IMG/VR virus record: IMGVR_UViG_3300023116_000053
Location: 1-57,698 of that record
Length of the DNA: 57,698 nt
Source of the DNA: a virus
Direction: 5' to 3' (one strand)
In this document: piece after piece, positions 1 to 57,698 of the stretch
Position numbering within the stretch: the first letter of the stretch is position 1
Layout: the number at the start of each line of letters is the position of its first letter
Notes under the pieces: model-generated
Seen by the model: only the letters and a program-made list of their open reading frames with translations
The model's database searches: none
What the model was told of the DNA's origin: nothing
Program-made: the position numbers and the translations under genes

Positions 1-458
1 GTTTTGCTAAAGACTTCTTTTTCAACAATTCCATAATCTTTGTGTCCATATTGAACTAAAAAATCACCACCACCCCCAGATAATAAACTATCAGACCAAG
101 AAACTTTCACTTGAAACGGTCTTGTCATTTCTTTTGCATAAACTTTTATTGGTTTTTTAGTTGCAACATTGGGTTCGATAATATCATACGTTTGTTTGAA
201 TTTTTGTGCATCAATCGGCCAATTTTCACCTTTAACTCCTGTCATAATATAATCACCTTTTTTGGCGGATACTGGACCCTCTAAAGTTTGTATCATCATA
301 TCTTGATTGGCAACTTTAAACTGCACAGGGATTGCTTTTTTCATGGTCGGAAAAGCTTCCGTATCATTAGATAATTCTGGATTAAAGTCTCGACCTATAA
401 CGCCATCCATATGCCTATTGAAAGATTCTTTGAGATATTTGAAATCATAATTTTTCAT
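1..458 (-). CDS. PGDYG-like phage protein, 3' end outside the window (partial)
   Basis: The frame is open from an ATG at 458 to the window edge, giving at least 152 residues with no stop. It begins MKNYDFKYLKESFNRHMDG and contains a KKGDYIMTG...GENWPI segment at about residues 66-81. That pattern recalls the small PGDYG-type domain seen in phage and bacterial proteins of unknown function, so the name is by motif only. Its start overlaps the stop of the preceding small gene by ATGA, indicating translational coupling in the tail/baseplate operon. The N-terminus 'FKYLKESF' has an L-x-E step but is not a clear example of the cargo tag discussed elsewhere. Function unknown; fairly sure it is a real gene. 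Confidence 0.65.
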   Translation of the reverse strand, partial: MKNYDFKYLKESFNRHMDGVIGRDFNPELSNDTEAFPTMKKAIPVQFKVANQDMMIQTLEGPVSAKKGDYIMTGVKGENWPIDAQKFKQTYDIIEPNVATKKPIKVYAKEMTRPFQVKVSWSDSLLSGGGGDFLVQYGHKDYGIVEKEVFSK

Positions 459-694
459 CTTTTTTGTTCCATTTGTTCGTTCTGTTTTTTTATTTCGTTA
501 GAAAGACGTTCAACAAACCACTGTCTTAGGGGTATCGGAAGATTGTATGCTTCTATAAAACTCCAACCACCATAATACTGCAACAAAAAAAGTTGTTCGT
601 ACACTTGCTTACTATATTCATAGGTCAGGCCAAAAAAAGTTTTTAGTGACAGGAACCTCCAACAATCCTGCCCAACCACAACTTTCACACTCAA
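455..694 (-). CDS. Small baseplate-assembly type protein following the gp26-like gene; start uncertain
   Basis: The conserved-looking part is residues 24-79 (EYSKQVYEQ, YYGGWSFIEAYNLP, LRQWFVERL), a type of short protein I associate with the gene just after gp26-like baseplate proteins in T4-type myoviruses. The frame has no ATG. It opens with TTG at 694, which would overlap the previous gene by 77 nt; a GTG lies at 604 after that gene's stop. The frame is +1 relative to the upstream gene and joins it at a seven-T run (632-638), so a frameshift fusion is an alternative to separate initiation. The stop overlaps the next start (ATGA). Role in baseplate hub or tail assembly is inferred from position. 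Confidence 0.65.
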   Translation of the reverse strand: MSVKVVVGQDCWRFLSLKTFFGLTYEYSKQVYEQLFLLQYYGGWSFIEAYNLPIPLRQWFVERLSNEIKKQNEQMEQKR

Positions 695-1487
695 ATTCAG
701 TTTTTATTTGAATTGTCGGAACAATCGCACTATATTGCTCCAACAAATCCTTAGCAAAGATATAAGGCATGTTCTCACAGAACCTTTGGATATATAACTT
801 GTCTTCACGACCATTCACAGAAACAATTATTTGCTTTAAGCGATTTGTGAAATTTTTCTCATGACTTTTTGTTTTCTTTATCTTTTTTGTCTTTTTGAAA
901 ATTTCTCCCTCATCAACGCCATCTAAAAGTTTAAAGCCAATATCAACTTCTATGTCTTCCCATTTCATTTTATAGTTGAATAAGGAATCTCCGTTTCTTG
1001 TAATATCTAAGTCTTTCAAGTCTTTTTGATTGTCATTAATATAAACGTCAGAGTTTAAATTCGCCGTTACTTCTTGCTTGTTATTGCATTCTGGACAAGG
1101 CATGTTTGTGACTGTGTAGTCTGGACCCATACCAGTCTTTCTTACCGAAATCAAAATGGCAGACCTGTCAGCATCTAGCAAATCTTTTGATTTTATTTTC
1201 TTATCTTTCAATACACTTGAAATTAATTTGTCAAACATTAAACCATTTTCAAGCAAAGTTTCAGAAGTCAAAACATCCTCTTCCTTGGAGGTCATATAGA
1301 AAACTTCAACACTCTCTTTGTTGTGTAGGGGATGTTCTGGACCATAGAATTTTCCCTCGGAAGGTAGTTCAACTATGTCAGTAAATGAAGGGAATTCAAA
1401 ACTTTTTTTTTGCTCTGTTTGTGAGATTATAGCACTTGCTTTCGCACTCTCAGTTGGTTTTTGTAATCTTTCTTCGTTGTTTCTCAT
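618..1487 (-). CDS. 26: Baseplate hub assembly protein, T4 gp26-like (T4_baseplate family)
   Basis: A 289-residue protein with the layout of the T4_baseplate family: an LPSEGKFYG segment near residue 42, an EEDVLTS stretch near 70, DLLDADRSAILI near 103, and two cysteine pairs (MPCPECNN near residue 130; CESCGW near 269) that could bind a metal. It ends with NFFWPDL. In T4, gp26 is needed to assemble the baseplate hub and is distantly similar to tail assembly factors. It lies directly downstream of the tail tube gene, the expected late tail context. A seven-T run at 632-638 just before the stop may be a frameshift site into the next frame. Family assignment fairly confident; exact function is from the family. 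Confidence 0.8.
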   Translation of the reverse strand: MRNNEERLQKPTESAKASAIISQTEQKKSFEFPSFTDIVELPSEGKFYGPEHPLHNKESVEVFYMTSKEEDVLTSETLLENGLMFDKLISSVLKDKKIKSKDLLDADRSAILISVRKTGMGPDYTVTNMPCPECNNKQEVTANLNSDVYINDNQKDLKDLDITRNGDSLFNYKMKWEDIEVDIGFKLLDGVDEGEIFKKTKKIKKTKSHEKNFTNRLKQIIVSVNGREDKLYIQRFCENMPYIFAKDLLEQYSAIVPTIQIKTEFECESCGWAGLLEVPVTKNFFWPDL

Positions 1488-1506
1488 AAATTACCTTTTT
1501 TTTTTT

Positions 1507-2055
1507 TTAGATTTCGCTGGGATAAAATAACCTAAAACCATCAACAGATTCAAATTCTGCCCAATCGTATGAAAAAGTTAAAGACACTTCTGAAAAACCA
1601 TCTTGCCCATAATCAAGTTGTCCAAACTTCGCATCTTTTATCCAAGCATTGTTCAGCACCCACTTTTCAACAACCCTTTCTTTTGTATCTATCTGTTCTA
1701 TTATCACATTACCTAAAGAACCAACAGCACGTCTTTTAGAAATTGTTGTTAAAGAATTAGGAGAACCCGGAATTATATATCCACTACCTTCTAAAATTTG
1801 ACCCACCGCAAAAGCAACATCCGGTTCTGTTGGGTCGTTGAGCGTCATGGCAACATCACTCCAAGTTACTCTTCCAGGGAATTTAAAATCATAATTTAAA
1901 TATGAAATTTTTTCTTCACCAAGCGAAAAGCCGGGTTTATCGCATGTTTTTGCATAAAATAAGACTCCATCGCCAAATAATTCATTAGGTATTGTTATTC
2001 CAAATTTAAATTGTCGTTTCGGCTCTAACCTTGTGGCATCAGTCCAAAAAGCCAT
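1507..2055 (-). CDS. 19: Tail tube protein, T4 gp19-like
   Basis: A 182-residue protein immediately after the tail sheath gene, the standard sheath-tube order. The length is close to T4 gp19 (163 residues). Visible features typical of myovirus tube proteins are the N-terminal RLEPKRQFKF segment, KPGFSLGEEK near residue 60, the VTWSDVAMTLNDP stretch near 85, and a C-terminal FGQLDYGQDGFSEVSLTFSYDWAEF. It is expected to form the inner hexameric tube through which DNA passes. A GAGGAAAG ribosome-binding site precedes the ATG. High confidence. Confidence 0.9.
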   Translation of the reverse strand: MAFWTDATRLEPKRQFKFGITIPNELFGDGVLFYAKTCDKPGFSLGEEKISYLNYDFKFPGRVTWSDVAMTLNDPTEPDVAFAVGQILEGSGYIIPGSPNSLTTISKRRAVGSLGNVIIEQIDTKERVVEKWVLNNAWIKDAKFGQLDYGQDGFSEVSLTFSYDWAEFESVDGFRLFYPSEI

Positions 2056-2072
2056 TGTCTTCTTTCCTCTTA

Positions 2073-5000
2073 TTAATCTTCAAAGGATGCACCGGATGGC
2101 TCAAGAACAAAATCAATTGCAATATATTCAATTGCTCTTGCTGGCTTGAGATAAATCTGTGCATACATAATATTTCTATCTACCAAATCTTCTGTAGTTG
2201 TTTCTTCATTCAAAACTAAGCGATAATCAGAAAGCCCAAAACGAGCCTTGATACTTCTTAATTTAGGTTCGACTTTAGATATAAATCTTGCCCAAGTTGT
2301 CTTCACATTATTCGCAAAAAGAATGTCTTTCGCTTCGTTTGAAACTATCTTTTTAAGAACAATCATCAAACGACGAACATTGATTCTGTCAAGTGCTGAA
2401 GGAGTCACTTGTAGCGTTTTGTTGCCCATAATTACTATTTCATTTCGATTGAATTTTGCAATCGGGTTAATATTCGCCTCATATAATTTGTCGCGTTGTT
2501 CTTGATTTAACTTTTCTTTTACATTTATAACACTCAAGCCAGAAACACCATTCGACAACCCACCACGATTCCAGCCAGCCGAGGCAAACCAAGGCTCAGA
2601 AACTCTCTCCGCATAGGCAAGACTTCCAAGAGCAACTATCGAAGGTGGAACGTCAATTGTAGTATCGCTAAACTCATCTCTAATTTTTACCCAAGGGTAG
2701 AAACAAGCACCATAACTAGAATTAATTCCACGATCTCTAAGATTAGAAATCGTTGTATCAACATCTCCTCTCCGTGTAGCCTCATCTGAAGTGTTTTCAG
2801 TGTTTGGAGTGTAATCCCCCTCCAAATCTATTAACGCTAAGGCATCACCTCTCTCTTCGCAAACATCAATCAATTTTCGGGTCAGAGTTGTATTTTTTAC
2901 TCCAGGGATTACTGCTTCTTTAAATTCAATCGTTTCAACATCAGAAATTGAATCAATCGCCCTCTGAATGCTATGGAAAGCATAATTGGTTGTTTCTGTT
3001 CCATTTTTCAAAATAGAATTTCTAAATGGTTCTTTTTCTGTCACGTCTACCCCTTCAAAGCCACCATACAACGGCATAGTAAACTTGTTAAACCCAGCAG
3101 TCAAAATTGACTCATAAGAAGGAGTCGTTTGTGTGGTAAGTGGACTATAAGCCCCAGTTACATTTATTGCCAAACCAATGACGCGAGAACCACTTTCGTA
3201 AAACGCATCAGCGTACCACTGAGATGTTGGTGCGCCAGGGGTTGCAGCAGGAACAGAAGCCGATGCTTGCCGAACATCATCCAGCGAAAAATAGTATGAG
3301 ATTTCTACAGACCTTTCATCATCTTCAAAATTTTCAGGCAAAGCAGAAACTATGTCAACATGATTTTCAGCAACTATTCTTTTACTTCCATTTCTGTACG
3401 GGTCTATTCCAAAATAAGCATCGAATGGGCTTGTTGTGTTTACATCAGATGAACTTACAACCAACGGATGTGTTGGGAATGCAAAAGAAGCCGAAAACGT
3501 ATCAACATCGTATATGTTTTGTGTTGCGCCGGATTCTCCTAAAGTAATCTTTTCTACTCCATCTAAGACATCATTCGGTTGTGAACCAGAAGGAGCATGT
3601 GGCATCGAGCCACTACCTCTAACAAATGCAGCATTTTGTTCCAATGTTCCATTTTTTATATCTTCTGCTGTTAGGATAGACGTTCTAGTCATTGTTGCTG
3701 TTTTAAATCGTGGAGTCCCATAGAATCCGAAAGGTAACAACCTTGGGTCTGTCAAACTATTATCAACTTCATTTGCAACTTCTACATAGACAAACTTTGA
3801 ACGATTTTCATAATCGCCATATTCAATCCATTGTCGTTTCCCATAATCCCAAGATCGATATGTGTTCCCAATTTTTTTTGCAATATAGTCTTCAGAGGCA
3901 GGGTTTAAATTACACGATGTAAACCTTTCAACAACTTGCTTTGATTTGTCGTTATCGTCTATTTTTCGTATTTCGACATCAAAAGAGCCATATTGATTTG
4001 ATAAATTCTTAGAAGACTTAATGTTAGAAATAGAAATTTTTAAATTTTTCTGTTCCCACTCACTAGCAGTGTGTGTTTTGAGTCTGAACAATTTCGTCAT
4101 GTTTTGAGGTTGATACGCTGTATTGTTGCTTGTCATGTCTTGAGAAAAAACCCATCCGGTCTTGGCTCTCTTCCCAGCAAATCTAAAATCACCACCATGT
4201 GTACTTCCAGACGCAAGAGGAACTATGACACCAAAAGTTGTTTTTGCAGTCGAACCAGAAACCAAATTTCTAGTAGCAAAATCCTCATAAGTTTGACCTA
4301 GCCAATATCGCCTATAGTTTTGACTTGTAGAATCAATAATTTCACTATTTGTTAATATTGGATTTGTATTGAAAACTTTTCGGATGTATTTTTCAGAATC
4401 TGGATTGAAGTTAAAAGAAGCAGTAATTGCATTACCACTACCTTCTTTGATGATTGCTTTAAATGTATTATCACCTTCAACATTATAAACAAATTGACCA
4501 GCACCAGATAATTCAGAACCATTTATACTCATTCCGTAGTTCGTATCTCCATCGAGTCGAACAGAAGAGCCTGAGTTCATGTAAAAGACTGCTGCCAAAG
4601 AGCCTGTTATATTACCAAAATCCGAAACTAAATTGCCGGAGTCAATCAAAAATAAACCATATGCCCCTGCATTCTTTGAAACAACAGGGTCTGGAGTAAA
4701 AAATCCATCTTGAGGCCAACCTGCTGCACCTGCGGTAGTTGCTTCACTATGTTGGTCTCCAGCAAGACGAATAAACGTCACAGGACCACGATTCTTCAAA
4801 TAAGCGTAAGCAGCATACGCACCGTAAGTAGGACTTGTGTAGTTGCCATCTCGCCAAACATCATTATTTGAAGTTCCACCTCCTGGGATTGGCTTTCCAA
4901 ACGTTTGCAAAAACTCGTTCCTGTCTTTAATTTGTACGGGAACGAAAGATGGTCCTCGTTCGGCTCGACCAATAATAACAGGGCCGATTTCTTCTGTCCT

Positions 5001-5090
5001 TCTGGGTCTTTTTGTGTTGTCTACTTCTCTTGTTTGAATAGAAGGAGAAACAAATTTGTATTTTTGAATTTGAGTCGGCATTTTTATCAT
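2073..5090 (-). CDS. 18: Contractile tail sheath protein, T4 gp18-like, enlarged
   Basis: A 1005-residue protein with sheath hallmarks. The N-terminus (VSPSIQTREVD, then GPVIIGRAERGPSF and FLQTFGKP) matches the region that threads between sheath subunits. The C-terminal third (about residues 690-990) has IERAIDSISDVE-like, ERGDALALIDLEG, YPWVKIRDEF, SIVALGSLAYAER and RRLMIVLKKI segments typical of the conserved sheath core. T4 gp18 is 659 residues, so several hundred extra residues lie in the middle and probably form surface domains. ATG at 5090 is preceded by AAGGAG with a short spacer; an ATG four codons in is a weaker alternative. The gene lies between gp15-like and tail tube genes. Confidence 0.92.
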   Translation of the reverse strand: MIKMPTQIQKYKFVSPSIQTREVDNTKRPRRTEEIGPVIIGRAERGPSFVPVQIKDRNEFLQTFGKPIPGGGTSNNDVWRDGNYTSPTYGAYAAYAYLKNRGPVTFIRLAGDQHSEATTAGAAGWPQDGFFTPDPVVSKNAGAYGLFLIDSGNLVSDFGNITGSLAAVFYMNSGSSVRLDGDTNYGMSINGSELSGAGQFVYNVEGDNTFKAIIKEGSGNAITASFNFNPDSEKYIRKVFNTNPILTNSEIIDSTSQNYRRYWLGQTYEDFATRNLVSGSTAKTTFGVIVPLASGSTHGGDFRFAGKRAKTGWVFSQDMTSNNTAYQPQNMTKLFRLKTHTASEWEQKNLKISISNIKSSKNLSNQYGSFDVEIRKIDDNDKSKQVVERFTSCNLNPASEDYIAKKIGNTYRSWDYGKRQWIEYGDYENRSKFVYVEVANEVDNSLTDPRLLPFGFYGTPRFKTATMTRTSILTAEDIKNGTLEQNAAFVRGSGSMPHAPSGSQPNDVLDGVEKITLGESGATQNIYDVDTFSASFAFPTHPLVVSSSDVNTTSPFDAYFGIDPYRNGSKRIVAENHVDIVSALPENFEDDERSVEISYYFSLDDVRQASASVPAATPGAPTSQWYADAFYESGSRVIGLAINVTGAYSPLTTQTTPSYESILTAGFNKFTMPLYGGFEGVDVTEKEPFRNSILKNGTETTNYAFHSIQRAIDSISDVETIEFKEAVIPGVKNTTLTRKLIDVCEERGDALALIDLEGDYTPNTENTSDEATRRGDVDTTISNLRDRGINSSYGACFYPWVKIRDEFSDTTIDVPPSIVALGSLAYAERVSEPWFASAGWNRGGLSNGVSGLSVINVKEKLNQEQRDKLYEANINPIAKFNRNEIVIMGNKTLQVTPSALDRINVRRLMIVLKKIVSNEAKDILFANNVKTTWARFISKVEPKLRSIKARFGLSDYRLVLNEETTTEDLVDRNIMYAQIYLKPARAIEYIAIDFVLEPSGASFED

Positions 5091-5129
5091 AAACTCCTTA
5101 GAATATTTTTTGGATAAATAGTTACTTTG
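5091..5129 (-). promoter_or_regulatory. Leader of the sheath gene with an AAGGAG site and a CTATTTATC motif
   Basis: The 39-nt gap carries, on the minus strand, CTATTTATC (5113-5121) 23 nt upstream of the sheath start and AAGGAG just before the ATG. The same AT-rich motif lies ahead of three other late genes (near 14360, 18880 and 39478), so it is a candidate late-promoter element. In an AT-rich genome this could be chance. Confidence 0.25.
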
Positions 5130-5951
5130 TTAGTCTTCACCCAAGATTGTCCTTTCTTTTCCTATAAAAAACTTAACAGCATTTTCTCTTTTGGTAAAAA
5201 AAGGATATTTTTCGTTTTTGTTGCCACCTATTAAATAGCCCATACAACGAATAGAAAACTTAGATTCATATTTTCTCTCATCTTCATTGAGGGTAGACAC
5301 ATTGTTGTCTTGGTTAAAACTAGAGTCGAAAAAGCATTCATATTTGTGATTTTCATGTTCAATCATAAAGGTTGTAATATGTCCAGTATAAGTTAAAAAT
5401 GGTTGCATTATTTCGTTTATTTGCTGCTGATATTCAGTCTTGATGTGTATTTCATATGTAATCTTCATATATGTTGGTTGTGGCATGTGATATGTTGTAT
5501 AAACTGTTGGATGTTTCTTTTTTGTTTTAAAATTGATTTGTCCAGTACCTACCCTATTTTTAGTTGTTCTAAACGATTGTGCGTTTGCAAAATTAGATGT
5601 CTTTCTTTGGTTTATAACCCTAAATGCAGGAAAAGTCCCACCTTTATAATCTCCAGTGTTTGGGTGATGAGCGGTAACTGCTCCTCTAAATGCTGGGTCT
5701 TTCTCGAAATCTTTCCTTTCTAAAGTTATTCTTGGAAGTATAAGAGTCCCTTCGATGTCTCTAACATCATCTTTTTCTTTAAGTTGTGCGGAACGTTCAC
5801 CAGTAACCCAAACAACTGGAACTTTTTCGAAACCTTTATTGGTGTTACAAAAAACATTCATAGTTTCATCGAGCCACCGAAACATTGCAAAATCAATTGT
5901 TTCGATATTTGAAGGTTGAAAGAAAATAGGTTTCGCAGGCTTATCGCTCAT
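5130..5951 (-). CDS. 15: Tail sheath terminator / tail completion protein, T4 gp15-like
   Basis: A 273-residue protein, almost the same length as T4 gp15 (272). It follows the gp15 plan: an N-terminal helix ending in FCNTNKGFEKVPVVW, the ETILPRI-like segment here as EGTLILPRITLERKDF near residues 86-101, and a middle YMKITYEIHIKTEYQQQINEI stretch near 162-182 followed by a C-terminal strand-rich region. In T4, gp15 caps the sheath and tube and joins the tail to the neck. It sits immediately upstream of the sheath gene. Assignment rests on pattern and position; good confidence. Confidence 0.8.
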   Translation of the reverse strand: MSDKPAKPIFFQPSNIETIDFAMFRWLDETMNVFCNTNKGFEKVPVVWVTGERSAQLKEKDDVRDIEGTLILPRITLERKDFEKDPAFRGAVTAHHPNTGDYKGGTFPAFRVINQRKTSNFANAQSFRTTKNRVGTGQINFKTKKKHPTVYTTYHMPQPTYMKITYEIHIKTEYQQQINEIMQPFLTYTGHITTFMIEHENHKYECFFDSSFNQDNNVSTLNEDERKYESKFSIRCMGYLIGGNKNEKYPFFTKRENAVKFFIGKERTILGED

Positions 5952-6799
5952 GGGTATAATCCATAAATTGTATACGTTTTTCGTTTGTCATCTTTGATAA
6001 ACTCTCCATTTGACGTTAATGCTCTAGGTAATATTTTTTTGGCTCTCGTCATCCAAAGATTAAAAATTATATCAGAATGCATTTTAATAAGTTCTTCTTT
6101 TTTTTTGTTACGACTTTTAAATTGTGAACCAATGTATTCTTTTATAGTTTCAATATTCTCTTCCGCACTTTTTTCAAATTTTTGTTTAAAAAATTTTGCT
6201 TGCTTGTATGTTGCTCTGACGTATGCATCTACTTCATGTTTAGTTAGAAAATAAATTAATGATTCTATTATTTCTTCTTTTTCACTTTTAGAATCAAAAT
6301 CAACCTCTTTGAATTTTCTATGCAAAATAGCAGATAATCTTCTTAAGTGATTTTCTTTTTTTGAATCAATATATTTAAAGTTCATTTTGTCCCTATTTTT
6401 TTGATAATAATGATTGATTTCATGAACTAAATTTAACTTTAAATCAGAAACGATTTTTGACATATTTTTTGCTTCTATTTTTGATTTTGGGACATTCAAA
6501 ATCAATTCAATTTCGTCAGTTAACCTGTTAAAACTTCCTGTTACACCTAATATTCCTTGTTCGTATTCTATTTTCAACACAATAATTGTTTCACCACCTA
6601 ATATTTTTTGCATTTCTTGTCTCAATTTGTCCTCGTCTATATAATCAGAAGGATAGGTGATTTTCTTTAATTTTTCTTTTTCTGATTTATAACTTTTAAT
6701 TGTGTTTGTAAAATAACGAGTAACTTTCGTGGATAATCCTTCGCCTCTAGATTCTTTTAATATTTTTTTTATTTCTATTTTCAGTAAATTTTTAAGCAC
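5948..6799 (-). CDS. HEXXH zinc metallopeptidase-like protein with N-terminal cargo-type tag
   Basis: A 283-residue protein starting at GTG (6799). Residues 1-16 (MLKNLLKIEIKKILKE) match the Lys/Glu/Ile tag shared by many proteins here and end in ILKE/S, a plausible prohead-protease site. HEINH at residues 126-130 inside LNLVHEINHYYQ is a textbook zincin HEXXH helix, and HEVDAYVR at 188-195 is a plausible third-ligand region. The arrangement recalls phage structural peptidase-like proteins, but the substrate is unknown. It overlaps the gp15-like gene start by 4 nt and lies at the end of an accessory cluster. I infer a packaged peptidase; activity is unproven. Confidence 0.65.
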   Translation of the reverse strand: MLKNLLKIEIKKILKESRGEGLSTKVTRYFTNTIKSYKSEKEKLKKITYPSDYIDEDKLRQEMQKILGGETIIVLKIEYEQGILGVTGSFNRLTDEIELILNVPKSKIEAKNMSKIVSDLKLNLVHEINHYYQKNRDKMNFKYIDSKKENHLRRLSAILHRKFKEVDFDSKSEKEEIIESLIYFLTKHEVDAYVRATYKQAKFFKQKFEKSAEENIETIKEYIGSQFKSRNKKKEELIKMHSDIIFNLWMTRAKKILPRALTSNGEFIKDDKRKTYTIYGLYP

Positions 6800-7787
6800 T
6801 GAGTAATTCCTTCTGATAACTTGTGATTAAAAAATATTCCAACTCTTCATTTAATTTCTCTGGCTTGTCTAACACTATCTTGTCTTTCTTTTTATCTGAA
6901 CCAACCAATCTATTTTTAATCGAAGAATACATTCTTTTAAACATTTTCCAGATATTAAAAGGCACATTGCCAATCGCCACAAGTATATCTTTCCAATCAA
7001 ACAAGCCTTGTACAATATCTGTGTATTCTTGTCTTCTAGTTGTTAATGCTCTGATTAATTTTATTAACAAAGATGCCACAAAACAAGTAATTGCTGCACT
7101 AATCAGCATTGTGTAACCTGGAGATATGCTCCACATAATTTGAAAAATAACTTTTAAACCACCCCACAAACCTTTTCCAGCCAACCCTCCTACCGATTTT
7201 AATCCTGCGAAAAATGTTGGAAATATTTTTTGAACGCCCCACCAAATCCAATCTCCTAACTTCTTAGCGATAGCAATTATAGGCTTTAATAAATATTTAT
7301 ATACGCTTGTGTTTGTAATTTTATAAACTAATGTCCCAACAACACCAACGGCAGACCAAAACCATGTAAAATTAAACGCTCTTCTTAACTTCAATAACCA
7401 TTCGTCTAAAGTAAAATCAGGTTGCTCTTCAGTTGCTTTTTTTAGTGCTTCCATAGCAATATCGTTGTTGGCTTTTAATAATTTAGTTAGTATTTGTTGT
7501 ACACAACCTTCATCAATGTTTCCATTTTCATCTTTGCAATTATTTTTTATTTCATCTACAATGTTTTTTATTTCAGGCAAAGTTTCTTCTCTTTCTATTC
7601 TAAGTAATTCATTTTGCAAATTATCAGAAAAGCCCCTAATTGCTTGCTTTACTTCTCCTTCCCCACTCTTTGCTTCTTTGATTATTTGTTTTCGCAGGCT
7701 TGATTTGCAATAAGCATAGTCTGCAACGAGAGTTAGTTGCATTTCTTTTAATATTTCTTGTTTTATTTCTTCTTTGAGTCTTACCAT
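6792..7787 (-). CDS. Tagged membrane protein, unknown function
   Basis: About 331 residues from the ATG at 7787, which has GGAG nine nt upstream and is better than the TTG five codons earlier. The N-terminus (MVRLKEEIKQEILKEMQ) is the shared cargo-type tag with an ILKE step. Residues of roughly 15-130 are helical and charged. Then come hydrophobic segments: FTWFWSAVGVVGTLVY, a Trp/Gly-rich stretch (DWIWWGVQKIF; GLAGKGLWGGLKVIF) and a clear transmembrane span LISAAITCFVASLLIKLI. The tail is basic (KNRLVGSDKKKDK). No family was recognised. A packaged protein able to enter membranes during DNA injection is an inference. It overlaps both neighbours by a few bases. Confidence 0.6.
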   Translation of the reverse strand: MVRLKEEIKQEILKEMQLTLVADYAYCKSSLRKQIIKEAKSGEGEVKQAIRGFSDNLQNELLRIEREETLPEIKNIVDEIKNNCKDENGNIDEGCVQQILTKLLKANNDIAMEALKKATEEQPDFTLDEWLLKLRRAFNFTWFWSAVGVVGTLVYKITNTSVYKYLLKPIIAIAKKLGDWIWWGVQKIFPTFFAGLKSVGGLAGKGLWGGLKVIFQIMWSISPGYTMLISAAITCFVASLLIKLIRALTTRRQEYTDIVQGLFDWKDILVAIGNVPFNIWKMFKRMYSSIKNRLVGSDKKKDKIVLDKPEKLNEELEYFLITSYQKELLSA

Positions 7788-8689
7788 TTTTTGCAACTCC
7801 AATATCTTGCCTTTGTTTTTGGACCTGGATTGTCACACTTGTGTCTTGCCCTAAATGATTTTCTGCGCTTAGGATTAGATTTTTTAATTTTCATATTTGG
7901 GTCGCCAAATCTAACTGTTTTTATTTTGTCTCCATCTTTTACGCAGACCTTAAACTTTTTATTTTCTCCAGAAGTTCTCACAGGTTTATTTAGTTTGTCA
8001 CCTTTTTTGCAGGGCTTGCTTTTTTCATCTAATTTTTTCTTGTTTTTTTTCATGCTTTTTTTGAGTCCACCCCATTCATCTTCAAACTCACCACTTTTCC
8101 ATTGTTCGTATTCATATTCTATAATAAGTTGATAGGCTTTTATTAAAAAGTCACCTTCTTTTGTTTTCCAATGGTCTTTCTTTAATTCTTTTATGTATAA
8201 ACTGTGAATCTGTCTAGGTGTTTTACCTTCTCCTGTTGCGAAAGGGGCTAAGACTAATTTAGCAATTCTTCCAATCTTTGTTTTGGACGCCAAAAAAAGA
8301 GTAAAAGCATCAAGAATGTTGCCAATAGTTCCTAAAAACTTTTCAGCGTAAGACATTAATTTAGATATTGTATTGCTCATGCCGTGTACATAGTCAGCAG
8401 GCCACCCTAATTTTTGAGCAATTCTTAGTACTTTCAAAGGTTTTGTCCCGTCTTGTCCAAGCCAATCAATGTTAACTTGATGACCATCTGTTTCCTTTAA
8501 GAATCTCTTGAAATCAGAATATTTTTCATTAAAATCTATAGGCTTGTCGCGGAATGTATTCCAGCCATACTTTCCAGTATATTGACCAAGCCATTTTAAT
8601 TCTCCCAATATTTCTTTTTCTTCTTGGATAATTCTTTGTTCTCGAATTTCCAACAATATTTGCCTTTTCAGTTCTTTTTTGATATTCAT
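7781..8689 (-). CDS. Tagged protein with C-terminal DUF5872-like domain
   Basis: A 302-residue protein. Residues 1-26 (MNIKKELKRQILLEIREQ...) are nearly identical, in protein and DNA, to the start of the next upstream gene, although the rest is unrelated. The last 60 residues (KVCVKDGDKIKTVRFGDPN, SNPKRRKSFRARHKCDNPG, ARYWSCKKW) are the basic, Cys/His-containing domain called DUF5872 that recurs in phage proteins. The middle has helical, partly hydrophobic stretches (residues about 108-150). Function unknown; a DNA- or protein-binding role in the virion is inferred from the basic tail and the cargo-type tag. Confidence 0.65.
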   Translation of the reverse strand: MNIKKELKRQILLEIREQRIIQEEKEILGELKWLGQYTGKYGWNTFRDKPIDFNEKYSDFKRFLKETDGHQVNIDWLGQDGTKPLKVLRIAQKLGWPADYVHGMSNTISKLMSYAEKFLGTIGNILDAFTLFLASKTKIGRIAKLVLAPFATGEGKTPRQIHSLYIKELKKDHWKTKEGDFLIKAYQLIIEYEYEQWKSGEFEDEWGGLKKSMKKNKKKLDEKSKPCKKGDKLNKPVRTSGENKKFKVCVKDGDKIKTVRFGDPNMKIKKSNPKRRKSFRARHKCDNPGPKTKARYWSCKKW

Positions 8690-8752
8690 TTTCTATATTT
8701 CTCTCTTGTTGTTGTATATTTCTGTATCGGTTCAAGCAAAAAATTCTTTAAT
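8611..8752. repeat. Direct repeat copy A: shared tag-coding sequence and leader
   Basis: This 142-bp stretch covers the first codons and upstream leader of the DUF5872-like gene and closely matches 10494-10635 at the next upstream gene, with scattered substitutions. The two genes diverge completely after about 26 codons. It looks like exchange or duplication of a 5' module (leader, ribosome-binding site and tag). Confidence 0.8.
8732..8750. repeat. Short inverted copy of a gp13-gene segment
   Basis: Nineteen bases starting TCAAGCAAAAAATTC are identical to the reverse complement of 14014-14032 inside the gp13-like gene. It is the truncated relative of the longer inverted fragment at 10615-10675. 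Confidence 0.65.
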
Positions 8753-8754
8753 AT

Positions 8755-10572
8755 TCATTTATATAAATCTCTTTCTGTAAGTATTTTCGACCAACCAAAA
8801 CTTGATGTAGATATATATCTTATTGGATTTTCAATTAGTTCTATTGTCTCTAAATATCTCGGAACAAAGAAGACTGCCTGTTCTTTCTCTGCTAGATGAA
8901 TTATTCCTTCTCCGTGGTCATGGAAAGCAAAGAAGCCAAGTTCTGTAAGTATTTTCGACCAATTAAAACTTGATGTAGATAGTCCACGACTAAGGCTCCA
9001 TAAGTCCATTATTTTAGTGTCTTCTGGATTTGCGCCCACCTTATCTATAAAATATTCTCTGCCACTTTGAATAATACCTCTAATGTTCTTTTTTTGGTTG
9101 CCAAGAAGTTTTGCAAAATGTTGCGCTTTTTCTATCTCCTTTTTTGTTGAAGACAAAACAATCCCAAATTCAGTTGTCATAAGTGGCCTTAAGATGGCAA
9201 TTTCTTGAGTATATTTAGCAAAGGAGATAATTTGATTAATTTTGTCCCAAAAATATGTCATAACATCTTCAAAGAGAAGATAAAAATTTGAGATAAATTG
9301 ATAAAATTCAAATATTTCTTTTTCTGATATTATTTTGGTTTCTAAAAATTCACTCACAAAGTCATAAAATTTATAATACTCTTTTATAAAATCTAATAAA
9401 TCTGAATATACAATATCACTGTGGGGTGTGCCAAATTCTGAATACGAATCTTTAAATTGTTCTTTATTTTCAATAAATAATTTTTTTAGACTTCTTTCAA
9501 CATTATTGGGGTGAGCAAAAACGCTACTCATATCTATTCCATTTTCTACAATATAATGATTAATATATGACATAAAATCATCGGTTCTGAAATCAACTTC
9601 TTTTTGCCTACCAAACATACTTTTTAACCTAGCAAGTGTTTCATCTTTAACTTCATCTTTGCCTATATGAAAAATCAAATTTTGAAAATTGTCTTCTGGT
9701 TTGAAAATAAGCATATATTTAGCATGTCCTCGAAATGGCAATCTTCCTCTTTTAATTTGACTGAAAATTTCTTGACTCAAGGGGTAAGAATAAACACCCA
9801 GTGGAGTATTGTACCTACTGGATGGGTTGAACATCATATCTGCGGAACCTTCTATATCTGTCATGTGAATATAATACCAAGGATTGCCCGGTCTTTTTAC
9901 ATAGCCACTCAACTTATCTAATAAATTTTCTTTTGGATTAAAATGCCTTTTTCTTGCTAATTGTCTATTTCTTTTTTCGCCCTCTCTCCAACCCTTATCT
10001 CGGTTGTCTACATTATTAATTTGATATACAACTTTATCAATATCTTTATATTTTAATTTCAAATTACCTTTGTATGCGCCATCAACAAATGAAAGCCTAT
10101 TTATTACTTCAAAATCTCTTATTATTTTTCTGATAATCTTGCCAATTCTTCTTTCAAGCAGTAAAGAAACTTCTTCTTGGTCAATCTCGCCTTCTTTTTC
10201 TTTTACTTCTTTATTATATCTATACAACAGAAACTTTGTACCTAGAGGGTATTTTTTGATAGCAATCTTTAAAAAAGCCAATATTGTATTATTATTATAT
10301 TGTATTTCATCATCACCCACCCCAACATCACCCGAAAACCAATCAACTGTTTCGTCATAAAATGCCTTAGACAGTTCTTTATAATCAGCAAAATCGAATT
10401 TTAATGAATATTCTTCGTGAGTTGCAAGCATATCTGGAATTTCTTGCCTCATAACAGTTGCCATTCGATAAATCATTTCATCTTTGTCTAAATTTTCTTT
10501 TTCTTCTTGGATAATTTTTTGTTCTCGAATTTCCAACAATATTTGCCTTTTCAACTCTTTTTTGATATTCAT
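8755..10572 (-). CDS. Tagged ADP-ribosyltransferase-like protein, paralogue 1
   Basis: A 605-residue protein with the same tag and leader as the gene after it. Residues 232-264 (PWYYIHMTDI ... TPLGVYSYP) and 562-569 (EKEQAVFF) are spaced like the His, Tyr and Glu motifs of H-Y-E ADP-ribosyltransferases, with H236 as the candidate first residue. The GFFAFHDHGEGIIH segment just before the Glu motif is shared with the next gene. Residues 30-220 are an extra helical region absent from the paralogue. The last 19 residues contain a duplicate of an upstream 13-codon piece, so the C-terminus may be rearranged. T4 Alt is a packaged ADP-ribosyltransferase, which makes this role plausible, but the fold is inferred only from motif spacing. 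Confidence 0.6.
   Translation of the reverse strand: MNIKKELKRQILLEIREQKIIQEEKENLDKDEMIYRMATVMRQEIPDMLATHEEYSLKFDFADYKELSKAFYDETVDWFSGDVGVGDDEIQYNNNTILAFLKIAIKKYPLGTKFLLYRYNKEVKEKEGEIDQEEVSLLLERRIGKIIRKIIRDFEVINRLSFVDGAYKGNLKLKYKDIDKVVYQINNVDNRDKGWREGEKRNRQLARKRHFNPKENLLDKLSGYVKRPGNPWYYIHMTDIEGSADMMFNPSSRYNTPLGVYSYPLSQEIFSQIKRGRLPFRGHAKYMLIFKPEDNFQNLIFHIGKDEVKDETLARLKSMFGRQKEVDFRTDDFMSYINHYIVENGIDMSSVFAHPNNVERSLKKLFIENKEQFKDSYSEFGTPHSDIVYSDLLDFIKEYYKFYDFVSEFLETKIISEKEIFEFYQFISNFYLLFEDVMTYFWDKINQIISFAKYTQEIAILRPLMTTEFGIVLSSTKKEIEKAQHFAKLLGNQKKNIRGIIQSGREYFIDKVGANPEDTKIMDLWSLSRGLSTSSFNWSKILTELGFFAFHDHGEGIIHLAEKEQAVFFVPRYLETIELIENPIRYISTSSFGWSKILTERDLYK
8773..8812. repeat. 40-bp duplication at the 3' end of ART-like gene 1 (copy 1)
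   Basis: Matches 8941-8980 with two differences and in the same frame, so STSSF(G/N)WSKILTE occurs twice in the protein. The second copy lies just before the stop codon, suggesting a tandem recombination event that rebuilt the 3' end. Confidence 0.75.
8941..8980. repeat. 40-bp duplication at the 3' end of ART-like gene 1 (copy 2)
   Basis: Partner of 8773-8812. This is probably the original copy, because it precedes the GFFAFHDHGEG motif that the paralogous gene also has. Confidence 0.75.
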
Positions 10573-10635
10573 TATTTACATTTCTTCCTTGTTGTTGTAT
10601 ATTTCTGTATCGGCTCAAGCAAAAAACTCTTTAAT
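10494..10635. repeat. Direct repeat copy B: shared tag-coding sequence and leader
   Basis: Partner of 8611-8752. It covers the first codons of ART-like gene 1, its AAGGAAG ribosome-binding site and the leader. Its distal end runs directly into the inverted gp13 fragment at 10615. Confidence 0.8.
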
Positions 10636-10675
10636 AAGACATTTGCTTGGACAACCCACTGGCAGTTTTGACCAT
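10615..10675. repeat. Inverted fragment of the gp13-like gene
   Basis: On the plus strand this encodes QAKNSLIRHLLGQPTGSFDHH, matching HQAKNSLPNLLGQPTGTFDHE of the gp13-like protein (minus strand, 13975-14032). The DNA match includes 22 identical consecutive bases (from ATTTGCTTGG) and a 3-nt indel. It spans the 3' end of ART-like gene 2 and its downstream gap, so that gene's last residues are coded antisense to a neck-gene relic. Confidence 0.85.
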
Positions 10676-11938
10676 CATAATCCTTGCTGGGTTATTTATA
10701 ATATCGATTGTTTCTATAATATCTCTCAGTGTAAGACCCATTTTGTTGGGGTGAAAAATAACTGCTTGTTCTGGCTCATTTGGGTGTATGAGTCCTTCGC
10801 CATGATCGTGAAAACCAATAATCCCTAACTTTACAAACATTTGCGCCCACTGAAAAATGATATTGTCACCCTTTAGTTCGGCCAAATGACGGGTAACATT
10901 CCATAGTTCTGCAAAATCAGAATCAACATCTTCAGAATCGTATCTTTCGAGAGATATTTTTTTGTATTCATACAGAGGGTTTGTAAATTTATCTATAGAG
11001 CCAAGAATTCTTTTCAAAACTCTAGGCAAAGTAAATGAAAAAATTTTGGAGTAAATTTTCGCTTTAGTTGTTCGTATTTTCGCAAAATTAAAAAAATCAT
11101 AACTTTTTATCATTTGTTCCCAATATTTTAAAGGTTCTTTTATGCTAACATAAGCATTATGAAATTCATCAACATAATTGTAAATTTCAGGCAGATTTAC
11201 TACGTTTATTTTTTCTTCATAGCGATATTTTTCCACAATATTAAAAAAAATTTCATATGAATTATAAAAATTGGATAATTTACTGTGAAAATTTGCAAGA
11301 GGAATTTCATATGATTCGTTAAATTGTTTTTTTAATGCAATTATAATTTTTAATTTTTCTTTTTGTGTTAAATCTTTAGTAAAAAATTTTTCTTTTTGTC
11401 GATTGTAGTATTTTTCTATACTTGATTTTAAAAAATCATGAAAAACATCAAACTCTCTTTTCAACTCTTCGGGTTCATAAAGTCCATAGTTTTCCATATT
11501 ATTATCAAAAATTATTTTTGATTCAACCGCTTCTATACGATGTTCTTCGAGAAAAATTCTTTTCAATTCTGTTAAAATTTCTTTTCGAACTCTATCCTTT
11601 CCAATATGAAAAATAAAATTTTGAAAGCCATCTCTCAGTTTAAAAATAACTAATTTCTTCGTTTTCGCACGAAATGGTAGTTGGTAATGTTTTAATTGTT
11701 CAAAAATTTCAGGGCTTAAAGGGTAAGCATATATCCCCAAAGGAGTAGTAGCATGAGGACTAGAAGGGTAATACATCATATCTGCTGGCGCATCTATATC
11801 TGTCATGTGCATATAATACCAAGGTTTACCTGGAGTTTTTACATATCCTTTTATTCTTTGTAGTAAATTTTCTCTTTTTCCTTCATTCAGATAATTTATA
11901 ATTTCTTTTTCAATAATTTTCTTTATTTTATTTTCCAT
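10631..11938 (-). CDS. Tagged ADP-ribosyltransferase-like protein, paralogue 2
   Basis: 435 residues from the ATG at 11938, chosen because it lies at the end of the preceding gene (11-nt overlap) and gives the cargo-type tag MENKIKKIIEKEIINYLNE/G. The core aligns by eye with paralogue 1: KPWYYMHMTDI at residues 38-48 (H44), TPLGIYAYPLS at 65-75, LPFRAKTKK, FQNFIFHIGKD, and a C-terminal FHDHGEGLIHPNEPEQAVIF with the candidate Glu motif near 387-394. This is the H-Y-E layout of ADP-ribosyltransferases. The last dozen residues are coded by an inverted fragment of the gp13-like gene, so the native end may be lost. Enzyme activity is inferred, not shown. Confidence 0.6.
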   Translation of the reverse strand: MENKIKKIIEKEIINYLNEGKRENLLQRIKGYVKTPGKPWYYMHMTDIDAPADMMYYPSSPHATTPLGIYAYPLSPEIFEQLKHYQLPFRAKTKKLVIFKLRDGFQNFIFHIGKDRVRKEILTELKRIFLEEHRIEAVESKIIFDNNMENYGLYEPEELKREFDVFHDFLKSSIEKYYNRQKEKFFTKDLTQKEKLKIIIALKKQFNESYEIPLANFHSKLSNFYNSYEIFFNIVEKYRYEEKINVVNLPEIYNYVDEFHNAYVSIKEPLKYWEQMIKSYDFFNFAKIRTTKAKIYSKIFSFTLPRVLKRILGSIDKFTNPLYEYKKISLERYDSEDVDSDFAELWNVTRHLAELKGDNIIFQWAQMFVKLGIIGFHDHGEGLIHPNEPEQAVIFHPNKMGLTLRDIIETIDIINNPARIMMVKTASGLSKQMSY

Positions 11939-12413
11939 CGAACAATCCCTGTCTTGCTTTGAGGCATGTGGCAGATATTTCAAATTTGTGTGCCACTTGA
12001 CCAAATAATTCTCTTGGTTCGTTTAATTTTACTATCTCATAATAATAAGATCCATAAAGGACGAAATCGCCTTCCCTAACGAACAAATCTTGGTCTTCCG
12101 TTAGTCTCCTCTTGTGGAAGTTAATTGTGACCTTAGAACGCTTGTCTAAGCCATATTTTTCCGTTTGAGTTTCTTGACCTTCCCATTTGACCATCGCATA
12201 GACACGAATTGGAGGAAGAAAGTTTTTTTCTATGGCTTCTTTGTATAAAGGGTGAAAGTTTGTGGTTGTATAATCTATTGGATAATATAAGACTTGTTGA
12301 CCTATAACCCTTTCAACTAATTCATCATTTACTTGTTTGACCAAATCTCTTTCTTTTTCACCAAAAAACATTGGTGGGGGAGGTGCTGGCTCTCTATTAA
12401 ACTTATTTGACAT
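11928..12413 (-). CDS. 14: Neck protein, T4 gp14-like
   Basis: A 161-residue protein with the core pattern of T4 gp14: a YYPIDY segment near residue 43, YGLDKRSKVTINF near 87-99, REGDFVLYGSYYYEIVKLNEP near 113-133, then FGQVAHKFEISATCL. T4 gp14 is 256 residues, so this is a shorter version lacking the C-terminal extension. gp14 joins gp13 in the neck connecting head and tail, and the gp13-like gene lies two genes upstream, which supports the call. Confidence 0.75.
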   Translation of the reverse strand: MSNKFNREPAPPPPMFFGEKERDLVKQVNDELVERVIGQQVLYYPIDYTTTNFHPLYKEAIEKNFLPPIRVYAMVKWEGQETQTEKYGLDKRSKVTINFHKRRLTEDQDLFVREGDFVLYGSYYYEIVKLNEPRELFGQVAHKFEISATCLKARQGLFDGK

Positions 12414-12415
12414 CT

Positions 12416-13024
12416 TTATTTAAGTTCGGACAAACTTGTTCCATCGGAAGTGTTTGCATTGTCTAAAGCACTAGTGAATTTATTAACAAAATCATCACCT
12501 AACCTTCTTATAGAACTAAGAACAGTTTGTATCGCATTAGAAGCACTTGCTCTGCCATTTTCTTCATAATTTTGCTTAATTAATACAATTAAATCTTGTA
12601 TTGCTTCGCTTTCTTCTTTTTTTTGCGTGATGATTGAATCTATATCTTTTCTCATGTCATTAGGATTATTTGAATATTCTTTCACAAGGCCAAAATTAGC
12701 CATCGGAAGATCTGGCTTTTTTGGTTTTTTCGATAATCCTATATTACTCTTTAATTGTTTAATTTCATCATTATGAGCTTTAAAATATCGAACAAATAGT
12801 TTTATATAATCTGTGATTTTAGATTCAAATTCCTCGAAATCTTCTTTTTGTTTTTTTAAATTTTTTGTGATGTTTCCAATTTGCTGCCACAAAAAAACAC
12901 TTTGTTTTGGACCTTTAACATCATCGAAATCGTCCATTGTCATTTCAGAAGGGTCTTTTAATATTGGTTTTCCGGTTTGAGGGTCGTATTTGGTTGATTC
13001 TGTTAATTTAATTTTAATTTTCAT
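12416..13024 (-). CDS. Coiled-coil protein between the neck genes, unknown
   Basis: A 202-residue charged, helical protein. It begins MKIKIKLTEST, has a likely coiled coil around residues 45-95 (TKNLKKQKEDFEEFESKI ... EIKQLKSNIG) and a second helical part at 125-165 (DIDSIITQKKEESEAIQDL). No family was recognised. It is tightly packed between gp13-like and gp14-like genes (gaps of 2 and 5 nt), so a virion or head-assembly role is likely by context. The start has an adequate A-rich leader. Confidence 0.65.
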   Translation of the reverse strand: MKIKIKLTESTKYDPQTGKPILKDPSEMTMDDFDDVKGPKQSVFLWQQIGNITKNLKKQKEDFEEFESKITDYIKLFVRYFKAHNDEIKQLKSNIGLSKKPKKPDLPMANFGLVKEYSNNPNDMRKDIDSIITQKKEESEAIQDLIVLIKQNYEENGRASASNAIQTVLSSIRRLGDDFVNKFTSALDNANTSDGTSLSELK

Positions 13025-13029
13025 TGTAT

Positions 13030-14319
13030 TTATCCCATATAAATAAACATTGGCATTTTATTTAAGGTGCGATTAACGTTGTCAGTTTCATTCGCTCTAG
13101 TTTCTGAAATCTTTGCATAAGTTAATTCATCCAATGTTTTGTTTAATTCTTCCTTCAATTCCCTTCTTTCATCTTTACATTGCGACATCAAATCTGAATG
13201 ATTCAACGTAACAGATTCACCAGGAATAGGTATTGTTTGAAATTTTCCTCTGTTTTGCGCTAAAATGCATTTGCAAGTTGCCAAAGCATATCTCCGTATC
13301 CAGTGCTTTCCGATTGCATTGATATTTTTATAAGGAATATTTGAAAACGGAACTGTATTTACATTGTTTACTCCATCAACTCCTGATTCGTAACCATCTT
13401 CATCTAATATCGGATTCGAATCTACTGAAAATTCAACCCAAATAGCATTCAAATATTCGCGAGGAGGAGGATAAATCCTTAGTTTGTTGTTTCTGAGCAT
13501 ATAAGAGTAATGCGATGTTCTGACTCTTAAAGCATCTTCATATGCTGCTGCTTGCGCTTTGTTTTGCCATACTGGTACAATTTGATAAGAATGGTCGTCT
13601 GCATATTGACCGTATGTTGACAAGTTGCCAATAGAAACCAAACTTCCATAAAAACCATAAAACCTCCAAGTCGCTTGAGGAGACTTATAAAACACTCGTC
13701 GAATGCGGATTTTTCTATTATTTATTTTGTCGCTAAAAAGTTGTCCTCCAGCAACATCCTGAGCCTCTATAATCTCCTGCAAATCATAGTCCTGTTTGCT
13801 TGCTGTTAGCGCGATAGAAGCCGAATAAATTGTTTCGAAGCCTCCAACCCCAACTGCTGTCCCAACTGCGTCAGAAAGCCTCCTAGAGTAAGAAAATTGA
13901 AACTTTGGAAATTTTAAAGCAACATTCCCGCCACTCAAACTGGATGACAGTGGGGAAGATAAATGTTCGCCTTCGTGGTCAAAAGTACCAGTGGGTTGTC
14001 CAAGCAAATTTGGTAAAGAATTTTTTGCTTGATGTAAATTTATGACTGTAGAGTATTCCAAACATGCATCTTCGTATGCTGCATAAACATCTTGTTCTGT
14101 TAATTCAATGTCTAAAACAGCACCACCAAGCATTCGATAAGTATAAGAAACCTGCGATACAGCACCAGTTACCCACTCATTTCTTTCGGAATCAGGTAAG
14201 TTTGCATTTACATATAAACCGTAGGGTAAATAAGATTCAACTACGTTAGAATGAGTACCAGTAACTGGCAAAACGATTCTAGACGTTGTTGGTATAGGAG
14301 AAAAATCAGGGACTGCCAT
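13030..14319 (-). CDS. 13: Neck protein, T4 gp13-like
   Basis: A 429-residue protein. The middle EQDVYAAYEDACLEYSTVI followed by HQAKNSLPNLLGQPTG (residues about 77-112), the NAIWVEFSVD stretch, and the C-terminal KHWIRRYALATCKCILAQNRGKFQTIPIPGE (about 340-370) match the plan of gp13-type head-completion proteins, which end the conserved region with an IPIPG motif. T4 gp13 is 309 residues, so this one is longer. A piece of this gene also occurs inverted at 10615-10675. It lies next to other neck genes. Confidence 0.8.
   Translation of the reverse strand: MAVPDFSPIPTTSRIVLPVTGTHSNVVESYLPYGLYVNANLPDSERNEWVTGAVSQVSYTYRMLGGAVLDIELTEQDVYAAYEDACLEYSTVINLHQAKNSLPNLLGQPTGTFDHEGEHLSSPLSSSLSGGNVALKFPKFQFSYSRRLSDAVGTAVGVGGFETIYSASIALTASKQDYDLQEIIEAQDVAGGQLFSDKINNRKIRIRRVFYKSPQATWRFYGFYGSLVSIGNLSTYGQYADDHSYQIVPVWQNKAQAAAYEDALRVRTSHYSYMLRNNKLRIYPPPREYLNAIWVEFSVDSNPILDEDGYESGVDGVNNVNTVPFSNIPYKNINAIGKHWIRRYALATCKCILAQNRGKFQTIPIPGESVTLNHSDLMSQCKDERRELKEELNKTLDELTYAKISETRANETDNVNRTLNKMPMFIYMG
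13975..14032. repeat. Source segment of the inverted gp13 repeats
   Basis: Inverted partner of 10615-10675 (about 58 bases, 22-base identical core) and of the 19-base copy at 8732-8750. It is in-frame coding sequence of the gp13-like gene. Confidence 0.85.
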
Positions 14320-14378
14320 TTTTTGTTTTTACCTTTATAACAAGATGTTGTTTTTCAATAAATATAATAAAAAAACTT
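14320..14378 (-). promoter_or_regulatory. Leader of the gp13-like gene, with a TATTTATTG motif
   Basis: The minus strand carries TATTTATTG (14356-14364) 37 nt upstream of the start, then AAAGG near the ATG. Same candidate motif as ahead of the sheath and scaffold genes. A weak AACAA/TTGTT hairpin is also present but has no U-tract, so no terminator is called. Confidence 0.2.
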
Positions 14379-14732
14379 CTATATTTTTTTCCTAAATTTA
14401 TTTAAGTCTGCTTCTGTTGCTCTTGGAATACGAGTATTAAATTTTTTTTCTAAATTTTCAATATCTTCATCACTAACAGGAATTAATTTATGTCTACACT
14501 TATAACCCCCAGCCCAATCAATAACTGAATTTCCGTTCTTGTTGACAATTCTTGATAATTGTCTGGCAGTCACGATTTTGTTAACCAATGCAGCACACAA
14601 AGCCCTGTTTCTTGAATCTTGTGGACCGGCATAAAAAAATTTTTGGTCTGCCAACCACTTTCTCTCAGACAAAATATTTTTAACTATATTGAAAACTTGT
14701 TCTTCTAAATTTGTTTTGTTGTTATCTTTCAT
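14379..14732 (-). CDS. Stand-alone MuF C-terminal-like domain protein
   Basis: 117 residues from the ATG at 14732, which forms an ATGA overlap with the methyltransferase stop; a longer upstream frame would lie inside that gene. The sequence FYAGPQDSRNRALCAAL, TARQLSRI, and WAGGYKCRHKLIPV (about residues 33-88) follows the C-terminal domain of MuF-type minor head proteins, where an 'SR..C' stretch is followed by 'W.G..CRH...PV'. In other phages this domain is fused to a head-morphogenesis protein and in some cases to effectors. Here it is free-standing, next to a methyltransferase and the gp13-like gene. A minor capsid role is inferred. Confidence 0.6.
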   Translation of the reverse strand: MKDNNKTNLEEQVFNIVKNILSERKWLADQKFFYAGPQDSRNRALCAALVNKIVTARQLSRIVNKNGNSVIDWAGGYKCRHKLIPVSDEDIENLEKKFNTRIPRATEADLNKFRKKI

Positions 14733-15703
14733 TTGTTTAAATCTTTTAATGCTGCTTCGCCAAACTTTCGTGCCATAGATACTACAACTCCATTGCCAAT
14801 CGCTCTTATTAACGCATCTCGCCACTTACAAGCGGTTAATACGCCAACTTTTTTTGGTCTTTTGCCTTTTTCTTTGACTTGTTTTATATTTGTAATTTCA
14901 TTCCTATCCCATCCGATTTTTGTTTCTATTGCCAACAATGCTCTGCTTTTTTCTTTTCCGCGAAATTGATTGGCTTCGTCAATATCAAGAAAAATATCTT
15001 TCCAGGCTTGAGGTATTTCTTCCATACCCATTTTGTCAGCAAACTCCCAATAATAGCCTTTTCTACCAAAATGTTTATAAAACCACCTGTTTGCTCTCCT
15101 GTCGCAAGCAGCGTACCATTTAGATTCAGTTGCAGTAATAGCAGGACAAACGGAATCACCCAATTCGTAATATCTTGTATCATACTCTCTATATGTTTCT
15201 GGCTCTGGGAATGTTCCGCCTACAATTCTTTGCCTTTTTTGCTTGGGTTCTTCTGCAAATTGTGCTGCATTATACTTTGTTCCCCAATCATCTTCTCCAG
15301 GCTCTCTTGTAATTACATTTTCAACCCATAACACTTTTATGTTCGGCCATACTTTAGTAATATCTAGCGACCATTTTAACAAATCATCTTTGTATTTTCC
15401 TGTTACTATTTGGCCAGAACCTTTTTTTGCCGGAGAAAGTTTTTGACATGGAGGGGATGCCCAAACAGCCGTAAAATCCGACAAATCAACATCTCTAACA
15501 TCTGCCATAACAGAATTTCCGCTACCAACATGAGTCGAAAGCCAATGCGCGACAGGATTTAATTCAAATCCCACACACTCCCATCCAGATTGCTCTAAAC
15601 CAAGCCTAGCAAACCCAGCACCATCAAATAGAACTGCTGCTTTTGGCTTTCGATTGACTTGTTCGTTCATGTATTTTCTCCAATTTTCCATAATCAACTT
15701 CAT
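14729..15703 (-). CDS. C5-cytosine DNA methyltransferase with N-terminal tag
   Basis: A 324-residue enzyme of the DNA C5-methyltransferase fold. Motif I is AVLFDGAGFARLGLEQSGW (residues 23-41), motif IV ASPPCQKLS (82-90, catalytic C86), motif VI VENV (127-130), and motif X AIGNGVVV (about 301-308). It transfers a methyl group from S-adenosylmethionine to cytosine; the recognition sequence cannot be read. The first 14 residues (MKLIMENWRKYMNE) are a Trp-containing version of the cargo-type tag, also found at the start of the basic LRV-related protein at 46743-47426. No partner restriction enzyme is present, so protection of phage DNA or modification of the host is more likely than a restriction-modification pair. 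Confidence 0.85.
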   Translation of the reverse strand: MKLIMENWRKYMNEQVNRKPKAAVLFDGAGFARLGLEQSGWECVGFELNPVAHWLSTHVGSGNSVMADVRDVDLSDFTAVWASPPCQKLSPAKKGSGQIVTGKYKDDLLKWSLDITKVWPNIKVLWVENVITREPGEDDWGTKYNAAQFAEEPKQKRQRIVGGTFPEPETYREYDTRYYELGDSVCPAITATESKWYAACDRRANRWFYKHFGRKGYYWEFADKMGMEEIPQAWKDIFLDIDEANQFRGKEKSRALLAIETKIGWDRNEITNIKQVKEKGKRPKKVGVLTACKWRDALIRAIGNGVVVSMARKFGEAALKDLNK

Positions 15704-15770
15704 TCCAACAAACCTTTTTTGTTTTTATATAATTATTAGTTCGAAAACGATAATTTTTACCTTTTTAGAT
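15704..15770 (-). promoter_or_regulatory. Leader upstream of the methyltransferase gene
   Basis: This gap follows a strong terminator, so a promoter for the methyltransferase-neck-tail operon is expected here. The minus strand contains AT-rich sequence (ATTATATAAAAAC) and AAAAGG ahead of the ATG. No standard -35/-10 pair is convincing. Confidence 0.2.
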
Positions 15771-15802
15771 AAAAAAAAGAGAGAGGTTTTGACACCTCTC
15801 TC
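15771..15802 (-). terminator. Rho-independent terminator after the major capsid gene
   Basis: On the minus strand a perfect 9-bp stem GAGAGAGGT/ACCTCTCTC encloses a 6-nt loop and is followed by eight U residues. It lies about 30 nt past the major capsid stop codon, the expected end of the head operon. This is the strongest terminator in the window. Confidence 0.92.
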
Positions 15803-15833
15803 CATAAAATTGATAACCAAACTATATTTTGAT

Positions 15834-17627
15834 TTAGTTACCAGACTCGCCAAGCAATCCTCGTACAATTACCAAACCATACATATCTGGTTTGACCATT
15901 TTTTTCGCATAGCGAGTACGAACGATTTTACGAGGCGTAAAGTCTTCGGTTCCAAGAATCGTGGGAGATACTTGCAGTGGAACATAGGGAGCATAAACAT
16001 ATCCGCTTTCGAGGAAAGAACTACCTTTTCGTCCTACAAGAATCAAATTGCGAGGAAAATATGGGTCAACATATACATCCCACTTCTTAGAAATAGAACC
16101 AACTTTTTCACAACCTACAGTTCCAGTGTTGACATCAGAAGTCACAGTGGAAGATTTAAATCCATTGGTTTGTTCTACAATCGCAGCAACTTCAGGGCCA
16201 CAGACAAAGAAGTTTGCACCTCCACGCAGAGTCTTACGGTGCATTAAAGCACTCAGGTCTTGAATTGTGTGGAGCAGAGTTTCATTCCACTCAGAAACGT
16301 TTCCAGTGAAATCTGGAGCCTTCGAACTTGCTCCGATTTCCAGACCAGTTTCGCGATGCAAGAACATACCAGGAGAACGAGACCAGTAATATTTACCACA
16401 AGTTGCTCCATTAATAAGGTCAACAATGATTTCTCGGTCGATTTCCAAAGCGATTTCTTCAGACAGAATCTGAGTTAATTCAACTTCAGCATCAAGGTTG
16501 TGATAAGCACTCAAGTCTTCACCCAATTCTGGGGTCCACTTTGCTTTGAGTTTTTTGCCAATTGCAGTAACTGCAATCGAATCGATATTTAAGTCGATTT
16601 CGGGAATGTCGGGTTCGTTTTCCAAACCCCAAACATCTTGACCTTGAATAGAGCCGAGCGCACCACCATTCTGGAAATTGTCAACAATCGGAAAAGTAAA
16701 CTCAAGTTTCGGACCAGTTGTTCCTGAAAGTTGAACAGGGGTTCGAGACCCATCCCAAGACACATTGAAAAGCAACAATTCGGTCTTTCCAGATCCAGAA
16801 TATTGAGTCAATCGTCTTGCTTGCACATCGTTAGCAGCGAACAAACCATGCCCATCAGAACTTGACACATGAATGGAAACAAGGTTTTCGTCGTTAAAGT
16901 AAGCACCAGCAGAAGTGTCATCCAAATCACTTAAAGTAATTTTAGTAACAGCAACATTTGTAGTTCCCGAAACAAATTCAGGGTCAAAACGACAAAGTTT
17001 CATCAATTCTTCTTCTAATACAGCATTTCGTGTGACTGTACCTGGGGTGTTTACTACACCACCGTATGTTCCAGAAAGAACTGTGGTAGTGTTTACTTCT
17101 TTCGAGCCAGTAGGAGAAGAGTACCCTTGGTTTAAACTGAAAAAGCCAAGTTCTCCATTTTGTTCGGTAAGTAAAGCACCTCCAGTAATTTCTGAACCAA
17201 GTCGTCCTTGCCCGTATACAGACTGATTAAGGTCTGAATATAGACGCTGATAATCTTCCCCGTATCCAGCAGGACGAGATAGTTTAAAATCCAAGAAGAA
17301 AATCAATCCAGAAGGAAGAGACATGGGTTGTACAGAGACTAAGTTGTTTGCAATTAGATCTCCAAAGACTCTTCGAACGAGAGGGAACGCTACAGAAGCA
17401 AAACCTTCTACGTCACCTCCCCCTGCTCTAGCCATAACCGATGCTTCTTTCAAAAGTTGCTTTGCTTGGTTTTCAAGCAAGACGGCCATGTTTTGTCGCG
17501 ATGTTTCAGTATCCAAACCTTCTAAAAGTCCGGTATTTTCCCACTTATTCAAGAGGGCAGCACTTTCTTTAAGCTTTTCGTTTTCGCGACGAGTAATGTT
17601 TTTTGTTAATGAACCTAAAATACTCAT
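15834..17627 (-). CDS. 23: Major capsid protein, T4 gp23-like
   Basis: A 597-residue protein with the gp23 plan: an N-terminal helical pro-region of about 61 residues, then SVAFPLVRRVFGDLIANNLVSVQPMSLPSGLIFFLDF (about residues 78-114), matching the gp23 segment after its cleavage site. Later come ELGEDLSAYHNLDAEVELTQILSEEIALEIDREI and a C-terminal YVPLQVSPTILGTEDFTPRK. LLKE61/A62 is a good candidate cleavage site for the gp21-like protease encoded upstream. It forms the hexamers of the icosahedral head. A strong terminator follows. Very confident. Confidence 0.95.
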   Translation of the reverse strand: MSILGSLTKNITRRENEKLKESAALLNKWENTGLLEGLDTETSRQNMAVLLENQAKQLLKEASVMARAGGGDVEGFASVAFPLVRRVFGDLIANNLVSVQPMSLPSGLIFFLDFKLSRPAGYGEDYQRLYSDLNQSVYGQGRLGSEITGGALLTEQNGELGFFSLNQGYSSPTGSKEVNTTTVLSGTYGGVVNTPGTVTRNAVLEEELMKLCRFDPEFVSGTTNVAVTKITLSDLDDTSAGAYFNDENLVSIHVSSSDGHGLFAANDVQARRLTQYSGSGKTELLLFNVSWDGSRTPVQLSGTTGPKLEFTFPIVDNFQNGGALGSIQGQDVWGLENEPDIPEIDLNIDSIAVTAIGKKLKAKWTPELGEDLSAYHNLDAEVELTQILSEEIALEIDREIIVDLINGATCGKYYWSRSPGMFLHRETGLEIGASSKAPDFTGNVSEWNETLLHTIQDLSALMHRKTLRGGANFFVCGPEVAAIVEQTNGFKSSTVTSDVNTGTVGCEKVGSISKKWDVYVDPYFPRNLILVGRKGSSFLESGYVYAPYVPLQVSPTILGTEDFTPRKIVRTRYAKKMVKPDMYGLVIVRGLLGESGN

Positions 17628-17638
17628 AACGTTTTTTC

Positions 17639-18850
17639 CTATGTTTTAGTTATTCCAGCAATTTTTTTCCATCGAGCAGTTTGTTGTTCTTCAATTATGC
17701 TGGGTTTTGGTTTTTCTTTGGAATTTTGAGTTAAAGAGTTATTTTTTCGTACAGTTGCTTCTCTCAGTGATTTTGGTGCTTTCTTTTGTTTGACAACACC
17801 CACTGCCGAGTTTAACGTTTCAAAAATAACTTTTGCCTCTTCAACAGTTTTTGCTTCGCTTATCTTTTGCTTGAAAAGATTTTTCTGTCGCTCATTCAAA
17901 GAGTCATTCCGTAATGCTCGATTTATATGCAACAATTTTGCATTTAAAAGATTTGTTGTGTTAATATGTTCTTTCAATAAATTTGTTATATTCAACAATT
18001 CATCGTATTTTTTATTTAATTCTTTATTTTCGCGAACTTTCATAAAATACTTTTGTTTGAGTTCTTCATCTTCTTCTTTATTTACATTTTCTTTTGCTTT
18101 GGATACATTAAGAAAATCTTGAGTCAATCCTTTGTTCAAAGATGGTTGCGCTTGATGGCCATGTCCGACTTCTAAATCATAATCTAGGACATCAAAATCT
18201 TCACTTTCAAACAAATCGTTTGCTTCTTCAATTGGAACACAATTAGGGACTTTTTTCCCATTTTTTGTTTTCATGCCAACTTGTTCGTATCCTTTCCAAC
18301 AAGGCTTTTTTTCATTTAAGAAGCCATCTTCATTTAATTCATAATCTTCCTCTTCTTCGGGAGATTCCTCAACAAAAGAGACAGGAACGTTTTCCTTGCT
18401 CGTCTTTTGTTGATTTTTTTTGTTTCTAACTGTGGCTATTTCAGATTCTAATTGTTCGAAGTTAATTTCAATTTCTTCTTCTTCGTCATCACCTTCTAAA
18501 GAAAAATCACCAGACATTGGAATGTCTTCGAAGTCACTCGACAAATCAATAATTTGTTCATCATCAGAAATATCATCTTCTTCTTCTGGACCTAAGTCTG
18601 GCATCCCCCCAAACATACCCCCTTCATCTCCAGCATCTAACATTTCACTGCCTTCGTTGTCGAAGTCAGGCATTTTATCATCATCGGACAAAGGTGGAGA
18701 TAGGTTGTCCTCTTCTTCGCTCATCATCTTTTCAAAAATTTTCTGATAATCTTCTGCGTGTCTTTCCAAAGTTTTTTCTTCTGCTAGTTTGGAAATTGCA
18801 GATTTCAATTCTTTAGCGTCAATTATTGATTGTTCAAGCATATTACTCAT
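17639..18850 (-). CDS. 22: Prohead core scaffolding protein, gp22-like
   Basis: A 403-residue, very acidic protein directly upstream of the major capsid gene, the position of T4 gene 22. It has long Asp/Glu runs (residues about 45-170) and a C-terminal helical region (about 265-345: KYDELLNITNLLKEHINT, AKLLHINRALRNDSLNERQK, FKQKISEAKTVEEAKVIFETL) with the shape of gp22-type scaffolds. Several L-x-E sites could be cut when the protease digests the core. A KKPCWKGYEQVGMK ... VPNCVP insert near residue 180-205 recurs in phage proteins as a small Cys-containing module of unknown role. Call based on composition and position. Confidence 0.75.
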   Translation of the reverse strand: MSNMLEQSIIDAKELKSAISKLAEEKTLERHAEDYQKIFEKMMSEEEDNLSPPLSDDDKMPDFDNEGSEMLDAGDEGGMFGGMPDLGPEEEDDISDDEQIIDLSSDFEDIPMSGDFSLEGDDEEEEIEINFEQLESEIATVRNKKNQQKTSKENVPVSFVEESPEEEEDYELNEDGFLNEKKPCWKGYEQVGMKTKNGKKVPNCVPIEEANDLFESEDFDVLDYDLEVGHGHQAQPSLNKGLTQDFLNVSKAKENVNKEEDEELKQKYFMKVRENKELNKKYDELLNITNLLKEHINTTNLLNAKLLHINRALRNDSLNERQKNLFKQKISEAKTVEEAKVIFETLNSAVGVVKQKKAPKSLREATVRKNNSLTQNSKEKPKPSIIEEQQTARWKKIAGITKT

Positions 18851-18933
18851 TTTTTAAGAAAATCCCACTTTTTATGATAAATAGGTTAAGTTTTCATTTT
18901 GTTCGTTTTTGCAAATGAAAAAATAAAATAGTC
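18851..18933 (-). promoter_or_regulatory. Gap upstream of the scaffold gene, with a CTATTTATC motif
   Basis: The 83-nt gap contains CTATTTATC on the minus strand (18876-18884), 26 nt before the scaffold start. A promoter here would raise scaffold and capsid output. An AT-only inverted repeat (TTTTCATTT/AAATGAAAA) is present without a U-tract. Confidence 0.3.
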
Positions 18934-19320
18934 TTAACCACTAATCCCAACAGATGAAGATATATCCCACATTCTGTTAGGAGAAATGTTGGTCAATTCA
19001 GCCAACAATTGAAAGCCAGTGTTGCCATTATTCGCAATCAACCAAACTTCTTTACACTTTACATCGTAAGTTAAACTATCTCCTGATGCTATTACAAAAG
19101 TATGTTTATTAGAACGCACTGTCGGGTCAACAGGGGAAGCAAAGGCTAGTTCTACCGCATCTGAACCTGTGACGTTTATTGTTATGCTTTTTGTAATGCT
19201 AGGGAATTGTATATTGATGTTTGAAGGGCTTGCTCCTAAATCTGAGCCTGTTATAAATGGTATACCTGAAACTTGATACGCACCAACATGGCCAATTCCT
19301 GTTTCATATTTGTTGTTCAT
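18934..19320 (-). CDS. Small structural protein of the head cluster, beta-rich
   Basis: A 128-residue protein beginning NNKYETGIGHVGAYQVSG, followed by strand-rich Thr/Ser/Val sequence (INIQFPSITKSITINVTG; SNKHTFVIASGDSLTYDVKCKEVWL). It resembles small beta-sandwich proteins encoded near capsid genes of marine myoviruses, perhaps head decoration or head fibre proteins. AAGGAAAG precedes the start. No specific family could be named; the structural role is by context. Confidence 0.6.
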   Translation of the reverse strand: MNNKYETGIGHVGAYQVSGIPFITGSDLGASPSNINIQFPSITKSITINVTGSDAVELAFASPVDPTVRSNKHTFVIASGDSLTYDVKCKEVWLIANNGNTGFQLLAELTNISPNRMWDISSSVGISG

Positions 19321-19333
19321 TTTTCTTTCCTTT

Positions 19334-19792
19334 TTAATTTGTCGTCCAGCATGTAATATCAGCGTGTTGAACAGTTACATTTGTTGAGTCAGAAATATTT
19401 CTGACTCTCATCTCCATCAAATCATCTTTGTTTATTTTAAAAACATAAATGTGGCTTGAAGCTATAGGTATTGTTTTGTAATTAAAAGAAAAAACTGAAA
19501 GAGGTTGCAAGACATTGTTTAAAAAAATACCAAATTCAAAATCTACGTTGTTAGTTGCTGCTAAGATTTGTGCATCTAAATAACAAACCACAGTCTTCTG
19601 AGTGTTATAAGTGTATTTTAAACTTTTGTTGTCACTGTGCAGTTCAAACCCATAATTACTTGAGTTTCCATCCCAATTTGAAACATTTATTACTGTCCAT
19701 TCGTTAAGGTTGGATATTGATGTAACATCAGTATTGTTGGAAAAGTTAATTTCTCCAACTTGTCTATTATTAGATGGAATGTGTATTGTCAT
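19334..19792 (-). CDS. Beta-sandwich (jelly-roll-like) structural protein
   Basis: A 152-residue protein with alternating strands (NEWTVINVSN, KTVVCYLDAQILA, DFEFGIFLNNVLQPLSVFSF, SSHIYVFKINKDDLMEMRVRNIS, NVTVQHADITCWT). This strand order and the 'FEFGIFLNN' strand recall TNF/C1q-like trimeric domains common in phage fibres and decoration proteins. It overlaps the upstream hydrolase-like gene by 4 nt. A head-fibre or receptor-contact role is inferred; no family was recognised with certainty. Confidence 0.55.
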   Translation of the reverse strand: MTIHIPSNNRQVGEINFSNNTDVTSISNLNEWTVINVSNWDGNSSNYGFELHSDNKSLKYTYNTQKTVVCYLDAQILAATNNVDFEFGIFLNNVLQPLSVFSFNYKTIPIASSHIYVFKINKDDLMEMRVRNISDSTNVTVQHADITCWTTN

Positions 19793-20463
19793 TTTTTTTC
19801 AAACGGTCTAACTATAGACCAATACCTCTTTAGTCCATTGTTGTTGCTTTTGTTTTTATACCAATAGTCGTAACCTGCACCATTAGCACTAGGAGATGCT
19901 GCCCAAGTATTTAAAGCGTCAACATTATTAATTTTTATATGAGGTTCTTCGGCAACTATAAACCAATGATGGGGTAAGTTGTCGCCATAACCTATGACGC
20001 CGACATCCCCACCTTGTGCATCGTTAGGGTTTGTAATTATATTGTTTGCCCAACCTAAATTTATAAAAGCATCGCAAAGGCCATTTTTTTCTTGTAAGGA
20101 TTCTTTTTTTAAGTTTTCTATTTGTGTATTTGTTATCTTGTCTTCTAATTTTAGTAACTTTAGAGCATGTATGATGCACCAAAGGCTTGTCCCTAAGCAA
20201 GCGACTGGAATTTTCTCGTCTTTCTTTAAGGGAGAACCTTCATGTGGGGCAGCAGGATAACACCACAGAACTCTCTTTCCATTCCATTTTGTGTCTGTGG
20301 CTTGGTTTTCTTTTACTTCTTTGTGTAATTCTTTTATAGGAGGGGGGCATCCGTGGTCTAATTCAAGAGAGTCAGTGGAATACTTTAGTTTATCTTTGAA
20401 GTGTTCCTCACAATACATTTGAACTTTTACCAATGCAACTCTCCAATCATCACTTGTTGTCAT
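19789..20463 (-). CDS. Papain-like (NlpC/P60- or CHAP-type) hydrolase candidate
   Basis: A 224-residue protein. PVACLGTSLWCIIHAL (about residues 86-101) could hold the nucleophilic Cys at a helix start, and GGDVGVIGYGDNLPHHWFIVAEE (about 152-174) has the 'GD(V/L) ... H' layout of papain-like amidases, where the His follows a strand. Such folds cut peptidoglycan peptides or amides. Other folds are possible, since the match is only by motif order. It lies between the bS21-like gene and small structural genes, so it could be virion-associated or an endolysin. No other obvious endolysin is seen in the window. Confidence 0.45.
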   Translation of the reverse strand: MTTSDDWRVALVKVQMYCEEHFKDKLKYSTDSLELDHGCPPPIKELHKEVKENQATDTKWNGKRVLWCYPAAPHEGSPLKKDEKIPVACLGTSLWCIIHALKLLKLEDKITNTQIENLKKESLQEKNGLCDAFINLGWANNIITNPNDAQGGDVGVIGYGDNLPHHWFIVAEEPHIKINNVDALNTWAASPSANGAGYDYWYKNKSNNNGLKRYWSIVRPFEKK

Positions 20464-20662
20464 TTTTTTTCTTTTTTTCCAAGAAGATTGTGCGTTTTTT
20501 TTCCATTCTTTTTTTGTCAGATTTTTTTACAAAATACATTTTTTCTTTATATTTTTCCAAACATCCACTTTTGTAAACTTTCTTTTTAAATCGTCGTATA
20601 AGACTTTCAGATGTTTCATTTGTTTTCAATTGAACTTCTGCGTTGTTACTGTTTATTAACAT
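20450..20662 (-). CDS. rpsU: Ribosomal protein bS21 homologue
   Basis: A 70-residue, strongly basic protein. VQLKTNETSESLIRRFKKK followed by YKSGCLEKYKEKMYFVKKSDKKR and a Lys-rich tail matches the full length of bacterial bS21 (about 71 residues): the N-terminal 'E(n)E....LRRFKR' strand-helix, the 'G.L...R.R..Y.KP..KR' middle and the basic end. bS21 sits on the 30S platform near the 3' end of 16S rRNA and affects mRNA start selection. Phage-encoded bS21 genes are known from marine and huge phages. The gene is embedded among head genes, starts after AAGGA, and overlaps the hydrolase-like gene by 14 nt. Confidence 0.85.
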   Translation of the reverse strand: MLINSNNAEVQLKTNETSESLIRRFKKKVYKSGCLEKYKEKMYFVKKSDKKRMEKKRTIFLEKKKKNDNK

Positions 20663-20674
20663 TTTTTTTCCTTT

Positions 20675-21040
20675 TTAATTTTTAAAAAACATGCTTATAT
20701 CTACACCTGAATCATTAAAATCTAAACCGGGGAATCTTTTTGAAGCAGATACTCCGCTTGTGTCAGATAGAGACTCGTTAATTTCTTTCGATGGGGTTAC
20801 ACCGTCAAACACGTCAACACCGTTGTACATATCTTTGCTTAAATTAGATAAGTTTTTGACTTTTTTGTTTGGTATTTGACTTATTTTTTTACTTTTGTTT
20901 TCGGATATAACTTCTACATTATTAATTGCTAAAATTGTTTCAGAAATAACATTTGAAAGTAAATTTTCTTCCATTATCATTTCTTTTATACATTCTTTAA
21001 TGAGAGGTTTTACTAATTTTACAAAATCTTTTTTTTTCAT
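20675..21040 (-). CDS. Prohead core-like small protein downstream of the protease
   Basis: A 121-residue protein beginning with a helix FVKLVKPLIKECIKEMIMEE, a version of the shared tag, followed by LLSNVISE. The tail contains GVDVFDGVTPSKE and SGVDISMFF, a repeated GVD-(V/I) theme near the C-terminus seen in small phage proteins next to prohead proteases. Its place after the protease and before the scaffold fits a prohead core component (compare T4 gp67/gp68), but no direct match to those is visible. Expected to be degraded or packaged. Confidence 0.6.
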   Translation of the reverse strand: MKKKDFVKLVKPLIKECIKEMIMEENLLSNVISETILAINNVEVISENKSKKISQIPNKKVKNLSNLSKDMYNGVDVFDGVTPSKEINESLSDTSGVSASKRFPGLDFNDSGVDISMFFKN

Positions 21041-21058
21041 TTTTTTACCTTTGAAGGG

Positions 21059-21670
21059 TTATTTCAAAATATCAATCAAAGCAAGTTGATATTTTTCTTT
21101 ATAGGACAGTTTTCTGTTGCTGTATGGAATCTTACATTCTTTCATTAAAAACGCATCTCTAGTAGAAGGTTCTTGAACGATGTCAAAACAAACTAATTGG
21201 AAGTCTTCTTCCACAATAATACCCTCTTTTGTTTCTTTGACTGAACCTAAACCTCTAGAGGAAATTCCAAATTTTATATTATCTTTTATAAGACCTTCTA
21301 AAATCTGTCCAGATGGGTGATGTTTGAGGATTCTTAATTTCCCCTTCAAATCTTTTCCTTCCCACCACAAGTCTTCAACAATGTGACAAACATTTTTTAG
21401 ATCGATTTCTGCTGAGTCTGGATGGTTTAACTCGCCCACTGCTCTATTTTCTTCTATGACTTTTCTATAATTTTCAACTTCTCTCTTGAGAATGGATTCA
21501 CTGTATACCCTTCCATTTCCATTTTTTTCATCTGCTCTTTGGACAGTTCCAGTCAAATAGATGATTCCTTCGTTTTTTATTCTATATTTTTCTGATTCTG
21601 TCAAATAATCTTGACAGATTCCGCTAGGGCATAAATTATAGAATTCTCTCAATAATACTTTCTTATTCAA
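21059..21670 (-). CDS. 21: Prohead core protease, T4 gp21-like
   Basis: A 203-residue serine protease of the prohead family. It has NGNGRVYSESIL (residues 50-61), the His motif GELNHPD (79-85, H83) and the Ser motif FGISSRGLGS (134-143, S137 or S138). T4 gp21 is 212 residues. It cuts the capsid protein, scaffold and internal proteins at L-x-E or I-x-E sites during head maturation. Start is TTG at 21670 with AAAGG nine nt upstream. A terminator lies just upstream of this gene, so it probably has its own promoter within 21671-21700. High confidence. Confidence 0.92.
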   Translation of the reverse strand: MNKKVLLREFYNLCPSGICQDYLTESEKYRIKNEGIIYLTGTVQRADEKNGNGRVYSESILKREVENYRKVIEENRAVGELNHPDSAEIDLKNVCHIVEDLWWEGKDLKGKLRILKHHPSGQILEGLIKDNIKFGISSRGLGSVKETKEGIIVEEDFQLVCFDIVQEPSTRDAFLMKECKIPYSNRKLSYKEKYQLALIDILK

Positions 21671-21699
21671 TTTATATTACCTTTTGATATTGTTTGCAT

Positions 21700-21732
21700 A
21701 AAAAAACCAAGTATTTTATAGTAAATACTTGG
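21700..21732 (-). terminator. Rho-independent terminator upstream of the protease gene
   Basis: On the minus strand CCAAGTATTT and AAATACTTGG form a 10-bp perfect stem around a short loop (21707-21732), followed by seven U residues (21700-21706). It ends transcripts carrying the terminase, portal, small membrane protein and the 19-codon ORF, and separates them from the head operon. Confidence 0.88.
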
Positions 21733-21757
21733 CAGGATTCATTTAGGTTGTTTTTTA

Positions 21758-21777
21758 TCGAGGTTTTCTACCTCGAC
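21758..21777 (-). other. Hairpin between the 19-codon ORF and the terminator
   Basis: TCGAGG and CCTCGA form a 6-bp GC-rich stem with a loop of about seven nt. It is not followed by a U-tract in either direction, so it is a structural element of the RNA and not a terminator. Confidence 0.55.
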
Positions 21778-21779
21778 AT

Positions 21780-21839
21780 TCAGCAACCTTCTTTGCAACG
21801 ACGAATCGTTGGCATCATGAATTTCTTTGAAATTCTCAT
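21780..21839 (-). CDS. 19-codon ORF behind a perfect Shine-Dalgarno sequence
   Basis: The minus strand reads TAAGGAGGTGATAATG, and the frame continues MRISKKFMMPTIRRCKEGC then TGA. The peptide is short, basic and has two Cys. No other start in the window has such a strong ribosome-binding site; it overlaps the stop of the preceding membrane protein gene. The ORF may encode a real small peptide, or translation may be incidental to an RNA that base-pairs with 16S rRNA. No homologue is recognised. Confidence 0.5.
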   Translation of the reverse strand: MRISKKFMMPTIRRCKEGC

Positions 21840-21852
21840 TATCACCTCCTTA
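21840..21852 (-). promoter_or_regulatory. Perfect anti-anti-Shine-Dalgarno site
   Basis: The minus-strand sequence TAAGGAGGTGAT is exactly complementary to the conserved last 12 bases of bacterial 16S rRNA (ATCACCTCCTTA). Spacing from GGAGG to the ATG is five bases. It also contains the TAA stop of the upstream gene. Confidence 0.85.
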
Positions 21853-22140
21853 TTGGGTAAGATTCAGATTTAAACCACAATCTGTGAACAACTTATCTAG
21901 TATATAATTGACGCCAGAACTTAAGAATCCTAAACACAGTCCTGTAACCCAACTTCCATCGAAGTTAAACAAAATTGTTTTACCGCTGATGGACCATATT
22001 AGTAAGCCTGTCCAAAAACCCATACACATACTACATTTAAATAGATACCATTTTGGTCGAAAAATCTTTAAAATTTCTGAATACAACAATATTTGCGTCA
22101 AGCCAAATGAAACTAATGAAAAAATCGCAATTTGAGACAT
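21850..22140 (-). CDS. Small membrane protein, DUF1360-like
   Basis: A 96-residue protein with hydrophobic segments at about residues 4-22 and 43-52 and a weaker one near 65-82. The motif FKCSMCMGFWTGLLIW (about 34-49) matches the 'C..C.GFW.G' pattern of DUF1360-type small membrane proteins that are common in phages. Function unknown. It is expressed with the portal/terminase block and its stop overlaps the strong ribosome-binding site of the following tiny ORF. Confidence 0.65.
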   Translation of the reverse strand: MSQIAIFSLVSFGLTQILLYSEILKIFRPKWYLFKCSMCMGFWTGLLIWSISGKTILFNFDGSWVTGLCLGFLSSGVNYILDKLFTDCGLNLNLTQ

Positions 22141-22224
22141 TTTAACACCTTTTTTTTGTTTAGCCGAAGTTCTATTCGAAAAGTAAATAAACTCGCGCTA
22201 GGACAACTCCCAGGCCACCCTATG
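22141..22224 (-). other. 84-nt gap with a small possible hairpin
   Basis: Just downstream of the 179-frame gene the minus strand has CTGGGA-gttg-TCCTAG, a 6-bp stem including one G-U pair. There is no good U-tract, so it is not called a terminator. AAAAGG precedes the next ATG. Confidence 0.25.
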
Positions 22225-22749
22225 CTATTCGTACATGTAACCAAATGTTGAACCAAATGCATATGGCCTGCCAGATCGAGGAATGACCCCTTTGTACTCT
22301 TCGTGAGGCACATCGCCTAAATCTGTAGATTCACTTTCTTCTGGATTGTACATGCTTCTGTCAACCATGTCTTTGTATTCTTTTTCTTTTTTAAAATAAT
22401 TATCTTCTTTTTCTAAGAATTTGCCGATATTTGCTATAATCATATCAAATTGGTTAATTTTTTCTTCTGGCTCAACAATTTTTCCTTCAATAGAATAATA
22501 TACTGAACCTCCTGTAACACTTTCAGGTACTATCAGCCCTGTTTTAACCAAGAAGTCAAAAAATAAATCTTGAGAGCCATAAACAAAATCAGACATTTCA
22601 TCTTTTGGGAAAGTGATGATTTTTTGTAATTTTGGAATAATAACAATATCGATGTCTGGATGGTCTGTTATCATAATTCTTCCATCGATAGTCCGACTGA
22701 TTTTTAATTTATACGATGGTAGTTTTACTTTGTTAATTTTTATCTTCAT
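22225..22749 (-). CDS. Conserved-looking phage protein near the portal, unknown
   Basis: 174 residues from the ATG at 22749; a TTG five codons earlier would overlap the upstream gene more and lacks a ribosome site. The N-terminal half has strands KLKISRTIDGRIMITDHPDIDIVIIPK; the C-terminal half is helical and charged (about residues 95-130). The opening 'ISRTIDGRIMI' style recurs in proteins next to portal genes in related phages, but no function is known. Possibly a head-assembly or virion component. Confidence 0.6.
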   Translation of the reverse strand: MKIKINKVKLPSYKLKISRTIDGRIMITDHPDIDIVIIPKLQKIITFPKDEMSDFVYGSQDLFFDFLVKTGLIVPESVTGGSVYYSIEGKIVEPEEKINQFDMIIANIGKFLEKEDNYFKKEKEYKDMVDRSMYNPEESESTDLGDVPHEEYKGVIPRSGRPYAFGSTFGYMYE

Positions 22750-23581
22750 GCTCTTTATACTCAAAATTTTCTTGTGTTTCTTTGATAATATTAGCCAGAT
22801 TATAAAATTTCATAATTGTTGTAATTAAATTTTCATCAATCTTTTGTTTATGCATTTCTTGCAACATTTTATAAGCACTGTTTGTCTGTTTTTTGATTGT
22901 GTCGTCTGAACACAATTCTTTGTCTTCTAAAACATTCAACAATTCCTTTTTCAGAGTATCAATTTCTTCATTTAGAAAACTCTTTAGGGAGAGAGAATTG
23001 TCGGAAAAAGAAAATATATATTCTTTTATTAATTTTTTTTGATTCTCCAGAAGAGTGTTGGAGTATGTCTGGTTATATTTTTGTAAAAATTTTCCGACAA
23101 CAACTCCATCTATTTTGTTTTCAAAGTTATTAGAAGTTTCTTTTTGTTTCATCTCTTCTATAATTTTTGTTTCTAATATAACATTGTTTTTTATACTACC
23201 TGTCTTATTGAAAATTTGATATATCGACGCAATATTTTTATAGTTCGGTACAAACTTTGAATACACTTGTTTGCCTATTTTTTTGTTAATAAAATTTAAC
23301 AAATCTGTTTTTTCTTTGAAAAGTTTCTTATGGTCTAAGTAAGAATATTGTTGCTTGACTTCGTTAAGAATGCCTTGGCAAATTTTTTCAGGCTCACCTT
23401 GCACATTCAATATTTGCTTATATAGTCTATATTCCTTGTGAAGTTCTCTTTTTTTATTGAAAAAATTCATTATGCAAGAAGTGATTTCTTTCTTTCTTTC
23501 TTTTTCTTTAGTTTCAACAAACTCTCTCACTAAAATATTAAACAGAAAGACTGGATTTCTTTTTTTGTTATGTTTAGTCAT
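22733..23581 (-). CDS. Helical protein downstream of the portal, unknown
   Basis: 282 residues from the ATG at 23581, which overlaps the portal stop by 8 nt; a longer frame upstream would lie inside the portal gene. It is almost entirely charged helix, with Lys/Glu-rich stretches (ETKEKERKKEITSCIMNFF; KFLQKYNQTYSNTLLENQKK; IDTLKKELLNVLEDKELC). No motif was recognised. Position between the portal and a small virion-type gene suggests a head-assembly factor. Confidence 0.55.
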   Translation of the reverse strand: MTKHNKKRNPVFLFNILVREFVETKEKERKKEITSCIMNFFNKKRELHKEYRLYKQILNVQGEPEKICQGILNEVKQQYSYLDHKKLFKEKTDLLNFINKKIGKQVYSKFVPNYKNIASIYQIFNKTGSIKNNVILETKIIEEMKQKETSNNFENKIDGVVVGKFLQKYNQTYSNTLLENQKKLIKEYIFSFSDNSLSLKSFLNEEIDTLKKELLNVLEDKELCSDDTIKKQTNSAYKMLQEMHKQKIDENLITTIMKFYNLANIIKETQENFEYKEHEDKN

Positions 23582-25607
23582 CTTTTTTTGCCTTAAATTT
23601 TTTATCCAACTTTTCAACTATTTCGTACAATCCATTGTTTATGTCTGCTATTTGCTTTTCTTCTTTTGAAAAATCTTCCATTATGCCCTTGCTAAAAGAA
23701 CCTAATTCACTCCTCCCAGGTATTGATGGATGATTCTTTTTTTTGTTTTTATCAGGGTCTCTTTGTGAACCTACAGGTCTTATAGAGTCAATTTTTGCCA
23801 TAGATTTAAGATTTTGTTGTATTCCTGACCTCTTTTCAGATTCTTTTTTCGGCGTATACAACTTGCCTTTTGATTTTGTTGTCGTTGTTTGTCCATCCTT
23901 ATATGTCATTTTAAAGCCTGCTTTGTTGACATTTACTTTGTGGGGTTCATCTCTCTTGGCTGGCTCTTCAGGAGAAGCCAAGAGAGTGTCGTCAACATCA
24001 TCTCCTACACCTCCTTCGAAACCTCCCCCAAAGGCTGATTCCAAATCAGAACCCGGAGGCGACACTGTTATTTGTTCTTCCCCAAAACCTGGACTCAATG
24101 GCCCGCCTGCTTCAGAACCAAACATTCCTCCACCACCTGTCATACTCTCTTGCTCTAGAGCCTGTGCGATCTTATCTATCTCTAGTTCGTATTTTTTGTC
24201 ATTAATGATTTCTCTTTGGTTGCGAATAAACTCTTCTTCGCTAAGTCCAAAAAAGTTAACAGCAACCCATCTTTTTGAAAAATAACCTTCGGTCGCAGCA
24301 GAAGCGACATCGAATTTAGTTCTCCAATGCTCTAATTCTTGTATTGCTGCTAATTTTGATGGATTAGCAAGGCTCAATTTGAAAGATATTAAGTCATCTT
24401 TTCTAAAGCCTAATGTATAAAGATGAATAATTCCCATCTTTTCTAACTCATTTACTACAGAACGCTGTATCATTTGGATTGTTTTTGAAAATAAAATGTC
24501 TTTTTGTGCCAGCGATGTTTTATCTTCAACTGCACCACCTTCCGGTATGATATAAGAAGCAGGAATTTTAATCGCTGCCATCATTTCATCTCTTAAAAAC
24601 TTAACATCGTCTACATCCCCGGTGTATTGACCCCCAGCCAAACTATCAATCCTTGTGTTACTTTGTCCACGAACTGGAATTATGTAGTCATCTTCAACAC
24701 TAAGAGGATTATAACGCAAATCAACTTGCCCAGAATCAGGGTCTACGATTTTACTACCTTTTAGTTCTTTTTGAAACTGCAAAACATACTGTTCGACTTC
24801 TTCGGGTGGGATATTACCAACATCTAGATAAAAAACTCTTCTCTCAGGGCTTCTAACGATTCTATAACTCATCATAGCGTTTTTTAAAAGGTCGTATTGT
24901 CGGAATATTCTTCGAGCAGGCTCGAAAACACTTTGGCCATAAGGGGCAAATCTATCGTCACCTAAAATTCTAAAATGACAAATTTGCCAATCTTCTAAGG
25001 TTAAACCTCCTGAATTCCATTGAAACTGAACATAATGTGGGTTGTCTTTGTCTTCACCTTCTAGTCTTTCCACTTCTCTTGAAGGCAAGCCAATGACGTG
25101 GGTGATTCCTCTATCTTCATCAATGTCTAAATAAAGAAAGAAATCTCCATATTTGCACATCGTTCTTGTCCAATGAAAGAGATTTGCTTCTATATTTAAT
25201 ACATTGTAATAAAATTCATCTAGAATTGATTTAATTTCTTGATTTCTGCAATCAATCTTCAGCATTTTCTCTAGTTCATTGCAGGATGTTATCTCCGTAG
25301 CATAGATGTCCAAAGCACTGCCAAGAATTGGCTCATATATCATCATGTCAAAATCAGCATATCTTTCCGCTCTCTGTTGTTCGTACACAAGTTTCGCTGA
25401 TTGGTGCAACCACATATCTTTTTGAATCTTTTTAAATGGTGCGCCAGAAGCAGACTTAAAATCGTACTTCTGCATGTCAATTCTACGCTCTCTTCGATAA
25501 AATTGACGCCTTCTTTTGGTGATTGGACCGGAAAAAAGTCTAGTCAAAGCACGATAGAGAATGTTCTCTTGATTTCTTGTATTTTCGCCTTTTCTCTTAT
25601 TAAACAT
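23574..25607 (-). CDS. 20: Portal protein, T4 gp20-like
   Basis: About 677 residues from the ATG at 25607, three nt before the terminase stop region; a TTG seven codons upstream overlaps the terminase. Conserved portal segments are visible: DFDMMIYEPILGSALDIYA (near 85), LHWTRTMCKYGDFFLYLDI-type sequence (near 150), LLKNAMMSYRIVRSPERRVFYLDVGNIPP (near 240), and VDDVKFLRDEMMAAIKIPASYI (near 340). It forms the dodecameric ring for DNA entry and head initiation. The C-terminal 170 residues are Gly/Pro/Lys-rich and less conserved. Follows terminase, as in T4. Confidence 0.92.
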   Translation of the reverse strand: MFNKRKGENTRNQENILYRALTRLFSGPITKRRRQFYRRERRIDMQKYDFKSASGAPFKKIQKDMWLHQSAKLVYEQQRAERYADFDMMIYEPILGSALDIYATEITSCNELEKMLKIDCRNQEIKSILDEFYYNVLNIEANLFHWTRTMCKYGDFFLYLDIDEDRGITHVIGLPSREVERLEGEDKDNPHYVQFQWNSGGLTLEDWQICHFRILGDDRFAPYGQSVFEPARRIFRQYDLLKNAMMSYRIVRSPERRVFYLDVGNIPPEEVEQYVLQFQKELKGSKIVDPDSGQVDLRYNPLSVEDDYIIPVRGQSNTRIDSLAGGQYTGDVDDVKFLRDEMMAAIKIPASYIIPEGGAVEDKTSLAQKDILFSKTIQMIQRSVVNELEKMGIIHLYTLGFRKDDLISFKLSLANPSKLAAIQELEHWRTKFDVASAATEGYFSKRWVAVNFFGLSEEEFIRNQREIINDKKYELEIDKIAQALEQESMTGGGGMFGSEAGGPLSPGFGEEQITVSPPGSDLESAFGGGFEGGVGDDVDDTLLASPEEPAKRDEPHKVNVNKAGFKMTYKDGQTTTTKSKGKLYTPKKESEKRSGIQQNLKSMAKIDSIRPVGSQRDPDKNKKKNHPSIPGRSELGSFSKGIMEDFSKEEKQIADINNGLYEIVEKLDKKFKAKKDD

Positions 25608-25609
25608 TT

Positions 25610-27211
25610 TTAACCCACTATAATCCAAGGTTTATGGATATTACGTTTTTTTTGCATATTTATTCTCTCTTCTAAATATCTGCCAGTCTTATGTATGTCA
25701 TGCATGTTAGACAAATTTGTATTAAAATTCTTTCTGGAAACTAAAATATTACTTAACAATGCTCTGTTTACTTCGACTTCTTTTTGTCCTTTAATTAGTG
25801 CTGTATCTCTCACCCAACAAGCTATTGCACAAGATAAAATTAGGTCGTCGTTGGAACCTTTTTGTGCCTCTGGCTTTCCATTTCTCCATATAAAAGTCTT
25901 TAATTCATCGACAAACCTAGAAGAAGGAGAAAACAACACTCTGTTTCTAATGTATTCTTCCAGTTTAGATATGATAAGAGGTCTTGTTTTAACTGAAGTT
26001 GTGAAGCCTGGAATTGCTGTCGAATCAGATAACGCTTGAACAGGGTCTACATATTCGTGAGTACCTTTTTTAGAAAAATAAAGGTGTGGGTAGCCTAAAC
26101 TCAACATATCTTGGGCTACTGCAATCCCTATGTTGTTGTTCTCTACAACCAACATCGGCTTGCCATAATCATTCGCTACAGAGTTCAAAAAAGAAACAAA
26201 ACTATCTCTTCCTAACTTTCCTTTGTATTCAGCAACAACATTCACTTCTTCAAGATTTATAACTATAATTGTTGAAAAGTCTTCTCCATCTCCCCTAGAT
26301 ACATCTACCGTTATAAGGTATCTGTTACTAGGGTCATAATCTTCCCATATCCAATACTGCCTTTTGTTTCCAGTCTTATATAACGGTTCTTTGATTAAGC
26401 CTTCTAGCCTCTCTATGTCTTTTGAAGAAATTACAGTCGCACCAGAAGCATTAAATGAACATAATAATTCTTGAGCAATTGCTCTTTCTGAAAGGTTTTT
26501 CGTTTCTAATTTGAACCAATCTTCGTCACGCTCTGGATGGACATCCCACATTAATTTTGTAAGCAAAAATTCGTTATCACCGTTTTCTGCCTCAACGCAC
26601 ATTCTGTGAAAAAAATTGCCTGTTCCTGCCGGTGTACTTAAAATAATAGCAGAACCACCTGTTGACAGTGTAGAGTATGCAGAAGTCCATATGTCATCCA
26701 TCAGAGAGCCAATATGAGCGCATTCGTCAACAACTAACAAAGAAAGAGCCTCAGAGCGACATGCATCTTCTGACGTACCTTCAGCCAATATTCCAGAACC
26801 ATTTTTTAACCAAAGTTCATTTTTATTGTTAATGTCTATATTGGAAATTAACAACCATTGAGGTATTTTCTCAAAAATCATTTTAACTTTTTTAATTATG
26901 TTCGCTGCCTTACTCTGTTTCGTAGCCAATACACTTACAACCTTATGTTGACGAAACAAAATAAACCAAGCGACATAACCAGCAACAATTGTAGAAATAC
27001 CCAACTGTCTTGCCTTCAAAACAATGTTGAAGCGATGGTCCCTAAAATTATCCAACAAATCATCTTGAAAATCATAAGTATCGAAAGGTATCAGCCCCTT
27101 CTTTTGATGGACAATCTTGGCGTAAGTTTTTAAGAAATACACAGGGTCTCTACCACAGCGCATTATTTCTCTTTTTATTTCTTTTTTCGTGAGGCGTGTT
27201 TTTTTAGACAT
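25610..27211 (-). CDS. 17: Terminase large subunit, T4 gp17-like
   Basis: A 533-residue packaging ATPase-nuclease. Walker A-like KARQLGIST is at residues 66-74, Walker B LLVVDECAH at 158-166 (D162-E163), and the coupling motif STPAGTGN at 192-199. The RNase H-like nuclease half has ITVDVSRGDGEDFS (300-313, D303) and LVVENNNIG (354-362, E357). It pumps DNA into the prohead and cuts the concatemer. Length is slightly below T4 gp17 (610). The small subunit was not identified with certainty; the next gene upstream is a candidate only by position. Confidence 0.94.
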   Translation of the reverse strand: MSKKTRLTKKEIKREIMRCGRDPVYFLKTYAKIVHQKKGLIPFDTYDFQDDLLDNFRDHRFNIVLKARQLGISTIVAGYVAWFILFRQHKVVSVLATKQSKAANIIKKVKMIFEKIPQWLLISNIDINNKNELWLKNGSGILAEGTSEDACRSEALSLLVVDECAHIGSLMDDIWTSAYSTLSTGGSAIILSTPAGTGNFFHRMCVEAENGDNEFLLTKLMWDVHPERDEDWFKLETKNLSERAIAQELLCSFNASGATVISSKDIERLEGLIKEPLYKTGNKRQYWIWEDYDPSNRYLITVDVSRGDGEDFSTIIVINLEEVNVVAEYKGKLGRDSFVSFLNSVANDYGKPMLVVENNNIGIAVAQDMLSLGYPHLYFSKKGTHEYVDPVQALSDSTAIPGFTTSVKTRPLIISKLEEYIRNRVLFSPSSRFVDELKTFIWRNGKPEAQKGSNDDLILSCAIACWVRDTALIKGQKEVEVNRALLSNILVSRKNFNTNLSNMHDIHKTGRYLEERINMQKKRNIHKPWIIVG

Positions 27212-27212
27212 C

Positions 27213-27716
27213 TTAAGACTTGTTAAGTTTGCGGAACTTTCGGAAGATATTTTCTTTTATGACTGCTTTTTCAGGAACTTCTCTATAATCCTCGACATCT
27301 TTGATGTTCCCGATTTTAAAACGCTTATAGCATTCAACCCAACTTCGAAATCCATTCAAGTATCTAGCGTTTATCTCACAACCTTCTTTTTCTGGCTTTA
27401 ATTGCAAATTTTTTCCTGTAAATTGCTTATATTCTTTCTTTAAAAAGACCACTATGTCGTTGATTATGTCGTTGATTTTGTTCTCAAATCCAACCTCATG
27501 CATTTCTTTGATTGGAATTTCCGACTGATAAACAATTCCTAAATTTGGACCTTCAAATTTTACTTTAAAGCCATCCATGACGCGACTATCATATATAGGG
27601 CAACCTTCTTCTCTGCGTAAACCAATTTTAATTCGCTCACCATCGCTTCGAGAAGCACCGTCATGAGTGTTTGCGACTATTGTACTAATCGCTCTAATGA
27701 TTTCAAGTGTGTTCAT
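27213..27716 (-). CDS. Conserved-looking phage protein before the terminase, unknown
   Basis: A 167-residue protein ending one base before the terminase start. It begins TLEIIRAISTIVANTHDGA, followed by KIGLRREEG and a long helix-rich middle (FENKINDIINDIVVFLKKEYKQFTG). Proteins of this kind occur next to terminase genes in related phages, without known function. A small-terminase role is possible from position, but there is no visible DNA-binding helix-turn-helix. AT-rich gene, normal start context. Confidence 0.55.
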   Translation of the reverse strand: MNTLEIIRAISTIVANTHDGASRSDGERIKIGLRREEGCPIYDSRVMDGFKVKFEGPNLGIVYQSEIPIKEMHEVGFENKINDIINDIVVFLKKEYKQFTGKNLQLKPEKEGCEINARYLNGFRSWVECYKRFKIGNIKDVEDYREVPEKAVIKENIFRKFRKLNKS

Positions 27717-27721
27717 ATCAT

Positions 27722-28387
27722 TTATTTCCCTAATATATTTTTTACTTGTTTGTTCACAAGTTTTTCAAGTTCATAATTTTCAGAAATTTGTTGACCTAGA
27801 CCACTGATTTGCGAGGAACTGTAATCTCTTCCTGCTCTTCTCGCTTTTCTCCTCATATCTGCCATTTTTATTCTTTCATCATCTTGTTTTTTATAGTCGC
27901 TCGGCTTTTGTTTGGAGTGTTTTTCTGCTTCTGCACTCCAAATATCCCCAGCCATTTGAAAATACAATTGTTCCCCGTATTTCGAAATCTCAATTAGTTT
28001 TTGACCTAATATAAAAATATTTCTATTTTTTAGTCGAATTGGACGGATTTTTTTGCTTGGGTCTGCACCTTCAATATTACCAGCACCAGCCCTCATCATT
28101 ATATAGCCCAATTTCCCCAACAAGCCATTTCCTTCTTTTTCCGTCTTTAGCAAATTAGTTAATTCTTCCAATTCTTTAGTGTCAAGGGTGGGTTCGACAA
28201 GAGCAAATGAAATCAAAGAAAGTACGGGGTCTTTGGGTTTTTCACCTCTTGTCTCTTCTGCTTTCTTTTCCCATCCTTTTTGGGTAAATTTGTCATACCA
28301 TGCTTCATCTAAATTTTCTTCGTTTTTTTTGAACTTATCGATTTCTTCGTTGATAATCTTCTTCAAATCTTTTTTAGAAATTTTCAT
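27722..28387 (-). CDS. Tagged helical protein, unknown
   Basis: A 221-residue protein whose N-terminus (KISKKDLKKIINEEIDKF ... ENLDE/AWYD) is a clear example of the cargo-type tag followed by an L-x-E/A site. The rest is helical with a Lys/Arg-rich segment near 165-190 (ERIKMADMRRKARRAGRDY) and a C-terminal helix. No family was recognised. It overlaps the zinc-ribbon gene by 14 nt. Packaging in the head is inferred from the tag only. Confidence 0.6.
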   Translation of the reverse strand: MKISKKDLKKIINEEIDKFKKNEENLDEAWYDKFTQKGWEKKAEETRGEKPKDPVLSLISFALVEPTLDTKELEELTNLLKTEKEGNGLLGKLGYIMMRAGAGNIEGADPSKKIRPIRLKNRNIFILGQKLIEISKYGEQLYFQMAGDIWSAEAEKHSKQKPSDYKKQDDERIKMADMRRKARRAGRDYSSSQISGLGQQISENYELEKLVNKQVKNILGK

Positions 28388-28718
28388 TGTCTTTTCCTTC
28401 TATTTGTAGTATATAACACTTGTAGCAAGTTTTGTATTTATTGTAACAAACATCGTCATCTACATTTTTGGTTCGTTTGTTGCAATATTTACAATTGTTT
28501 AATTTGTTCTTCCGCGCAATCAATTTGTTGACTATAACCGCATCACCCGAAATCCATTCTTCTTTCGCGCTACCTTCGTCTTCAATCAATGTTGATAGTT
28601 GACTCAAAAAAACATCTTCTTTTTGAGAATTCCAATTATCGAGAAAATTGTTTGCTATTCTTAAACCATATTTTCCTATCAACGCTTGTTTAATTTTTTC
28701 TTTATATTGTTTTTTCAT
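28374..28718 (-). CDS. Small protein with a four-cysteine zinc-ribbon
   Basis: A 114-residue protein with a helical N-terminal half and a C-terminal NNCKYCNKR ... CYNKYKTCYKCYI (about residues 73-104). The CxxC and CxxC pairs are spaced as in a treble-clef or zinc-ribbon domain. Could bind nucleic acid or act in protein contacts. Its position between a lectin-like structural gene and a tagged protein gives no clear function. Confidence 0.6.
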   Translation of the reverse strand: MKKQYKEKIKQALIGKYGLRIANNFLDNWNSQKEDVFLSQLSTLIEDEGSAKEEWISGDAVIVNKLIARKNKLNNCKYCNKRTKNVDDDVCYNKYKTCYKCYILQIEGKDNENF

Positions 28719-28731
28719 TTTCTTTTTATAG

Positions 28732-29472
28732 TCACCTACCCATTAAGACTTTATCGATTTTTCTCATTTGTTCTGCGGTGAGTTCTTCCCACCAGAAAGC
28801 AATCAGAGCCACATAACCTTTGTATTCTTCAAAACCTCCTCCAGAAAACCCTCCCAAAGCCAGAAATGAATCACTCCCACCTGTAGGTGCTGCTAGACCA
28901 GTATCCACACCAGCAGGAAGTCCTGCTTCATAAAAAGTGTATGACGTTGCAGCAGTCGGTCTCGTCCAACCAACACAAGACCATTCGCCCAATCTTGGAC
29001 CTCTCTCGCTCACTGCTTCTTGATTGGTCCCTGCCCCACTTTCATGAAAGGCGATGATTTGTGACGGTTCTGTCGCATACGTTTGTTGAAGTTTTAGACT
29101 CCACAAATTATTGTAAGATTCTTGATCTCCAGCCGTTCTAGAAGTACTCATAATGTACCCAGGGTTAACACTTAAAGGAGCAGTGACGGCCACTATTGAC
29201 ATTGCGCCTGTTTGTTCGTAAGGGTTTGTTTCTGTAGCGTCATACTCAAATACGGAGAAACCGTCGAGATATAGACACTGCATTCCTGGGAATATGCTGT
29301 CACGATATTGTGCAGAACCAACAGTCGTAGAGAACAAATCTGACCCTGCTGTCTCCTCGTTCAGATTCCCGTCAAACAAGAACAATCTTTCCACGTCTGG
29401 TATTGAAAATGGATTGCCTGTTAACTCTAGAGGTGTAGGTTGAATGTCTCGTCTTGGTATCAATGTTCCCAT
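28732..29472 (-). CDS. LamG/concanavalin-like structural protein
   Basis: A 246-residue beta-rich protein. Patterns of LamG-type jelly rolls are visible: RLFLFDGNLNEE near residue 30, LYLDGFSVFEYD, MSIVAVTAPLSVNPGYIMSTS, GEWSCVGWTRP near 163 and a final FKGYVALIAFWWEELTAEQMRKI-type strand-helix end (about 215-240) typical of such domains. These bind sugars or form fibre tips. It follows a tail-fibre-like gene, so a host-contact or head-fibre role is likely. Confidence 0.65.
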   Translation of the reverse strand: MGTLIPRRDIQPTPLELTGNPFSIPDVERLFLFDGNLNEETAGSDLFSTTVGSAQYRDSIFPGMQCLYLDGFSVFEYDATETNPYEQTGAMSIVAVTAPLSVNPGYIMSTSRTAGDQESYNNLWSLKLQQTYATEPSQIIAFHESGAGTNQEAVSERGPRLGEWSCVGWTRPTAATSYTFYEAGLPAGVDTGLAAPTGGSDSFLALGGFSGGGFEEYKGYVALIAFWWEELTAEQMRKIDKVLMGR

Positions 29473-29514
29473 ATATAAATTCCTTTAATTGTCGCTCTCA
29501 AACTGTCTATTTTT

Positions 29515-30426
29515 TTATGCTGGATTGATTACAAAAAAGTGTATAACAGGTTCTGCTGTTGTTGCATTTGACCCATCATGGTTTGTTACGCATATTTCAC
29601 AGCTTCCTGCGGATACAGAGACCAAAGCAACACTTGGAGCCACATCAGCAACAGTGCTTGCTTGCACTGTAAGTAATACAATAGAAGTTGCAGCAATACT
29701 ACTATTTGTAAACACAAACGCTTCACTTGTAACAGCATCTATAGTATCAAACATCGTAATCTTACCTGATTGTGCATTTAAGGTAACGCTTGTTGCATTG
29801 CTAGTAACTTGAGTGACAGTGCCTGTTTCAATGTTTTTTATAGCATTTCCGTCAGCATCTAAATCTCCACCAAGTTGTGGTGTAGTATCGTCTACAAGAT
29901 CTGTCATACCTGCATTTGCAAAAGAAAGAATGCCTGCTCCATTTGTTTGAAGCACTTGACCCGTAGTTCCATCTGAAGTTGGGTATGTAAGACCACTTGC
30001 TGCAAGACTTCCGTCAACACTAAGTCCAACTCCATTTATAAGTTGGAGTTCGTCGTTTCGTTGTCTACTAACAATTGTAAATGTACCATTTCCTTTAACT
30101 GCGGTCTCAATTATCCCATCTTCTGTTCCGAGTGTTACATCTCTAATTTTTCCAGTAATCTTTCCATATATTTCATCAGCAGAGTTGCTATTTTTACCTT
30201 TAAACTGAATTTGCCCCAAATAATCTCCATCATCTGGTGTTGCTGAATCCCTGTAAAGTATTATCTCTGGTCCGGCTTGATCGCTATCGTCTGTACTTGT
30301 AAGAGTTAAAGTGTCACCACCTCCTGCACTTCCACTACTTGCAACCAAATGAATCAGCGCAGTCAAAGATTGTTCTAATTCGCTACCTCTCAGGAGGAAA
30401 CTACTATGTTGTGGTATTTTAGTCAT
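29515..30426 (-). CDS. Tail/head fibre-like protein
   Basis: A 303-residue Ser/Thr/Gly/Asp-rich protein. YPTSDGTTGQVLQTNGAG (about 148-165) and TPQLGGDLDADGNAIKNI (about 181-198) are short motifs that recur in tail fibre shafts. The C-terminal 90 residues form strands (AFVFTNSSIAATSIVLLTVQ; VALVSVSAGSCEICVTNHDG) like a trimeric receptor-binding tip domain. It is probably a fibre subunit. Less AT-rich than its neighbours, as is common for fibre genes that are exchanged between phages. Confidence 0.7.
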   Translation of the reverse strand: MTKIPQHSSFLLRGSELEQSLTALIHLVASSGSAGGGDTLTLTSTDDSDQAGPEIILYRDSATPDDGDYLGQIQFKGKNSNSADEIYGKITGKIRDVTLGTEDGIIETAVKGNGTFTIVSRQRNDELQLINGVGLSVDGSLAASGLTYPTSDGTTGQVLQTNGAGILSFANAGMTDLVDDTTPQLGGDLDADGNAIKNIETGTVTQVTSNATSVTLNAQSGKITMFDTIDAVTSEAFVFTNSSIAATSIVLLTVQASTVADVAPSVALVSVSAGSCEICVTNHDGSNATTAEPVIHFFVINPA

Positions 30427-30438
30427 TTTTTTTCTCTT

Positions 30439-30894
30439 TTAATTTCCGACAACAATTGGCTTAATTGCAAAAGCCACCCCAATTGTTGTTGCTATCCCAA
30501 AAGCCACTCCAATTGTTATCCACAATGGTATTAAATTTGGGTTGCTAGTTTTCAAAGAAATTTTTTTTAATCTTTCTATCTCTTTGTCTTTCATATTAAT
30601 TATTGCATACAATTTTCTTTCGACTGAAGATGATGCATTTTTGCACAGTTCTAAGTCTAATTTTGCCTTATTTTTTAAAATTTTTTCACCATATCTCTTT
30701 TCTAAGGCACAAAGTTTTTTTGCTCTATCATTGGCATTCTTTATTCGCAAAAGTGCTTCTGTGTCCAGCAAATGCCCCGCAAACGGACTGCGCTGCCCCT
30801 TTTTGAGCGTGATTATCTTGTTTGCTTCAGTCAAAAGAGGCGCAAACAAGAAATTAATAAAAATAATGCATGTTGTGATTTTTTTTATTGACAT
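30439..30894 (-). CDS. Membrane-anchored lysis-type protein with signal sequence
   Basis: A 151-residue protein with an N-terminal hydrophobic signal (TTCIIFINFLFAPLLTEA, about residues 7-24), a charged coiled-coil-like middle (residues 50-120) and a C-terminal transmembrane span (LIPLWITIGVAFGIATTIGVAFAI, about 122-145). The 'GQRSPFAGHLLDTEA' segment resembles a motif in phage membrane proteins near lysis genes. It has no lipobox Cys, so it is not a typical o-spanin. Directly after an i-spanin-like gene; a role in host envelope disruption is inferred. Confidence 0.5.
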   Translation of the reverse strand: MSIKKITTCIIFINFLFAPLLTEANKIITLKKGQRSPFAGHLLDTEALLRIKNANDRAKKLCALEKRYGEKILKNKAKLDLELCKNASSSVERKLYAIINMKDKEIERLKKISLKTSNPNLIPLWITIGVAFGIATTIGVAFAIKPIVVGN

Positions 30895-31296
30895 TTAATT
30901 ATTTTCCATATATTCTATTTTATATTCTTCGGCAATTTCCTTTGTCAGTTTGTCAGGCTCGTCAACATATTTTTTGATAATCTTCATAAGATTTTTATCA
31001 TCTTTTTGTATAATATGCTTTTTTTCTTTCAAATATTGCTTGTTTATTTGCTTTTTTATTAAAGAATATTTTTGTCTAATTTTTTCTTCTTTTGCTTGTT
31101 TTTTTTTATTCTCATGCTCTATGATAGAAATTTGCTCTTTATGAGACTCAGCAGAAATATCTAATATCTTTTTTATCTTTTTTATATAACTCTTGTTAAA
31201 TATTGTAAAAGTTAATACACCTAAAAAAACCAAAAAAAAGACAACCAAAATTGCCTTGTAGTGATTTTTAATCCAAATTATCGATTTCATTTTCAC
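30895..31296 (-). CDS. i-spanin-like membrane protein
   Basis: A 133-residue protein with one N-terminal transmembrane span (about residues 14-32, AILVVFFLVFLGVLTFTIF) and a long Lys/Glu coiled-coil periplasmic part (about 40-110). This is the architecture of Rz-type inner-membrane spanins, which help break the outer membrane during lysis. It is adjacent to another membrane protein and close to a holin-like gene. No sequence match to a known spanin is claimed. Confidence 0.5.
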   Translation of the reverse strand: MKMKSIIWIKNHYKAILVVFFLVFLGVLTFTIFNKSYIKKIKKILDISAESHKEQISIIEHENKKKQAKEEKIRQKYSLIKKQINKQYLKEKKHIIQKDDKNLMKIIKKYVDEPDKLTKEIAEEYKIEYMENN

Positions 31297-32128
31297 TTTG
31301 TGCCTCTAATTCGGCTACTTTCTCCTCATAAAATGCTCTAATGACATCATCGTTATTAAAATATTCAATGCTTTTTGATAAATTTTCTAATTTTGTTGAT
31401 TCTGGAATTGATTTGGCATTTTTACGAACTTTATCCCACCGCTTACGCAATTCGTCCATCAAGCCATTGATTGGATGACTTTCGACCGACTCGAATTTTG
31501 GATTCTTAACCAAACAAACCCAAGCATTTAGTTTTTCGTCATACTCTTCTTTCCCAGAAAGATATACATAGTCGGCTGAAATTAGTTTGGGGGGTGGATT
31601 GTCTCTTAATTTTTGCAAATTTTTGGCGAAATAACCTCCCCTCCCAAGAATACTTGTTAATGAAAAATAACCCAAATGTGGCAAATATGCTGCACTTTCA
31701 TAACCTTCGTTTTTTAAGGATGCTTCCACTTCTTTTAGTGAACCTTCTATTTCTTCAATGACTTCCCCAGAAATTCCAGCTATAACATCTCTCACCATGC
31801 TGCCTTGCATAAAAGAGTCTGCGAGAATCCTAAGAGCCTGCTCTTCTTTCGAATTAAATTGACAATCTCGCAAAAATATAGAATTGGTATGATGCAAAAC
31901 ATTTCCAGTTTTTTTCCCTTTTTTTGCTCTGTATATTCCTACAAGTCCTTGCTTTTTATTCTTAGCGTGCGTTCTGTTTGTATGCACCCACACTCTATCT
32001 CCTTTTATTTCGCTAGAATCTACATATTTTTCGTTATATTTCCACTCTTCACCTTCAAACTTTGCTTCTTGTCGCAATTCCTCAAATATTGCTTGTTTAA
32101 GAACATTAAACAATCTTGTTTTATTCAT
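31268..32128 (-). CDS. Tagged protein, unknown function
   Basis: A 286-residue protein. The tag MNKTRLFNVLKQAIFEELRQE resembles that of the following PcfJ-like gene, at both protein and DNA level. Residues 40-90 (GDRVWVHTN ... LVGIYRAKKG ... IFLRDCQF) recall a small strand-rich domain found in phage proteins of unknown function. The C-terminal half is helical and charged. The 3' end overlaps the i-spanin-like gene by 29 nt. Possible packaged effector; no enzymatic motif is visible. Confidence 0.55.
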   Translation of the reverse strand: MNKTRLFNVLKQAIFEELRQEAKFEGEEWKYNEKYVDSSEIKGDRVWVHTNRTHAKNKKQGLVGIYRAKKGKKTGNVLHHTNSIFLRDCQFNSKEEQALRILADSFMQGSMVRDVIAGISGEVIEEIEGSLKEVEASLKNEGYESAAYLPHLGYFSLTSILGRGGYFAKNLQKLRDNPPPKLISADYVYLSGKEEYDEKLNAWVCLVKNPKFESVESHPINGLMDELRKRWDKVRKNAKSIPESTKLENLSKSIEYFNNDDVIRAFYEEKVAELEAQSENEIDNLD

Positions 32129-32138
32129 TTATTATTCC

Positions 32139-33188
32139 TCAAAATCTTGCATAACTATGTTTGGTCCTTAAGAATGCTCTTCCACCTGTTATATATTGTA
32201 AAAATTTAGATGACGGAGGTTCATTGATTTGAAAAAAAGATTGATTTAGGTCGCCAAAATCCTTAACATAATTCCAATACTTTTCAACGGGTGTCTTATT
32301 GTTTTTTCCACGAATTTGATATATTGTGTTTTCTTCTTTATCATATGTAATTGTTACATGTGGAGAGTTTTTTTCATCGAATAAATAATATAAGTCTCCC
32401 TGCAAATCAGACCCACAATGTTGCATTAAATCTGAAAAAAAGGTATTCATTTCTGATTCTTGACAATCCATACGCAACCAAAACCAGCCATTAGAATATT
32501 TACGCACATAATTAGAGTTGTCTGCCAAAAATTTTTTAGTTACCAAAAATCCTTTAATCTGAGGAAAAGTATAAAAGTTACTGTCAATTATGTTATCTAC
32601 AACATCATCTTCAATATTGTCTATAAAAAATGTTAATGCATCGCGACAATTAAGTTTAACCTCAAAAAGAAAATTATCAATTCTTTTTGAGATGAATTTT
32701 TTGCGTCTTTTTATTGTTTCTTCTTTTTTTTGTATATAAGAAAGTGTCAAATAAACATTCATACTACAAATAGTACCTATCTCCTTTATTAACCAAGGAT
32801 AATGGTAAGTAAAAGACATTCTTGTAAGGAGTTTTAGTTTATTTTTTTCTTGAGAGTTTGCATATAAATCGCCACTAATATCAGAAGAATTATATATTTT
32901 TAAAATATATTTTGCTATTTCTTTGTAAATTGATTTTGGCATAATGGCGTTATTCAATTTTTCAACAACATCAAGTGCTTGTTTGTCCTCACCATATTTT
33001 GTCTGCAATTCAAGAGGCAGTTGCTCTATTTGAGGAAGATATGCACCATCCTTAGATATAACATTTTTACATAAAAACATTAACTCACTTAAAATAGTTT
33101 CATATGCAAAGTTTTTTCTCTCACTTTTGCTTCTTATTTCCAAAAGAATCACTTCTTTAAGAATATTAAACAATTTTGTTTTATCCAC
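32139..33188 (-). CDS. Tagged PcfJ-like protein
   Basis: A 349-residue protein starting at GTG (33188) in the overlap with the holin-like stop. The tag is MDKTKLFNILKEVILLE. Residues 275-310 (SPHVTITYDK ... TIYQIRGKNNKTP) match the end of the PcfJ-type domain, where a strand pair is followed by 'Q.RGK.N..P'. PcfJ-like proteins occur on conjugative plasmids and phages; their biochemical role is unknown. The rest is helical. Location between lysis-type genes is odd and consistent with an inserted accessory gene. Confidence 0.55.
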   Translation of the reverse strand: MDKTKLFNILKEVILLEIRSKSERKNFAYETILSELMFLCKNVISKDGAYLPQIEQLPLELQTKYGEDKQALDVVEKLNNAIMPKSIYKEIAKYILKIYNSSDISGDLYANSQEKNKLKLLTRMSFTYHYPWLIKEIGTICSMNVYLTLSYIQKKEETIKRRKKFISKRIDNFLFEVKLNCRDALTFFIDNIEDDVVDNIIDSNFYTFPQIKGFLVTKKFLADNSNYVRKYSNGWFWLRMDCQESEMNTFFSDLMQHCGSDLQGDLYYLFDEKNSPHVTITYDKEENTIYQIRGKNNKTPVEKYWNYVKDFGDLNQSFFQINEPPSSKFLQYITGGRAFLRTKHSYARF

Positions 33189-33519
33189 TTATGGTCCCTC
33201 CAAATTTTGTTGGCCTTTTTGTGTCTTCGTTTTCATCTTTTTTTTTGTTTATTTTTGTTTTGTATGCTTGTTGCAATATATTGTTTTGCACAAAACTGCC
33301 GACACTGGAGGGTGAGTTACCCTTAAATGCTAGTGCAATATCGAGGACCGCTTGCCCCCCGATATAAATTGCACTAATAGTAACCCAATCAGCGGATCTT
33401 AGCACTGAATACTTGGTAAATGTACCCAGCAACATAAAGATTGTTGCAAATATCCAGACCAAAAATTTTCTTGATATGACTTTTGAAACAAGTTTGTCAA
33501 AATAGTTGTTTTTTTCCAT
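33181..33519 (-). CDS. Holin-like membrane protein
   Basis: A 112-residue protein with two transmembrane segments (about residues 18-36, KFLVWIFATIFMLLGTF; and about 44-64, WVTISAIYIGGQAVLDIALA) and a charged C-terminal tail. Size and topology fit class II holins, and the 'YIGGQA' turn recurs in phage holin-like proteins. Its neighbours include an i-spanin-like protein. No endolysin adjoins it. Function by architecture and position. Confidence 0.55.
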   Translation of the reverse strand: MEKNNYFDKLVSKVISRKFLVWIFATIFMLLGTFTKYSVLRSADWVTISAIYIGGQAVLDIALAFKGNSPSSVGSFVQNNILQQAYKTKINKKKDENEDTKRPTKFGGTISG

Positions 33520-33558
33520 TTATATATGTTTCTCTCTTACATTACATACATAATTATT

Positions 33559-36500
33559 TCAACTATTCACTTTAGCGAACCCTCGCACATTATTTATTTC
33601 TATTACAGAATCAACAACATCTTTGAGAATTTCCATATGACTGATTAAAAAAACTGTTTGGAAGTTTTCTTTAATCATTTCGAGCATTTGTATGAAGCCA
33701 TCTAGGTTTTCAATGTCTAGAGCAGTCCCAGGTTCATCTAAAATAAAAATATTGCTTTTGGGCAAACTAGAAACATTAAGGAGTGCTAGTCTTAGAGCCA
33801 TAGAAGCGAGTGATTTTTCAGCCCCTGAACATCCTTCGATTGGTCTTGGGTTGTATTTCGGGTGCTGAATAAAGATTTCCAGTTTTTTATTTTCTGCTTC
33901 TAGAAAAATGTCGAAATCAACAATGTTGTGCAAGCATTTTCTTATTTCTTCGTTGATTTGAGACAATTTATCTTTAATGATTGAAAATGGAATCCCATTT
34001 GGGTGATAAGCCTTGGTTAACAATTCATTAGCAGAGTACTCAATCAACTTGTTTTTGTATTTATTTTCTTTTTCTTTCATTGCACTTAGTTGCTCTTCTA
34101 ATTTTCCTTTATTGGAGTGAAGTTCTAAGTGTTTAGCCTCGCAGTAAGACAAAATATCATATTTTTTTCTCAATTCACCTTCTAAATCTTTGATTTCATT
34201 TGACAATTTCTTGTTATTTTCCAGAGTGACTTTGTATTTCCAATATTCGCTTTCTTTTTTCAACAATTTTTCAATATTTTCTTCAATTTTGGCGCGTTCA
34301 ATGCCTTTTCTTTCCAAAACAAGACGTTTCTTTTCAACACCTGAACTCAATTGTTGTTTCTTTTTGAGTGATTCTTGAAAAATCTTAAAATATTCATCAG
34401 TTTTTTGTTGTTCTTCGACAAAATCAACATTACTTAGGTTTTTTTCTTGTTCTTTGAGCAATCTTAAATTATTTTCCAGCAAATTAATTTCTTCTTTTGC
34501 GTCAAAAGCATTCTTTATGAACTTGCACTGTGGATATTGTGTTCCACAAGGCACTTCGGAGAGCAATTCTGCGCTTTTCTTCTTTAATTTGTACTTTACC
34601 TCCTCTTGTTCGATTTTGTTTCTTATTTGCGTTATTTCGACGAATTTTTTTCTATTAATTTTTTGTTTTCTTTCGATGTCGCCAATGTCGATAGAATCTA
34701 GCAATTTTGCGTATTCTTCAATCATATTTTTGTCATCTGAGATTTCGTTCTTCAATTCTTCTTGAGATTTCATGTTGCTTTTTAGCAATTGTTCTTGCTT
34801 TTGTTTGTCTTGGTCTACAATATTGATGTCTATGTACTCAATATTTGTATCTATTTTGCTTTTTTTTGCTTGCAGTTCGCTTTTTATTGATTCAAGAGAC
34901 TTTCTTAATTCATCGCATCTTTCTTTTTGCTCTCGGATGTTTTCATTGTTTTTTGCTATTTCATCTTCAAACTCAACTTTTTTTTCATAAAAGTTAACAT
35001 TCTCATCTTCTTTCAGATAGCCTTTTAATTCTTTTAAATTGCTTTTTGCACACTCAAACTTTTTATCAAAAAATTCTAAATCTAAAAACCTTGCTATTGT
35101 TTTTTTTCTGTCCGTTGGTCCTTGTTCGATGAACACATGAGATTTGTTTTGTGCTGCCATCGAAGACAATAAAAAATCTTCTCTTGTTCCAATAAATTTT
35201 TGTATTTCTTCGTCTGTGATGTTTCTCTTTTCTTGAGTTTTATTGTAAACTTCTCCTGTTTTTGTATTTTCAATTGTAAAGTCAACTTCAACTCTTGCTT
35301 CCAAAGAGTCCTCTTTTTTAATGTTTTTAAGGTATTTTTCAATTTTTCTTTCAATATTCAGTACATTGTCACCAATTTTAATTTTTACCTTAACATCACC
35401 CAAAGACTTGTTTTCGTTGACATAGTGAATGTTTTTACGAGCCTGTTTGCTATCAGAGTTAAACATACCCAACAACAGACTGTCTAGAATGCTGGATTTT
35501 CCCGAATAGTTTTTTCCAAAAATTCCAACGACACCTTTTAAGTTTTCTAATGATAACTTGTTGTCCGTCCCATAATTGTATAAATTGTTCCATTCCATCT
35601 CTAATATCTCAAAGTAAATGTCGCGCAGGGCTTCGTCTTTACGCAATGCCTCTTGGTTGTATTGTTCGTTTAGAATGAAAATCTTTTCTTTTACTTCTTC
35701 TGAAATATTAAAATTCTTTAAGAAGTCTTTCAGTATTTTCTCTTGAACTGTTATTTCTCTTATGTTTTCATATCTGCTGCTTTTTATGTCAACATTTTTA
35801 GTTTTATTTTTATGCTTGTTGACAAACTTTACATATTCGGGACGATAGTTGTTTTGAATAAGAGAGGTTAAGTATTGAATTTTATCATAAGAGAGGTTTG
35901 CTCTCGGCATCAATCTTACGCGAGAACCTACAGGTATATCCATATTTTTTGGCAATTCACCATTTTCATCAATTGGGATGGTTATAAATGGCTTATGATG
36001 AGGCACAATGACATGCTTAACCATAGAAATTCTTTTGTCTTTAATTCTCCACACCAAAAACCCTTTGTCGTTTGTTTCTCCAAAGTTTTGTTGGATTGTT
36101 GAGCCTGAATACCTTTTTCTCCCATCCTTTCCAACAATTTGGTTAGATTTGTGTATGTCGCCCAAAAAAGCATAATCAAAAAGTTGAAAATCTTTTTCTT
36201 CTCTTTCTCCCTCTTCAAAAACATAACCAATGTCTGTCTCTACACCAGTAACAGAACCATGATACAAACAAATATTGATATAATCATCATTTTCGGATGG
36301 CACACTCCAATTTTCTTTGTCAAACGGAGACCAAGCAAACAGTTTAAAATTATCTACAATGTATTCTTTTGATTCTCTAGAATAAAAAATGTTGGGATGA
36401 TTCATTTCTTTGATGATAGGAGTTAACGAATCCATCCTTTGCAAGTTTTTTAGATTGCCATCGTGATTTCCAGGCAAAATATAAAGAGGGGCAATGTTGG

Positions 36501-36705
36501 CCAAATTGCGAAGAAAATCTGAAACCATCGGAATAATTTCTGGACACAAAGATATTTTATTGTGAATTATGTCACCACAATGAACAATAAAATCTGGGTC
36601 TTCCTCTCTTATTTTGTCATAAATTTTTTCAAAAATAATTTTATACTCTTCATGATACTTTAATAAACGGATGTGAGTGTCTGCCAAATGAATAATTTTT
36701 TTCAT
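33559..36705 (-). CDS. Fused SbcD-SbcC (gp47-gp46) recombination nuclease
   Basis: 1048 residues from the ATG at 36705 with AAGGGA upstream. The N-terminal 300 residues are an Mre11/SbcD-type metallophosphoesterase: HLADTH (6-11), HCGDIIHN near 42, LPGNHD near 78 and GDIHKS near 180. The rest is a Rad50/SbcC ATPase: Walker A GIFGKNYSGKSS near 400, long coiled coils, a Cys-containing turn CGTQYPQC near 721 in the place of the zinc hook, signature GCSGAEKSLAS near 955, and Walker B IFILDEPG near 990. In T4 these are separate proteins. The complex processes DNA ends for recombination-dependent replication. Confidence 0.9.
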   Translation of the reverse strand: MKKIIHLADTHIRLLKYHEEYKIIFEKIYDKIREEDPDFIVHCGDIIHNKISLCPEIIPMVSDFLRNLANIAPLYILPGNHDGNLKNLQRMDSLTPIIKEMNHPNIFYSRESKEYIVDNFKLFAWSPFDKENWSVPSENDDYINICLYHGSVTGVETDIGYVFEEGEREEKDFQLFDYAFLGDIHKSNQIVGKDGRKRYSGSTIQQNFGETNDKGFLVWRIKDKRISMVKHVIVPHHKPFITIPIDENGELPKNMDIPVGSRVRLMPRANLSYDKIQYLTSLIQNNYRPEYVKFVNKHKNKTKNVDIKSSRYENIREITVQEKILKDFLKNFNISEEVKEKIFILNEQYNQEALRKDEALRDIYFEILEMEWNNLYNYGTDNKLSLENLKGVVGIFGKNYSGKSSILDSLLLGMFNSDSKQARKNIHYVNENKSLGDVKVKIKIGDNVLNIERKIEKYLKNIKKEDSLEARVEVDFTIENTKTGEVYNKTQEKRNITDEEIQKFIGTREDFLLSSMAAQNKSHVFIEQGPTDRKKTIARFLDLEFFDKKFECAKSNLKELKGYLKEDENVNFYEKKVEFEDEIAKNNENIREQKERCDELRKSLESIKSELQAKKSKIDTNIEYIDINIVDQDKQKQEQLLKSNMKSQEELKNEISDDKNMIEEYAKLLDSIDIGDIERKQKINRKKFVEITQIRNKIEQEEVKYKLKKKSAELLSEVPCGTQYPQCKFIKNAFDAKEEINLLENNLRLLKEQEKNLSNVDFVEEQQKTDEYFKIFQESLKKKQQLSSGVEKKRLVLERKGIERAKIEENIEKLLKKESEYWKYKVTLENNKKLSNEIKDLEGELRKKYDILSYCEAKHLELHSNKGKLEEQLSAMKEKENKYKNKLIEYSANELLTKAYHPNGIPFSIIKDKLSQINEEIRKCLHNIVDFDIFLEAENKKLEIFIQHPKYNPRPIEGCSGAEKSLASMALRLALLNVSSLPKSNIFILDEPGTALDIENLDGFIQMLEMIKENFQTVFLISHMEILKDVVDSVIEINNVRGFAKVNS

Positions 36706-36722
36706 TTTTTTCCCTTTTTTTG

Positions 36723-37658
36723 TTACCACATTGCCATTCGCAATTCGATATAGTTGTTGTGAGTTATCTTTTCAGCTTCCATTTTTCTTTCCAAGAACTT
36801 TTCTTTTGACATTACTCCGACATCAGAAAAACCTCTGGTGTCAACGATGTAAACATCAATGTCGTATTCTAAAAAAAATTCAATCATCTTTAATGACTTG
36901 CTGAATGCGTCTTTGTCTAATGCAACATAGACTACAGAACCGTAAAAAACAATTTTTTTAAAAAGTTTGCTATTTGTTGATATTGTAGAGCCTAAAAGCG
37001 GAATGCAAGTGTCATCTTTAATGTCAAAAAAACCCTCAACAAGAGTTATTGGTTGATACCAATTTATATTATAGTCATTAAAAATAATATCTTTAGAACA
37101 ATCTGCCACTTTGTATGATGGATATAACTTTTTTTTGTAAGACCTCCCTATAAAAAAATTTATTTCACCCTTCGAGTTGTATGATGGGATAATAATCCTT
37201 CCAGCGTATTTACCATCAACGCAACAACCCAAACCCCATTTTAAAATTTCTACATCAGACAAGCCTCTAGTATAAAAAAGATAATTGTAGGCTTCTTCGA
37301 TATTCTTGCAAGAACTATTTTTTTTATCCCACAGAGGAACAAAACATTTTGGTAATTCTACCTTTTCTTCTGCTACTTGTTCTTTCTCTTCTTCCCAAAA
37401 ACTTTCAAATGTTTGCTGTAAGCCTCCCCACATTTGTTTTTCTTTGTTTGTCCCAAACTTTCTAACAACATAAAATATGTCAGACCCATAAGCATCACAA
37501 ACCCAACACTTGTATGTATTTTTCTTAAAGTTTATAGACAACTTAGGCTTGTGGTGCATTGTGGGGCAGAATTTGCACCAAAAAAGATGCTCATCTTTGT
37601 TCGTGTGGTGAAAGTCGAGAATAGAACTCAGAATCTCTAATTTCTGCTCTTCATCCAT
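36723..37658 (-). CDS. DNA primase, DnaG-like
   Basis: A 311-residue primase. The N-terminal zinc-binding domain has Cys28, Cys31, Cys51 and Cys54 (WCKFC ... KCWVC). A catalytic core follows with the strand-rich IIIPSYNSKGEINFFIGR (155-172), and the TOPRIM motifs are LVEGFFD (206-212, E208) and VYVALDKDA (243-251, D248 and D250). It synthesises RNA primers for lagging-strand replication. It lies between the recombination nuclease and the resolvase. No helicase domain is fused, and no helicase gene is in this window. Confidence 0.88.
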   Translation of the reverse strand: MDEEQKLEILSSILDFHHTNKDEHLFWCKFCPTMHHKPKLSINFKKNTYKCWVCDAYGSDIFYVVRKFGTNKEKQMWGGLQQTFESFWEEEKEQVAEEKVELPKCFVPLWDKKNSSCKNIEEAYNYLFYTRGLSDVEILKWGLGCCVDGKYAGRIIIPSYNSKGEINFFIGRSYKKKLYPSYKVADCSKDIIFNDYNINWYQPITLVEGFFDIKDDTCIPLLGSTISTNSKLFKKIVFYGSVVYVALDKDAFSKSLKMIEFFLEYDIDVYIVDTRGFSDVGVMSKEKFLERKMEAEKITHNNYIELRMAMW

Positions 37659-37684
37659 CCCTCATCCTTTTGATTTTTGAAATA

Positions 37685-38233
37685 TTATTTGAGGATACTC
37701 TTCTTCTTTAAAGTCTTAAGTCCAGCCAAAGAAACCATTATAGAATCTGCAATGTCATAAATGTGGTCTTTGTACGAACCAGTCCTTTTGTATTCCACAA
37801 TAAACTTTTTATTGTATTTGTCAAGTAAAAAATTTACTACTTGTATTTTTACATTATCTTTTGAAGAAGTGTTCTTTTTGAAGCCTGCTAGACTTCTTAC
37901 TGAGGAGGGGTGTAGGTGGATTGGCTCTTGTTTAAACAAATTGTAGCAATTCCAGGAAATCATTCCATTAAACTCAACTAGCATCGCTAAAACTTTTGTA
38001 TTTTTTCTTTTGTTGTCAACATTTATTAGCCTATCTTCTATAAAAACATGCTCAATGTTGTATTTTTCTTTTATCTTCTTTATTTTTTCCACAACCAAGT
38101 CGGCTTTTTCGTACAAAGAACGCTTTTTGCCTTTTGTATTTAAGATTATTGCCTCTTGCAGAACAATGTTGCCATCGTAATCTAATACTGAAACGCCAGT
38201 TATACTTGTAGAAATATCAAATCCTAAAATCAT
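37685..38233 (-). CDS. RuvC-like Holliday junction resolvase
   Basis: A 182-residue protein of the RNase H-like RuvC fold. ILGFDISTSITGV (2-14, D6), VFIEDRL (63-69, E66) and a C-terminal HIYDIADSIMVSLAG (157-171, D160 or D163) supply the usual acidic residues. It resolves branched DNA before packaging; T4 uses endonuclease VII for the same job. It ends just before the primase gene, within the small DNA-metabolism block. Confidence 0.82.
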   Translation of the reverse strand: MILGFDISTSITGVSVLDYDGNIVLQEAIILNTKGKKRSLYEKADLVVEKIKKIKEKYNIEHVFIEDRLINVDNKRKNTKVLAMLVEFNGMISWNCYNLFKQEPIHLHPSSVRSLAGFKKNTSSKDNVKIQVVNFLLDKYNKKFIVEYKRTGSYKDHIYDIADSIMVSLAGLKTLKKKSILK

Positions 38234-38235
38234 TT

Positions 38236-39456
38236 TTAAAAATCATACTTTAGTTTAAAAGTTATGTCCCTGTTTGGTTTTTTTAGTGTTGGGGTTGCTA
38301 ATTTAGCAACTCCGATTAGTTTTTTGTCCTCATCGAATATTTTTATTCCCGAAATGTAGGTTCTTCTCTCAAAAGAGCCTGTAGTATTGTCGAACGAAGA
38401 AGAAACCATATTTTTTGATAACCTCTTGCCGTCTTCGATGAAGGAATCTTTTGTCACAGAAGGGCTTACAATTGAACCAGTTTGAATCGCAGTAAGGTTG
38501 TTTGAATAATTCAACTCATTCTTCTTTGCATGTGCTAACATCGTTACAGTAGGTATGGTTTCTGTGCCATTAAATTCAACATGATAGCTAGATGAAGGGG
38601 TGGAATTCCAAGAGTTTAAAATATTTGAGCCAAAATAAATCCACTTTGGGCTTGTAACTACACCAAGATAGTTTTCTGTGTGCAAAGTGTTCAAATTAGC
38701 ACTGCTTGTCAAAAACATCACCCCTTCGTTATAGAATATTATACCACAAGTATGGCCATAATTCGATGAATTTTCTGGACCAACTTGTATTAATTCCCCA
38801 TTTCTGTTCTTGTCCGACAATTCGGCAGTTAAAGTTCCAGAAATAAAAAACTTTAAACTTACAGAGCCTTTTTTAATTGTTTCCCCATAAAAAATAGACG
38901 GCACTTCTAAAACCATCATTTCCGCACTATCAAAATCGCGATTGTGCAAATTAGAAAAATATTCATAGTGTGTAGATAAGCGATAATTGCCACATATATT
39001 CTTCAAAGATTGAACGTGAGGTCGGTCTGAATTTGCCGGATAGTGTGTTGCTCTAATGCTGGCTGACATGGGGTAACTTCCGGTAATAATAGGAACTTGA
39101 GTCTGCCCTGCATTGTTTTTTACATAACTTTTGTTGAAAAAAGAAGATGATGGTATATACTTAAAAACGCTTTGATATGAATTGTTTGTCTTGTAAACAA
39201 AAGGTCGAATTAGATTTTTATTTCCAGTATCAGTATCTGCATTATAAGTGTCCTTAGATTCATCTCTATCAACATTTAATTCGTAAAGACTCAAATATCC
39301 ACTAGGCACTAAATTGATGTCGCCCGAAAAATTACCACTAACGTGCTTGGTATCATTATATATTCTAACGCCTTCATACAGAAAAAAAGAATTTTTTGGA
39401 TAAGTTTTAATTTTCGAATAAAATATATCATTGTCGCTAAACTTAAAAATGCTCAT
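38236..39456 (-). CDS. Virion structural protein, related to the 353-residue protein
   Basis: A 406-residue strand-rich protein. The C-terminal GIKIFDEDKKLIGVAKLATP ... DITFKLKYDF resembles the end of the protein at 39542-40603 (SDITLRLRADF), so the two are probably paralogues. It has Ser/Thr/Asn-rich fibre-like composition. Proteins of this kind are virion or baseplate components in T4-type phages, without a precise role. It follows a terminator and directly precedes the DNA-metabolism genes, so it may belong to a separately controlled unit. Confidence 0.65.
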   Translation of the reverse strand: MSIFKFSDNDIFYSKIKTYPKNSFFLYEGVRIYNDTKHVSGNFSGDINLVPSGYLSLYELNVDRDESKDTYNADTDTGNKNLIRPFVYKTNNSYQSVFKYIPSSSFFNKSYVKNNAGQTQVPIITGSYPMSASIRATHYPANSDRPHVQSLKNICGNYRLSTHYEYFSNLHNRDFDSAEMMVLEVPSIFYGETIKKGSVSLKFFISGTLTAELSDKNRNGELIQVGPENSSNYGHTCGIIFYNEGVMFLTSSANLNTLHTENYLGVVTSPKWIYFGSNILNSWNSTPSSSYHVEFNGTETIPTVTMLAHAKKNELNYSNNLTAIQTGSIVSPSVTKDSFIEDGKRLSKNMVSSSFDNTTGSFERRTYISGIKIFDEDKKLIGVAKLATPTLKKPNRDITFKLKYDF

Positions 39457-39480
39457 AAATACACCCTTTTTTATATAAAT
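39457..39480 (-). promoter_or_regulatory. Possible promoter motif between terminator and structural gene
   Basis: TATTTATA on the minus strand (39474-39481), 18 nt before the ATG and right after the terminator. Same AT-rich motif as ahead of the sheath, gp13-like and scaffold genes. Not a T4 late promoter (TATAAATA) in this orientation. Confidence 0.25.
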
Positions 39481-39514
39481 ATAAAAAAACCTTCGCCCGA
39501 CAAGAACGAAGGTT
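39481..39514 (-). terminator. Rho-independent terminator after the tail structural block
   Basis: On the minus strand AACCTTCG and CGAAGGTT form an 8-bp perfect stem (39488-39514) with an 11-nt loop, followed by a U-tract (39481-39489). It follows the 353-residue gene and ends the first structural operon. Confidence 0.88.
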
Positions 39515-39541
39515 TAATAATATTAAAAACATTTGTTTTTT

Positions 39542-40603
39542 TTAGAAATCTGCTCTCAATCTCAAAGTGATGTCAGATTCACCGCCAGATTTCTTTAAAG
39601 GCTCAGATAGTTTAGCCACCATCAAAAGTTCATTGGCAGCATTATATAGTCCAACTCCCGTAATATATGATACCGGAGCGTCTTGTGCTACATTTTTCAC
39701 CCTTATTTTTGAATTTTCAAGATATGTTGGGTTACTTGAGTAGTTAAATTCATTATGCCCAATTCTACAGAAATAAATTGTGGAATTTAATTCCACATCA
39801 TTGTTAAAGGTGCAATCGAACCACCTTTGTCTGAATCCATCACATGCAGCAGAAATAGCAGAACCTGTAAGTGTGTCGTCTATGTCAATTGCATATGTCA
39901 CATGCGACCCCGAAGTGTATTCGACCGCTCCAGATATAAGACCTGAAAACAATGAAGCAGTCAACACTGCTATCCCAGCCTGATAATAAACCAACCCAAC
40001 ATTACTGCCGTTCACCGCTGAACCTGTTGCGCTTGAGGCAGATAGTATCCCATATTCCCCAGCAGGAGAATTAGTTTTCCAACTGGATGTTGCTGCCGTA
40101 TCTTTTATAGAAATTCTAGAAGTCATTGCTGCATTATATGAATTGCCGTCACCTAACGTCAAATCAAAAGAACCTTTTTTAATCCCATCTTTTGTCAATA
40201 ATCTAGCAAAATTAATAAAAATTACTTCTTTTAGTTTTGTACCTCCGGTTAAATCTCCGTCTGCATCAAAATCTCTCACGGAACCTGTAGCGTCTACACC
40301 AACTAATATTTTCGCCATTTGATTATAAATGTTGATTTTATCTGAATTTTGATTGTTTGTGGAAGAGGACAAATCAGAATTATTAGAATACCCAACTGTA
40401 ATATCGAAAATTGGATTCGCTGAAGAACTTAAATAAGGATAATCATACACTTGCTGGAAAAGTCCGTGAGAAAAATTCTTAATATTGTTGTTTGAGTAAG
40501 CACCAGAAACAATCAACGCTCCAGTGATTGGCACAGATTCGTGCAATATGGTTCGAATTGTGGTCATATCATCTTTGTTGAAATTTTTATATGTAGTAGC
40601 CAT
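39542..40603 (-). CDS. Virion structural protein, T4-type family of unknown position
   Basis: A 353-residue protein with a recognisable virion-protein pattern: DDMTTIRTILHESVPITGALIV near residue 10, FQQVYDYPYLSSSANPIFDI near 48, YNQMAKILVG near 90, FINFARLLTKDGIKKGSFDLTL near 130 and the C-terminal YITGVGLYNAANELLMVAKL ... LRADF. The same layout occurs in structural proteins of T4-type phages. The paralogue is the next gene downstream, at 38236-39456. Role within tail or baseplate unknown. Confidence 0.75.
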   Translation of the reverse strand: MATTYKNFNKDDMTTIRTILHESVPITGALIVSGAYSNNNIKNFSHGLFQQVYDYPYLSSSANPIFDITVGYSNNSDLSSSTNNQNSDKINIYNQMAKILVGVDATGSVRDFDADGDLTGGTKLKEVIFINFARLLTKDGIKKGSFDLTLGDGNSYNAAMTSRISIKDTAATSSWKTNSPAGEYGILSASSATGSAVNGSNVGLVYYQAGIAVLTASLFSGLISGAVEYTSGSHVTYAIDIDDTLTGSAISAACDGFRQRWFDCTFNNDVELNSTIYFCRIGHNEFNYSSNPTYLENSKIRVKNVAQDAPVSYITGVGLYNAANELLMVAKLSEPLKKSGGESDITLRLRADF

Positions 40604-40619
40604 TTTTATATCCTATTTT

Positions 40620-41387
40620 TTATTCTATTATATTTAAATATTTTGGTGGAATTGAACCATATATAATTATAGTATTGGGACTCAAATCTTGTGATATATA
40701 ATAATCATAACACGATTCATCATTTTCTATATCAAGTTTCCAAGCCAATCTTCTATAAGCATCTTGTATTTCGAACCCTGGTTCTCTTTCAATTGGATGT
40801 ATAAGGTTGTCTTCGTACATTTGTTTAATGTTGATTTCAAGCAAAATATCTCCATATATACCATGAATCTCTTCTGATTCGGTACTTGTGAAGACTGCAC
40901 TGCATATGTGACGATTCTGGGTTCCTCTTGTCTTGCATCGAGGGTTCAACCCTTCTTCCATAATAGATTCGATATTTTCTTCATCTGTGGCGTGGTAAAC
41001 CGAACCTGTATGCTTCCAAAAATCTGCATTAAAATTTTCTGAGAAATCTTCAACATAATTGAAGACAGAATCGTCCAAGTCACCAAACCAATCGCATACT
41101 GGCACAAATTCTATGTAATTTAAGTCATCAGCAATGTATTTTTCGAAATCTTTTTCTATACATAGCAGACCTTCCGCATCATCCCATAAGTGCGGAATGA
41201 GTACATAATCTACCCCAAGTTGTTTTAAAATAGGCTCAACTTTCTCCCAAGGCTCACCAAACCCTCCAAAAAGTCCATCAAAAATTTCTTCCGCTTGGTC
41301 GTCGTTGTATTTTAAAGGGAGTTCTAATTGTTTCATTTCTTCAACAATGCAGCGTTTGATTTTTTCAAACAAATTTCCTTTCATCAT
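40620..41387 (-). CDS. Tagged ADP-ribosyltransferase-like protein, third type
   Basis: A 255-residue protein unrelated to the pair at 8.8-11.9 kb. The tag is MKGNLFEKIKRCIVEEM. Residues 130-171 (VYHATDEENIESIMEEGL ... AVFTSTES) follow the N-terminal half of ADP-ribosyltransferase and RNA 2'-phosphotransferase folds, with H132 as candidate catalytic His, and NTIIIYGSIPPKYL near the end resembles their final strand. The catalytic Glu is not obvious. The acidic residues 28-125 are a separate N-terminal region. Packaged effector is an inference. Its start overlaps the stop of the upstream 311-residue structural gene by one base. Confidence 0.55.
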   Translation of the reverse strand: MMKGNLFEKIKRCIVEEMKQLELPLKYNDDQAEEIFDGLFGGFGEPWEKVEPILKQLGVDYVLIPHLWDDAEGLLCIEKDFEKYIADDLNYIEFVPVCDWFGDLDDSVFNYVEDFSENFNADFWKHTGSVYHATDEENIESIMEEGLNPRCKTRGTQNRHICSAVFTSTESEEIHGIYGDILLEINIKQMYEDNLIHPIEREPGFEIQDAYRRLAWKLDIENDESCYDYYISQDLSPNTIIIYGSIPPKYLNIIE

Positions 41388-42322
41388 TAAACTATCTTTA
41401 CGAACCTAACAGGTATGTCCACTCGATAACCTGTCGTTACACCTTTTACTTTCACGATTGTATCAATATATTTCGCTGTTTTAGAGCCTGTGTGGTTTCC
41501 GTTAATATTTGTTGCAGCAGTTGAGCCACCAATTTCGTCAAACAAACTTTCCGAACTGTTTAGAAGTTGTGACGCTTTAATTCTAAATTCCAAATAAGAA
41601 CCTCTAGGCCCAGCCACTGCAACTAATCCTACTAAATTTTTTGACGTGTCCATATACTTAACCATGTCTTGATTGACATCCGTTATGTTATAAAAAGCTA
41701 TTTCGTCGTCATCAATTTGGCTAGGAGTCTGTTGCACCCCGGTTGTAGACATAACGGTCCCAAGGCGATTGTCAATTTCAATCATATATTGAGATTCAAG
41801 TAAGTCTGCATCTAAAGTATTTTGATACGATATATCAGTAGTATCTAATCCTTGGTCAACTCTGATATAGCCACCGGACTTGCCTTCTGTCCCTCGTATT
41901 AAACCTTGAACCGTTGATTCGTACACTCCAATAGAAAGGTCTGTTTCTTCAGAATTTTCATCAACTAATACAATAAAAGTTTCGAGCGAACTATGTCGTG
42001 CTGTTTTTGTTCCGTCTGCGTTCTCGCTCAATTTAACTACAGGAAGGTAAAGCAAATTTTTCCTTGGTATAGAAAGCAATGTAGATTGCATTGTCGTAGT
42101 GTTGTTGGTAAAAGCCTCTAAGACAGGAGTTGTTAAAATATCCAAATCATAATAAGCAGAACCACTTGGGTGGTTTTTGTTATACTTGGAATAGTCAATT
42201 TCGTCGTCACTTAGAGCAAACTTTACAATTTCAAAGCCCCTACCTTGCGCGAGTCGATAGCGACCTAAGTCGGTTAATACGACATCCAACTCTATCTCAC
42301 CATCATTTCTTAAGAATCCCAT
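41387..42322 (-). CDS. Virion structural protein (311 residues)
   Basis: The N-terminus GEIELDVVLTDLGRYRLAQGRGFEIVKFALSDDEIDY matches a family of T4-type phage virion proteins of this size, where 'LD.VLT..GR..LA.G' is followed by 'K.A.GDDEIDY'. The rest is strand-rich with Ser/Thr. It is part of the tail or baseplate block and is followed by the ART-like gene. The protein at 49758-50705 has a related opening (ELELTPHGRNKLAKGEF), so the two may share an assembly role. Confidence 0.75.
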   Translation of the reverse strand: MGFLRNDGEIELDVVLTDLGRYRLAQGRGFEIVKFALSDDEIDYSKYNKNHPSGSAYYDLDILTTPVLEAFTNNTTTMQSTLLSIPRKNLLYLPVVKLSENADGTKTARHSSLETFIVLVDENSEETDLSIGVYESTVQGLIRGTEGKSGGYIRVDQGLDTTDISYQNTLDADLLESQYMIEIDNRLGTVMSTTGVQQTPSQIDDDEIAFYNITDVNQDMVKYMDTSKNLVGLVAVAGPRGSYLEFRIKASQLLNSSESLFDEIGGSTAATNINGNHTGSKTAKYIDTIVKVKGVTTGYRVDIPVRFVKIV

Positions 42323-42334
42323 ATTTTTATCCTT

Positions 42335-45250
42335 TTATTTTTTGTGTTCGTGTTTATATCTAAAATTAATGTCTATTTTTTTACCAGTTTTCTTGCTGGT
42401 AATTCTCATTTTATATTGTTTGTCCAAAACTGATTCTTTTTGGGTTCCAACCCTTGGAATAGAATCAATTGCGCTCTTTCTACTTTTTATGCTAGTCAAA
42501 TCCAACTCTGTTTGTAAAAATGAAGGCTGAAGTGTTATGTTTTTTTGCACTTTTTTGTCACCAATTCTTATTTTCTCTTCATCAAATTTGAATATATTGA
42601 CTTCTAAATAAGAAAAACCTCCATCATTAACCATTTCTACTTCATAAATAGAAGATGGATTAGATTTATGTTCATGAATGTCAACACTCCTAAACATATA
42701 ATAATATTTTTGATTGGGCATTATTTTGTGCAGAACAGAGGCAGCAGAAGCAAAATTTTTAGTTTGTATATCTTGGCTTTTTCCAACAAAATCAAGAATA
42801 TTTTTCGGCTTTTTGTCTAAACGGTAGATTTTGTATCGCCTCACAGGGTCGTCGCTTTTAAATTTTACAGTATCTTCTTTTCTTAAGTTATCAGGCAAAC
42901 TATTGTAGTAATCTTCCTCTTGTTCCGTCATTGCAATCGGTACTTCATAAGATTCTCCGGTGTTGGAGCGCATATTTATTTGTATTGTGTCATCAACATT
43001 AATAAACGAAACAAATTCAACTTCTGGAGACACTGGAGGTGCGTCCAATATTTTTCCAGAAAAAGAATAATAAAGAGTTTCTACTAAATAAAAATTTGGA
43101 GCATATCTGACTGTAAATTCGGCCAATGGAGGTGTGTATTTTTCAACTGCACCTCTAGTTGTTTGTGGTGGTATTGAAGCAGCGACAACGCCAGCAGCAA
43201 CAGTTCTCCCAGGTGTTGTTGTTTCATAAGGTGTGCTTGTAAAGTTATTTGTGAAAAACAATTCTTCGTAATGATAATTTGTTGCTAAAACAATATTATA
43301 AGCATATACCTCGTATCTATAGTTTTTCGCATATTTTGCTTGTGAATCCACCCACTGAACGATTTTTTCTTTTGAATCGTTTGCTACATAAAAATTTTGT
43401 ACAACTTCGTTTTTATCTAAATTAATTTTTTCAATTCGATAAAAAACTTGTTCCGCGTGGCATTCTCTCGCAAGCGTCAACATATCTGAAAATTTTCTAT
43501 TTTTTTCTTTTATTAATTTTTTTATTTTTCCAGAAAACGCCAAAAACATTACTGTTCTGAAGAACTTCCAAGCTTTTTGGTTTCTGTTTTTTAATTCCAA
43601 AGGATAAGAACCTAAAAATGTAGTTAAATCAGTTTCATCTGTTTCAAATATCTCCAATGCCTTTGAGTTTTCTAATTTTTCTTTCCCAGCCTCAAATTTA
43701 TTGAACATTTCAATCCACTTTGAGACATCCCAAACACCGTACCTCTTATTCTCAATTGAATTTTTCAATTCTTTTGTCTTGTAAAATAAAGAACTTTGTT
43801 CTATAAAATTGTCAAAAAAACTTAAATTTTTATCTTTTAATATGTTTTTCGCAACATCAATTTGGCTTGATTCAGGGACACTTGGCAACTCAGGAATGTC
43901 TGGGATTTCTAGAATTTTTGCTAATTTGATTGTTTCGGGAACATCTGGGACAAGTTCATTCAGTAACAGTTTTGGCTTGTTTAAAATGACATAGTTCATT
44001 AATGAGGGCATTAAATTAGATATTTCTAAAGATTCTAAAAATTGCTGCTCGATATTCAGAACACTTTGATTTGGAAAAGAAATGTCAACAGTCATAGGAA
44101 ACAAAGTTCTTTTGTTGAATATTGTTTTATTAAAGTCTAAGTCTTTCGATGTTAAAATTGTGTTTGTAAAAGCATTTTTTAAATATTCTTTTGATGCTGC
44201 CGGTACATTTTTTATACTTTTCCCCCACTGGTCAAAATAATCATACTCATACGTTTTTTTTCTTACATCGTATGTTGCGTATACAATCGAAGAAGGAGGC
44301 AAATTACCGATAGTATTAGAAGCAACATCTGTCGTTGGAGTTGGAAAATTCCTATCTCTTTTGCTTGCTGGCATGGCTCCATCCAAAGAGATTAAATCGA
44401 AAAACCTTTTAACGCTATTTTCTTTGTAAAAATTTTCACTTTTGCTGTTTTCGATTTCAGAAAACCAAGCATAAAAATTAGGCAACAAAGCTACAGGAAT
44501 GTTTCTATTTTTTATAGAATTTTCATATTCTTGCACATAAAAGTGATAACTAAAATCCCAATCTGCTCTATATCTACTATTGTCTGCAATGTCAAAATCT
44601 TTAATATCTTGCTTGTTAAACGGAGCAAAATAATTAAAGTATATGTCTTTGTATTCTTTGTTCACTTGAATATACTTTGCTATATTAGATTTGAAAGAGT
44701 TGAATTCTTCGTAGCCAAATTTGTCAATTTTCGTATCCAATGCTGCCTTAGTTTTAGCCTCTCTTGGGTTATTTTTGTTGCTTTTTGAATCCAAAGATTT
44801 TCCAACAATTTTAATTTTTGCCTTTCTTGCCTCAAATATAGAACTGGATGTGTCTCTCTCGTCATCTTGGAAAAAAAACTCATATCTAAGGCGATTTAAG
44901 AAAACTTCTTCTTCTTTGCTGCCCTCAGACCAAACATAGTATAAATCGCTGCCAGTCTCCTTCTTAACGCTGTTCCAATAGTACCCACCAAGCCTTCTAA
45001 GTCCATCTTTGGTGTTTTCTCCATACATATCATCAAGAATGATTTTTTTGTTTTTGAAATCTACTTTTTTTGTGGTATCAGACTTAGGTTGTTTTTTTGG
45101 TTGTTCGCCTTCTTTGCAAAAATCTGGATTGTGGTCTGTTACTCCATTCTCGTCTGGAACAAAGTTGGTTTTTAAAACAGGTGGGTTTGCAAGTAAATTT
45201 TCTTTCTTACAACCCACCTTACGTTGAATTTTGTCTCTACAGATTGACAT
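42335..45250 (-). CDS. Large virion structural protein (971 residues)
   Basis: A 971-residue protein with Lys/Asn-rich N-terminal part, helical middle (about 400-600), and a C-terminal strand-rich part that contains fibronectin-III-like sequence (about 790-900: KIMPNQKYYYMFRSVDIHEHKSNPSSIYEVEMV). The segment RECHAEQVFYRIEKI near residue 605 and QWVDSQAKYAKNYRYEVYAYN near 640 look like domain joins. No specific T4 homologue was recognised. Its size and neighbours suggest a baseplate or tail component. Confidence 0.65.
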   Translation of the reverse strand: MSICRDKIQRKVGCKKENLLANPPVLKTNFVPDENGVTDHNPDFCKEGEQPKKQPKSDTTKKVDFKNKKIILDDMYGENTKDGLRRLGGYYWNSVKKETGSDLYYVWSEGSKEEEVFLNRLRYEFFFQDDERDTSSSIFEARKAKIKIVGKSLDSKSNKNNPREAKTKAALDTKIDKFGYEEFNSFKSNIAKYIQVNKEYKDIYFNYFAPFNKQDIKDFDIADNSRYRADWDFSYHFYVQEYENSIKNRNIPVALLPNFYAWFSEIENSKSENFYKENSVKRFFDLISLDGAMPASKRDRNFPTPTTDVASNTIGNLPPSSIVYATYDVRKKTYEYDYFDQWGKSIKNVPAASKEYLKNAFTNTILTSKDLDFNKTIFNKRTLFPMTVDISFPNQSVLNIEQQFLESLEISNLMPSLMNYVILNKPKLLLNELVPDVPETIKLAKILEIPDIPELPSVPESSQIDVAKNILKDKNLSFFDNFIEQSSLFYKTKELKNSIENKRYGVWDVSKWIEMFNKFEAGKEKLENSKALEIFETDETDLTTFLGSYPLELKNRNQKAWKFFRTVMFLAFSGKIKKLIKEKNRKFSDMLTLARECHAEQVFYRIEKINLDKNEVVQNFYVANDSKEKIVQWVDSQAKYAKNYRYEVYAYNIVLATNYHYEELFFTNNFTSTPYETTTPGRTVAAGVVAASIPPQTTRGAVEKYTPPLAEFTVRYAPNFYLVETLYYSFSGKILDAPPVSPEVEFVSFINVDDTIQINMRSNTGESYEVPIAMTEQEEDYYNSLPDNLRKEDTVKFKSDDPVRRYKIYRLDKKPKNILDFVGKSQDIQTKNFASAASVLHKIMPNQKYYYMFRSVDIHEHKSNPSSIYEVEMVNDGGFSYLEVNIFKFDEEKIRIGDKKVQKNITLQPSFLQTELDLTSIKSRKSAIDSIPRVGTQKESVLDKQYKMRITSKKTGKKIDINFRYKHEHKK

Positions 45251-45273
45251 TTTTTTTCGTTTTTCCTTAAAGA

Positions 45274-45978
45274 TTAGTCAAACAATGCATCTTCTAGTTC
45301 ATCTCTCGCCTTCAATGCTGCTCTATCTACATCTTCTAAATATTGTTTGTACCTTGGATTGTTTTTCGCTGATTCACGAACTTCCGGTTCTGGGTCTTTA
45401 ATTAAGATTAACAATGCTTTAATTGGACAATTTATATTTCCAGCAACATTATCTCTGACAAGTTTATCTGTATCTCCACTCAATTTCCATAATGCTTCAG
45501 GTGGAGAATTTAAATTCAAAGCAACAAAATGTCTGACACCGTCCTTTGTATCTCCACTCAATTTTAACAATATTTCAGGTGGAGCATTTCTATTACTAGC
45601 AACTCCCATTCTGACAATCCATTTTGTATCTCCACTCAATTTTATCAATATTTCAGGTGGAGTATTTGTATTACCAGCAACAAGAGATCTGACATAATCA
45701 TTTGTATCTCCACTCAATTTTATCAATGCTTCAGGTGGACAATTTATATTACGAGCAACATTCTTTCTGACACCATCATTTGTATCTCCACTCAATTTTA
45801 ACAATATTTCAGGTGGAGAATTGAAATTACCAGCAACAGCCTTTCTGACTTTAAAGTCATCATGCTCACTCAACTCAAAAAGCCTCTCTGGGGTTGTATT
45901 CCACCAATCTTCCGCTTCTTCTACACTTTCTTTGAGTATTCTAAGAATTTCTTCTTTGATTATTTTTTTTATTGACAT
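45274..45978 (-). CDS. Tagged leucine-rich-variant (LRV) repeat protein 1
   Basis: A 234-residue protein: tag MSIKKIIKEEILRILKE/S, then about seven 26-residue repeats of the type PPE(I/A)LxKLSGDTxxxVRxxVAxNxN, and a Glu/Asp-rich tail (DRAALKARDELEDALFD). The LRV family forms a curved helical solenoid used for protein binding. Conserved positions are the PPE, KLSGD, VR and VA core; differing positions lie after GDT, VR and VA, as expected for an exposed face. It is a tandem paralogue of the next gene. Binding partner unknown. Confidence 0.75.
   Translation of the reverse strand: MSIKKIIKEEILRILKESVEEAEDWWNTTPERLFELSEHDDFKVRKAVAGNFNSPPEILLKLSGDTNDGVRKNVARNINCPPEALIKLSGDTNDYVRSLVAGNTNTPPEILIKLSGDTKWIVRMGVASNRNAPPEILLKLSGDTKDGVRHFVALNLNSPPEALWKLSGDTDKLVRDNVAGNINCPIKALLILIKDPEPEVRESAKNNPRYKQYLEDVDRAALKARDELEDALFD
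45380..45880. repeat. 78-bp coding repeats in LRV gene 1
   Basis: Imperfect direct repeats with a period of 78 bp (26 codons), each containing TATCTCCACTCAATTTTA-type sequence on the plus strand. They encode the LRV units and are not a CRISPR array. Confidence 0.85.
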
Positions 45979-46000
45979 TTTTTTCGTTTTTCCTTAAAGA

Positions 46001-46780
46001 TTAGTCAAACAATGCATCTTCTAGTTCATCTCTCGCCTTGAATTCTGCTCTATCTACATCTTCTGAATATTGTTTGTACCTTGGATTGTTTTTCGCTGCT
46101 TCACGAACTTTCGGCTCTGGGTCTTTAATTAAGATTAACAATGCTTCAAGTGGAGTATTTTCGTTCTTAGCAACATTCTTTCTGACAAGTTCATCTGTAT
46201 CTCCACTCAATTTTATCAATATTTCAGGTGGACAATTTTGATTATAAGCAACACCAGATCTGACATCATCATCTTCATCTCCACTCAATTTTATCAATAT
46301 TTCAGGTGGACAATTTATATTCCAAGCAACACTAGTTCTAACAACAGATGAGCGATCTCTATGCAATTTCCACAATATTTTAGGTGGAGAATATCTATTC
46401 CTAGCAACTCCCGATCTGACAATTACTTCTGTATCTCCACTCAATTTTATCAATATTTCAGGTGGACAATTTAAATTCTGAGCAACAAAATGTCTGACTT
46501 CATCATTTGTATCTCCACTCAATTTTATCAATATTTCAGGTGGACAATATAAATTATAAGCAACTCCCATTCTGACTTCATCATTTTTATCTCCACTCAA
46601 TTTTATCAATATTTCAGGTGGACAATTGAAATTACGAGCAACAACCTTTCTGACTTTATAATCATCATGCTCACTCAACTCAGCAAGTCTCTCTGGGGTT
46701 GTGCGATAATATTTCGCTTCTTCTACACTTTCTTTGAGTATTCTAAGAATTTCTTCTTTGATTATTTTTTTTATTGACAT
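46001..46780 (-). CDS. Tagged leucine-rich-variant (LRV) repeat protein 2
   Basis: A 259-residue paralogue of LRV protein 1, with the same tag, the same acidic tail, and about eight repeats. One unit (residues near 130-155, KLHRDRSSVVRTSVAWN) departs from the SGDT consensus. The copies are also similar in their upstream sequence, so this is a recent tandem duplication followed by divergence. The start overlaps the preceding gene by 38 nt. Likely a packaged or virion-associated binding protein. Confidence 0.75.
   Translation of the reverse strand: MSIKKIIKEEILRILKESVEEAKYYRTTPERLAELSEHDDYKVRKVVARNFNCPPEILIKLSGDKNDEVRMGVAYNLYCPPEILIKLSGDTNDEVRHFVAQNLNCPPEILIKLSGDTEVIVRSGVARNRYSPPKILWKLHRDRSSVVRTSVAWNINCPPEILIKLSGDEDDDVRSGVAYNQNCPPEILIKLSGDTDELVRKNVAKNENTPLEALLILIKDPEPKVREAAKNNPRYKQYSEDVDRAEFKARDELEDALFD
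46110..46690. repeat. 78-bp coding repeats in LRV gene 2
   Basis: Eight imperfect 78-bp direct repeats encoding the LRV units, several nearly identical to each other (CAATATTTCAGGTGGACAAT) and to those of gene 1. Substrate for unit gain and loss by recombination. Confidence 0.85.
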
Positions 46781-47426
46781 TTTTTCGTTTTTTTTTCCGT
46801 TCCATTATTGAATCAAGTTCATCAACATTCTTTCTTGATTTTTCTTCAGCAGACCTTTGTCTAGATTTCCAGGCTCTCATTTTGGCTAGGTCTCTTTTTA
46901 TATCTGAACGATTAAATAGCCCACTGAGTTCTAAATTTGCTGGGTTTCTCTGCGCGATTGCAAGCATAACATCTTGTGAGCCTCTAATTTCACCATGAGA
47001 CATCGGTGGCCTTTCGGGGTCCATACTTTTTCTTCTCTGTAGTGCCTGCTTTTGAAGTGTCATTTCATTTTCGTACATTTGTATGAGAATGTAGTCTGGT
47101 GTGGATAGATTTTTGACGAGACCCAATCTGACTTCTGGATCTGGATGCATTGAGAGTTCATACCTCCGACCTTCTTCAAATCTAGGGTCATTTGTAAGTC
47201 TAGAAGAACCAACTGAATATCGGCGGTCTCTCGTTTGTTTGTCATACCATTTTCTCGCATTTTTTATGCGCTTCCTCTCTGCCGGATCTTTTACTCCTTT
47301 TGTTGAGTAATATCGATCTACTACACTTTCTGGCTCTGGGGGGAGATCAGTTGGGTCAAAACGAGCCTCTTCTAAATTTCGAGATTCATTTAGGAATTTC
47401 TTCCAATTTTTTAAAATTTTTTTCAT
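46743..47426 (-). CDS. Tagged basic protein with an LRV-like segment
   Basis: 227 residues from the ATG at 47426, just after the preceding gene's stop; the longer frame has no support. The tag is MKKILKNWKKFLNE/S, sharing the NW(R/K)K core with the methyltransferase tag. A single LRV-like unit lies near residues 92-118 (HPDPEVRLGLVKNLSTPDYIL). The rest is Arg/Lys-rich (EERKRIKNARKWYDKQTRDRR near 60; ERKKKRKNVNKK at the end), suggesting nucleic-acid or acidic-surface binding. Directly upstream of the two LRV repeat genes. Confidence 0.65.
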   Translation of the reverse strand: MKKILKNWKKFLNESRNLEEARFDPTDLPPEPESVVDRYYSTKGVKDPAERKRIKNARKWYDKQTRDRRYSVGSSRLTNDPRFEEGRRYELSMHPDPEVRLGLVKNLSTPDYILIQMYENEMTLQKQALQRRKSMDPERPPMSHGEIRGSQDVMLAIAQRNPANLELSGLFNRSDIKRDLAKMRAWKSRQRSAEEKSRKNVDELDSIMERKKKRKNVNKKNNQRRNS

Positions 47427-47430
47427 TTTC

Positions 47431-49770
47431 TTATTTCCTATTGTTATTTTCAACCATAGATAATTCCATGATGCTTTCTTTCGTAAAAAATTCAACATAT
47501 GTGTTGTTTTTTGGCGTAACTTCTTGATTCAGAAAGAAGTATTTGTCTGCAATTGTTTCTTTCGAGTGTTTTTTAAATTGCAAGCGACATAAAAGAAAAG
47601 AATCTTGAAATTCGTCTAAATTCTCTAATTTATTCCAGCGTACATCGCTCATATTTTCGCCATAGCCACCAAAATAATAAATTTCGACTTCTTTATCTTG
47701 TTCTTTTTGCTCCATGTTATTAAATATCTCAAAAACACCGTTTTGCGACAAGTTTTCGTCAAAAATAAACTCTTTCATAGGCTTTTCTAGCAAAGATGAA
47801 GGTTTTTTTTCGTAAAAATCAATAGATGATGTGAATTTTTGTCCATTTTTCGACGAAACTTGAGGAGTTAAGCCGAAAAATTCATTTTTGTCTCTTATTT
47901 CTCGCAACAAAGTTTGACTTTCAGAGTCAAGTTTTTCATCTTTGAAGTTTTTTGTATTTTTTTTGATTTCGTTATTTTTTATTATTTTTTTAGGAGTTAA
48001 AGAATCTTTCAAGATGTCGTTTAAGTCAGATGAAGAAATTTTATACTTATCTTCTATTTTATCAAACAAAAAAAGACTGCTATCTTTGATAAATTCAAAT
48101 TTTCCTAACTTTATTTCATAAGTTAAGTTCGTTCTGTTTGTTTTTGACAGTTTTTGGTCATCTTCTCGCAATATTTTTTGCATATAATCTTCTAATATTG
48201 ATACTTTTTCTATTGTGTTTTGTAATTCTTGCTTGTCATCTGACAATTTAAAGCTATTTTTCATAGAAAAATCAACTTCTTGCACTGATTTTTTTGAAAA
48301 AAGACCATAGGTGTTGGAAAAGTCATAAAAACTATCTACTAAACGTTGGTCAGTGTATGAAAAGTCACCATTTGTCTCTAAATTGTGTTGCAAACTAACT
48401 AAATTTTTCTTTGCAACCTTTATTTTTTTTTGTTTATCCTTCAACATGGTATAAATTTGGTTGTCTAATTCAAAAACTATGGAATATTCATACGTTCCGT
48501 AGAAATTGTTTTTATCGCATGTTTTATCAACAAAAATAAAATTTCTAATATTTTTTTCGTTATTGAAATCATATTTATTTTCTTCTATTAAAAAGTCGTT
48601 TCCGCTATATTGTATGTCGCCTTTGTCATTAGAAAAGAAACCTATCGCCTCTTTGTTATATCTATCTCCATCTATTCTTCTCTTGAAGACTTTAATTGTT
48701 TTAATTTTGCACAAATTGTGTATTTCCGGGTTGTTTTCTGCGATATACTTGTCATCCCCCATCGCTTTCTTGACAACCTCGGCCCATCTTAAGTCAAAAA
48801 ATATTTTTGGAGGATAAGATTGTTTTGTGTCACTATGCACTTTGATTGTGCTATTTTCTGTAGGAGGAGGGCTTGTTTCTTTGCTAATCAATTCATTAGA
48901 AAATTTCAAAACAGAGTTGGTTAAATTGCTTTTAATTTTTGTATTATTTATAAAAACTTCTTCTGAGTCAAAATAAAGTTTGCTGTAGGTGTAATATTTT
49001 TCTTTTACAGAACCTTGTGAATCCGTTACTAATTTAATATTTGTCGGCCCTTGCCACTCTTTTTCTCTAGTATAATAAGAAGTTTCATGTATGTCATAGT
49101 CGCCATCTGCAATAAAATTTATAATTTTCGCTTTTCCGTTGTTTTTTTCGTCTAAACCTTCAATGTCTTGCAAGCTATAGTCGTCATTGAAAGTTTTCTC
49201 GTCAAAAAACACCTTGCAAATAAAGAAAACTGATGGAGGGTTGGCATTGTTTTCCAATTTGTTAATTATAATGTTAAAATTATGAATATAAATAAATTCT
49301 TCAGCAATTTTTTCTAGCGAAAGAAAGCCAAACTTCTTGTTGAGTGGTTTAGGTGGCGAATCCCAAAAAAACAAAGAACGCTTTTCGACTTTTAATTTTT
49401 CCGAAGGGTTGTTGGAAATAACAGTGTTTATAGAAGATACAAAGTATTTTTCTATCAATTCTTGTGCAGATTCAAAATCAAAATCAAATTTGTATTCCAA
49501 TTGTATATTAACATTATAAGCAAAAGATAGGTCTTCTATTTTCATTTTGTTAACTTTGATGTTAGGCAAGATTGATTGTAAAGACTTTTCTAAGTTTAAA
49601 TTAGAAATTCCAGGCACTACTGAAATTGCTGCCTCGTCAGGTAAATCGTTGTTGATTGCTTCCAATGCTCCACCATCGGGCGAAATTTCTACTGAGGGGG
49701 ATAAAGAAGTGCTATTTGGGTCTTCCACTGATGTTATATTGTTTAATATTTGATTTATTATTGTTGGCAT
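47431..49770 (-). CDS. Large virion structural protein (779 residues)
   Basis: A 779-residue Lys/Asn/Asp-rich protein with mixed strands and helices. The N-terminus (TIINQILNNITSV) and the C-terminal quarter (YYFGGYGENMSDVRWNKLENL; FLLCRLQFKK) show no family I recognise. Between two genes of the structural block; baseplate or tail protein by context. Its start overlaps the upstream gene's stop by 13 nt. Confidence 0.6.
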   Translation of the reverse strand: MPTIINQILNNITSVEDPNSTSLSPSVEISPDGGALEAINNDLPDEAAISVVPGISNLNLEKSLQSILPNIKVNKMKIEDLSFAYNVNIQLEYKFDFDFESAQELIEKYFVSSINTVISNNPSEKLKVEKRSLFFWDSPPKPLNKKFGFLSLEKIAEEFIYIHNFNIIINKLENNANPPSVFFICKVFFDEKTFNDDYSLQDIEGLDEKNNGKAKIINFIADGDYDIHETSYYTREKEWQGPTNIKLVTDSQGSVKEKYYTYSKLYFDSEEVFINNTKIKSNLTNSVLKFSNELISKETSPPPTENSTIKVHSDTKQSYPPKIFFDLRWAEVVKKAMGDDKYIAENNPEIHNLCKIKTIKVFKRRIDGDRYNKEAIGFFSNDKGDIQYSGNDFLIEENKYDFNNEKNIRNFIFVDKTCDKNNFYGTYEYSIVFELDNQIYTMLKDKQKKIKVAKKNLVSLQHNLETNGDFSYTDQRLVDSFYDFSNTYGLFSKKSVQEVDFSMKNSFKLSDDKQELQNTIEKVSILEDYMQKILREDDQKLSKTNRTNLTYEIKLGKFEFIKDSSLFLFDKIEDKYKISSSDLNDILKDSLTPKKIIKNNEIKKNTKNFKDEKLDSESQTLLREIRDKNEFFGLTPQVSSKNGQKFTSSIDFYEKKPSSLLEKPMKEFIFDENLSQNGVFEIFNNMEQKEQDKEVEIYYFGGYGENMSDVRWNKLENLDEFQDSFLLCRLQFKKHSKETIADKYFFLNQEVTPKNNTYVEFFTKESIMELSMVENNNRK

Positions 49771-50705
49771 TCGTCATCTTCTTCCAATTCGTCAAAGACA
49801 TAAATGTCTGGAAATTTATTGTTATTTTTTGTTTCTTTAGATTTTTTAGATGTCGTTGAATTATTATATCTATCTTTTCCGCTCATTCTTTCATCTATCA
49901 TGGGAGAGTCTATTTCATCATCCACTTCTATGTCAAAATAATACTCTACATCTGTATTTTCTATACTTTCTACGTCAATCTCCTCAATCTCATCGTCATC
50001 CAATAAAATATCATTTACAATGCGTTGTGGTTCCTTGAAAAATCTTAACTGTTTCAGTCTGTCACCTTCTACTTCAAACAATTCTATAGTAAAATTGCTT
50101 TTATCTATTTTTACGTTGTTTTCATATAATTCTAAAATTAAAGGTTCGACTTCTAATTCGTATTCACTTCCGTCTTCAAACTGAAATTCTTCTTCTTGTT
50201 CGCAATTTTCAGACAATTCTCCGTGAAATTCAGGAAATTCAGGATTTTCTAGTTGACTCGGAAACACTACTTTTGTTTTTATAAATAAATCTTCCAATTC
50301 TATTTGAGGAATTCTAATGTCACCTAGCGCACCTGTTAAAAAATCTGCTGAGGATGATATTTTTCCCTCTAAAAAGCGAATCTCCCACCCAGGTTCTTCT
50401 TGCACTTCTTTTGTTGTGCCTAAGTGAGAAAAATAAGCGTAATGTTGGTCATATTGTGCAATATCTAAACTTCCACTTTGTCTATTTGAAAAAGACACAA
50501 AGGGTTTTGTCACAATAGATTCCAATATTCTTTTTTGAGAAGCGTTTTGTGTTTCTTCTAGCCCCATGTGTTCTACATCGTAGATGATGTCGTCATCAAA
50601 AAAAGCGTAGTAAGTTGGGCGAAATTCTCCCTTCGCCAGTTTATTTCTGCCATGCGGAGTCAATTCCAATTCCAAAACATCTTCTTTTTTATCAAAAAAA
50701 TTCAT
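49758..50705 (-). CDS. Virion structural protein (315 residues)
   Basis: The N-terminus MNFFDKKEDVLELELTPHGRNKLAKGEFRPTYYAFFDDDIIYD follows a virion-protein family of T4-type phages in which 'L..G...L..GKF.P.YY.FFDDDI.YD' is conserved. The C-terminal half is very acidic (DDDEIEEIDVESIENTD). Expected in the tail or baseplate; related in opening pattern to the 311-residue protein at 41387-42322. Confidence 0.7.
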   Translation of the reverse strand: MNFFDKKEDVLELELTPHGRNKLAKGEFRPTYYAFFDDDIIYDVEHMGLEETQNASQKRILESIVTKPFVSFSNRQSGSLDIAQYDQHYAYFSHLGTTKEVQEEPGWEIRFLEGKISSSADFLTGALGDIRIPQIELEDLFIKTKVVFPSQLENPEFPEFHGELSENCEQEEEFQFEDGSEYELEVEPLILELYENNVKIDKSNFTIELFEVEGDRLKQLRFFKEPQRIVNDILLDDDEIEEIDVESIENTDVEYYFDIEVDDEIDSPMIDERMSGKDRYNNSTTSKKSKETKNNNKFPDIYVFDELEEDDECQQ

Positions 50706-50719
50706 TACCTTAATACTCT

Positions 50720-51412
50720 TTAATGTAACTGCTTCATAAATTCTGGATTATTTTTATTATCTTCGATTTGGTCTTCAGAAATTATAATCCAAACATACGG
50801 TTCGCCTGCCTTAAATGCTCCAAATGTTCGATGATTTCCATCTCGAACTTGACACCTCCAACTTCCAAGGTCTCCTTCGTTATTTTCAACCGCATTTTCT
50901 AGTCTATTCTGAAGATCTTCTTGAATATTTTCTATCTCTTCTTCGTCATCCAATGGGTCTAAATAATATAAATGTTCATCCACATACTCTTCCCAATCAA
51001 GTTTCAAATATTCATCCACTTCTTCATCGCCAGTTGTCAAAACATCTTCGTCATTGTATAATGACTCTTTAACATCAATGTAGTCTACTTTACTCAACAT
51101 TCCATATGGCGCATAAAATGTAAATCTTTCTTCTCCGTGAATTATTAAGTCAGCAACACGCTCTAATTTCTCTTCATAAAAAATGTTGCCTTCTATTGGA
51201 TAACAATTATAAGGTGTTGCACGAAACATTCTTCCCTTATATCCTAACCAGTCAACGTTTCTCCCAAAATAAAAATTACCACGATTCTTGTCCAATTCAA
51301 TTTCTTCTGGACTAATTGGTTCGTATTCGTAATCGGGGCCAATTTCTTTTAATATTTCTTTTTTAATTGATTCAAACAATGACATTACCGAGTTTATATT
51401 ATCATTCTTCAT
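50720..51412 (-). CDS. Tagged ParB/sulfiredoxin-like protein
   Basis: A 230-residue acidic protein. The start at 51412 has GGA seven nt upstream; the next Met (residue 10) lacks one. The tag is SLFESIKKEILKE (residues 11-23). CQVRDGNHRTFGAFKAG (187-203) is the DGNHR box of the ParB/sulfiredoxin fold, which in phages is found in nucleotide-dependent or nuclease-like proteins. The DNA-binding part of true ParB is absent, so partition is unlikely. Role unknown. Confidence 0.6.
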   Translation of the reverse strand: MKNDNINSVMSLFESIKKEILKEIGPDYEYEPISPEEIELDKNRGNFYFGRNVDWLGYKGRMFRATPYNCYPIEGNIFYEEKLERVADLIIHGEERFTFYAPYGMLSKVDYIDVKESLYNDEDVLTTGDEEVDEYLKLDWEEYVDEHLYYLDPLDDEEEIENIQEDLQNRLENAVENNEGDLGSWRCQVRDGNHRTFGAFKAGEPYVWIIISEDQIEDNKNNPEFMKQLH

Positions 51413-54400
51413 CTTTTTTTCCTATCGCCCATTCAACATCAAATTTCGCCAATTCAACAAGTGAAAAGAAATCATATGGCCAATTGTAATTATAATCTTT
51501 TATCAAAGTATCTACATCAGATTCCAAGCCTTTCTCTTTTGATTTGTCAAATAATTGAAAATAATTCTTTCTAGCACGCCTTTTAACCTTAAAAATTAAC
51601 CAGCGCATATCAGAGGGTAGGGTGTGGTCAAAAAACATCTCAGATTGGCTAATAGGGTGCTTTAACGTCACCTTTTGTTTTGTTGCTCTTGTTGCTGGCT
51701 TAGGCATGACTCCCTGCCAAATATCAGCCAAATCTTGCTTGTCCAATTCTTCCTCAAATTCAAAAATATAGAATACAAAAGGATTGACTTCGCTGTTTGG
51801 ATTTGTAAAGTCCATGAAAGGTGGGAGATAATAATCTTTAACTTTGTTCATCATGTAATCAATACTAGAGTCTTTTTCTATTTCTTCTTCTTTTAATCTA
51901 AAAAAGTTTCTATTCGCAATGTTAACACCATCTTTTAACTCTCTTTCAACATAAGGAATCGCAATTATCGCTTCGTAAATTTTAGTTTTATCGTTTATCT
52001 CTCCAATTCTTTTCTGCGCTGCCGTAAAACCACAAACTTGAATGAGAGAGCCAATTGTGTCTGAATCGTTTAAGTTTGCATTCAAAACTTGAGGAAAACT
52101 TTCTTCTAGACTGAAATATATGCCTTCTGAGCCTGTTGGTAAACTTCCATATGTACCCCACATTCCTCTAGCCAAACTAGCAGTTTGATAACCAGAATCT
52201 TGACCTCCCACATCTAACGATTCTTCCGTAAAATTCAAAGTTGGACATTCAAACTTTGGCACTATTTTCCAAGAATCAAGTCCGGTGGAATCCCCAGAAA
52301 TCAAAGAATTTTCTTTCTCGAATAGATTTACTGAAGATTCTAGCGTCATAACGTTATTTTGAGCAAAAGGCAAAAATTCGTCCACCCCGTCCAAAGCAAT
52401 CTGATTAGAACTACTTGCCAATGCATTTGAAAAAATCTCATCAATAGAGTATTTTCTAGTTTCTGATGGCTGGAAGGATAATCTTATTCGCGACTCTCCA
52501 TAAAAATAAGGAGGAGTAAAGGGAGCATAGGCTGGGTCTCCCATATTTGTTGCTCTTACGTCAAGTTGGTCGGTTGAAATATCCGAATTGTAATTACTAC
52601 CATACCCTGGTGTGTCGCCTCTAGTAAATTTGTACGAAGGTGGACCAAAATACCTTCCATGATAAGATTGTTCATCCCCCCATGTTACTGCTAACGCTGA
52701 TGTAGAACCAGAAGGAATAGAAGAACTGTGATGACTTGCAATCATATTGAAATCGTTAGTTTTTTTCAGCACAACATCCATATAATATGTAACATCTTTT
52801 ACCAAAGGCTGAAAGTTTTTTTCTGGTTTTGAGACAAAAGATGTCAAATTTTTGTTTTTAAGGAAAAAATTAGGAACTTCTGCCAAGAAGTTGTGCATAG
52901 CCATTTCAAAAAATGGTTTTTTCTCGCCACTCCATGAAAAATAAGGATATTCCGAGTTTGCACTTCCACTAGATTGATTAATTTTGTCTGGAGCCATTAA
53001 AAATATATTTTTTTCTTTCAGTAGCGACTTTTCTAAGTTTACAAGTGATTCGAAAGCGAGTCTCCCATGAAATTTCCCTGCATTTCCATCCGTCGAATCA
53101 AAAGAAGACGACAATAAGTAACACTTCCAATCGTCAGTGGCAGTAATTCCTAATTCTGGACCAGATGATGATATATACAAACAAAAAGGACTTGGTGGTG
53201 TACCACTAGACAAACTTTTGCCACCATCATTTTGCCACAAGTTTTCCAAATAATCAGATGAACCTGTAAAATATGGCCAATCAACCGCTATTCCAGACTT
53301 TATCGTGTTAAAAACAATCCCAGGTGCAAAATAAGGTTGTAATGCCGACTGTAACGCTCTTGCAGCACCACTGTCTGTTTCGTAATTTGACCCGGAAATA
53401 TAAGGGGCTAACGATTGAGAGAACAAACTGCCAAGTTGAGTAGTTCTATTGATTGGATAAAACCCATTGTAAGGGAGCATCTTCTTTACAACATCACATG
53501 TCAAAGTCAAATGCTTTATTTCCCCATTTACACTACGATGGTCTTCAATAAATTTCTCAAAATGTTTCATTAAGTCAGAATTGGTGTATTGTTCAAAAAA
53601 ATCTTCAATATAAGAGCCTGTAGACGATTCAGCACTCTGACTAACATAAGAGCCTTGATTGGAAAGCCAATTTTTGTTTTCTTGAAAAAATCCACTTTTA
53701 ATATAATCTTCTATATGATTAGATATTTTAAATTCTGCTAGAGTTGAATAGCCTTTGCCAAGGACTGTTATGTCTTTTGCATATTCCTCGTAGGAATCGT
53801 ACCAAGGACGCTTGCCAGACTGTTTAAATACATCATAAGGCCAATTATATTCAGTGAATTTTCCAATATTAGGCAAATAAGCGTACTGAAGTGATGCTGT
53901 CGGATAATCATAAACAAAAGAAGGCATAGCATCCGACACTAACGCCCCACTTAAGTAAGACTGCCCCGACCCTAACATCCCTTGGACATTTGCGTCAACA
54001 TAAGGAAAATTAGTTACACTAGATGTAGTAAAATTAGAAAGTTCACCGTCATAAGAGCCTGTCTTGATTCTTTCTCTTATTTCAAGAATAGGGATGTATG
54101 CTGTATCTTCTATTTTATGCCATATTTTTGAATTGCCAAATGGATATACACTCCTACCCCATCGATAATCAACAGCGTTTTTAAACGGAGTTGCACCGTC
54201 TATATCAGTTCGCTCAATAGTATCAGGCCAATAATTAGTTCTTTGGTATACATTTCTATCAAATCCATTATGTCCATAACCACCCGATTCCAAAAAGAAA
54301 GTTCTTCTTCTGTTTCTGGAGATATTGATGTATTTTTTTGTCGGAAAGACAGATTCTTTGTACCTTAATTCAATAAAGTTGTCTCGATACAAAGAATCTG

Positions 54401-57400
54401 GGTTGCCATACAAATCGAACAAGTCTTGATATTTTGTATATTTTTCTCTGTTTACAGCATCAATGTTGAGTTTTTCCTCTGCAAAAGCATTTACAACATT
54501 TGAATACGAATTATTTAAAGATATAACATTTCCGCTAATTTCAAGCAGAACTTGAAGCGGATAATTGTTATTATCGACACATGATTCTATATAATTTTCG
54601 AATTCGTAAGGTTTTATGGGGATAAAATTATCTCCCTGCAACAAATTCTGCGTAGGAGTTTTTGCAACAGAAAAAATGTTGTTTCTTCTCATATGTCGAG
54701 CCACTGGATGGTTTGCTATTCTAGTTTGCTTCCATACTTCCCACCCTCCTGCTCCATTTCTGTGACAGTTGATTGCTTGCAAAATCGATGCTAACCCTGG
54801 TATAGTAGTAGTATTTTGCGTTTCTTCAGTTCCATCTCCAGGAGTTATGACTTTATTAATGTAATTTGCAGTAAAAATATTGTCTCCATCTATATCTGTA
54901 GCAACCAAACTAGGATAGCCCAAAGTGTTTGTTGAGCTTGTAATCGGCTCATATATAATTGTATTTAAGTTTACATAATCTACAGGAATAAACTCAGCAG
55001 CAGGAACGTATGGGTTTGGCAGACCAAAATACCTTATACCTGAAAACAAATTCTTGTAACTACCAAAATCACTTTGACTTACAAAGGTAATGCTCCTGTG
55101 CTTGTTGTCGTGTGTTGAACCCACAGAGTATCTAAACGGAACATTTTGGTTGTTTATTGGATTTCCACTAGCAGTAGTTGCAGTTTTTCGTATCCAAGTG
55201 TAATTTAAATCGCTGGAAGGGATAGAGTTGGTAAACAAAAATGTATTGTTTACAGATGCTGTAACAAAAGAACTGCCAGACTTTTCAATTCTGTAGAAAG
55301 TATTTCTATGCATTTTGTGTTCGGAGGCAGACACCGGAGATGCTACATTGTCGATTCCATACTGATAAGATGCACTGTTCCAAAATTCGTTAAGTTGAGT
55401 TCTATTTCTCCAATTTCTCCAATTCAAAGAATTATATACTGACAATTCGTTTGCTTCGACATCCAAAAAACCATTAGAAGTTTCAAGTCCACCTGGAGCA
55501 TTAAAACGAACAGCAAAGACCGATAAGGAACCAGTCAAATCTCTTCTAGCGACACCATAATTTATTAAATTGGATGCCAACGAAGAGGAAACAATGTTTG
55601 TTCCGCTAATTCCCATATTTCTACGAAAATATATATTATTATCTGTTCTTCCTGTTGTACTTACAACTTGATAGTTTTTGTTAAAATTGCCTAACACTCG
55701 CCTTGTTGTAAGAGTTTTGATGTTTTTGACGTTCAAATAACGTTTTACTAATCCATCTCTACTCCAAGATGCAGGGGGATTGTTTGTACTTTCATAATCA
55801 CTAGGAACCAATAAAAATTCTGTTCCATCGACAATTCCACCAAACTTTTCAGGACGATTGCTTCTGTCGTCTAAATTAGAACCAGTATTTAATGCGATAT
55901 GTCTCCATTGGTATCCACCCACATGCTCTTCAGTAAATGGTCCTTGAAATGGCTTTTCTCTGCCATACTGGTCGTGGTGATAATTTGCGATCGCTAGATT
56001 CTTAGAATTGTTTCCAGCCAACACCCCAGATACAGAAGAAGAAACAATTGTAAAAGGGGCCAATTCCTTGCCAGAACCAGATATATTGCCCTTATTTGAA
56101 TATACGCTGAACTTATATTTCTTGGTTTTTATGGGATGATAAGCAGCATCTTTTTGCTTTGTGTTGTATTTGCTCCTTGGTTCTTCAAGGAAAGCACCAG
56201 ACACAACCAACAAGTTTTGATAAAGAGGTCCATTAGGGTGCAATACATCCACATAGACGAATCTTTTTTGCGAATTGAAGTTGACACCCCCACCCAATTC
56301 TTTCGTGCGCGATAACGAATAAAAATAAGGATTTTTTTCATTTCTATTGGTTTCTTCGTCCTGAATGCGTCCAATCGCCAAGCGATTACTTTCAACATCT
56401 GCATTTAAGTTCCAGATATTAGTATCTAATTTAGATTTTTTATTCCACCACAAACCATTTTCTTCTTCGCTTAAGCCAATTGGAGCATGATAATCTTTCC
56501 ACTGATAAGGTTTGTGTCCTTTGATGTTTCCAGTAGTAGAAGTTTTGATTTCCAGAAAAGGAAACTTGTGTTGAAATTTGTTCCTTTCAAAAACATGAGA
56601 CTCTACAGTGTTCGCTATCCTTTCCGGTGTTTTAGTGGACGCCGGTAGCATCTGACTTAGCATTTTGACAACTGCTGAATCAATCCACTTGTAAAATTCC
56701 AAAAATCTTTCTAAGTCTGGCTCATTTTCAACTTTTGAAAAATATAAATGTCTTAATTTGTCAAGCTTTTTATATGATTTTCTATAGCGATTGACAGGCT
56801 CACCAATCAAATTATTAAATTCAACAATTGTATCTAAATAATTTATCATATCTTCAGATATATTTTGATACATGCTTTTTTCAAAGCGAAAAATATACTT
56901 TGATGGTCTGGTTTCTTTTGTTCTGACTTCGGTATTTTCATCCAATATTTCAATCATATTGGCACTTGAAAGAGATTCTGGCAATGTGCGCTTCAGTGTT
57001 GGCAAATAATTCAATTTAAAAGCATCGTCTGAATTAGATGTAAACCCATAGCCTCTACCTGGATGTCTTATGCCTATTCTTGTCCCATATTCTCCATAGC
57101 GACCTGCTTGTTCTGCTGAACCTGATGTCTCGTCGTATACAAAAAATTCTCCTGACGAATCAGAACCTGTATTGGAAGAAAAATACCAATCAAACAACAA
57201 TGTTTCAGACTTTGGAACAAAAATATTATCAAAATTTTCATCGTATGTTCCAGCACCTTCGAATAAGCCCTTTATGCCATAACTATCGTTATACTTTGAA
57301 TGATTTATTACAGAAGATGTTGGCAAATATTCCAGCCAAGCACGAACGCTAGACAAACAAACATCCGTGTTATAAAGAATTGAGCCTGTGAAGTTAGTTC

Positions 57401-57698
57401 TATGCGCTCCTGCGTATATTCTTTTGTCAGAACGCAGCATCGACTGCCCTTGGTCGTATGTTAAAGATGCTGTCAAATAAAAACTTTTTTCTTGGTTCCC
57501 AATTTTAGGCACGACATCTAATGTTGTATTTACTCCAAAGAATTCCAATATATAAGAGCCTTCGTTGGACAATTTTGTCCCTGAAACATACGAAGTGTAA
57601 GGGTATTTGTTGTGCCTTATACTAACAGAAAAATTCCACTTTTCGTCATCATAAATGTCTGGATAATAACTGCTTGTTAGGACAGGGAATTCATCTAC
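51402..57698 (-). CDS. Giant virion structural protein, 5' end outside the window (partial)
   Basis: The frame is open from the window edge to 51402 (2,098 codons without a stop). A TTG at 57572 is only an internal codon; the 42 codons before it continue in frame (DEFPVLTSSYYPDIYDDEKW). The visible N-terminal part (SFYLTASLTYDQGQ ... TGSILYNTDVCLSSVRAWLEYL) resembles a lectin/LamG-type fold. The remainder is very Ser/Asn/Tyr-rich and strand-rich with many Gly/Ser segments, typical of phage fibre or baseplate giants. It probably forms a long fibre or tape-like baseplate component. No tape measure pattern (long helices) is seen. Confidence 0.75.
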   Translation of the reverse strand, partial: VDEFPVLTSSYYPDIYDDEKWNFSVSIRHNKYPYTSYVSGTKLSNEGSYILEFFGVNTTLDVVPKIGNQEKSFYLTASLTYDQGQSMLRSDKRIYAGAHRTNFTGSILYNTDVCLSSVRAWLEYLPTSSVINHSKYNDSYGIKGLFEGAGTYDENFDNIFVPKSETLLFDWYFSSNTGSDSSGEFFVYDETSGSAEQAGRYGEYGTRIGIRHPGRGYGFTSNSDDAFKLNYLPTLKRTLPESLSSANMIEILDENTEVRTKETRPSKYIFRFEKSMYQNISEDMINYLDTIVEFNNLIGEPVNRYRKSYKKLDKLRHLYFSKVENEPDLERFLEFYKWIDSAVVKMLSQMLPASTKTPERIANTVESHVFERNKFQHKFPFLEIKTSTTGNIKGHKPYQWKDYHAPIGLSEEENGLWWNKKSKLDTNIWNLNADVESNRLAIGRIQDEETNRNEKNPYFYSLSRTKELGGGVNFNSQKRFVYVDVLHPNGPLYQNLLVVSGAFLEEPRSKYNTKQKDAAYHPIKTKKYKFSVYSNKGNISGSGKELAPFTIVSSSVSGVLAGNNSKNLAIANYHHDQYGREKPFQGPFTEEHVGGYQWRHIALNTGSNLDDRSNRPEKFGGIVDGTEFLLVPSDYESTNNPPASWSRDGLVKRYLNVKNIKTLTTRRVLGNFNKNYQVVSTTGRTDNNIYFRRNMGISGTNIVSSSLASNLINYGVARRDLTGSLSVFAVRFNAPGGLETSNGFLDVEANELSVYNSLNWRNWRNRTQLNEFWNSASYQYGIDNVASPVSASEHKMHRNTFYRIEKSGSSFVTASVNNTFLFTNSIPSSDLNYTWIRKTATTASGNPINNQNVPFRYSVGSTHDNKHRSITFVSQSDFGSYKNLFSGIRYFGLPNPYVPAAEFIPVDYVNLNTIIYEPITSSTNTLGYPSLVATDIDGDNIFTANYINKVITPGDGTEETQNTTTIPGLASILQAINCHRNGAGGWEVWKQTRIANHPVARHMRRNNIFSVAKTPTQNLLQGDNFIPIKPYEFENYIESCVDNNNYPLQVLLEISGNVISLNNSYSNVVNAFAEEKLNIDAVNREKYTKYQDLFDLYGNPDSLYRDNFIELRYKESVFPTKKYINISRNRRRTFFLESGGYGHNGFDRNVYQRTNYWPDTIERTDIDGATPFKNAVDYRWGRSVYPFGNSKIWHKIEDTAYIPILEIRERIKTGSYDGELSNFTTSSVTNFPYVDANVQGMLGSGQSYLSGALVSDAMPSFVYDYPTASLQYAYLPNIGKFTEYNWPYDVFKQSGKRPWYDSYEEYAKDITVLGKGYSTLAEFKISNHIEDYIKSGFFQENKNWLSNQGSYVSQSAESSTGSYIEDFFEQYTNSDLMKHFEKFIEDHRSVNGEIKHLTLTCDVVKKMLPYNGFYPINRTTQLGSLFSQSLAPYISGSNYETDSGAARALQSALQPYFAPGIVFNTIKSGIAVDWPYFTGSSDYLENLWQNDGGKSLSSGTPPSPFCLYISSSGPELGITATDDWKCYLLSSSFDSTDGNAGKFHGRLAFESLVNLEKSLLKEKNIFLMAPDKINQSSGSANSEYPYFSWSGEKKPFFEMAMHNFLAEVPNFFLKNKNLTSFVSKPEKNFQPLVKDVTYYMDVVLKKTNDFNMIASHHSSSIPSGSTSALAVTWGDEQSYHGRYFGPPSYKFTRGDTPGYGSNYNSDISTDQLDVRATNMGDPAYAPFTPPYFYGESRIRLSFQPSETRKYSIDEIFSNALASSSNQIALDGVDEFLPFAQNNVMTLESSVNLFEKENSLISGDSTGLDSWKIVPKFECPTLNFTEESLDVGGQDSGYQTASLARGMWGTYGSLPTGSEGIYFSLEESFPQVLNANLNDSDTIGSLIQVCGFTAAQKRIGEINDKTKIYEAIIAIPYVERELKDGVNIANRNFFRLKEEEIEKDSSIDYMMNKVKDYYLPPFMDFTNPNSEVNPFVFYIFEFEEELDKQDLADIWQGVMPKPATRATKQKVTLKHPISQSEMFFDHTLPSDMRWLIFKVKRRARKNYFQLFDKSKEKGLESDVDTLIKDYNYNWPYDFFSLVELAKFDVEWAIGKKDEE

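What the first reader, a model, noticed from the sequence alone, without database searches (positions are those of the whole stretch)
20450..20662. Phage-encoded bS21 ribosomal protein inside the head-gene operon
The full-length bS21 pattern is clear. bS21 contacts the region of the 30S where the anti-Shine-Dalgarno acts, so the phage may change start-site choice late in infection, favouring its own mRNAs. Its location among late capsid genes, not early genes, is notable, and it lies only about 1.2 kb from the perfect 16S-complementary site.
Basis: partly seen in the sequence, partly recalled or inferred. Interest (0 to 1): 0.7.

Follow-up and report, generated by a model that had tools for sequence, protein, structure and literature searches.

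The report
Phage-carried ribosomal protein bS21
This uncultured T4-like phage carries its own copy of the small ribosomal protein bS21 among the genes that build its head, a known habit of aquatic phages that probably lets them alter host ribosomes late in infection; the nearby strong ribosome-binding site belongs to a separate, conserved, apparently undescribed tiny gene.

Summary
The 70-aa ORF at 20450-20662 (-) passes the curated bS21 cut-offs of Pfam and NCBIfam, and its model's best structural matches are all small-subunit ribosome chains. It lies, co-oriented, between the prohead protease and the major capsid gene, with portal and terminase further upstream. This is not new in kind. bS21 next to head genes was described for Bacteroidetes phages (PMC9723584), incorporation of a phage bS21 into ribosomes was shown (PMC6375957), and the cultured Microcystis phage Mel-JY01 has RpsU annotated in the same place. 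Selective translation of phage mRNA remains unproven. The 'perfect 16S-complementary site' (21841-21851) is real, but it is the Shine-Dalgarno of a 19-codon ORF (21780-21839), not of bS21. That ORF belongs to a conserved micro-gene (core KWMLQPVRRCCKGS) upstream of the prohead protease. A pattern scan of IMG/VR hit at least 120 stretches; bS21 lies downstream in 31 of 33 loci long enough to tell. Its SD is usually ordinary, so the perfect match does not track bS21. I found the peptide in no PHROG, paper or cultured phage searched. The host is unknown; F60 at the ASD-blocking Tyr54 position hints weakly at Bacteroidota.

The parts
20450..20662 (-). phage bS21 gene, 70 aa; its 3' end overlaps the start of the next gene by 14 nt
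   Evidence: PF01165 E 1.2e-9 and TIGR00030, both over cut-off; modelled as three helices, 18-32, 34-42, 47-69, mean pLDDT 82.8
19789..20463 (-). 224-aa protein of unknown function, overlapping the 3' end of bS21; homologue found only in L043 among the divergent relatives
20675..21040 (-). 121-aa unknown protein between protease and bS21; conserved in the same place in most relatives
21059..21670 (-). prohead core serine protease (Peptidase S77)
   Evidence: PF03420 E 8.8e-30; PHROG 207
21706..21733 (-). terminator-like hairpin between the micro-ORF and the protease
   Evidence: 11 pairs followed by a T run
21780..21839 (-). micro-ORF MRISKKFMMPTIRRCKEGC, divergent member of the conserved KWMLQPVRRCCKGS family
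   Evidence: family
21841..21851 (-). perfect Shine-Dalgarno AAGGAGGTGAT of the micro-ORF; it overlaps the stop codon of the upstream 96-aa gene
   Evidence: only match in the window; duplex -17.7 kcal/mol
21850..22140 (-). 96-aa protein of unknown function, conserved upstream of the micro-ORF in relatives
23574..25628 (-). portal protein
   Evidence: PHROG 213 E 4.5e-58
25610..27211 (-). terminase large subunit
   Evidence: PHROG 2 E 4.9e-43
15834..17627 (-). major head protein
   Evidence: PHROG 138 E 1.2e-61
15778..15803 (-). terminator-like hairpin after the major head gene
   Evidence: 10 pairs followed by a T run

Best explanation
A T4-like phage of unknown host encodes a genuine bS21 in its late head-gene cluster. 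Shown: family membership, position, co-orientation, and conservation of this position across many uncultured relatives and one cultured cyanophage. Inferred: it is made together with capsid proteins, enters host 30S subunits in exchange for host bS21, and keeps or shifts initiation on the phage's late mRNAs, which carry only weak SDs, when much capsid protein is needed. F60 at the position of the ASD-stacking Tyr54 suggests that it may hold the 16S tail as Bacteroidota bS21 does. The perfect SD nearby serves a separate conserved micro-ORF.
For: Curated HMM hits. Structural model: the top 8 Foldseek matches are all small-subunit ribosome entries, the first at probability 0.99. Ungapped alignment to F. 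johnsoniae bS21 over 56 residues puts F60 on Y54 (the same pairing). Synteny protease - unknown - bS21 ... capsid gene in relatives and in Microcystis phage Mel-JY01, where RpsU is annotated. Published precedent: a pelagiphage bS21 enters E. coli ribosomes (PMC6375957); phage bS21 is transcribed along with head genes (PMC9723584).
Against: No expression, ribosome or infection data. Identity to solved bS21 is low (23% to F. johnsoniae). Foldseek E-values are not significant on their own (best 0.11). The C-terminus is lysine-rich, so the F60-Y54 pairing rests on an uncertain part of the alignment, and most relatives lack an aromatic residue there. In the one published test, E. coli ribosomes with a phage bS21 translated at about 5% of normal, which fits a general block as well as selective translation.
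Confidence: 0.6

Rival explanations
1. Replenishment: the phage bS21 only tops up a loosely bound, fast-exchanging protein so that 30S subunits stay active late in infection, without selecting phage mRNAs.
For: Viral ribosomal proteins tend to be those easily exchanged between ribosomes (PMC6375957). In F. johnsoniae, ribosomes with truncated bS21 initiate less well on SD-less mRNAs (PMC9976891), so supply alone could help a phage whose genes have weak SDs.
Against: The sequence is very divergent from solved host bS21, and phage bS21 clusters apart from host bS21 in published trees (PMC9723584), which leaves room for a changed specificity.
Confidence: 0.25
2. Host shut-off: the phage bS21 enters ribosomes and lowers translation of host mRNAs, phage mRNAs being spared by other factors.
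For: Pelagiphage bS21 in E. coli ribosomes cut in vitro translation to about 5% (PMC6375957).
Against: That was a foreign ribosome; expression among late head genes would be late for shut-off.
Confidence: 0.1
3. Decayed or repurposed bS21 that no longer binds ribosomes, for example a virion or RNA-binding protein of the prohead.
For: Regularly beside prohead protease and core genes; short, very basic protein.
Against: The bS21 core is conserved across about 66 divergent phage copies, and viral ribosomal-protein genes are reported under purifying selection.
Confidence: 0.05

Closest known systems
bS21 of Microcystis phage Mel-JY01 (PP395634, annotated RpsU)
   Same: Same order and strand: TerL, portal, protease, one unknown gene, bS21, then unknown genes and the capsid gene
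   Different: Divergent bS21; no micro-ORF of the KWMLQPVRRCCKGS type found upstream of its protease
bS21 phages of freshwater Bacteroidetes, clades a-e (PMC9723584)
   Same: bS21 within a cluster of TerL, portal, prohead protease and MCP; aromatic residue at the Tyr54 position
   Different: [quoted passage not shown] here it is co-oriented
bS21 of Pelagibacter phage HTVC008M (PMC6375957)
   Same: Myophage-encoded bS21, shown to enter ribosomes
   Different: In pelagimyophages bS21 is said not to belong to any specific gene cluster (PMC7029224)

Membership tests
bS21 ribosomal protein family (PF01165, TIGR00030) | Score over the curated cut-off | tested here: met
   38.1 against 27 bits and 35.7 against 28.95 bits
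bS21 ribosomal protein family (PF01165, TIGR00030) | bS21 fold | tested here: met
   Three helices at pLDDT about 83; Foldseek ranks 1-8 are all small-subunit ribosome entries, though the best E is 0.11, and VIA Z 5.3-6.0 is middling
bS21 ribosomal protein family (PF01165, TIGR00030) | Incorporation into 30S subunits | not testable with these tools
   Needs ribosome proteomics
Bacteroidota-type, ASD-sequestering bS21 | Aromatic residue at the F. johnsoniae Tyr54 position | tested here: met
   F60 aligns with Y54 in ungapped BLAST and MAFFT; the low-complexity C-terminus is a caveat
Bacteroidota-type, ASD-sequestering bS21 | Genome whose genes lack SDs | tested here: inconclusive
   Weak SD signal (mean -4.1 against mock -2.2 kcal/mol), between SD-depleted Flavobacterium phage immuto (-0.4 against -3.6) and SD-using relatives
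bS21 phage clades a-e of PMC9723584 | bS21 on the strand opposite to the head genes | tested here: not met
   bS21, protease and capsid gene are all on the - strand

The most novel reading that the evidence does not exclude
The conserved micro-peptide (KWMLQPVRRCC[KS]GS) upstream of the prohead protease and bS21 work as one module; in this phage, whose genes have weak SDs, the micro-ORF's near-perfect SD would be read best by ribosomes with a free 16S tail, that is ribosomes short of bS21, so that its translation senses bS21 supply and tunes the downstream terminator, protease and bS21.
Probability: 0.07. Interest if true: 0.75.

Novelty: new member of a known kind. Interest (0 to 1): 0.38.

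Why it matters
It extends a known trait, phage bS21 in the head-gene cluster, to a lineage in which bS21 is co-oriented with the capsid gene, which makes late co-expression likely.

Tried and rejected
Direct link between the perfect SD and bS21: rejected, since the SD serves a micro-ORF and is not conserved in strength. bS21 protein search of cultured phages by tblastn gave nothing, though Mel-JY01 has one, so that search was too insensitive for so short a protein. A mixed bS21 alignment was too diverse to scan with. The genome scan for host bS21 returned one distant bacterial gene, 37% identical over 43 residues, of no use for naming a host. No tRNA or Rfam match in the window. Correlation of aromatic residue 54 with SD use: the window and its nearest MCP relative L043 (His beside that position) are among the weaker SD users, but relatives without the residue are too, so no conclusion. 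A conserved hairpin after the micro-ORF was seen in 27 of 80 loci only and was not tested for covariation. PDB fold matches beyond the ribosomal chains were at chance level.

Full report
Observation. The ORF at 20450-20662 (-) encodes 70 residues and passes the curated cut-offs of Pfam PF01165 (38.1 bits) and NCBIfam TIGR00030 (35.7 bits). It is the only such match in the record, and two near-identical IMG/VR contigs carry it unchanged. The window is a 57.7-kb virus record with no tRNA and no Rfam match.

Surroundings. On the same strand, in order of transcription: terminase large subunit, portal, several unknown genes, a micro-ORF, prohead protease, an unknown 121-aa gene, bS21, a 224-aa gene that overlaps the end of bS21 by 14 nt, three more genes and the major head protein. 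Terminator-like hairpins at 21733-21706 and 15803-15778 would bracket protease to capsid gene as one unit; this is a consensus match, and shuffled sequence has as many, so it is only suggestive.

Is it bS21 in structure? An AlphaFold model from 15 phage sequences has three helices and mean pLDDT 82.8. Foldseek's first eight matches are all small-subunit ribosome entries, the first being the Chlamydomonas chlororibosome at probability 0.99 but E 0.11; VIA Z is 5.3-6.0. That the matched chains are bS21 homologues is my reading of the chain names. Sequence comparison with the PDB also brings up bS21 almost exclusively.

Relatives. Fifteen of 21 records reached through bS21 or the protease carry bS21 over cut-off, typically downstream of the protease and the same unknown gene. 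The closest relative by capsid protein apart from the near-identical contigs, L043 (73% identity), has bS21 in the same place. Microcystis phage Mel-JY01 has it annotated there, and the 484-kb uncultured phage LR756508 has one at 169725, just before its capsid gene. Flavobacterium phage immuto, the best TerL match among annotated phages (42%), has none.

How it may work. In Bacteroidia, bS21, bS18 and bS6 hold the 16S tail so that SDs are not read, and Tyr54 of bS21 stacks on A1534 (PMC9976891, PMC9723584). The window protein has F60 at that position in an ungapped alignment. Of about 66 phage bS21 sequences here, few are aromatic at that column; the window and its copies are, with histidine or tryptophan nearby in some others. 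The SD signal of the window's genes is weak but present (-4.1 against -2.2 kcal/mol in a mock window), unlike the SD-depleted Flavobacterium phage. I therefore leave the host open. Start codons were taken as the first ATG, so these averages are rough. The most likely mechanism is late exchange into host 30S subunits that sustains or favours initiation on weakly SD-led phage mRNAs; this repeats the published hypothesis (PMC9723584) and every step after the gene's presence is inferred.

The 16S-complementary site. AAGGAGGTGAT at 21841-21851 is the only match in the window and pairs at -17.7 kcal/mol. It precedes a 19-codon ORF, MRISKKFMMPTIRRCKEGC, at 21780-21839. Relatives have a small ORF in the same place: KWMLQPVRRCCKGS in L007 and L014, KWMLQPVRRCCRGS in L049 and L053, and others. 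Of 80 loci read, most have the prohead protease downstream, usually within 100 nt, and 31 of the 33 with at least 4.5 kb of downstream sequence have bS21. Residues inside the pattern are fixed by the search, but flanking ones were free: 67 of 72 distinct cores have Trp before the Met, and 69 of 72 have Ser after the final Gly, written with six different codons, which speaks for a translated, selected peptide. It matched no PHROG, nothing credible among 50,697 phage records and no paper text. That the window's more divergent ORF belongs to this family rests on its position and the shared M-P-RRC-G pattern. Its function is unknown; a head-assembly peptide or a leader that couples translation into the protease are both possible.

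Known or new. Phage bS21 is established (PMC6375957), as is its place beside head genes (PMC9723584). This is a new member of a known kind, in a lineage where bS21 is co-oriented with the capsid gene. The micro-gene is the fresher lead and deserves its own study.

Noticed in passing
21780-21839 (-); L067-L146: Conserved micro-ORF with core KWMLQPVRRCC[KS]GS upstream of the prohead protease in at least 120 IMG/VR stretches, usually with bS21 downstream; not found in PHROGs, cultured phages or papers searched.
   Followed up: partly
L070, L084, L126 and others, just after the micro-ORF stop: A G+C-rich hairpin of the type GCGGGTNRYGCCCGC follows the micro-ORF stop in 27 of 80 loci, with stems that differ between loci; covariation not tested.
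   Followed up: no
33559-36729 (-): One 1056-aa protein carries a metallophosphoesterase domain and an AAA/SMC domain, as if SbcD and SbcC (T4 gp47 and gp46) were fused.
   Followed up: no
7781-8689 and 8755-10572 (-): Two neighbouring genes share nearly the same leader and first codons (ATGAATATCAAAAAAGA), which suggests a duplication.
   Followed up: no
14729-15703 (-): DNA methyltransferase-like gene next to the major head gene.
   Followed up: no
LR756508.1 (L065): A 484-kb uncultured phage encodes bS21 near its capsid gene and shows SD depletion like the Flavobacterium phage, so a Bacteroidota host is possible.
   Followed up: no

What the first reader, a model, noticed from the sequence alone, without database searches (positions are those of the whole stretch)
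21700..21852. Perfect 16S-complementary sequence, 19-codon ORF, hairpin and terminator in one 150-nt unit
The minus-strand RNA contains a 12-base exact complement of the conserved 3' end of 16S rRNA, then ATG and 18 codons, a GC-rich hairpin and a strong terminator. Ordinary genes here have much weaker sites (AAGGA). Options: a very highly translated basic Cys-containing peptide; a leader controlling downstream expression; or a decoy RNA that binds the anti-Shine-Dalgarno of host ribosomes. The head operon starts right after the terminator.
Basis: partly seen in the sequence, partly recalled or inferred. Interest (0 to 1): 0.72.

Follow-up and report, generated by a model that had tools for sequence, protein, structure and literature searches.

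The report
Conserved two-cysteine microprotein of marine phages
The strong ribosome-binding site marks a real, unannotated gene for a 16-30 residue protein that marine T4-like phages keep beside a membrane protein in their head-assembly genes, and whose function nobody has described.

Summary
On the minus strand an exact 12-base 16S complement (21841-21852) precedes a 19-codon ORF (21780-21839), a hairpin (21756-21778) and a terminator (21700-21733).

It is a conserved microgene, not a decoy RNA. Uncultured marine T4-like phages encode the same tiny protein (consensus KWMLQPVRRCCKGS or ...RRCKxGC). It follows a 96-aa DUF1360 membrane protein and precedes gp21, the prohead protease. 90 of 93 DUF1360-defined loci carry it. 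In 23 gp21-defined loci or records it is present exactly where DUF1360 is (17 both, 6 neither).

Selection is on the protein (pS 0.82, pN 0.31). Every core has exactly two cysteines, as CC or CxxxC, with at least 9 switches on a tree. The 12-base site is not conserved: it is one extreme of sites that are mostly 4-6 nt.

The hairpin is conserved by covariation at a fixed +6 nt after the last core codon in 95 of 96 loci.

In 12 unrelated actinophages DUF1360 lies directly upstream of the portal gene. I therefore favour a small partner of a portal-linked membrane protein acting in prohead assembly. The partner step is inferred: AlphaFold2 gave no docking. A cis-acting leader peptide is the main rival.

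The parts
21850..22140 (-). DUF1360-type membrane protein, 96 aa, three predicted helices; invariant C36xxC39, R28, D87, G89; immediately upstream partner gene
   Evidence: 60 of 71 family members match PF07098, best E 4.6e-7, the window's own protein not by itself; AlphaFold2 pLDDT 91, 3 helices; invariant residues; closest named BFVD match DUF1360, TM 0.60, E 0.13
21841..21852 (-). 12-base exact complement of the 16S rRNA 3' end (TAAGGAGGTGAT); overlaps the DUF1360 stop codon
   Evidence: duplex -15.5 kcal/mol versus at best -10.6 for 51 other genes
21780..21839 (-). microprotein gene, 19 codons plus stop: MRISKKFMMPTIRRCKEGC; two cysteines in the CxxxC form
   Evidence: orthologues in 90 of 93 DUF1360-defined loci; pS 0.82, pN 0.31
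21756..21778 (-). hairpin, 9 pairs, loop AGAAA; 7-nt arms at +6 nt after the last core codon, as in relatives
   Evidence: z = -7.1 for 21741-21795, with the outer stem; same offset and arm length as the family hairpin
21745..21789 (-). outer stem AGGUUG/CAACCU around the stop codon and the hairpin; not tested for conservation
   Evidence: fold
21700..21733 (-). Rho-independent terminator between the microgene and gp21; counterpart present in L218
   Evidence: L218 sequence
21059..21670 (-). gp21-type prohead protease (TTG start), downstream neighbour
   Evidence: PF03420 E 8.8e-30; phrog_207
23574..25628 (-). gp20-type portal protein, upstream in the same cluster
   Evidence: PF07230 E 5.9e-64

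Best explanation
The unit is a genuine microgene. It encodes a basic protein of about 16-30 residues with two obligatory cysteines, translated in this phage from an unusually strong Shine-Dalgarno site. I think it acts in trans as a small partner of the DUF1360 membrane protein encoded just upstream, and that the pair serves a membrane-bound step of head assembly, such as holding the portal or prohead at the inner membrane as T4 proheads are held. Shown: conserved coding, the strict two-cysteine rule, co-occurrence with DUF1360, location in the head cluster, DUF1360 next to the portal in unrelated phages, and a covarying hairpin at a fixed position. Inferred: physical pairing with DUF1360, the prohead step, and that the strong site gives high output. 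A role for the cysteines in metal or thiol chemistry with the DUF1360 CxxC is the weakest inference. The hairpin probably shapes the 3' end or translation of the microgene message.
For: Orthologues at the same place, DUF1360 - micro - gp21: DUF1360 was found upstream in 136 of 138 distinct loci and gp21 downstream in 128. In the set defined only by DUF1360, 65 of 93 match a strict motif, against 0 on the reverse strand and 1 upstream; 25 more are clear by eye. In the set defined only by gp21, 17 loci have both DUF1360 and micro and 6 have neither. Without peptide ascertainment, pS is 0.82 and pN 0.31, against 0.32/0.43 and 0.38/0.40 in shifted frames; C9 and G12 are invariant; Cys at position 10 or 13, never both or neither, in 82 of 82. 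The Cys form changes at least 9 times on the tree. DUF1360 has an invariant CxxC. In 12 of 12 annotated actinophages checked, the gene after DUF1360 is the portal gene. T4 prohead assembly starts from a membrane-attached portal and needs gp40 (PMC9958956). Genes are inserted on either side of micro, which stays intact. The closest divergent relative, L218, keeps a strong site, micro, hairpin and terminator.
Against: AlphaFold2 on a natural read-through fusion of DUF1360 and micro (L218) gave pLDDT 45-49 for micro and no docking. DUF1360 of actinophages and giant phages has no such microprotein nearby, so DUF1360 can work without it. A 16-20 residue chain fits wholly inside the ribosome tunnel, and a hairpin sits at a fixed distance after the core codons, which also suits a cis-acting leader. 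No expression, proteomic or genetic data were available for these uncultured phages.
Confidence: 0.5

Rival explanations
1. Cis-acting leader or arrest peptide: the nascent chain slows or stalls the ribosome near its own stop codon, and with the hairpin at the mRNA entry this tunes expression of the downstream head genes or coupling to gp21.
For: Conserved C-terminal core with variable N-terminus; chain short enough to stay in the tunnel. The hairpin arm starts +6 nt after the last core codon in 95 of 96 loci, while its distance to the next start varies from 7 to 88 nt. In hairpin-less loci the next start codon usually lies 2-4 nt after the stop.
Against: Micro is kept intact when 150-1560 nt separate it from gp21 (33 of 128). 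It tracks DUF1360, not gp21. About 40% of loci lack the hairpin. 26 of 126 ORFs run on past the core. The two-cysteine rule with positional swap is odd for a tunnel-acting peptide.
Confidence: 0.2
2. DUF1360 plus micro is a membrane-active module (lysis timing, superinfection exclusion or envelope takeover) that merely resides in the head cluster.
For: Small membrane protein plus basic cysteine peptide; the weaker BFVD matches include holins.
Against: The best BFVD matches are DUF1360 proteins, not holins. DUF1360 sits next to the portal gene in 12 of 12 actinophages checked.
Confidence: 0.17
3. The functional element is RNA: the hairpin marks an mRNA processing or stabilising 3' end and the ORF only protects it with ribosomes.
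For: 49 double-change cells in the hairpin, 0 of 500 shuffles reach that. Pattern CGGGTNRYGCCCG is found once in each of 5 relatives' records of 72-183 kb and in none of the other 5.
Against: Amino acids, not bases, are conserved in the ORF. Loci without a hairpin keep the peptide.
Confidence: 0.1
4. Decoy RNA that binds the anti-Shine-Dalgarno of host ribosomes.
For: Exact 12-base complement, -15.5 kcal/mol.
Against: Of 138 loci only the window has 12 nt; most have 4-6 nt. The coding sequence is conserved instead.
Confidence: 0.02

Closest known systems
DUF1360 (PF07098) membrane proteins of phages
   Same: The upstream partner belongs to this family by profile and fold, and as in actinophages lies among the head genes.
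   Different: Here it lies between portal and protease of a T4-like cluster, not directly upstream of the portal, and is followed by a dedicated microprotein. No functional paper on the family was found.
T4 genes 67 and 68 (small prohead core proteins between genes 20 and 21)
   Same: Same interval of the head cluster, small gene products.
   Different: From my own knowledge gp67 and gp68 are about 80 and 140 aa; similarity was not tested, and this one is 16-30 aa with two obligatory cysteines.
T4 gp40 (chaperone for membrane-bound portal initiator)
   Same: The proposed role, keeping the portal or prohead at the inner membrane, is the same kind of step.
   Different: No homology shown; only the role is compared (PMC9958956).
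Nascent-chain arrest or leader peptides (TnaC, SecM, ErmCL)
   Same: Short ORF with conserved C-terminal part and an RNA hairpin next to it.
   Different: Strict two-cysteine rule, retention apart from gp21, optional hairpin, optional C-terminal extension.
Phage small-protein families in general (reviewed in PMC11323111)
   Same: An overlooked short phage gene with a strong coding signature.
   Different: At the short end of the size range; no match in Pfam, PHROGs or NCBIfam beyond two chance-level NCBIfam scores, nor in 50,697 phage records beyond one chance-level hit.

Membership tests
DUF1360 (partner protein) | match to PF07098 | tested here: met
   60 of 71 members match at E up to 1, best 4.6e-7; the window's protein does not match by itself
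DUF1360 (partner protein) | three-helix membrane fold with CxxC at the start of helix 2 | tested here: met
   AlphaFold2 pLDDT 91; invariant C36 and C39; DUF1360 model A0A6J5RIU7 TM 0.60, E 0.13
Protein-coding microgene | synonymous excess in the proposed frame only | tested here: met
   pS 0.82, pN 0.31; shifted frames 0.32/0.43 and 0.38/0.40
Protein-coding microgene | translation product detected | not testable with these tools
   no proteomics or ribosome profiling of an infected host
Arrest or leader peptide | always tied to one regulated downstream gene | tested here: not met
   33 of 128 loci have 150 nt or more between micro and gp21; micro is absent where DUF1360 is absent although gp21 is present
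Arrest or leader peptide | ribosome stalling at the conserved codons | not testable with these tools
   needs toeprinting
Anti-Shine-Dalgarno decoy RNA | long 16S complement conserved | tested here: not met
   12 nt in 1 of 138, mostly 4-6 nt
Conserved RNA hairpin | compensatory base changes | tested here: met
   6 of 7 pairs covary, 49 double-change cells, 0 of 500 shuffles
Rho-independent terminator (21700-21733) | stem followed by T run | tested here: met
   11 pairs then a T run
T4 gp67/gp68 prohead core proteins | sequence similarity | not tested
   only the position was compared

The most novel reading that the evidence does not exclude
A 16-30 residue phage microprotein supplies two cysteines that, with the CxxC of a DUF1360 membrane protein, form a metal or thiol site split between two chains, making a membrane-anchored, portal-linked prohead assembly module found in uncultured marine T4-like phages.
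Probability: 0.2. Interest if true: 0.78.

Novelty: new variant of a known kind. Interest (0 to 1): 0.62.

Why it matters
It is a widespread, strongly conserved phage gene that standard annotation would tend to miss because the protein is so short. Its distribution ties it to DUF1360, and the actinophage gene order suggests that DUF1360, whose function appears undescribed, takes part in portal or head assembly across unrelated phages. That makes the membrane step of head assembly testable outside T4. The positionally fixed hairpin is a second conserved element with no assigned role.

Tried and rejected
Rfam search of the window: no match. Close DNA relatives in cultured phages: only a gp21 stretch in Flavobacterium immuto phages; immuto, Cr30 and Mel-JY01 have neither DUF1360 nor micro. 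Weak NCBIfam scores to Shiga toxin B subunits (12 bits against a cut-off above 200) are chance. Decoy RNA was rejected on relatives. Stop-codon read-through into the hairpin was considered because 26 of 126 ORFs run on past the core and 22 of these go into an in-frame hairpin, but in stop-bearing loci frame 0 and frame 2 are equally open (42 of 46 each), so there is no sign of selection for it. Frameshifting was considered because of the hairpin spacing; I saw no slippery sequence. The hairpin as a dispersed repeat was rejected: the core pattern occurs at most once per record. Fold search of DUF1360 in the PDB found nothing. AlphaFold2 on the fusion gave no docking. Conservation counts from the peptide-pattern search are ascertained and were replaced by the DUF1360-defined set.

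Full report
What is there. On the minus strand, reading from 21852 down, the window has TAAGGAGGTGAT, one base, then ATG and 18 further codons (MRISKKFMMPTIRRCKEGC), TGA, a hairpin and a Rho-independent terminator. The 12-mer is the only exact copy in the window. Its calculated duplex with the 16S 3' end is -15.5 kcal/mol, against at best -10.6 and a median of -5.6 for 51 other genes. The window is a 57,698-base virus record with T4-type head genes on this strand: terminase (25610-27211), portal gp20 (23574-25628), two conserved unknowns, a membrane protein (21850-22140), the micro-ORF, prohead protease gp21 (21059-21670), and gp23 (15834-17627). The terminator lies inside the head cluster, before gp21.

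Relatives. Searching IMG/VR with the membrane protein, with gp21 and with a degenerate pattern for the peptide gave many uncultured contigs. Directly after the membrane protein they encode a tiny protein with the consensus M-x(n)-K/R-W-M-L-Q-P-V-R-R-C-C-K-G-S or ...R-R-C-K-x-G-C. Of 138 distinct loci, 136 have the membrane protein upstream and 128 have gp21 downstream. In the set defined only by the membrane protein, 65 of 93 distinct loci match a strict motif, with 0 on the reverse strand and 1 upstream. By eye another 25 carry a divergent form, and one more is cut off at the contig end. In the set defined only by gp21, 17 loci have both membrane protein and micro. Six have neither: three contigs and the cultured phages immuto, Cr30 and Mel-JY01. 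Several of these loci are near-identical copies, so the number of independent cases is smaller. Five bacterial MAG contigs with the peptide also carry the membrane protein, four of them gp21 too, and look like phage contigs. I call it marine because, as far as I know, most of these IMG/VR samples are marine; sample origins were not checked.

It is a protein-coding gene. With no selection on the peptide, 82 distinct 13-codon cores give pS 0.82 and pN 0.31, while shifted frames give 0.32/0.43 and 0.38/0.40. Third positions carry about twice the entropy of the others. Cys 9 and Gly 12 are invariant. A second cysteine is at position 10 or at position 13, never both and never neither, in 82 of 82, and the form changes at least 9 times on a FastTree tree of DUF1360 plus gp21. 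This is the strongest hint about chemistry: two thiols are needed, and their spacing may be 1 or 4. The start site varies. The longest 16S complement is mostly 4-6 nt, about ten loci have 9 or more, and only the window has 12. So the 12-mer is a lineage-level extreme of an ordinary ribosome-binding site. L218, whose membrane protein is 57% identical, keeps a strong site, the RCKEGC tail, the hairpin and a terminator.

The neighbour is DUF1360. Sixty of 71 members match PF07098 (best E 4.6e-7), although the window's protein alone does not. AlphaFold2 gives a confident three-helix model (pLDDT 91) whose best BFVD matches include DUF1360 proteins (TM about 0.60, but E above 0.09). C36xxC39, R28, D87 and G89 are invariant. 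In cultured phages DUF1360 occurs in many actinophages. In all 12 annotated genomes I opened (Pumpernickel, Big4, TurkishDelight, BiggityBass, Asis, EdmundFerry, Austelle, Eugenia, Tonitrus, Atuin, Eaglehorse, Fugax) the next gene is the portal gene. In T4 the prohead starts from a portal attached to the inner membrane and needs the chaperone gp40 (PMC9958956). Together these suggest that DUF1360 is a head-assembly membrane protein and that the microprotein is its accessory in one T4-like lineage. Only one paper in the library names DUF1360, and from its title and abstract (not read in full) it is a comparative genomics study.

The hairpin. In 96 of 168 distinct loci a stem with a T-N-R-Y-G/C loop follows. 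Its left arm starts exactly 6 nt after the last core codon in 95 of the 96, whether or not a stop codon intervenes, whereas its distance to the next start varies from 7 to 88 nt. On 44 relatives plus the window, 6 of 7 pairs covary, with 49 double-change cells and 0 of 500 shuffles as good. The window's hairpin has the same offset and 7-nt arms but an AGAAA loop. In the records of ten relatives the pattern CGGGTNRYGCCCG occurs once in each of five, on the strand and at the place of the micro locus by contig coordinates where I could compare them, and not in the other five. It is therefore a structured element tied to the end of the microgene, not a dispersed terminator. Most loci without it have the next start codon 2-4 nt after the micro stop. 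What it does is unknown; mRNA 3'-end definition and translation control are both open.

Trans or cis. Genes are inserted between micro and gp21 in 33 of 128 loci and between DUF1360 and micro in 15 of 136, and the peptide survives both. Presence follows DUF1360 rather than gp21. The cysteine rule fits chemistry better than tunnel contacts. I therefore prefer a trans-acting partner of DUF1360, with a leader peptide second. A direct structural test failed to help: on a natural read-through fusion in L218 the micro part had pLDDT 45-49 with no docking.

Known or new. No match in PHROGs, NCBIfam (apart from two chance-level scores) or Pfam, and none in 50,697 phage records apart from one chance-level hit. 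I rate it a new variant of a known kind: a phage small-protein family not represented in the libraries searched, with an unusual cysteine rule, a membrane partner and a positionally fixed hairpin. That the gene is real I would put at 0.95 or more, that it works with DUF1360 at about 0.6, and that the pair acts in prohead assembly at about 0.45; these are my judgements.

Noticed in passing
L300-L311 (cultured actinophages): The DUF1360 membrane protein gene lies immediately upstream of the portal gene in all 12 annotated actinophage genomes opened, from several host genera; hundreds more records have a relative.
   Followed up: partly
window 22225-22764 and 22733-23617: Two proteins of unknown function between portal and DUF1360 with no Pfam or PHROG match, conserved in 129 and 124 of 138 related loci.
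   Followed up: no
window 20675-21040: A 121-aa protein of unknown function just after gp21, found in 93 of 138 related loci.
   Followed up: no
L299:2498-3116: In a 595-kb uncultured phage genome a DUF1360-like protein is followed directly by a small protein with two CxxC-type pairs and weak zinc-ribbon scores, perhaps a larger counterpart of the two-cysteine microprotein.
   Followed up: partly
window 14729-15703: A C-5 cytosine-specific DNA methylase-like protein (PF00145, E 1.2e-5) lies directly downstream of the major capsid gene.
   Followed up: no
window 51402-57572: A 2056-aa open reading frame without a significant Pfam match.
   Followed up: no
L040, L044, L049, L109, L133, L178, L206: A subgroup has a longer peptide (PPRLCKKGCC... 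form, mostly three cysteines) whose start overlaps the end of the DUF1360 gene.
   Followed up: no
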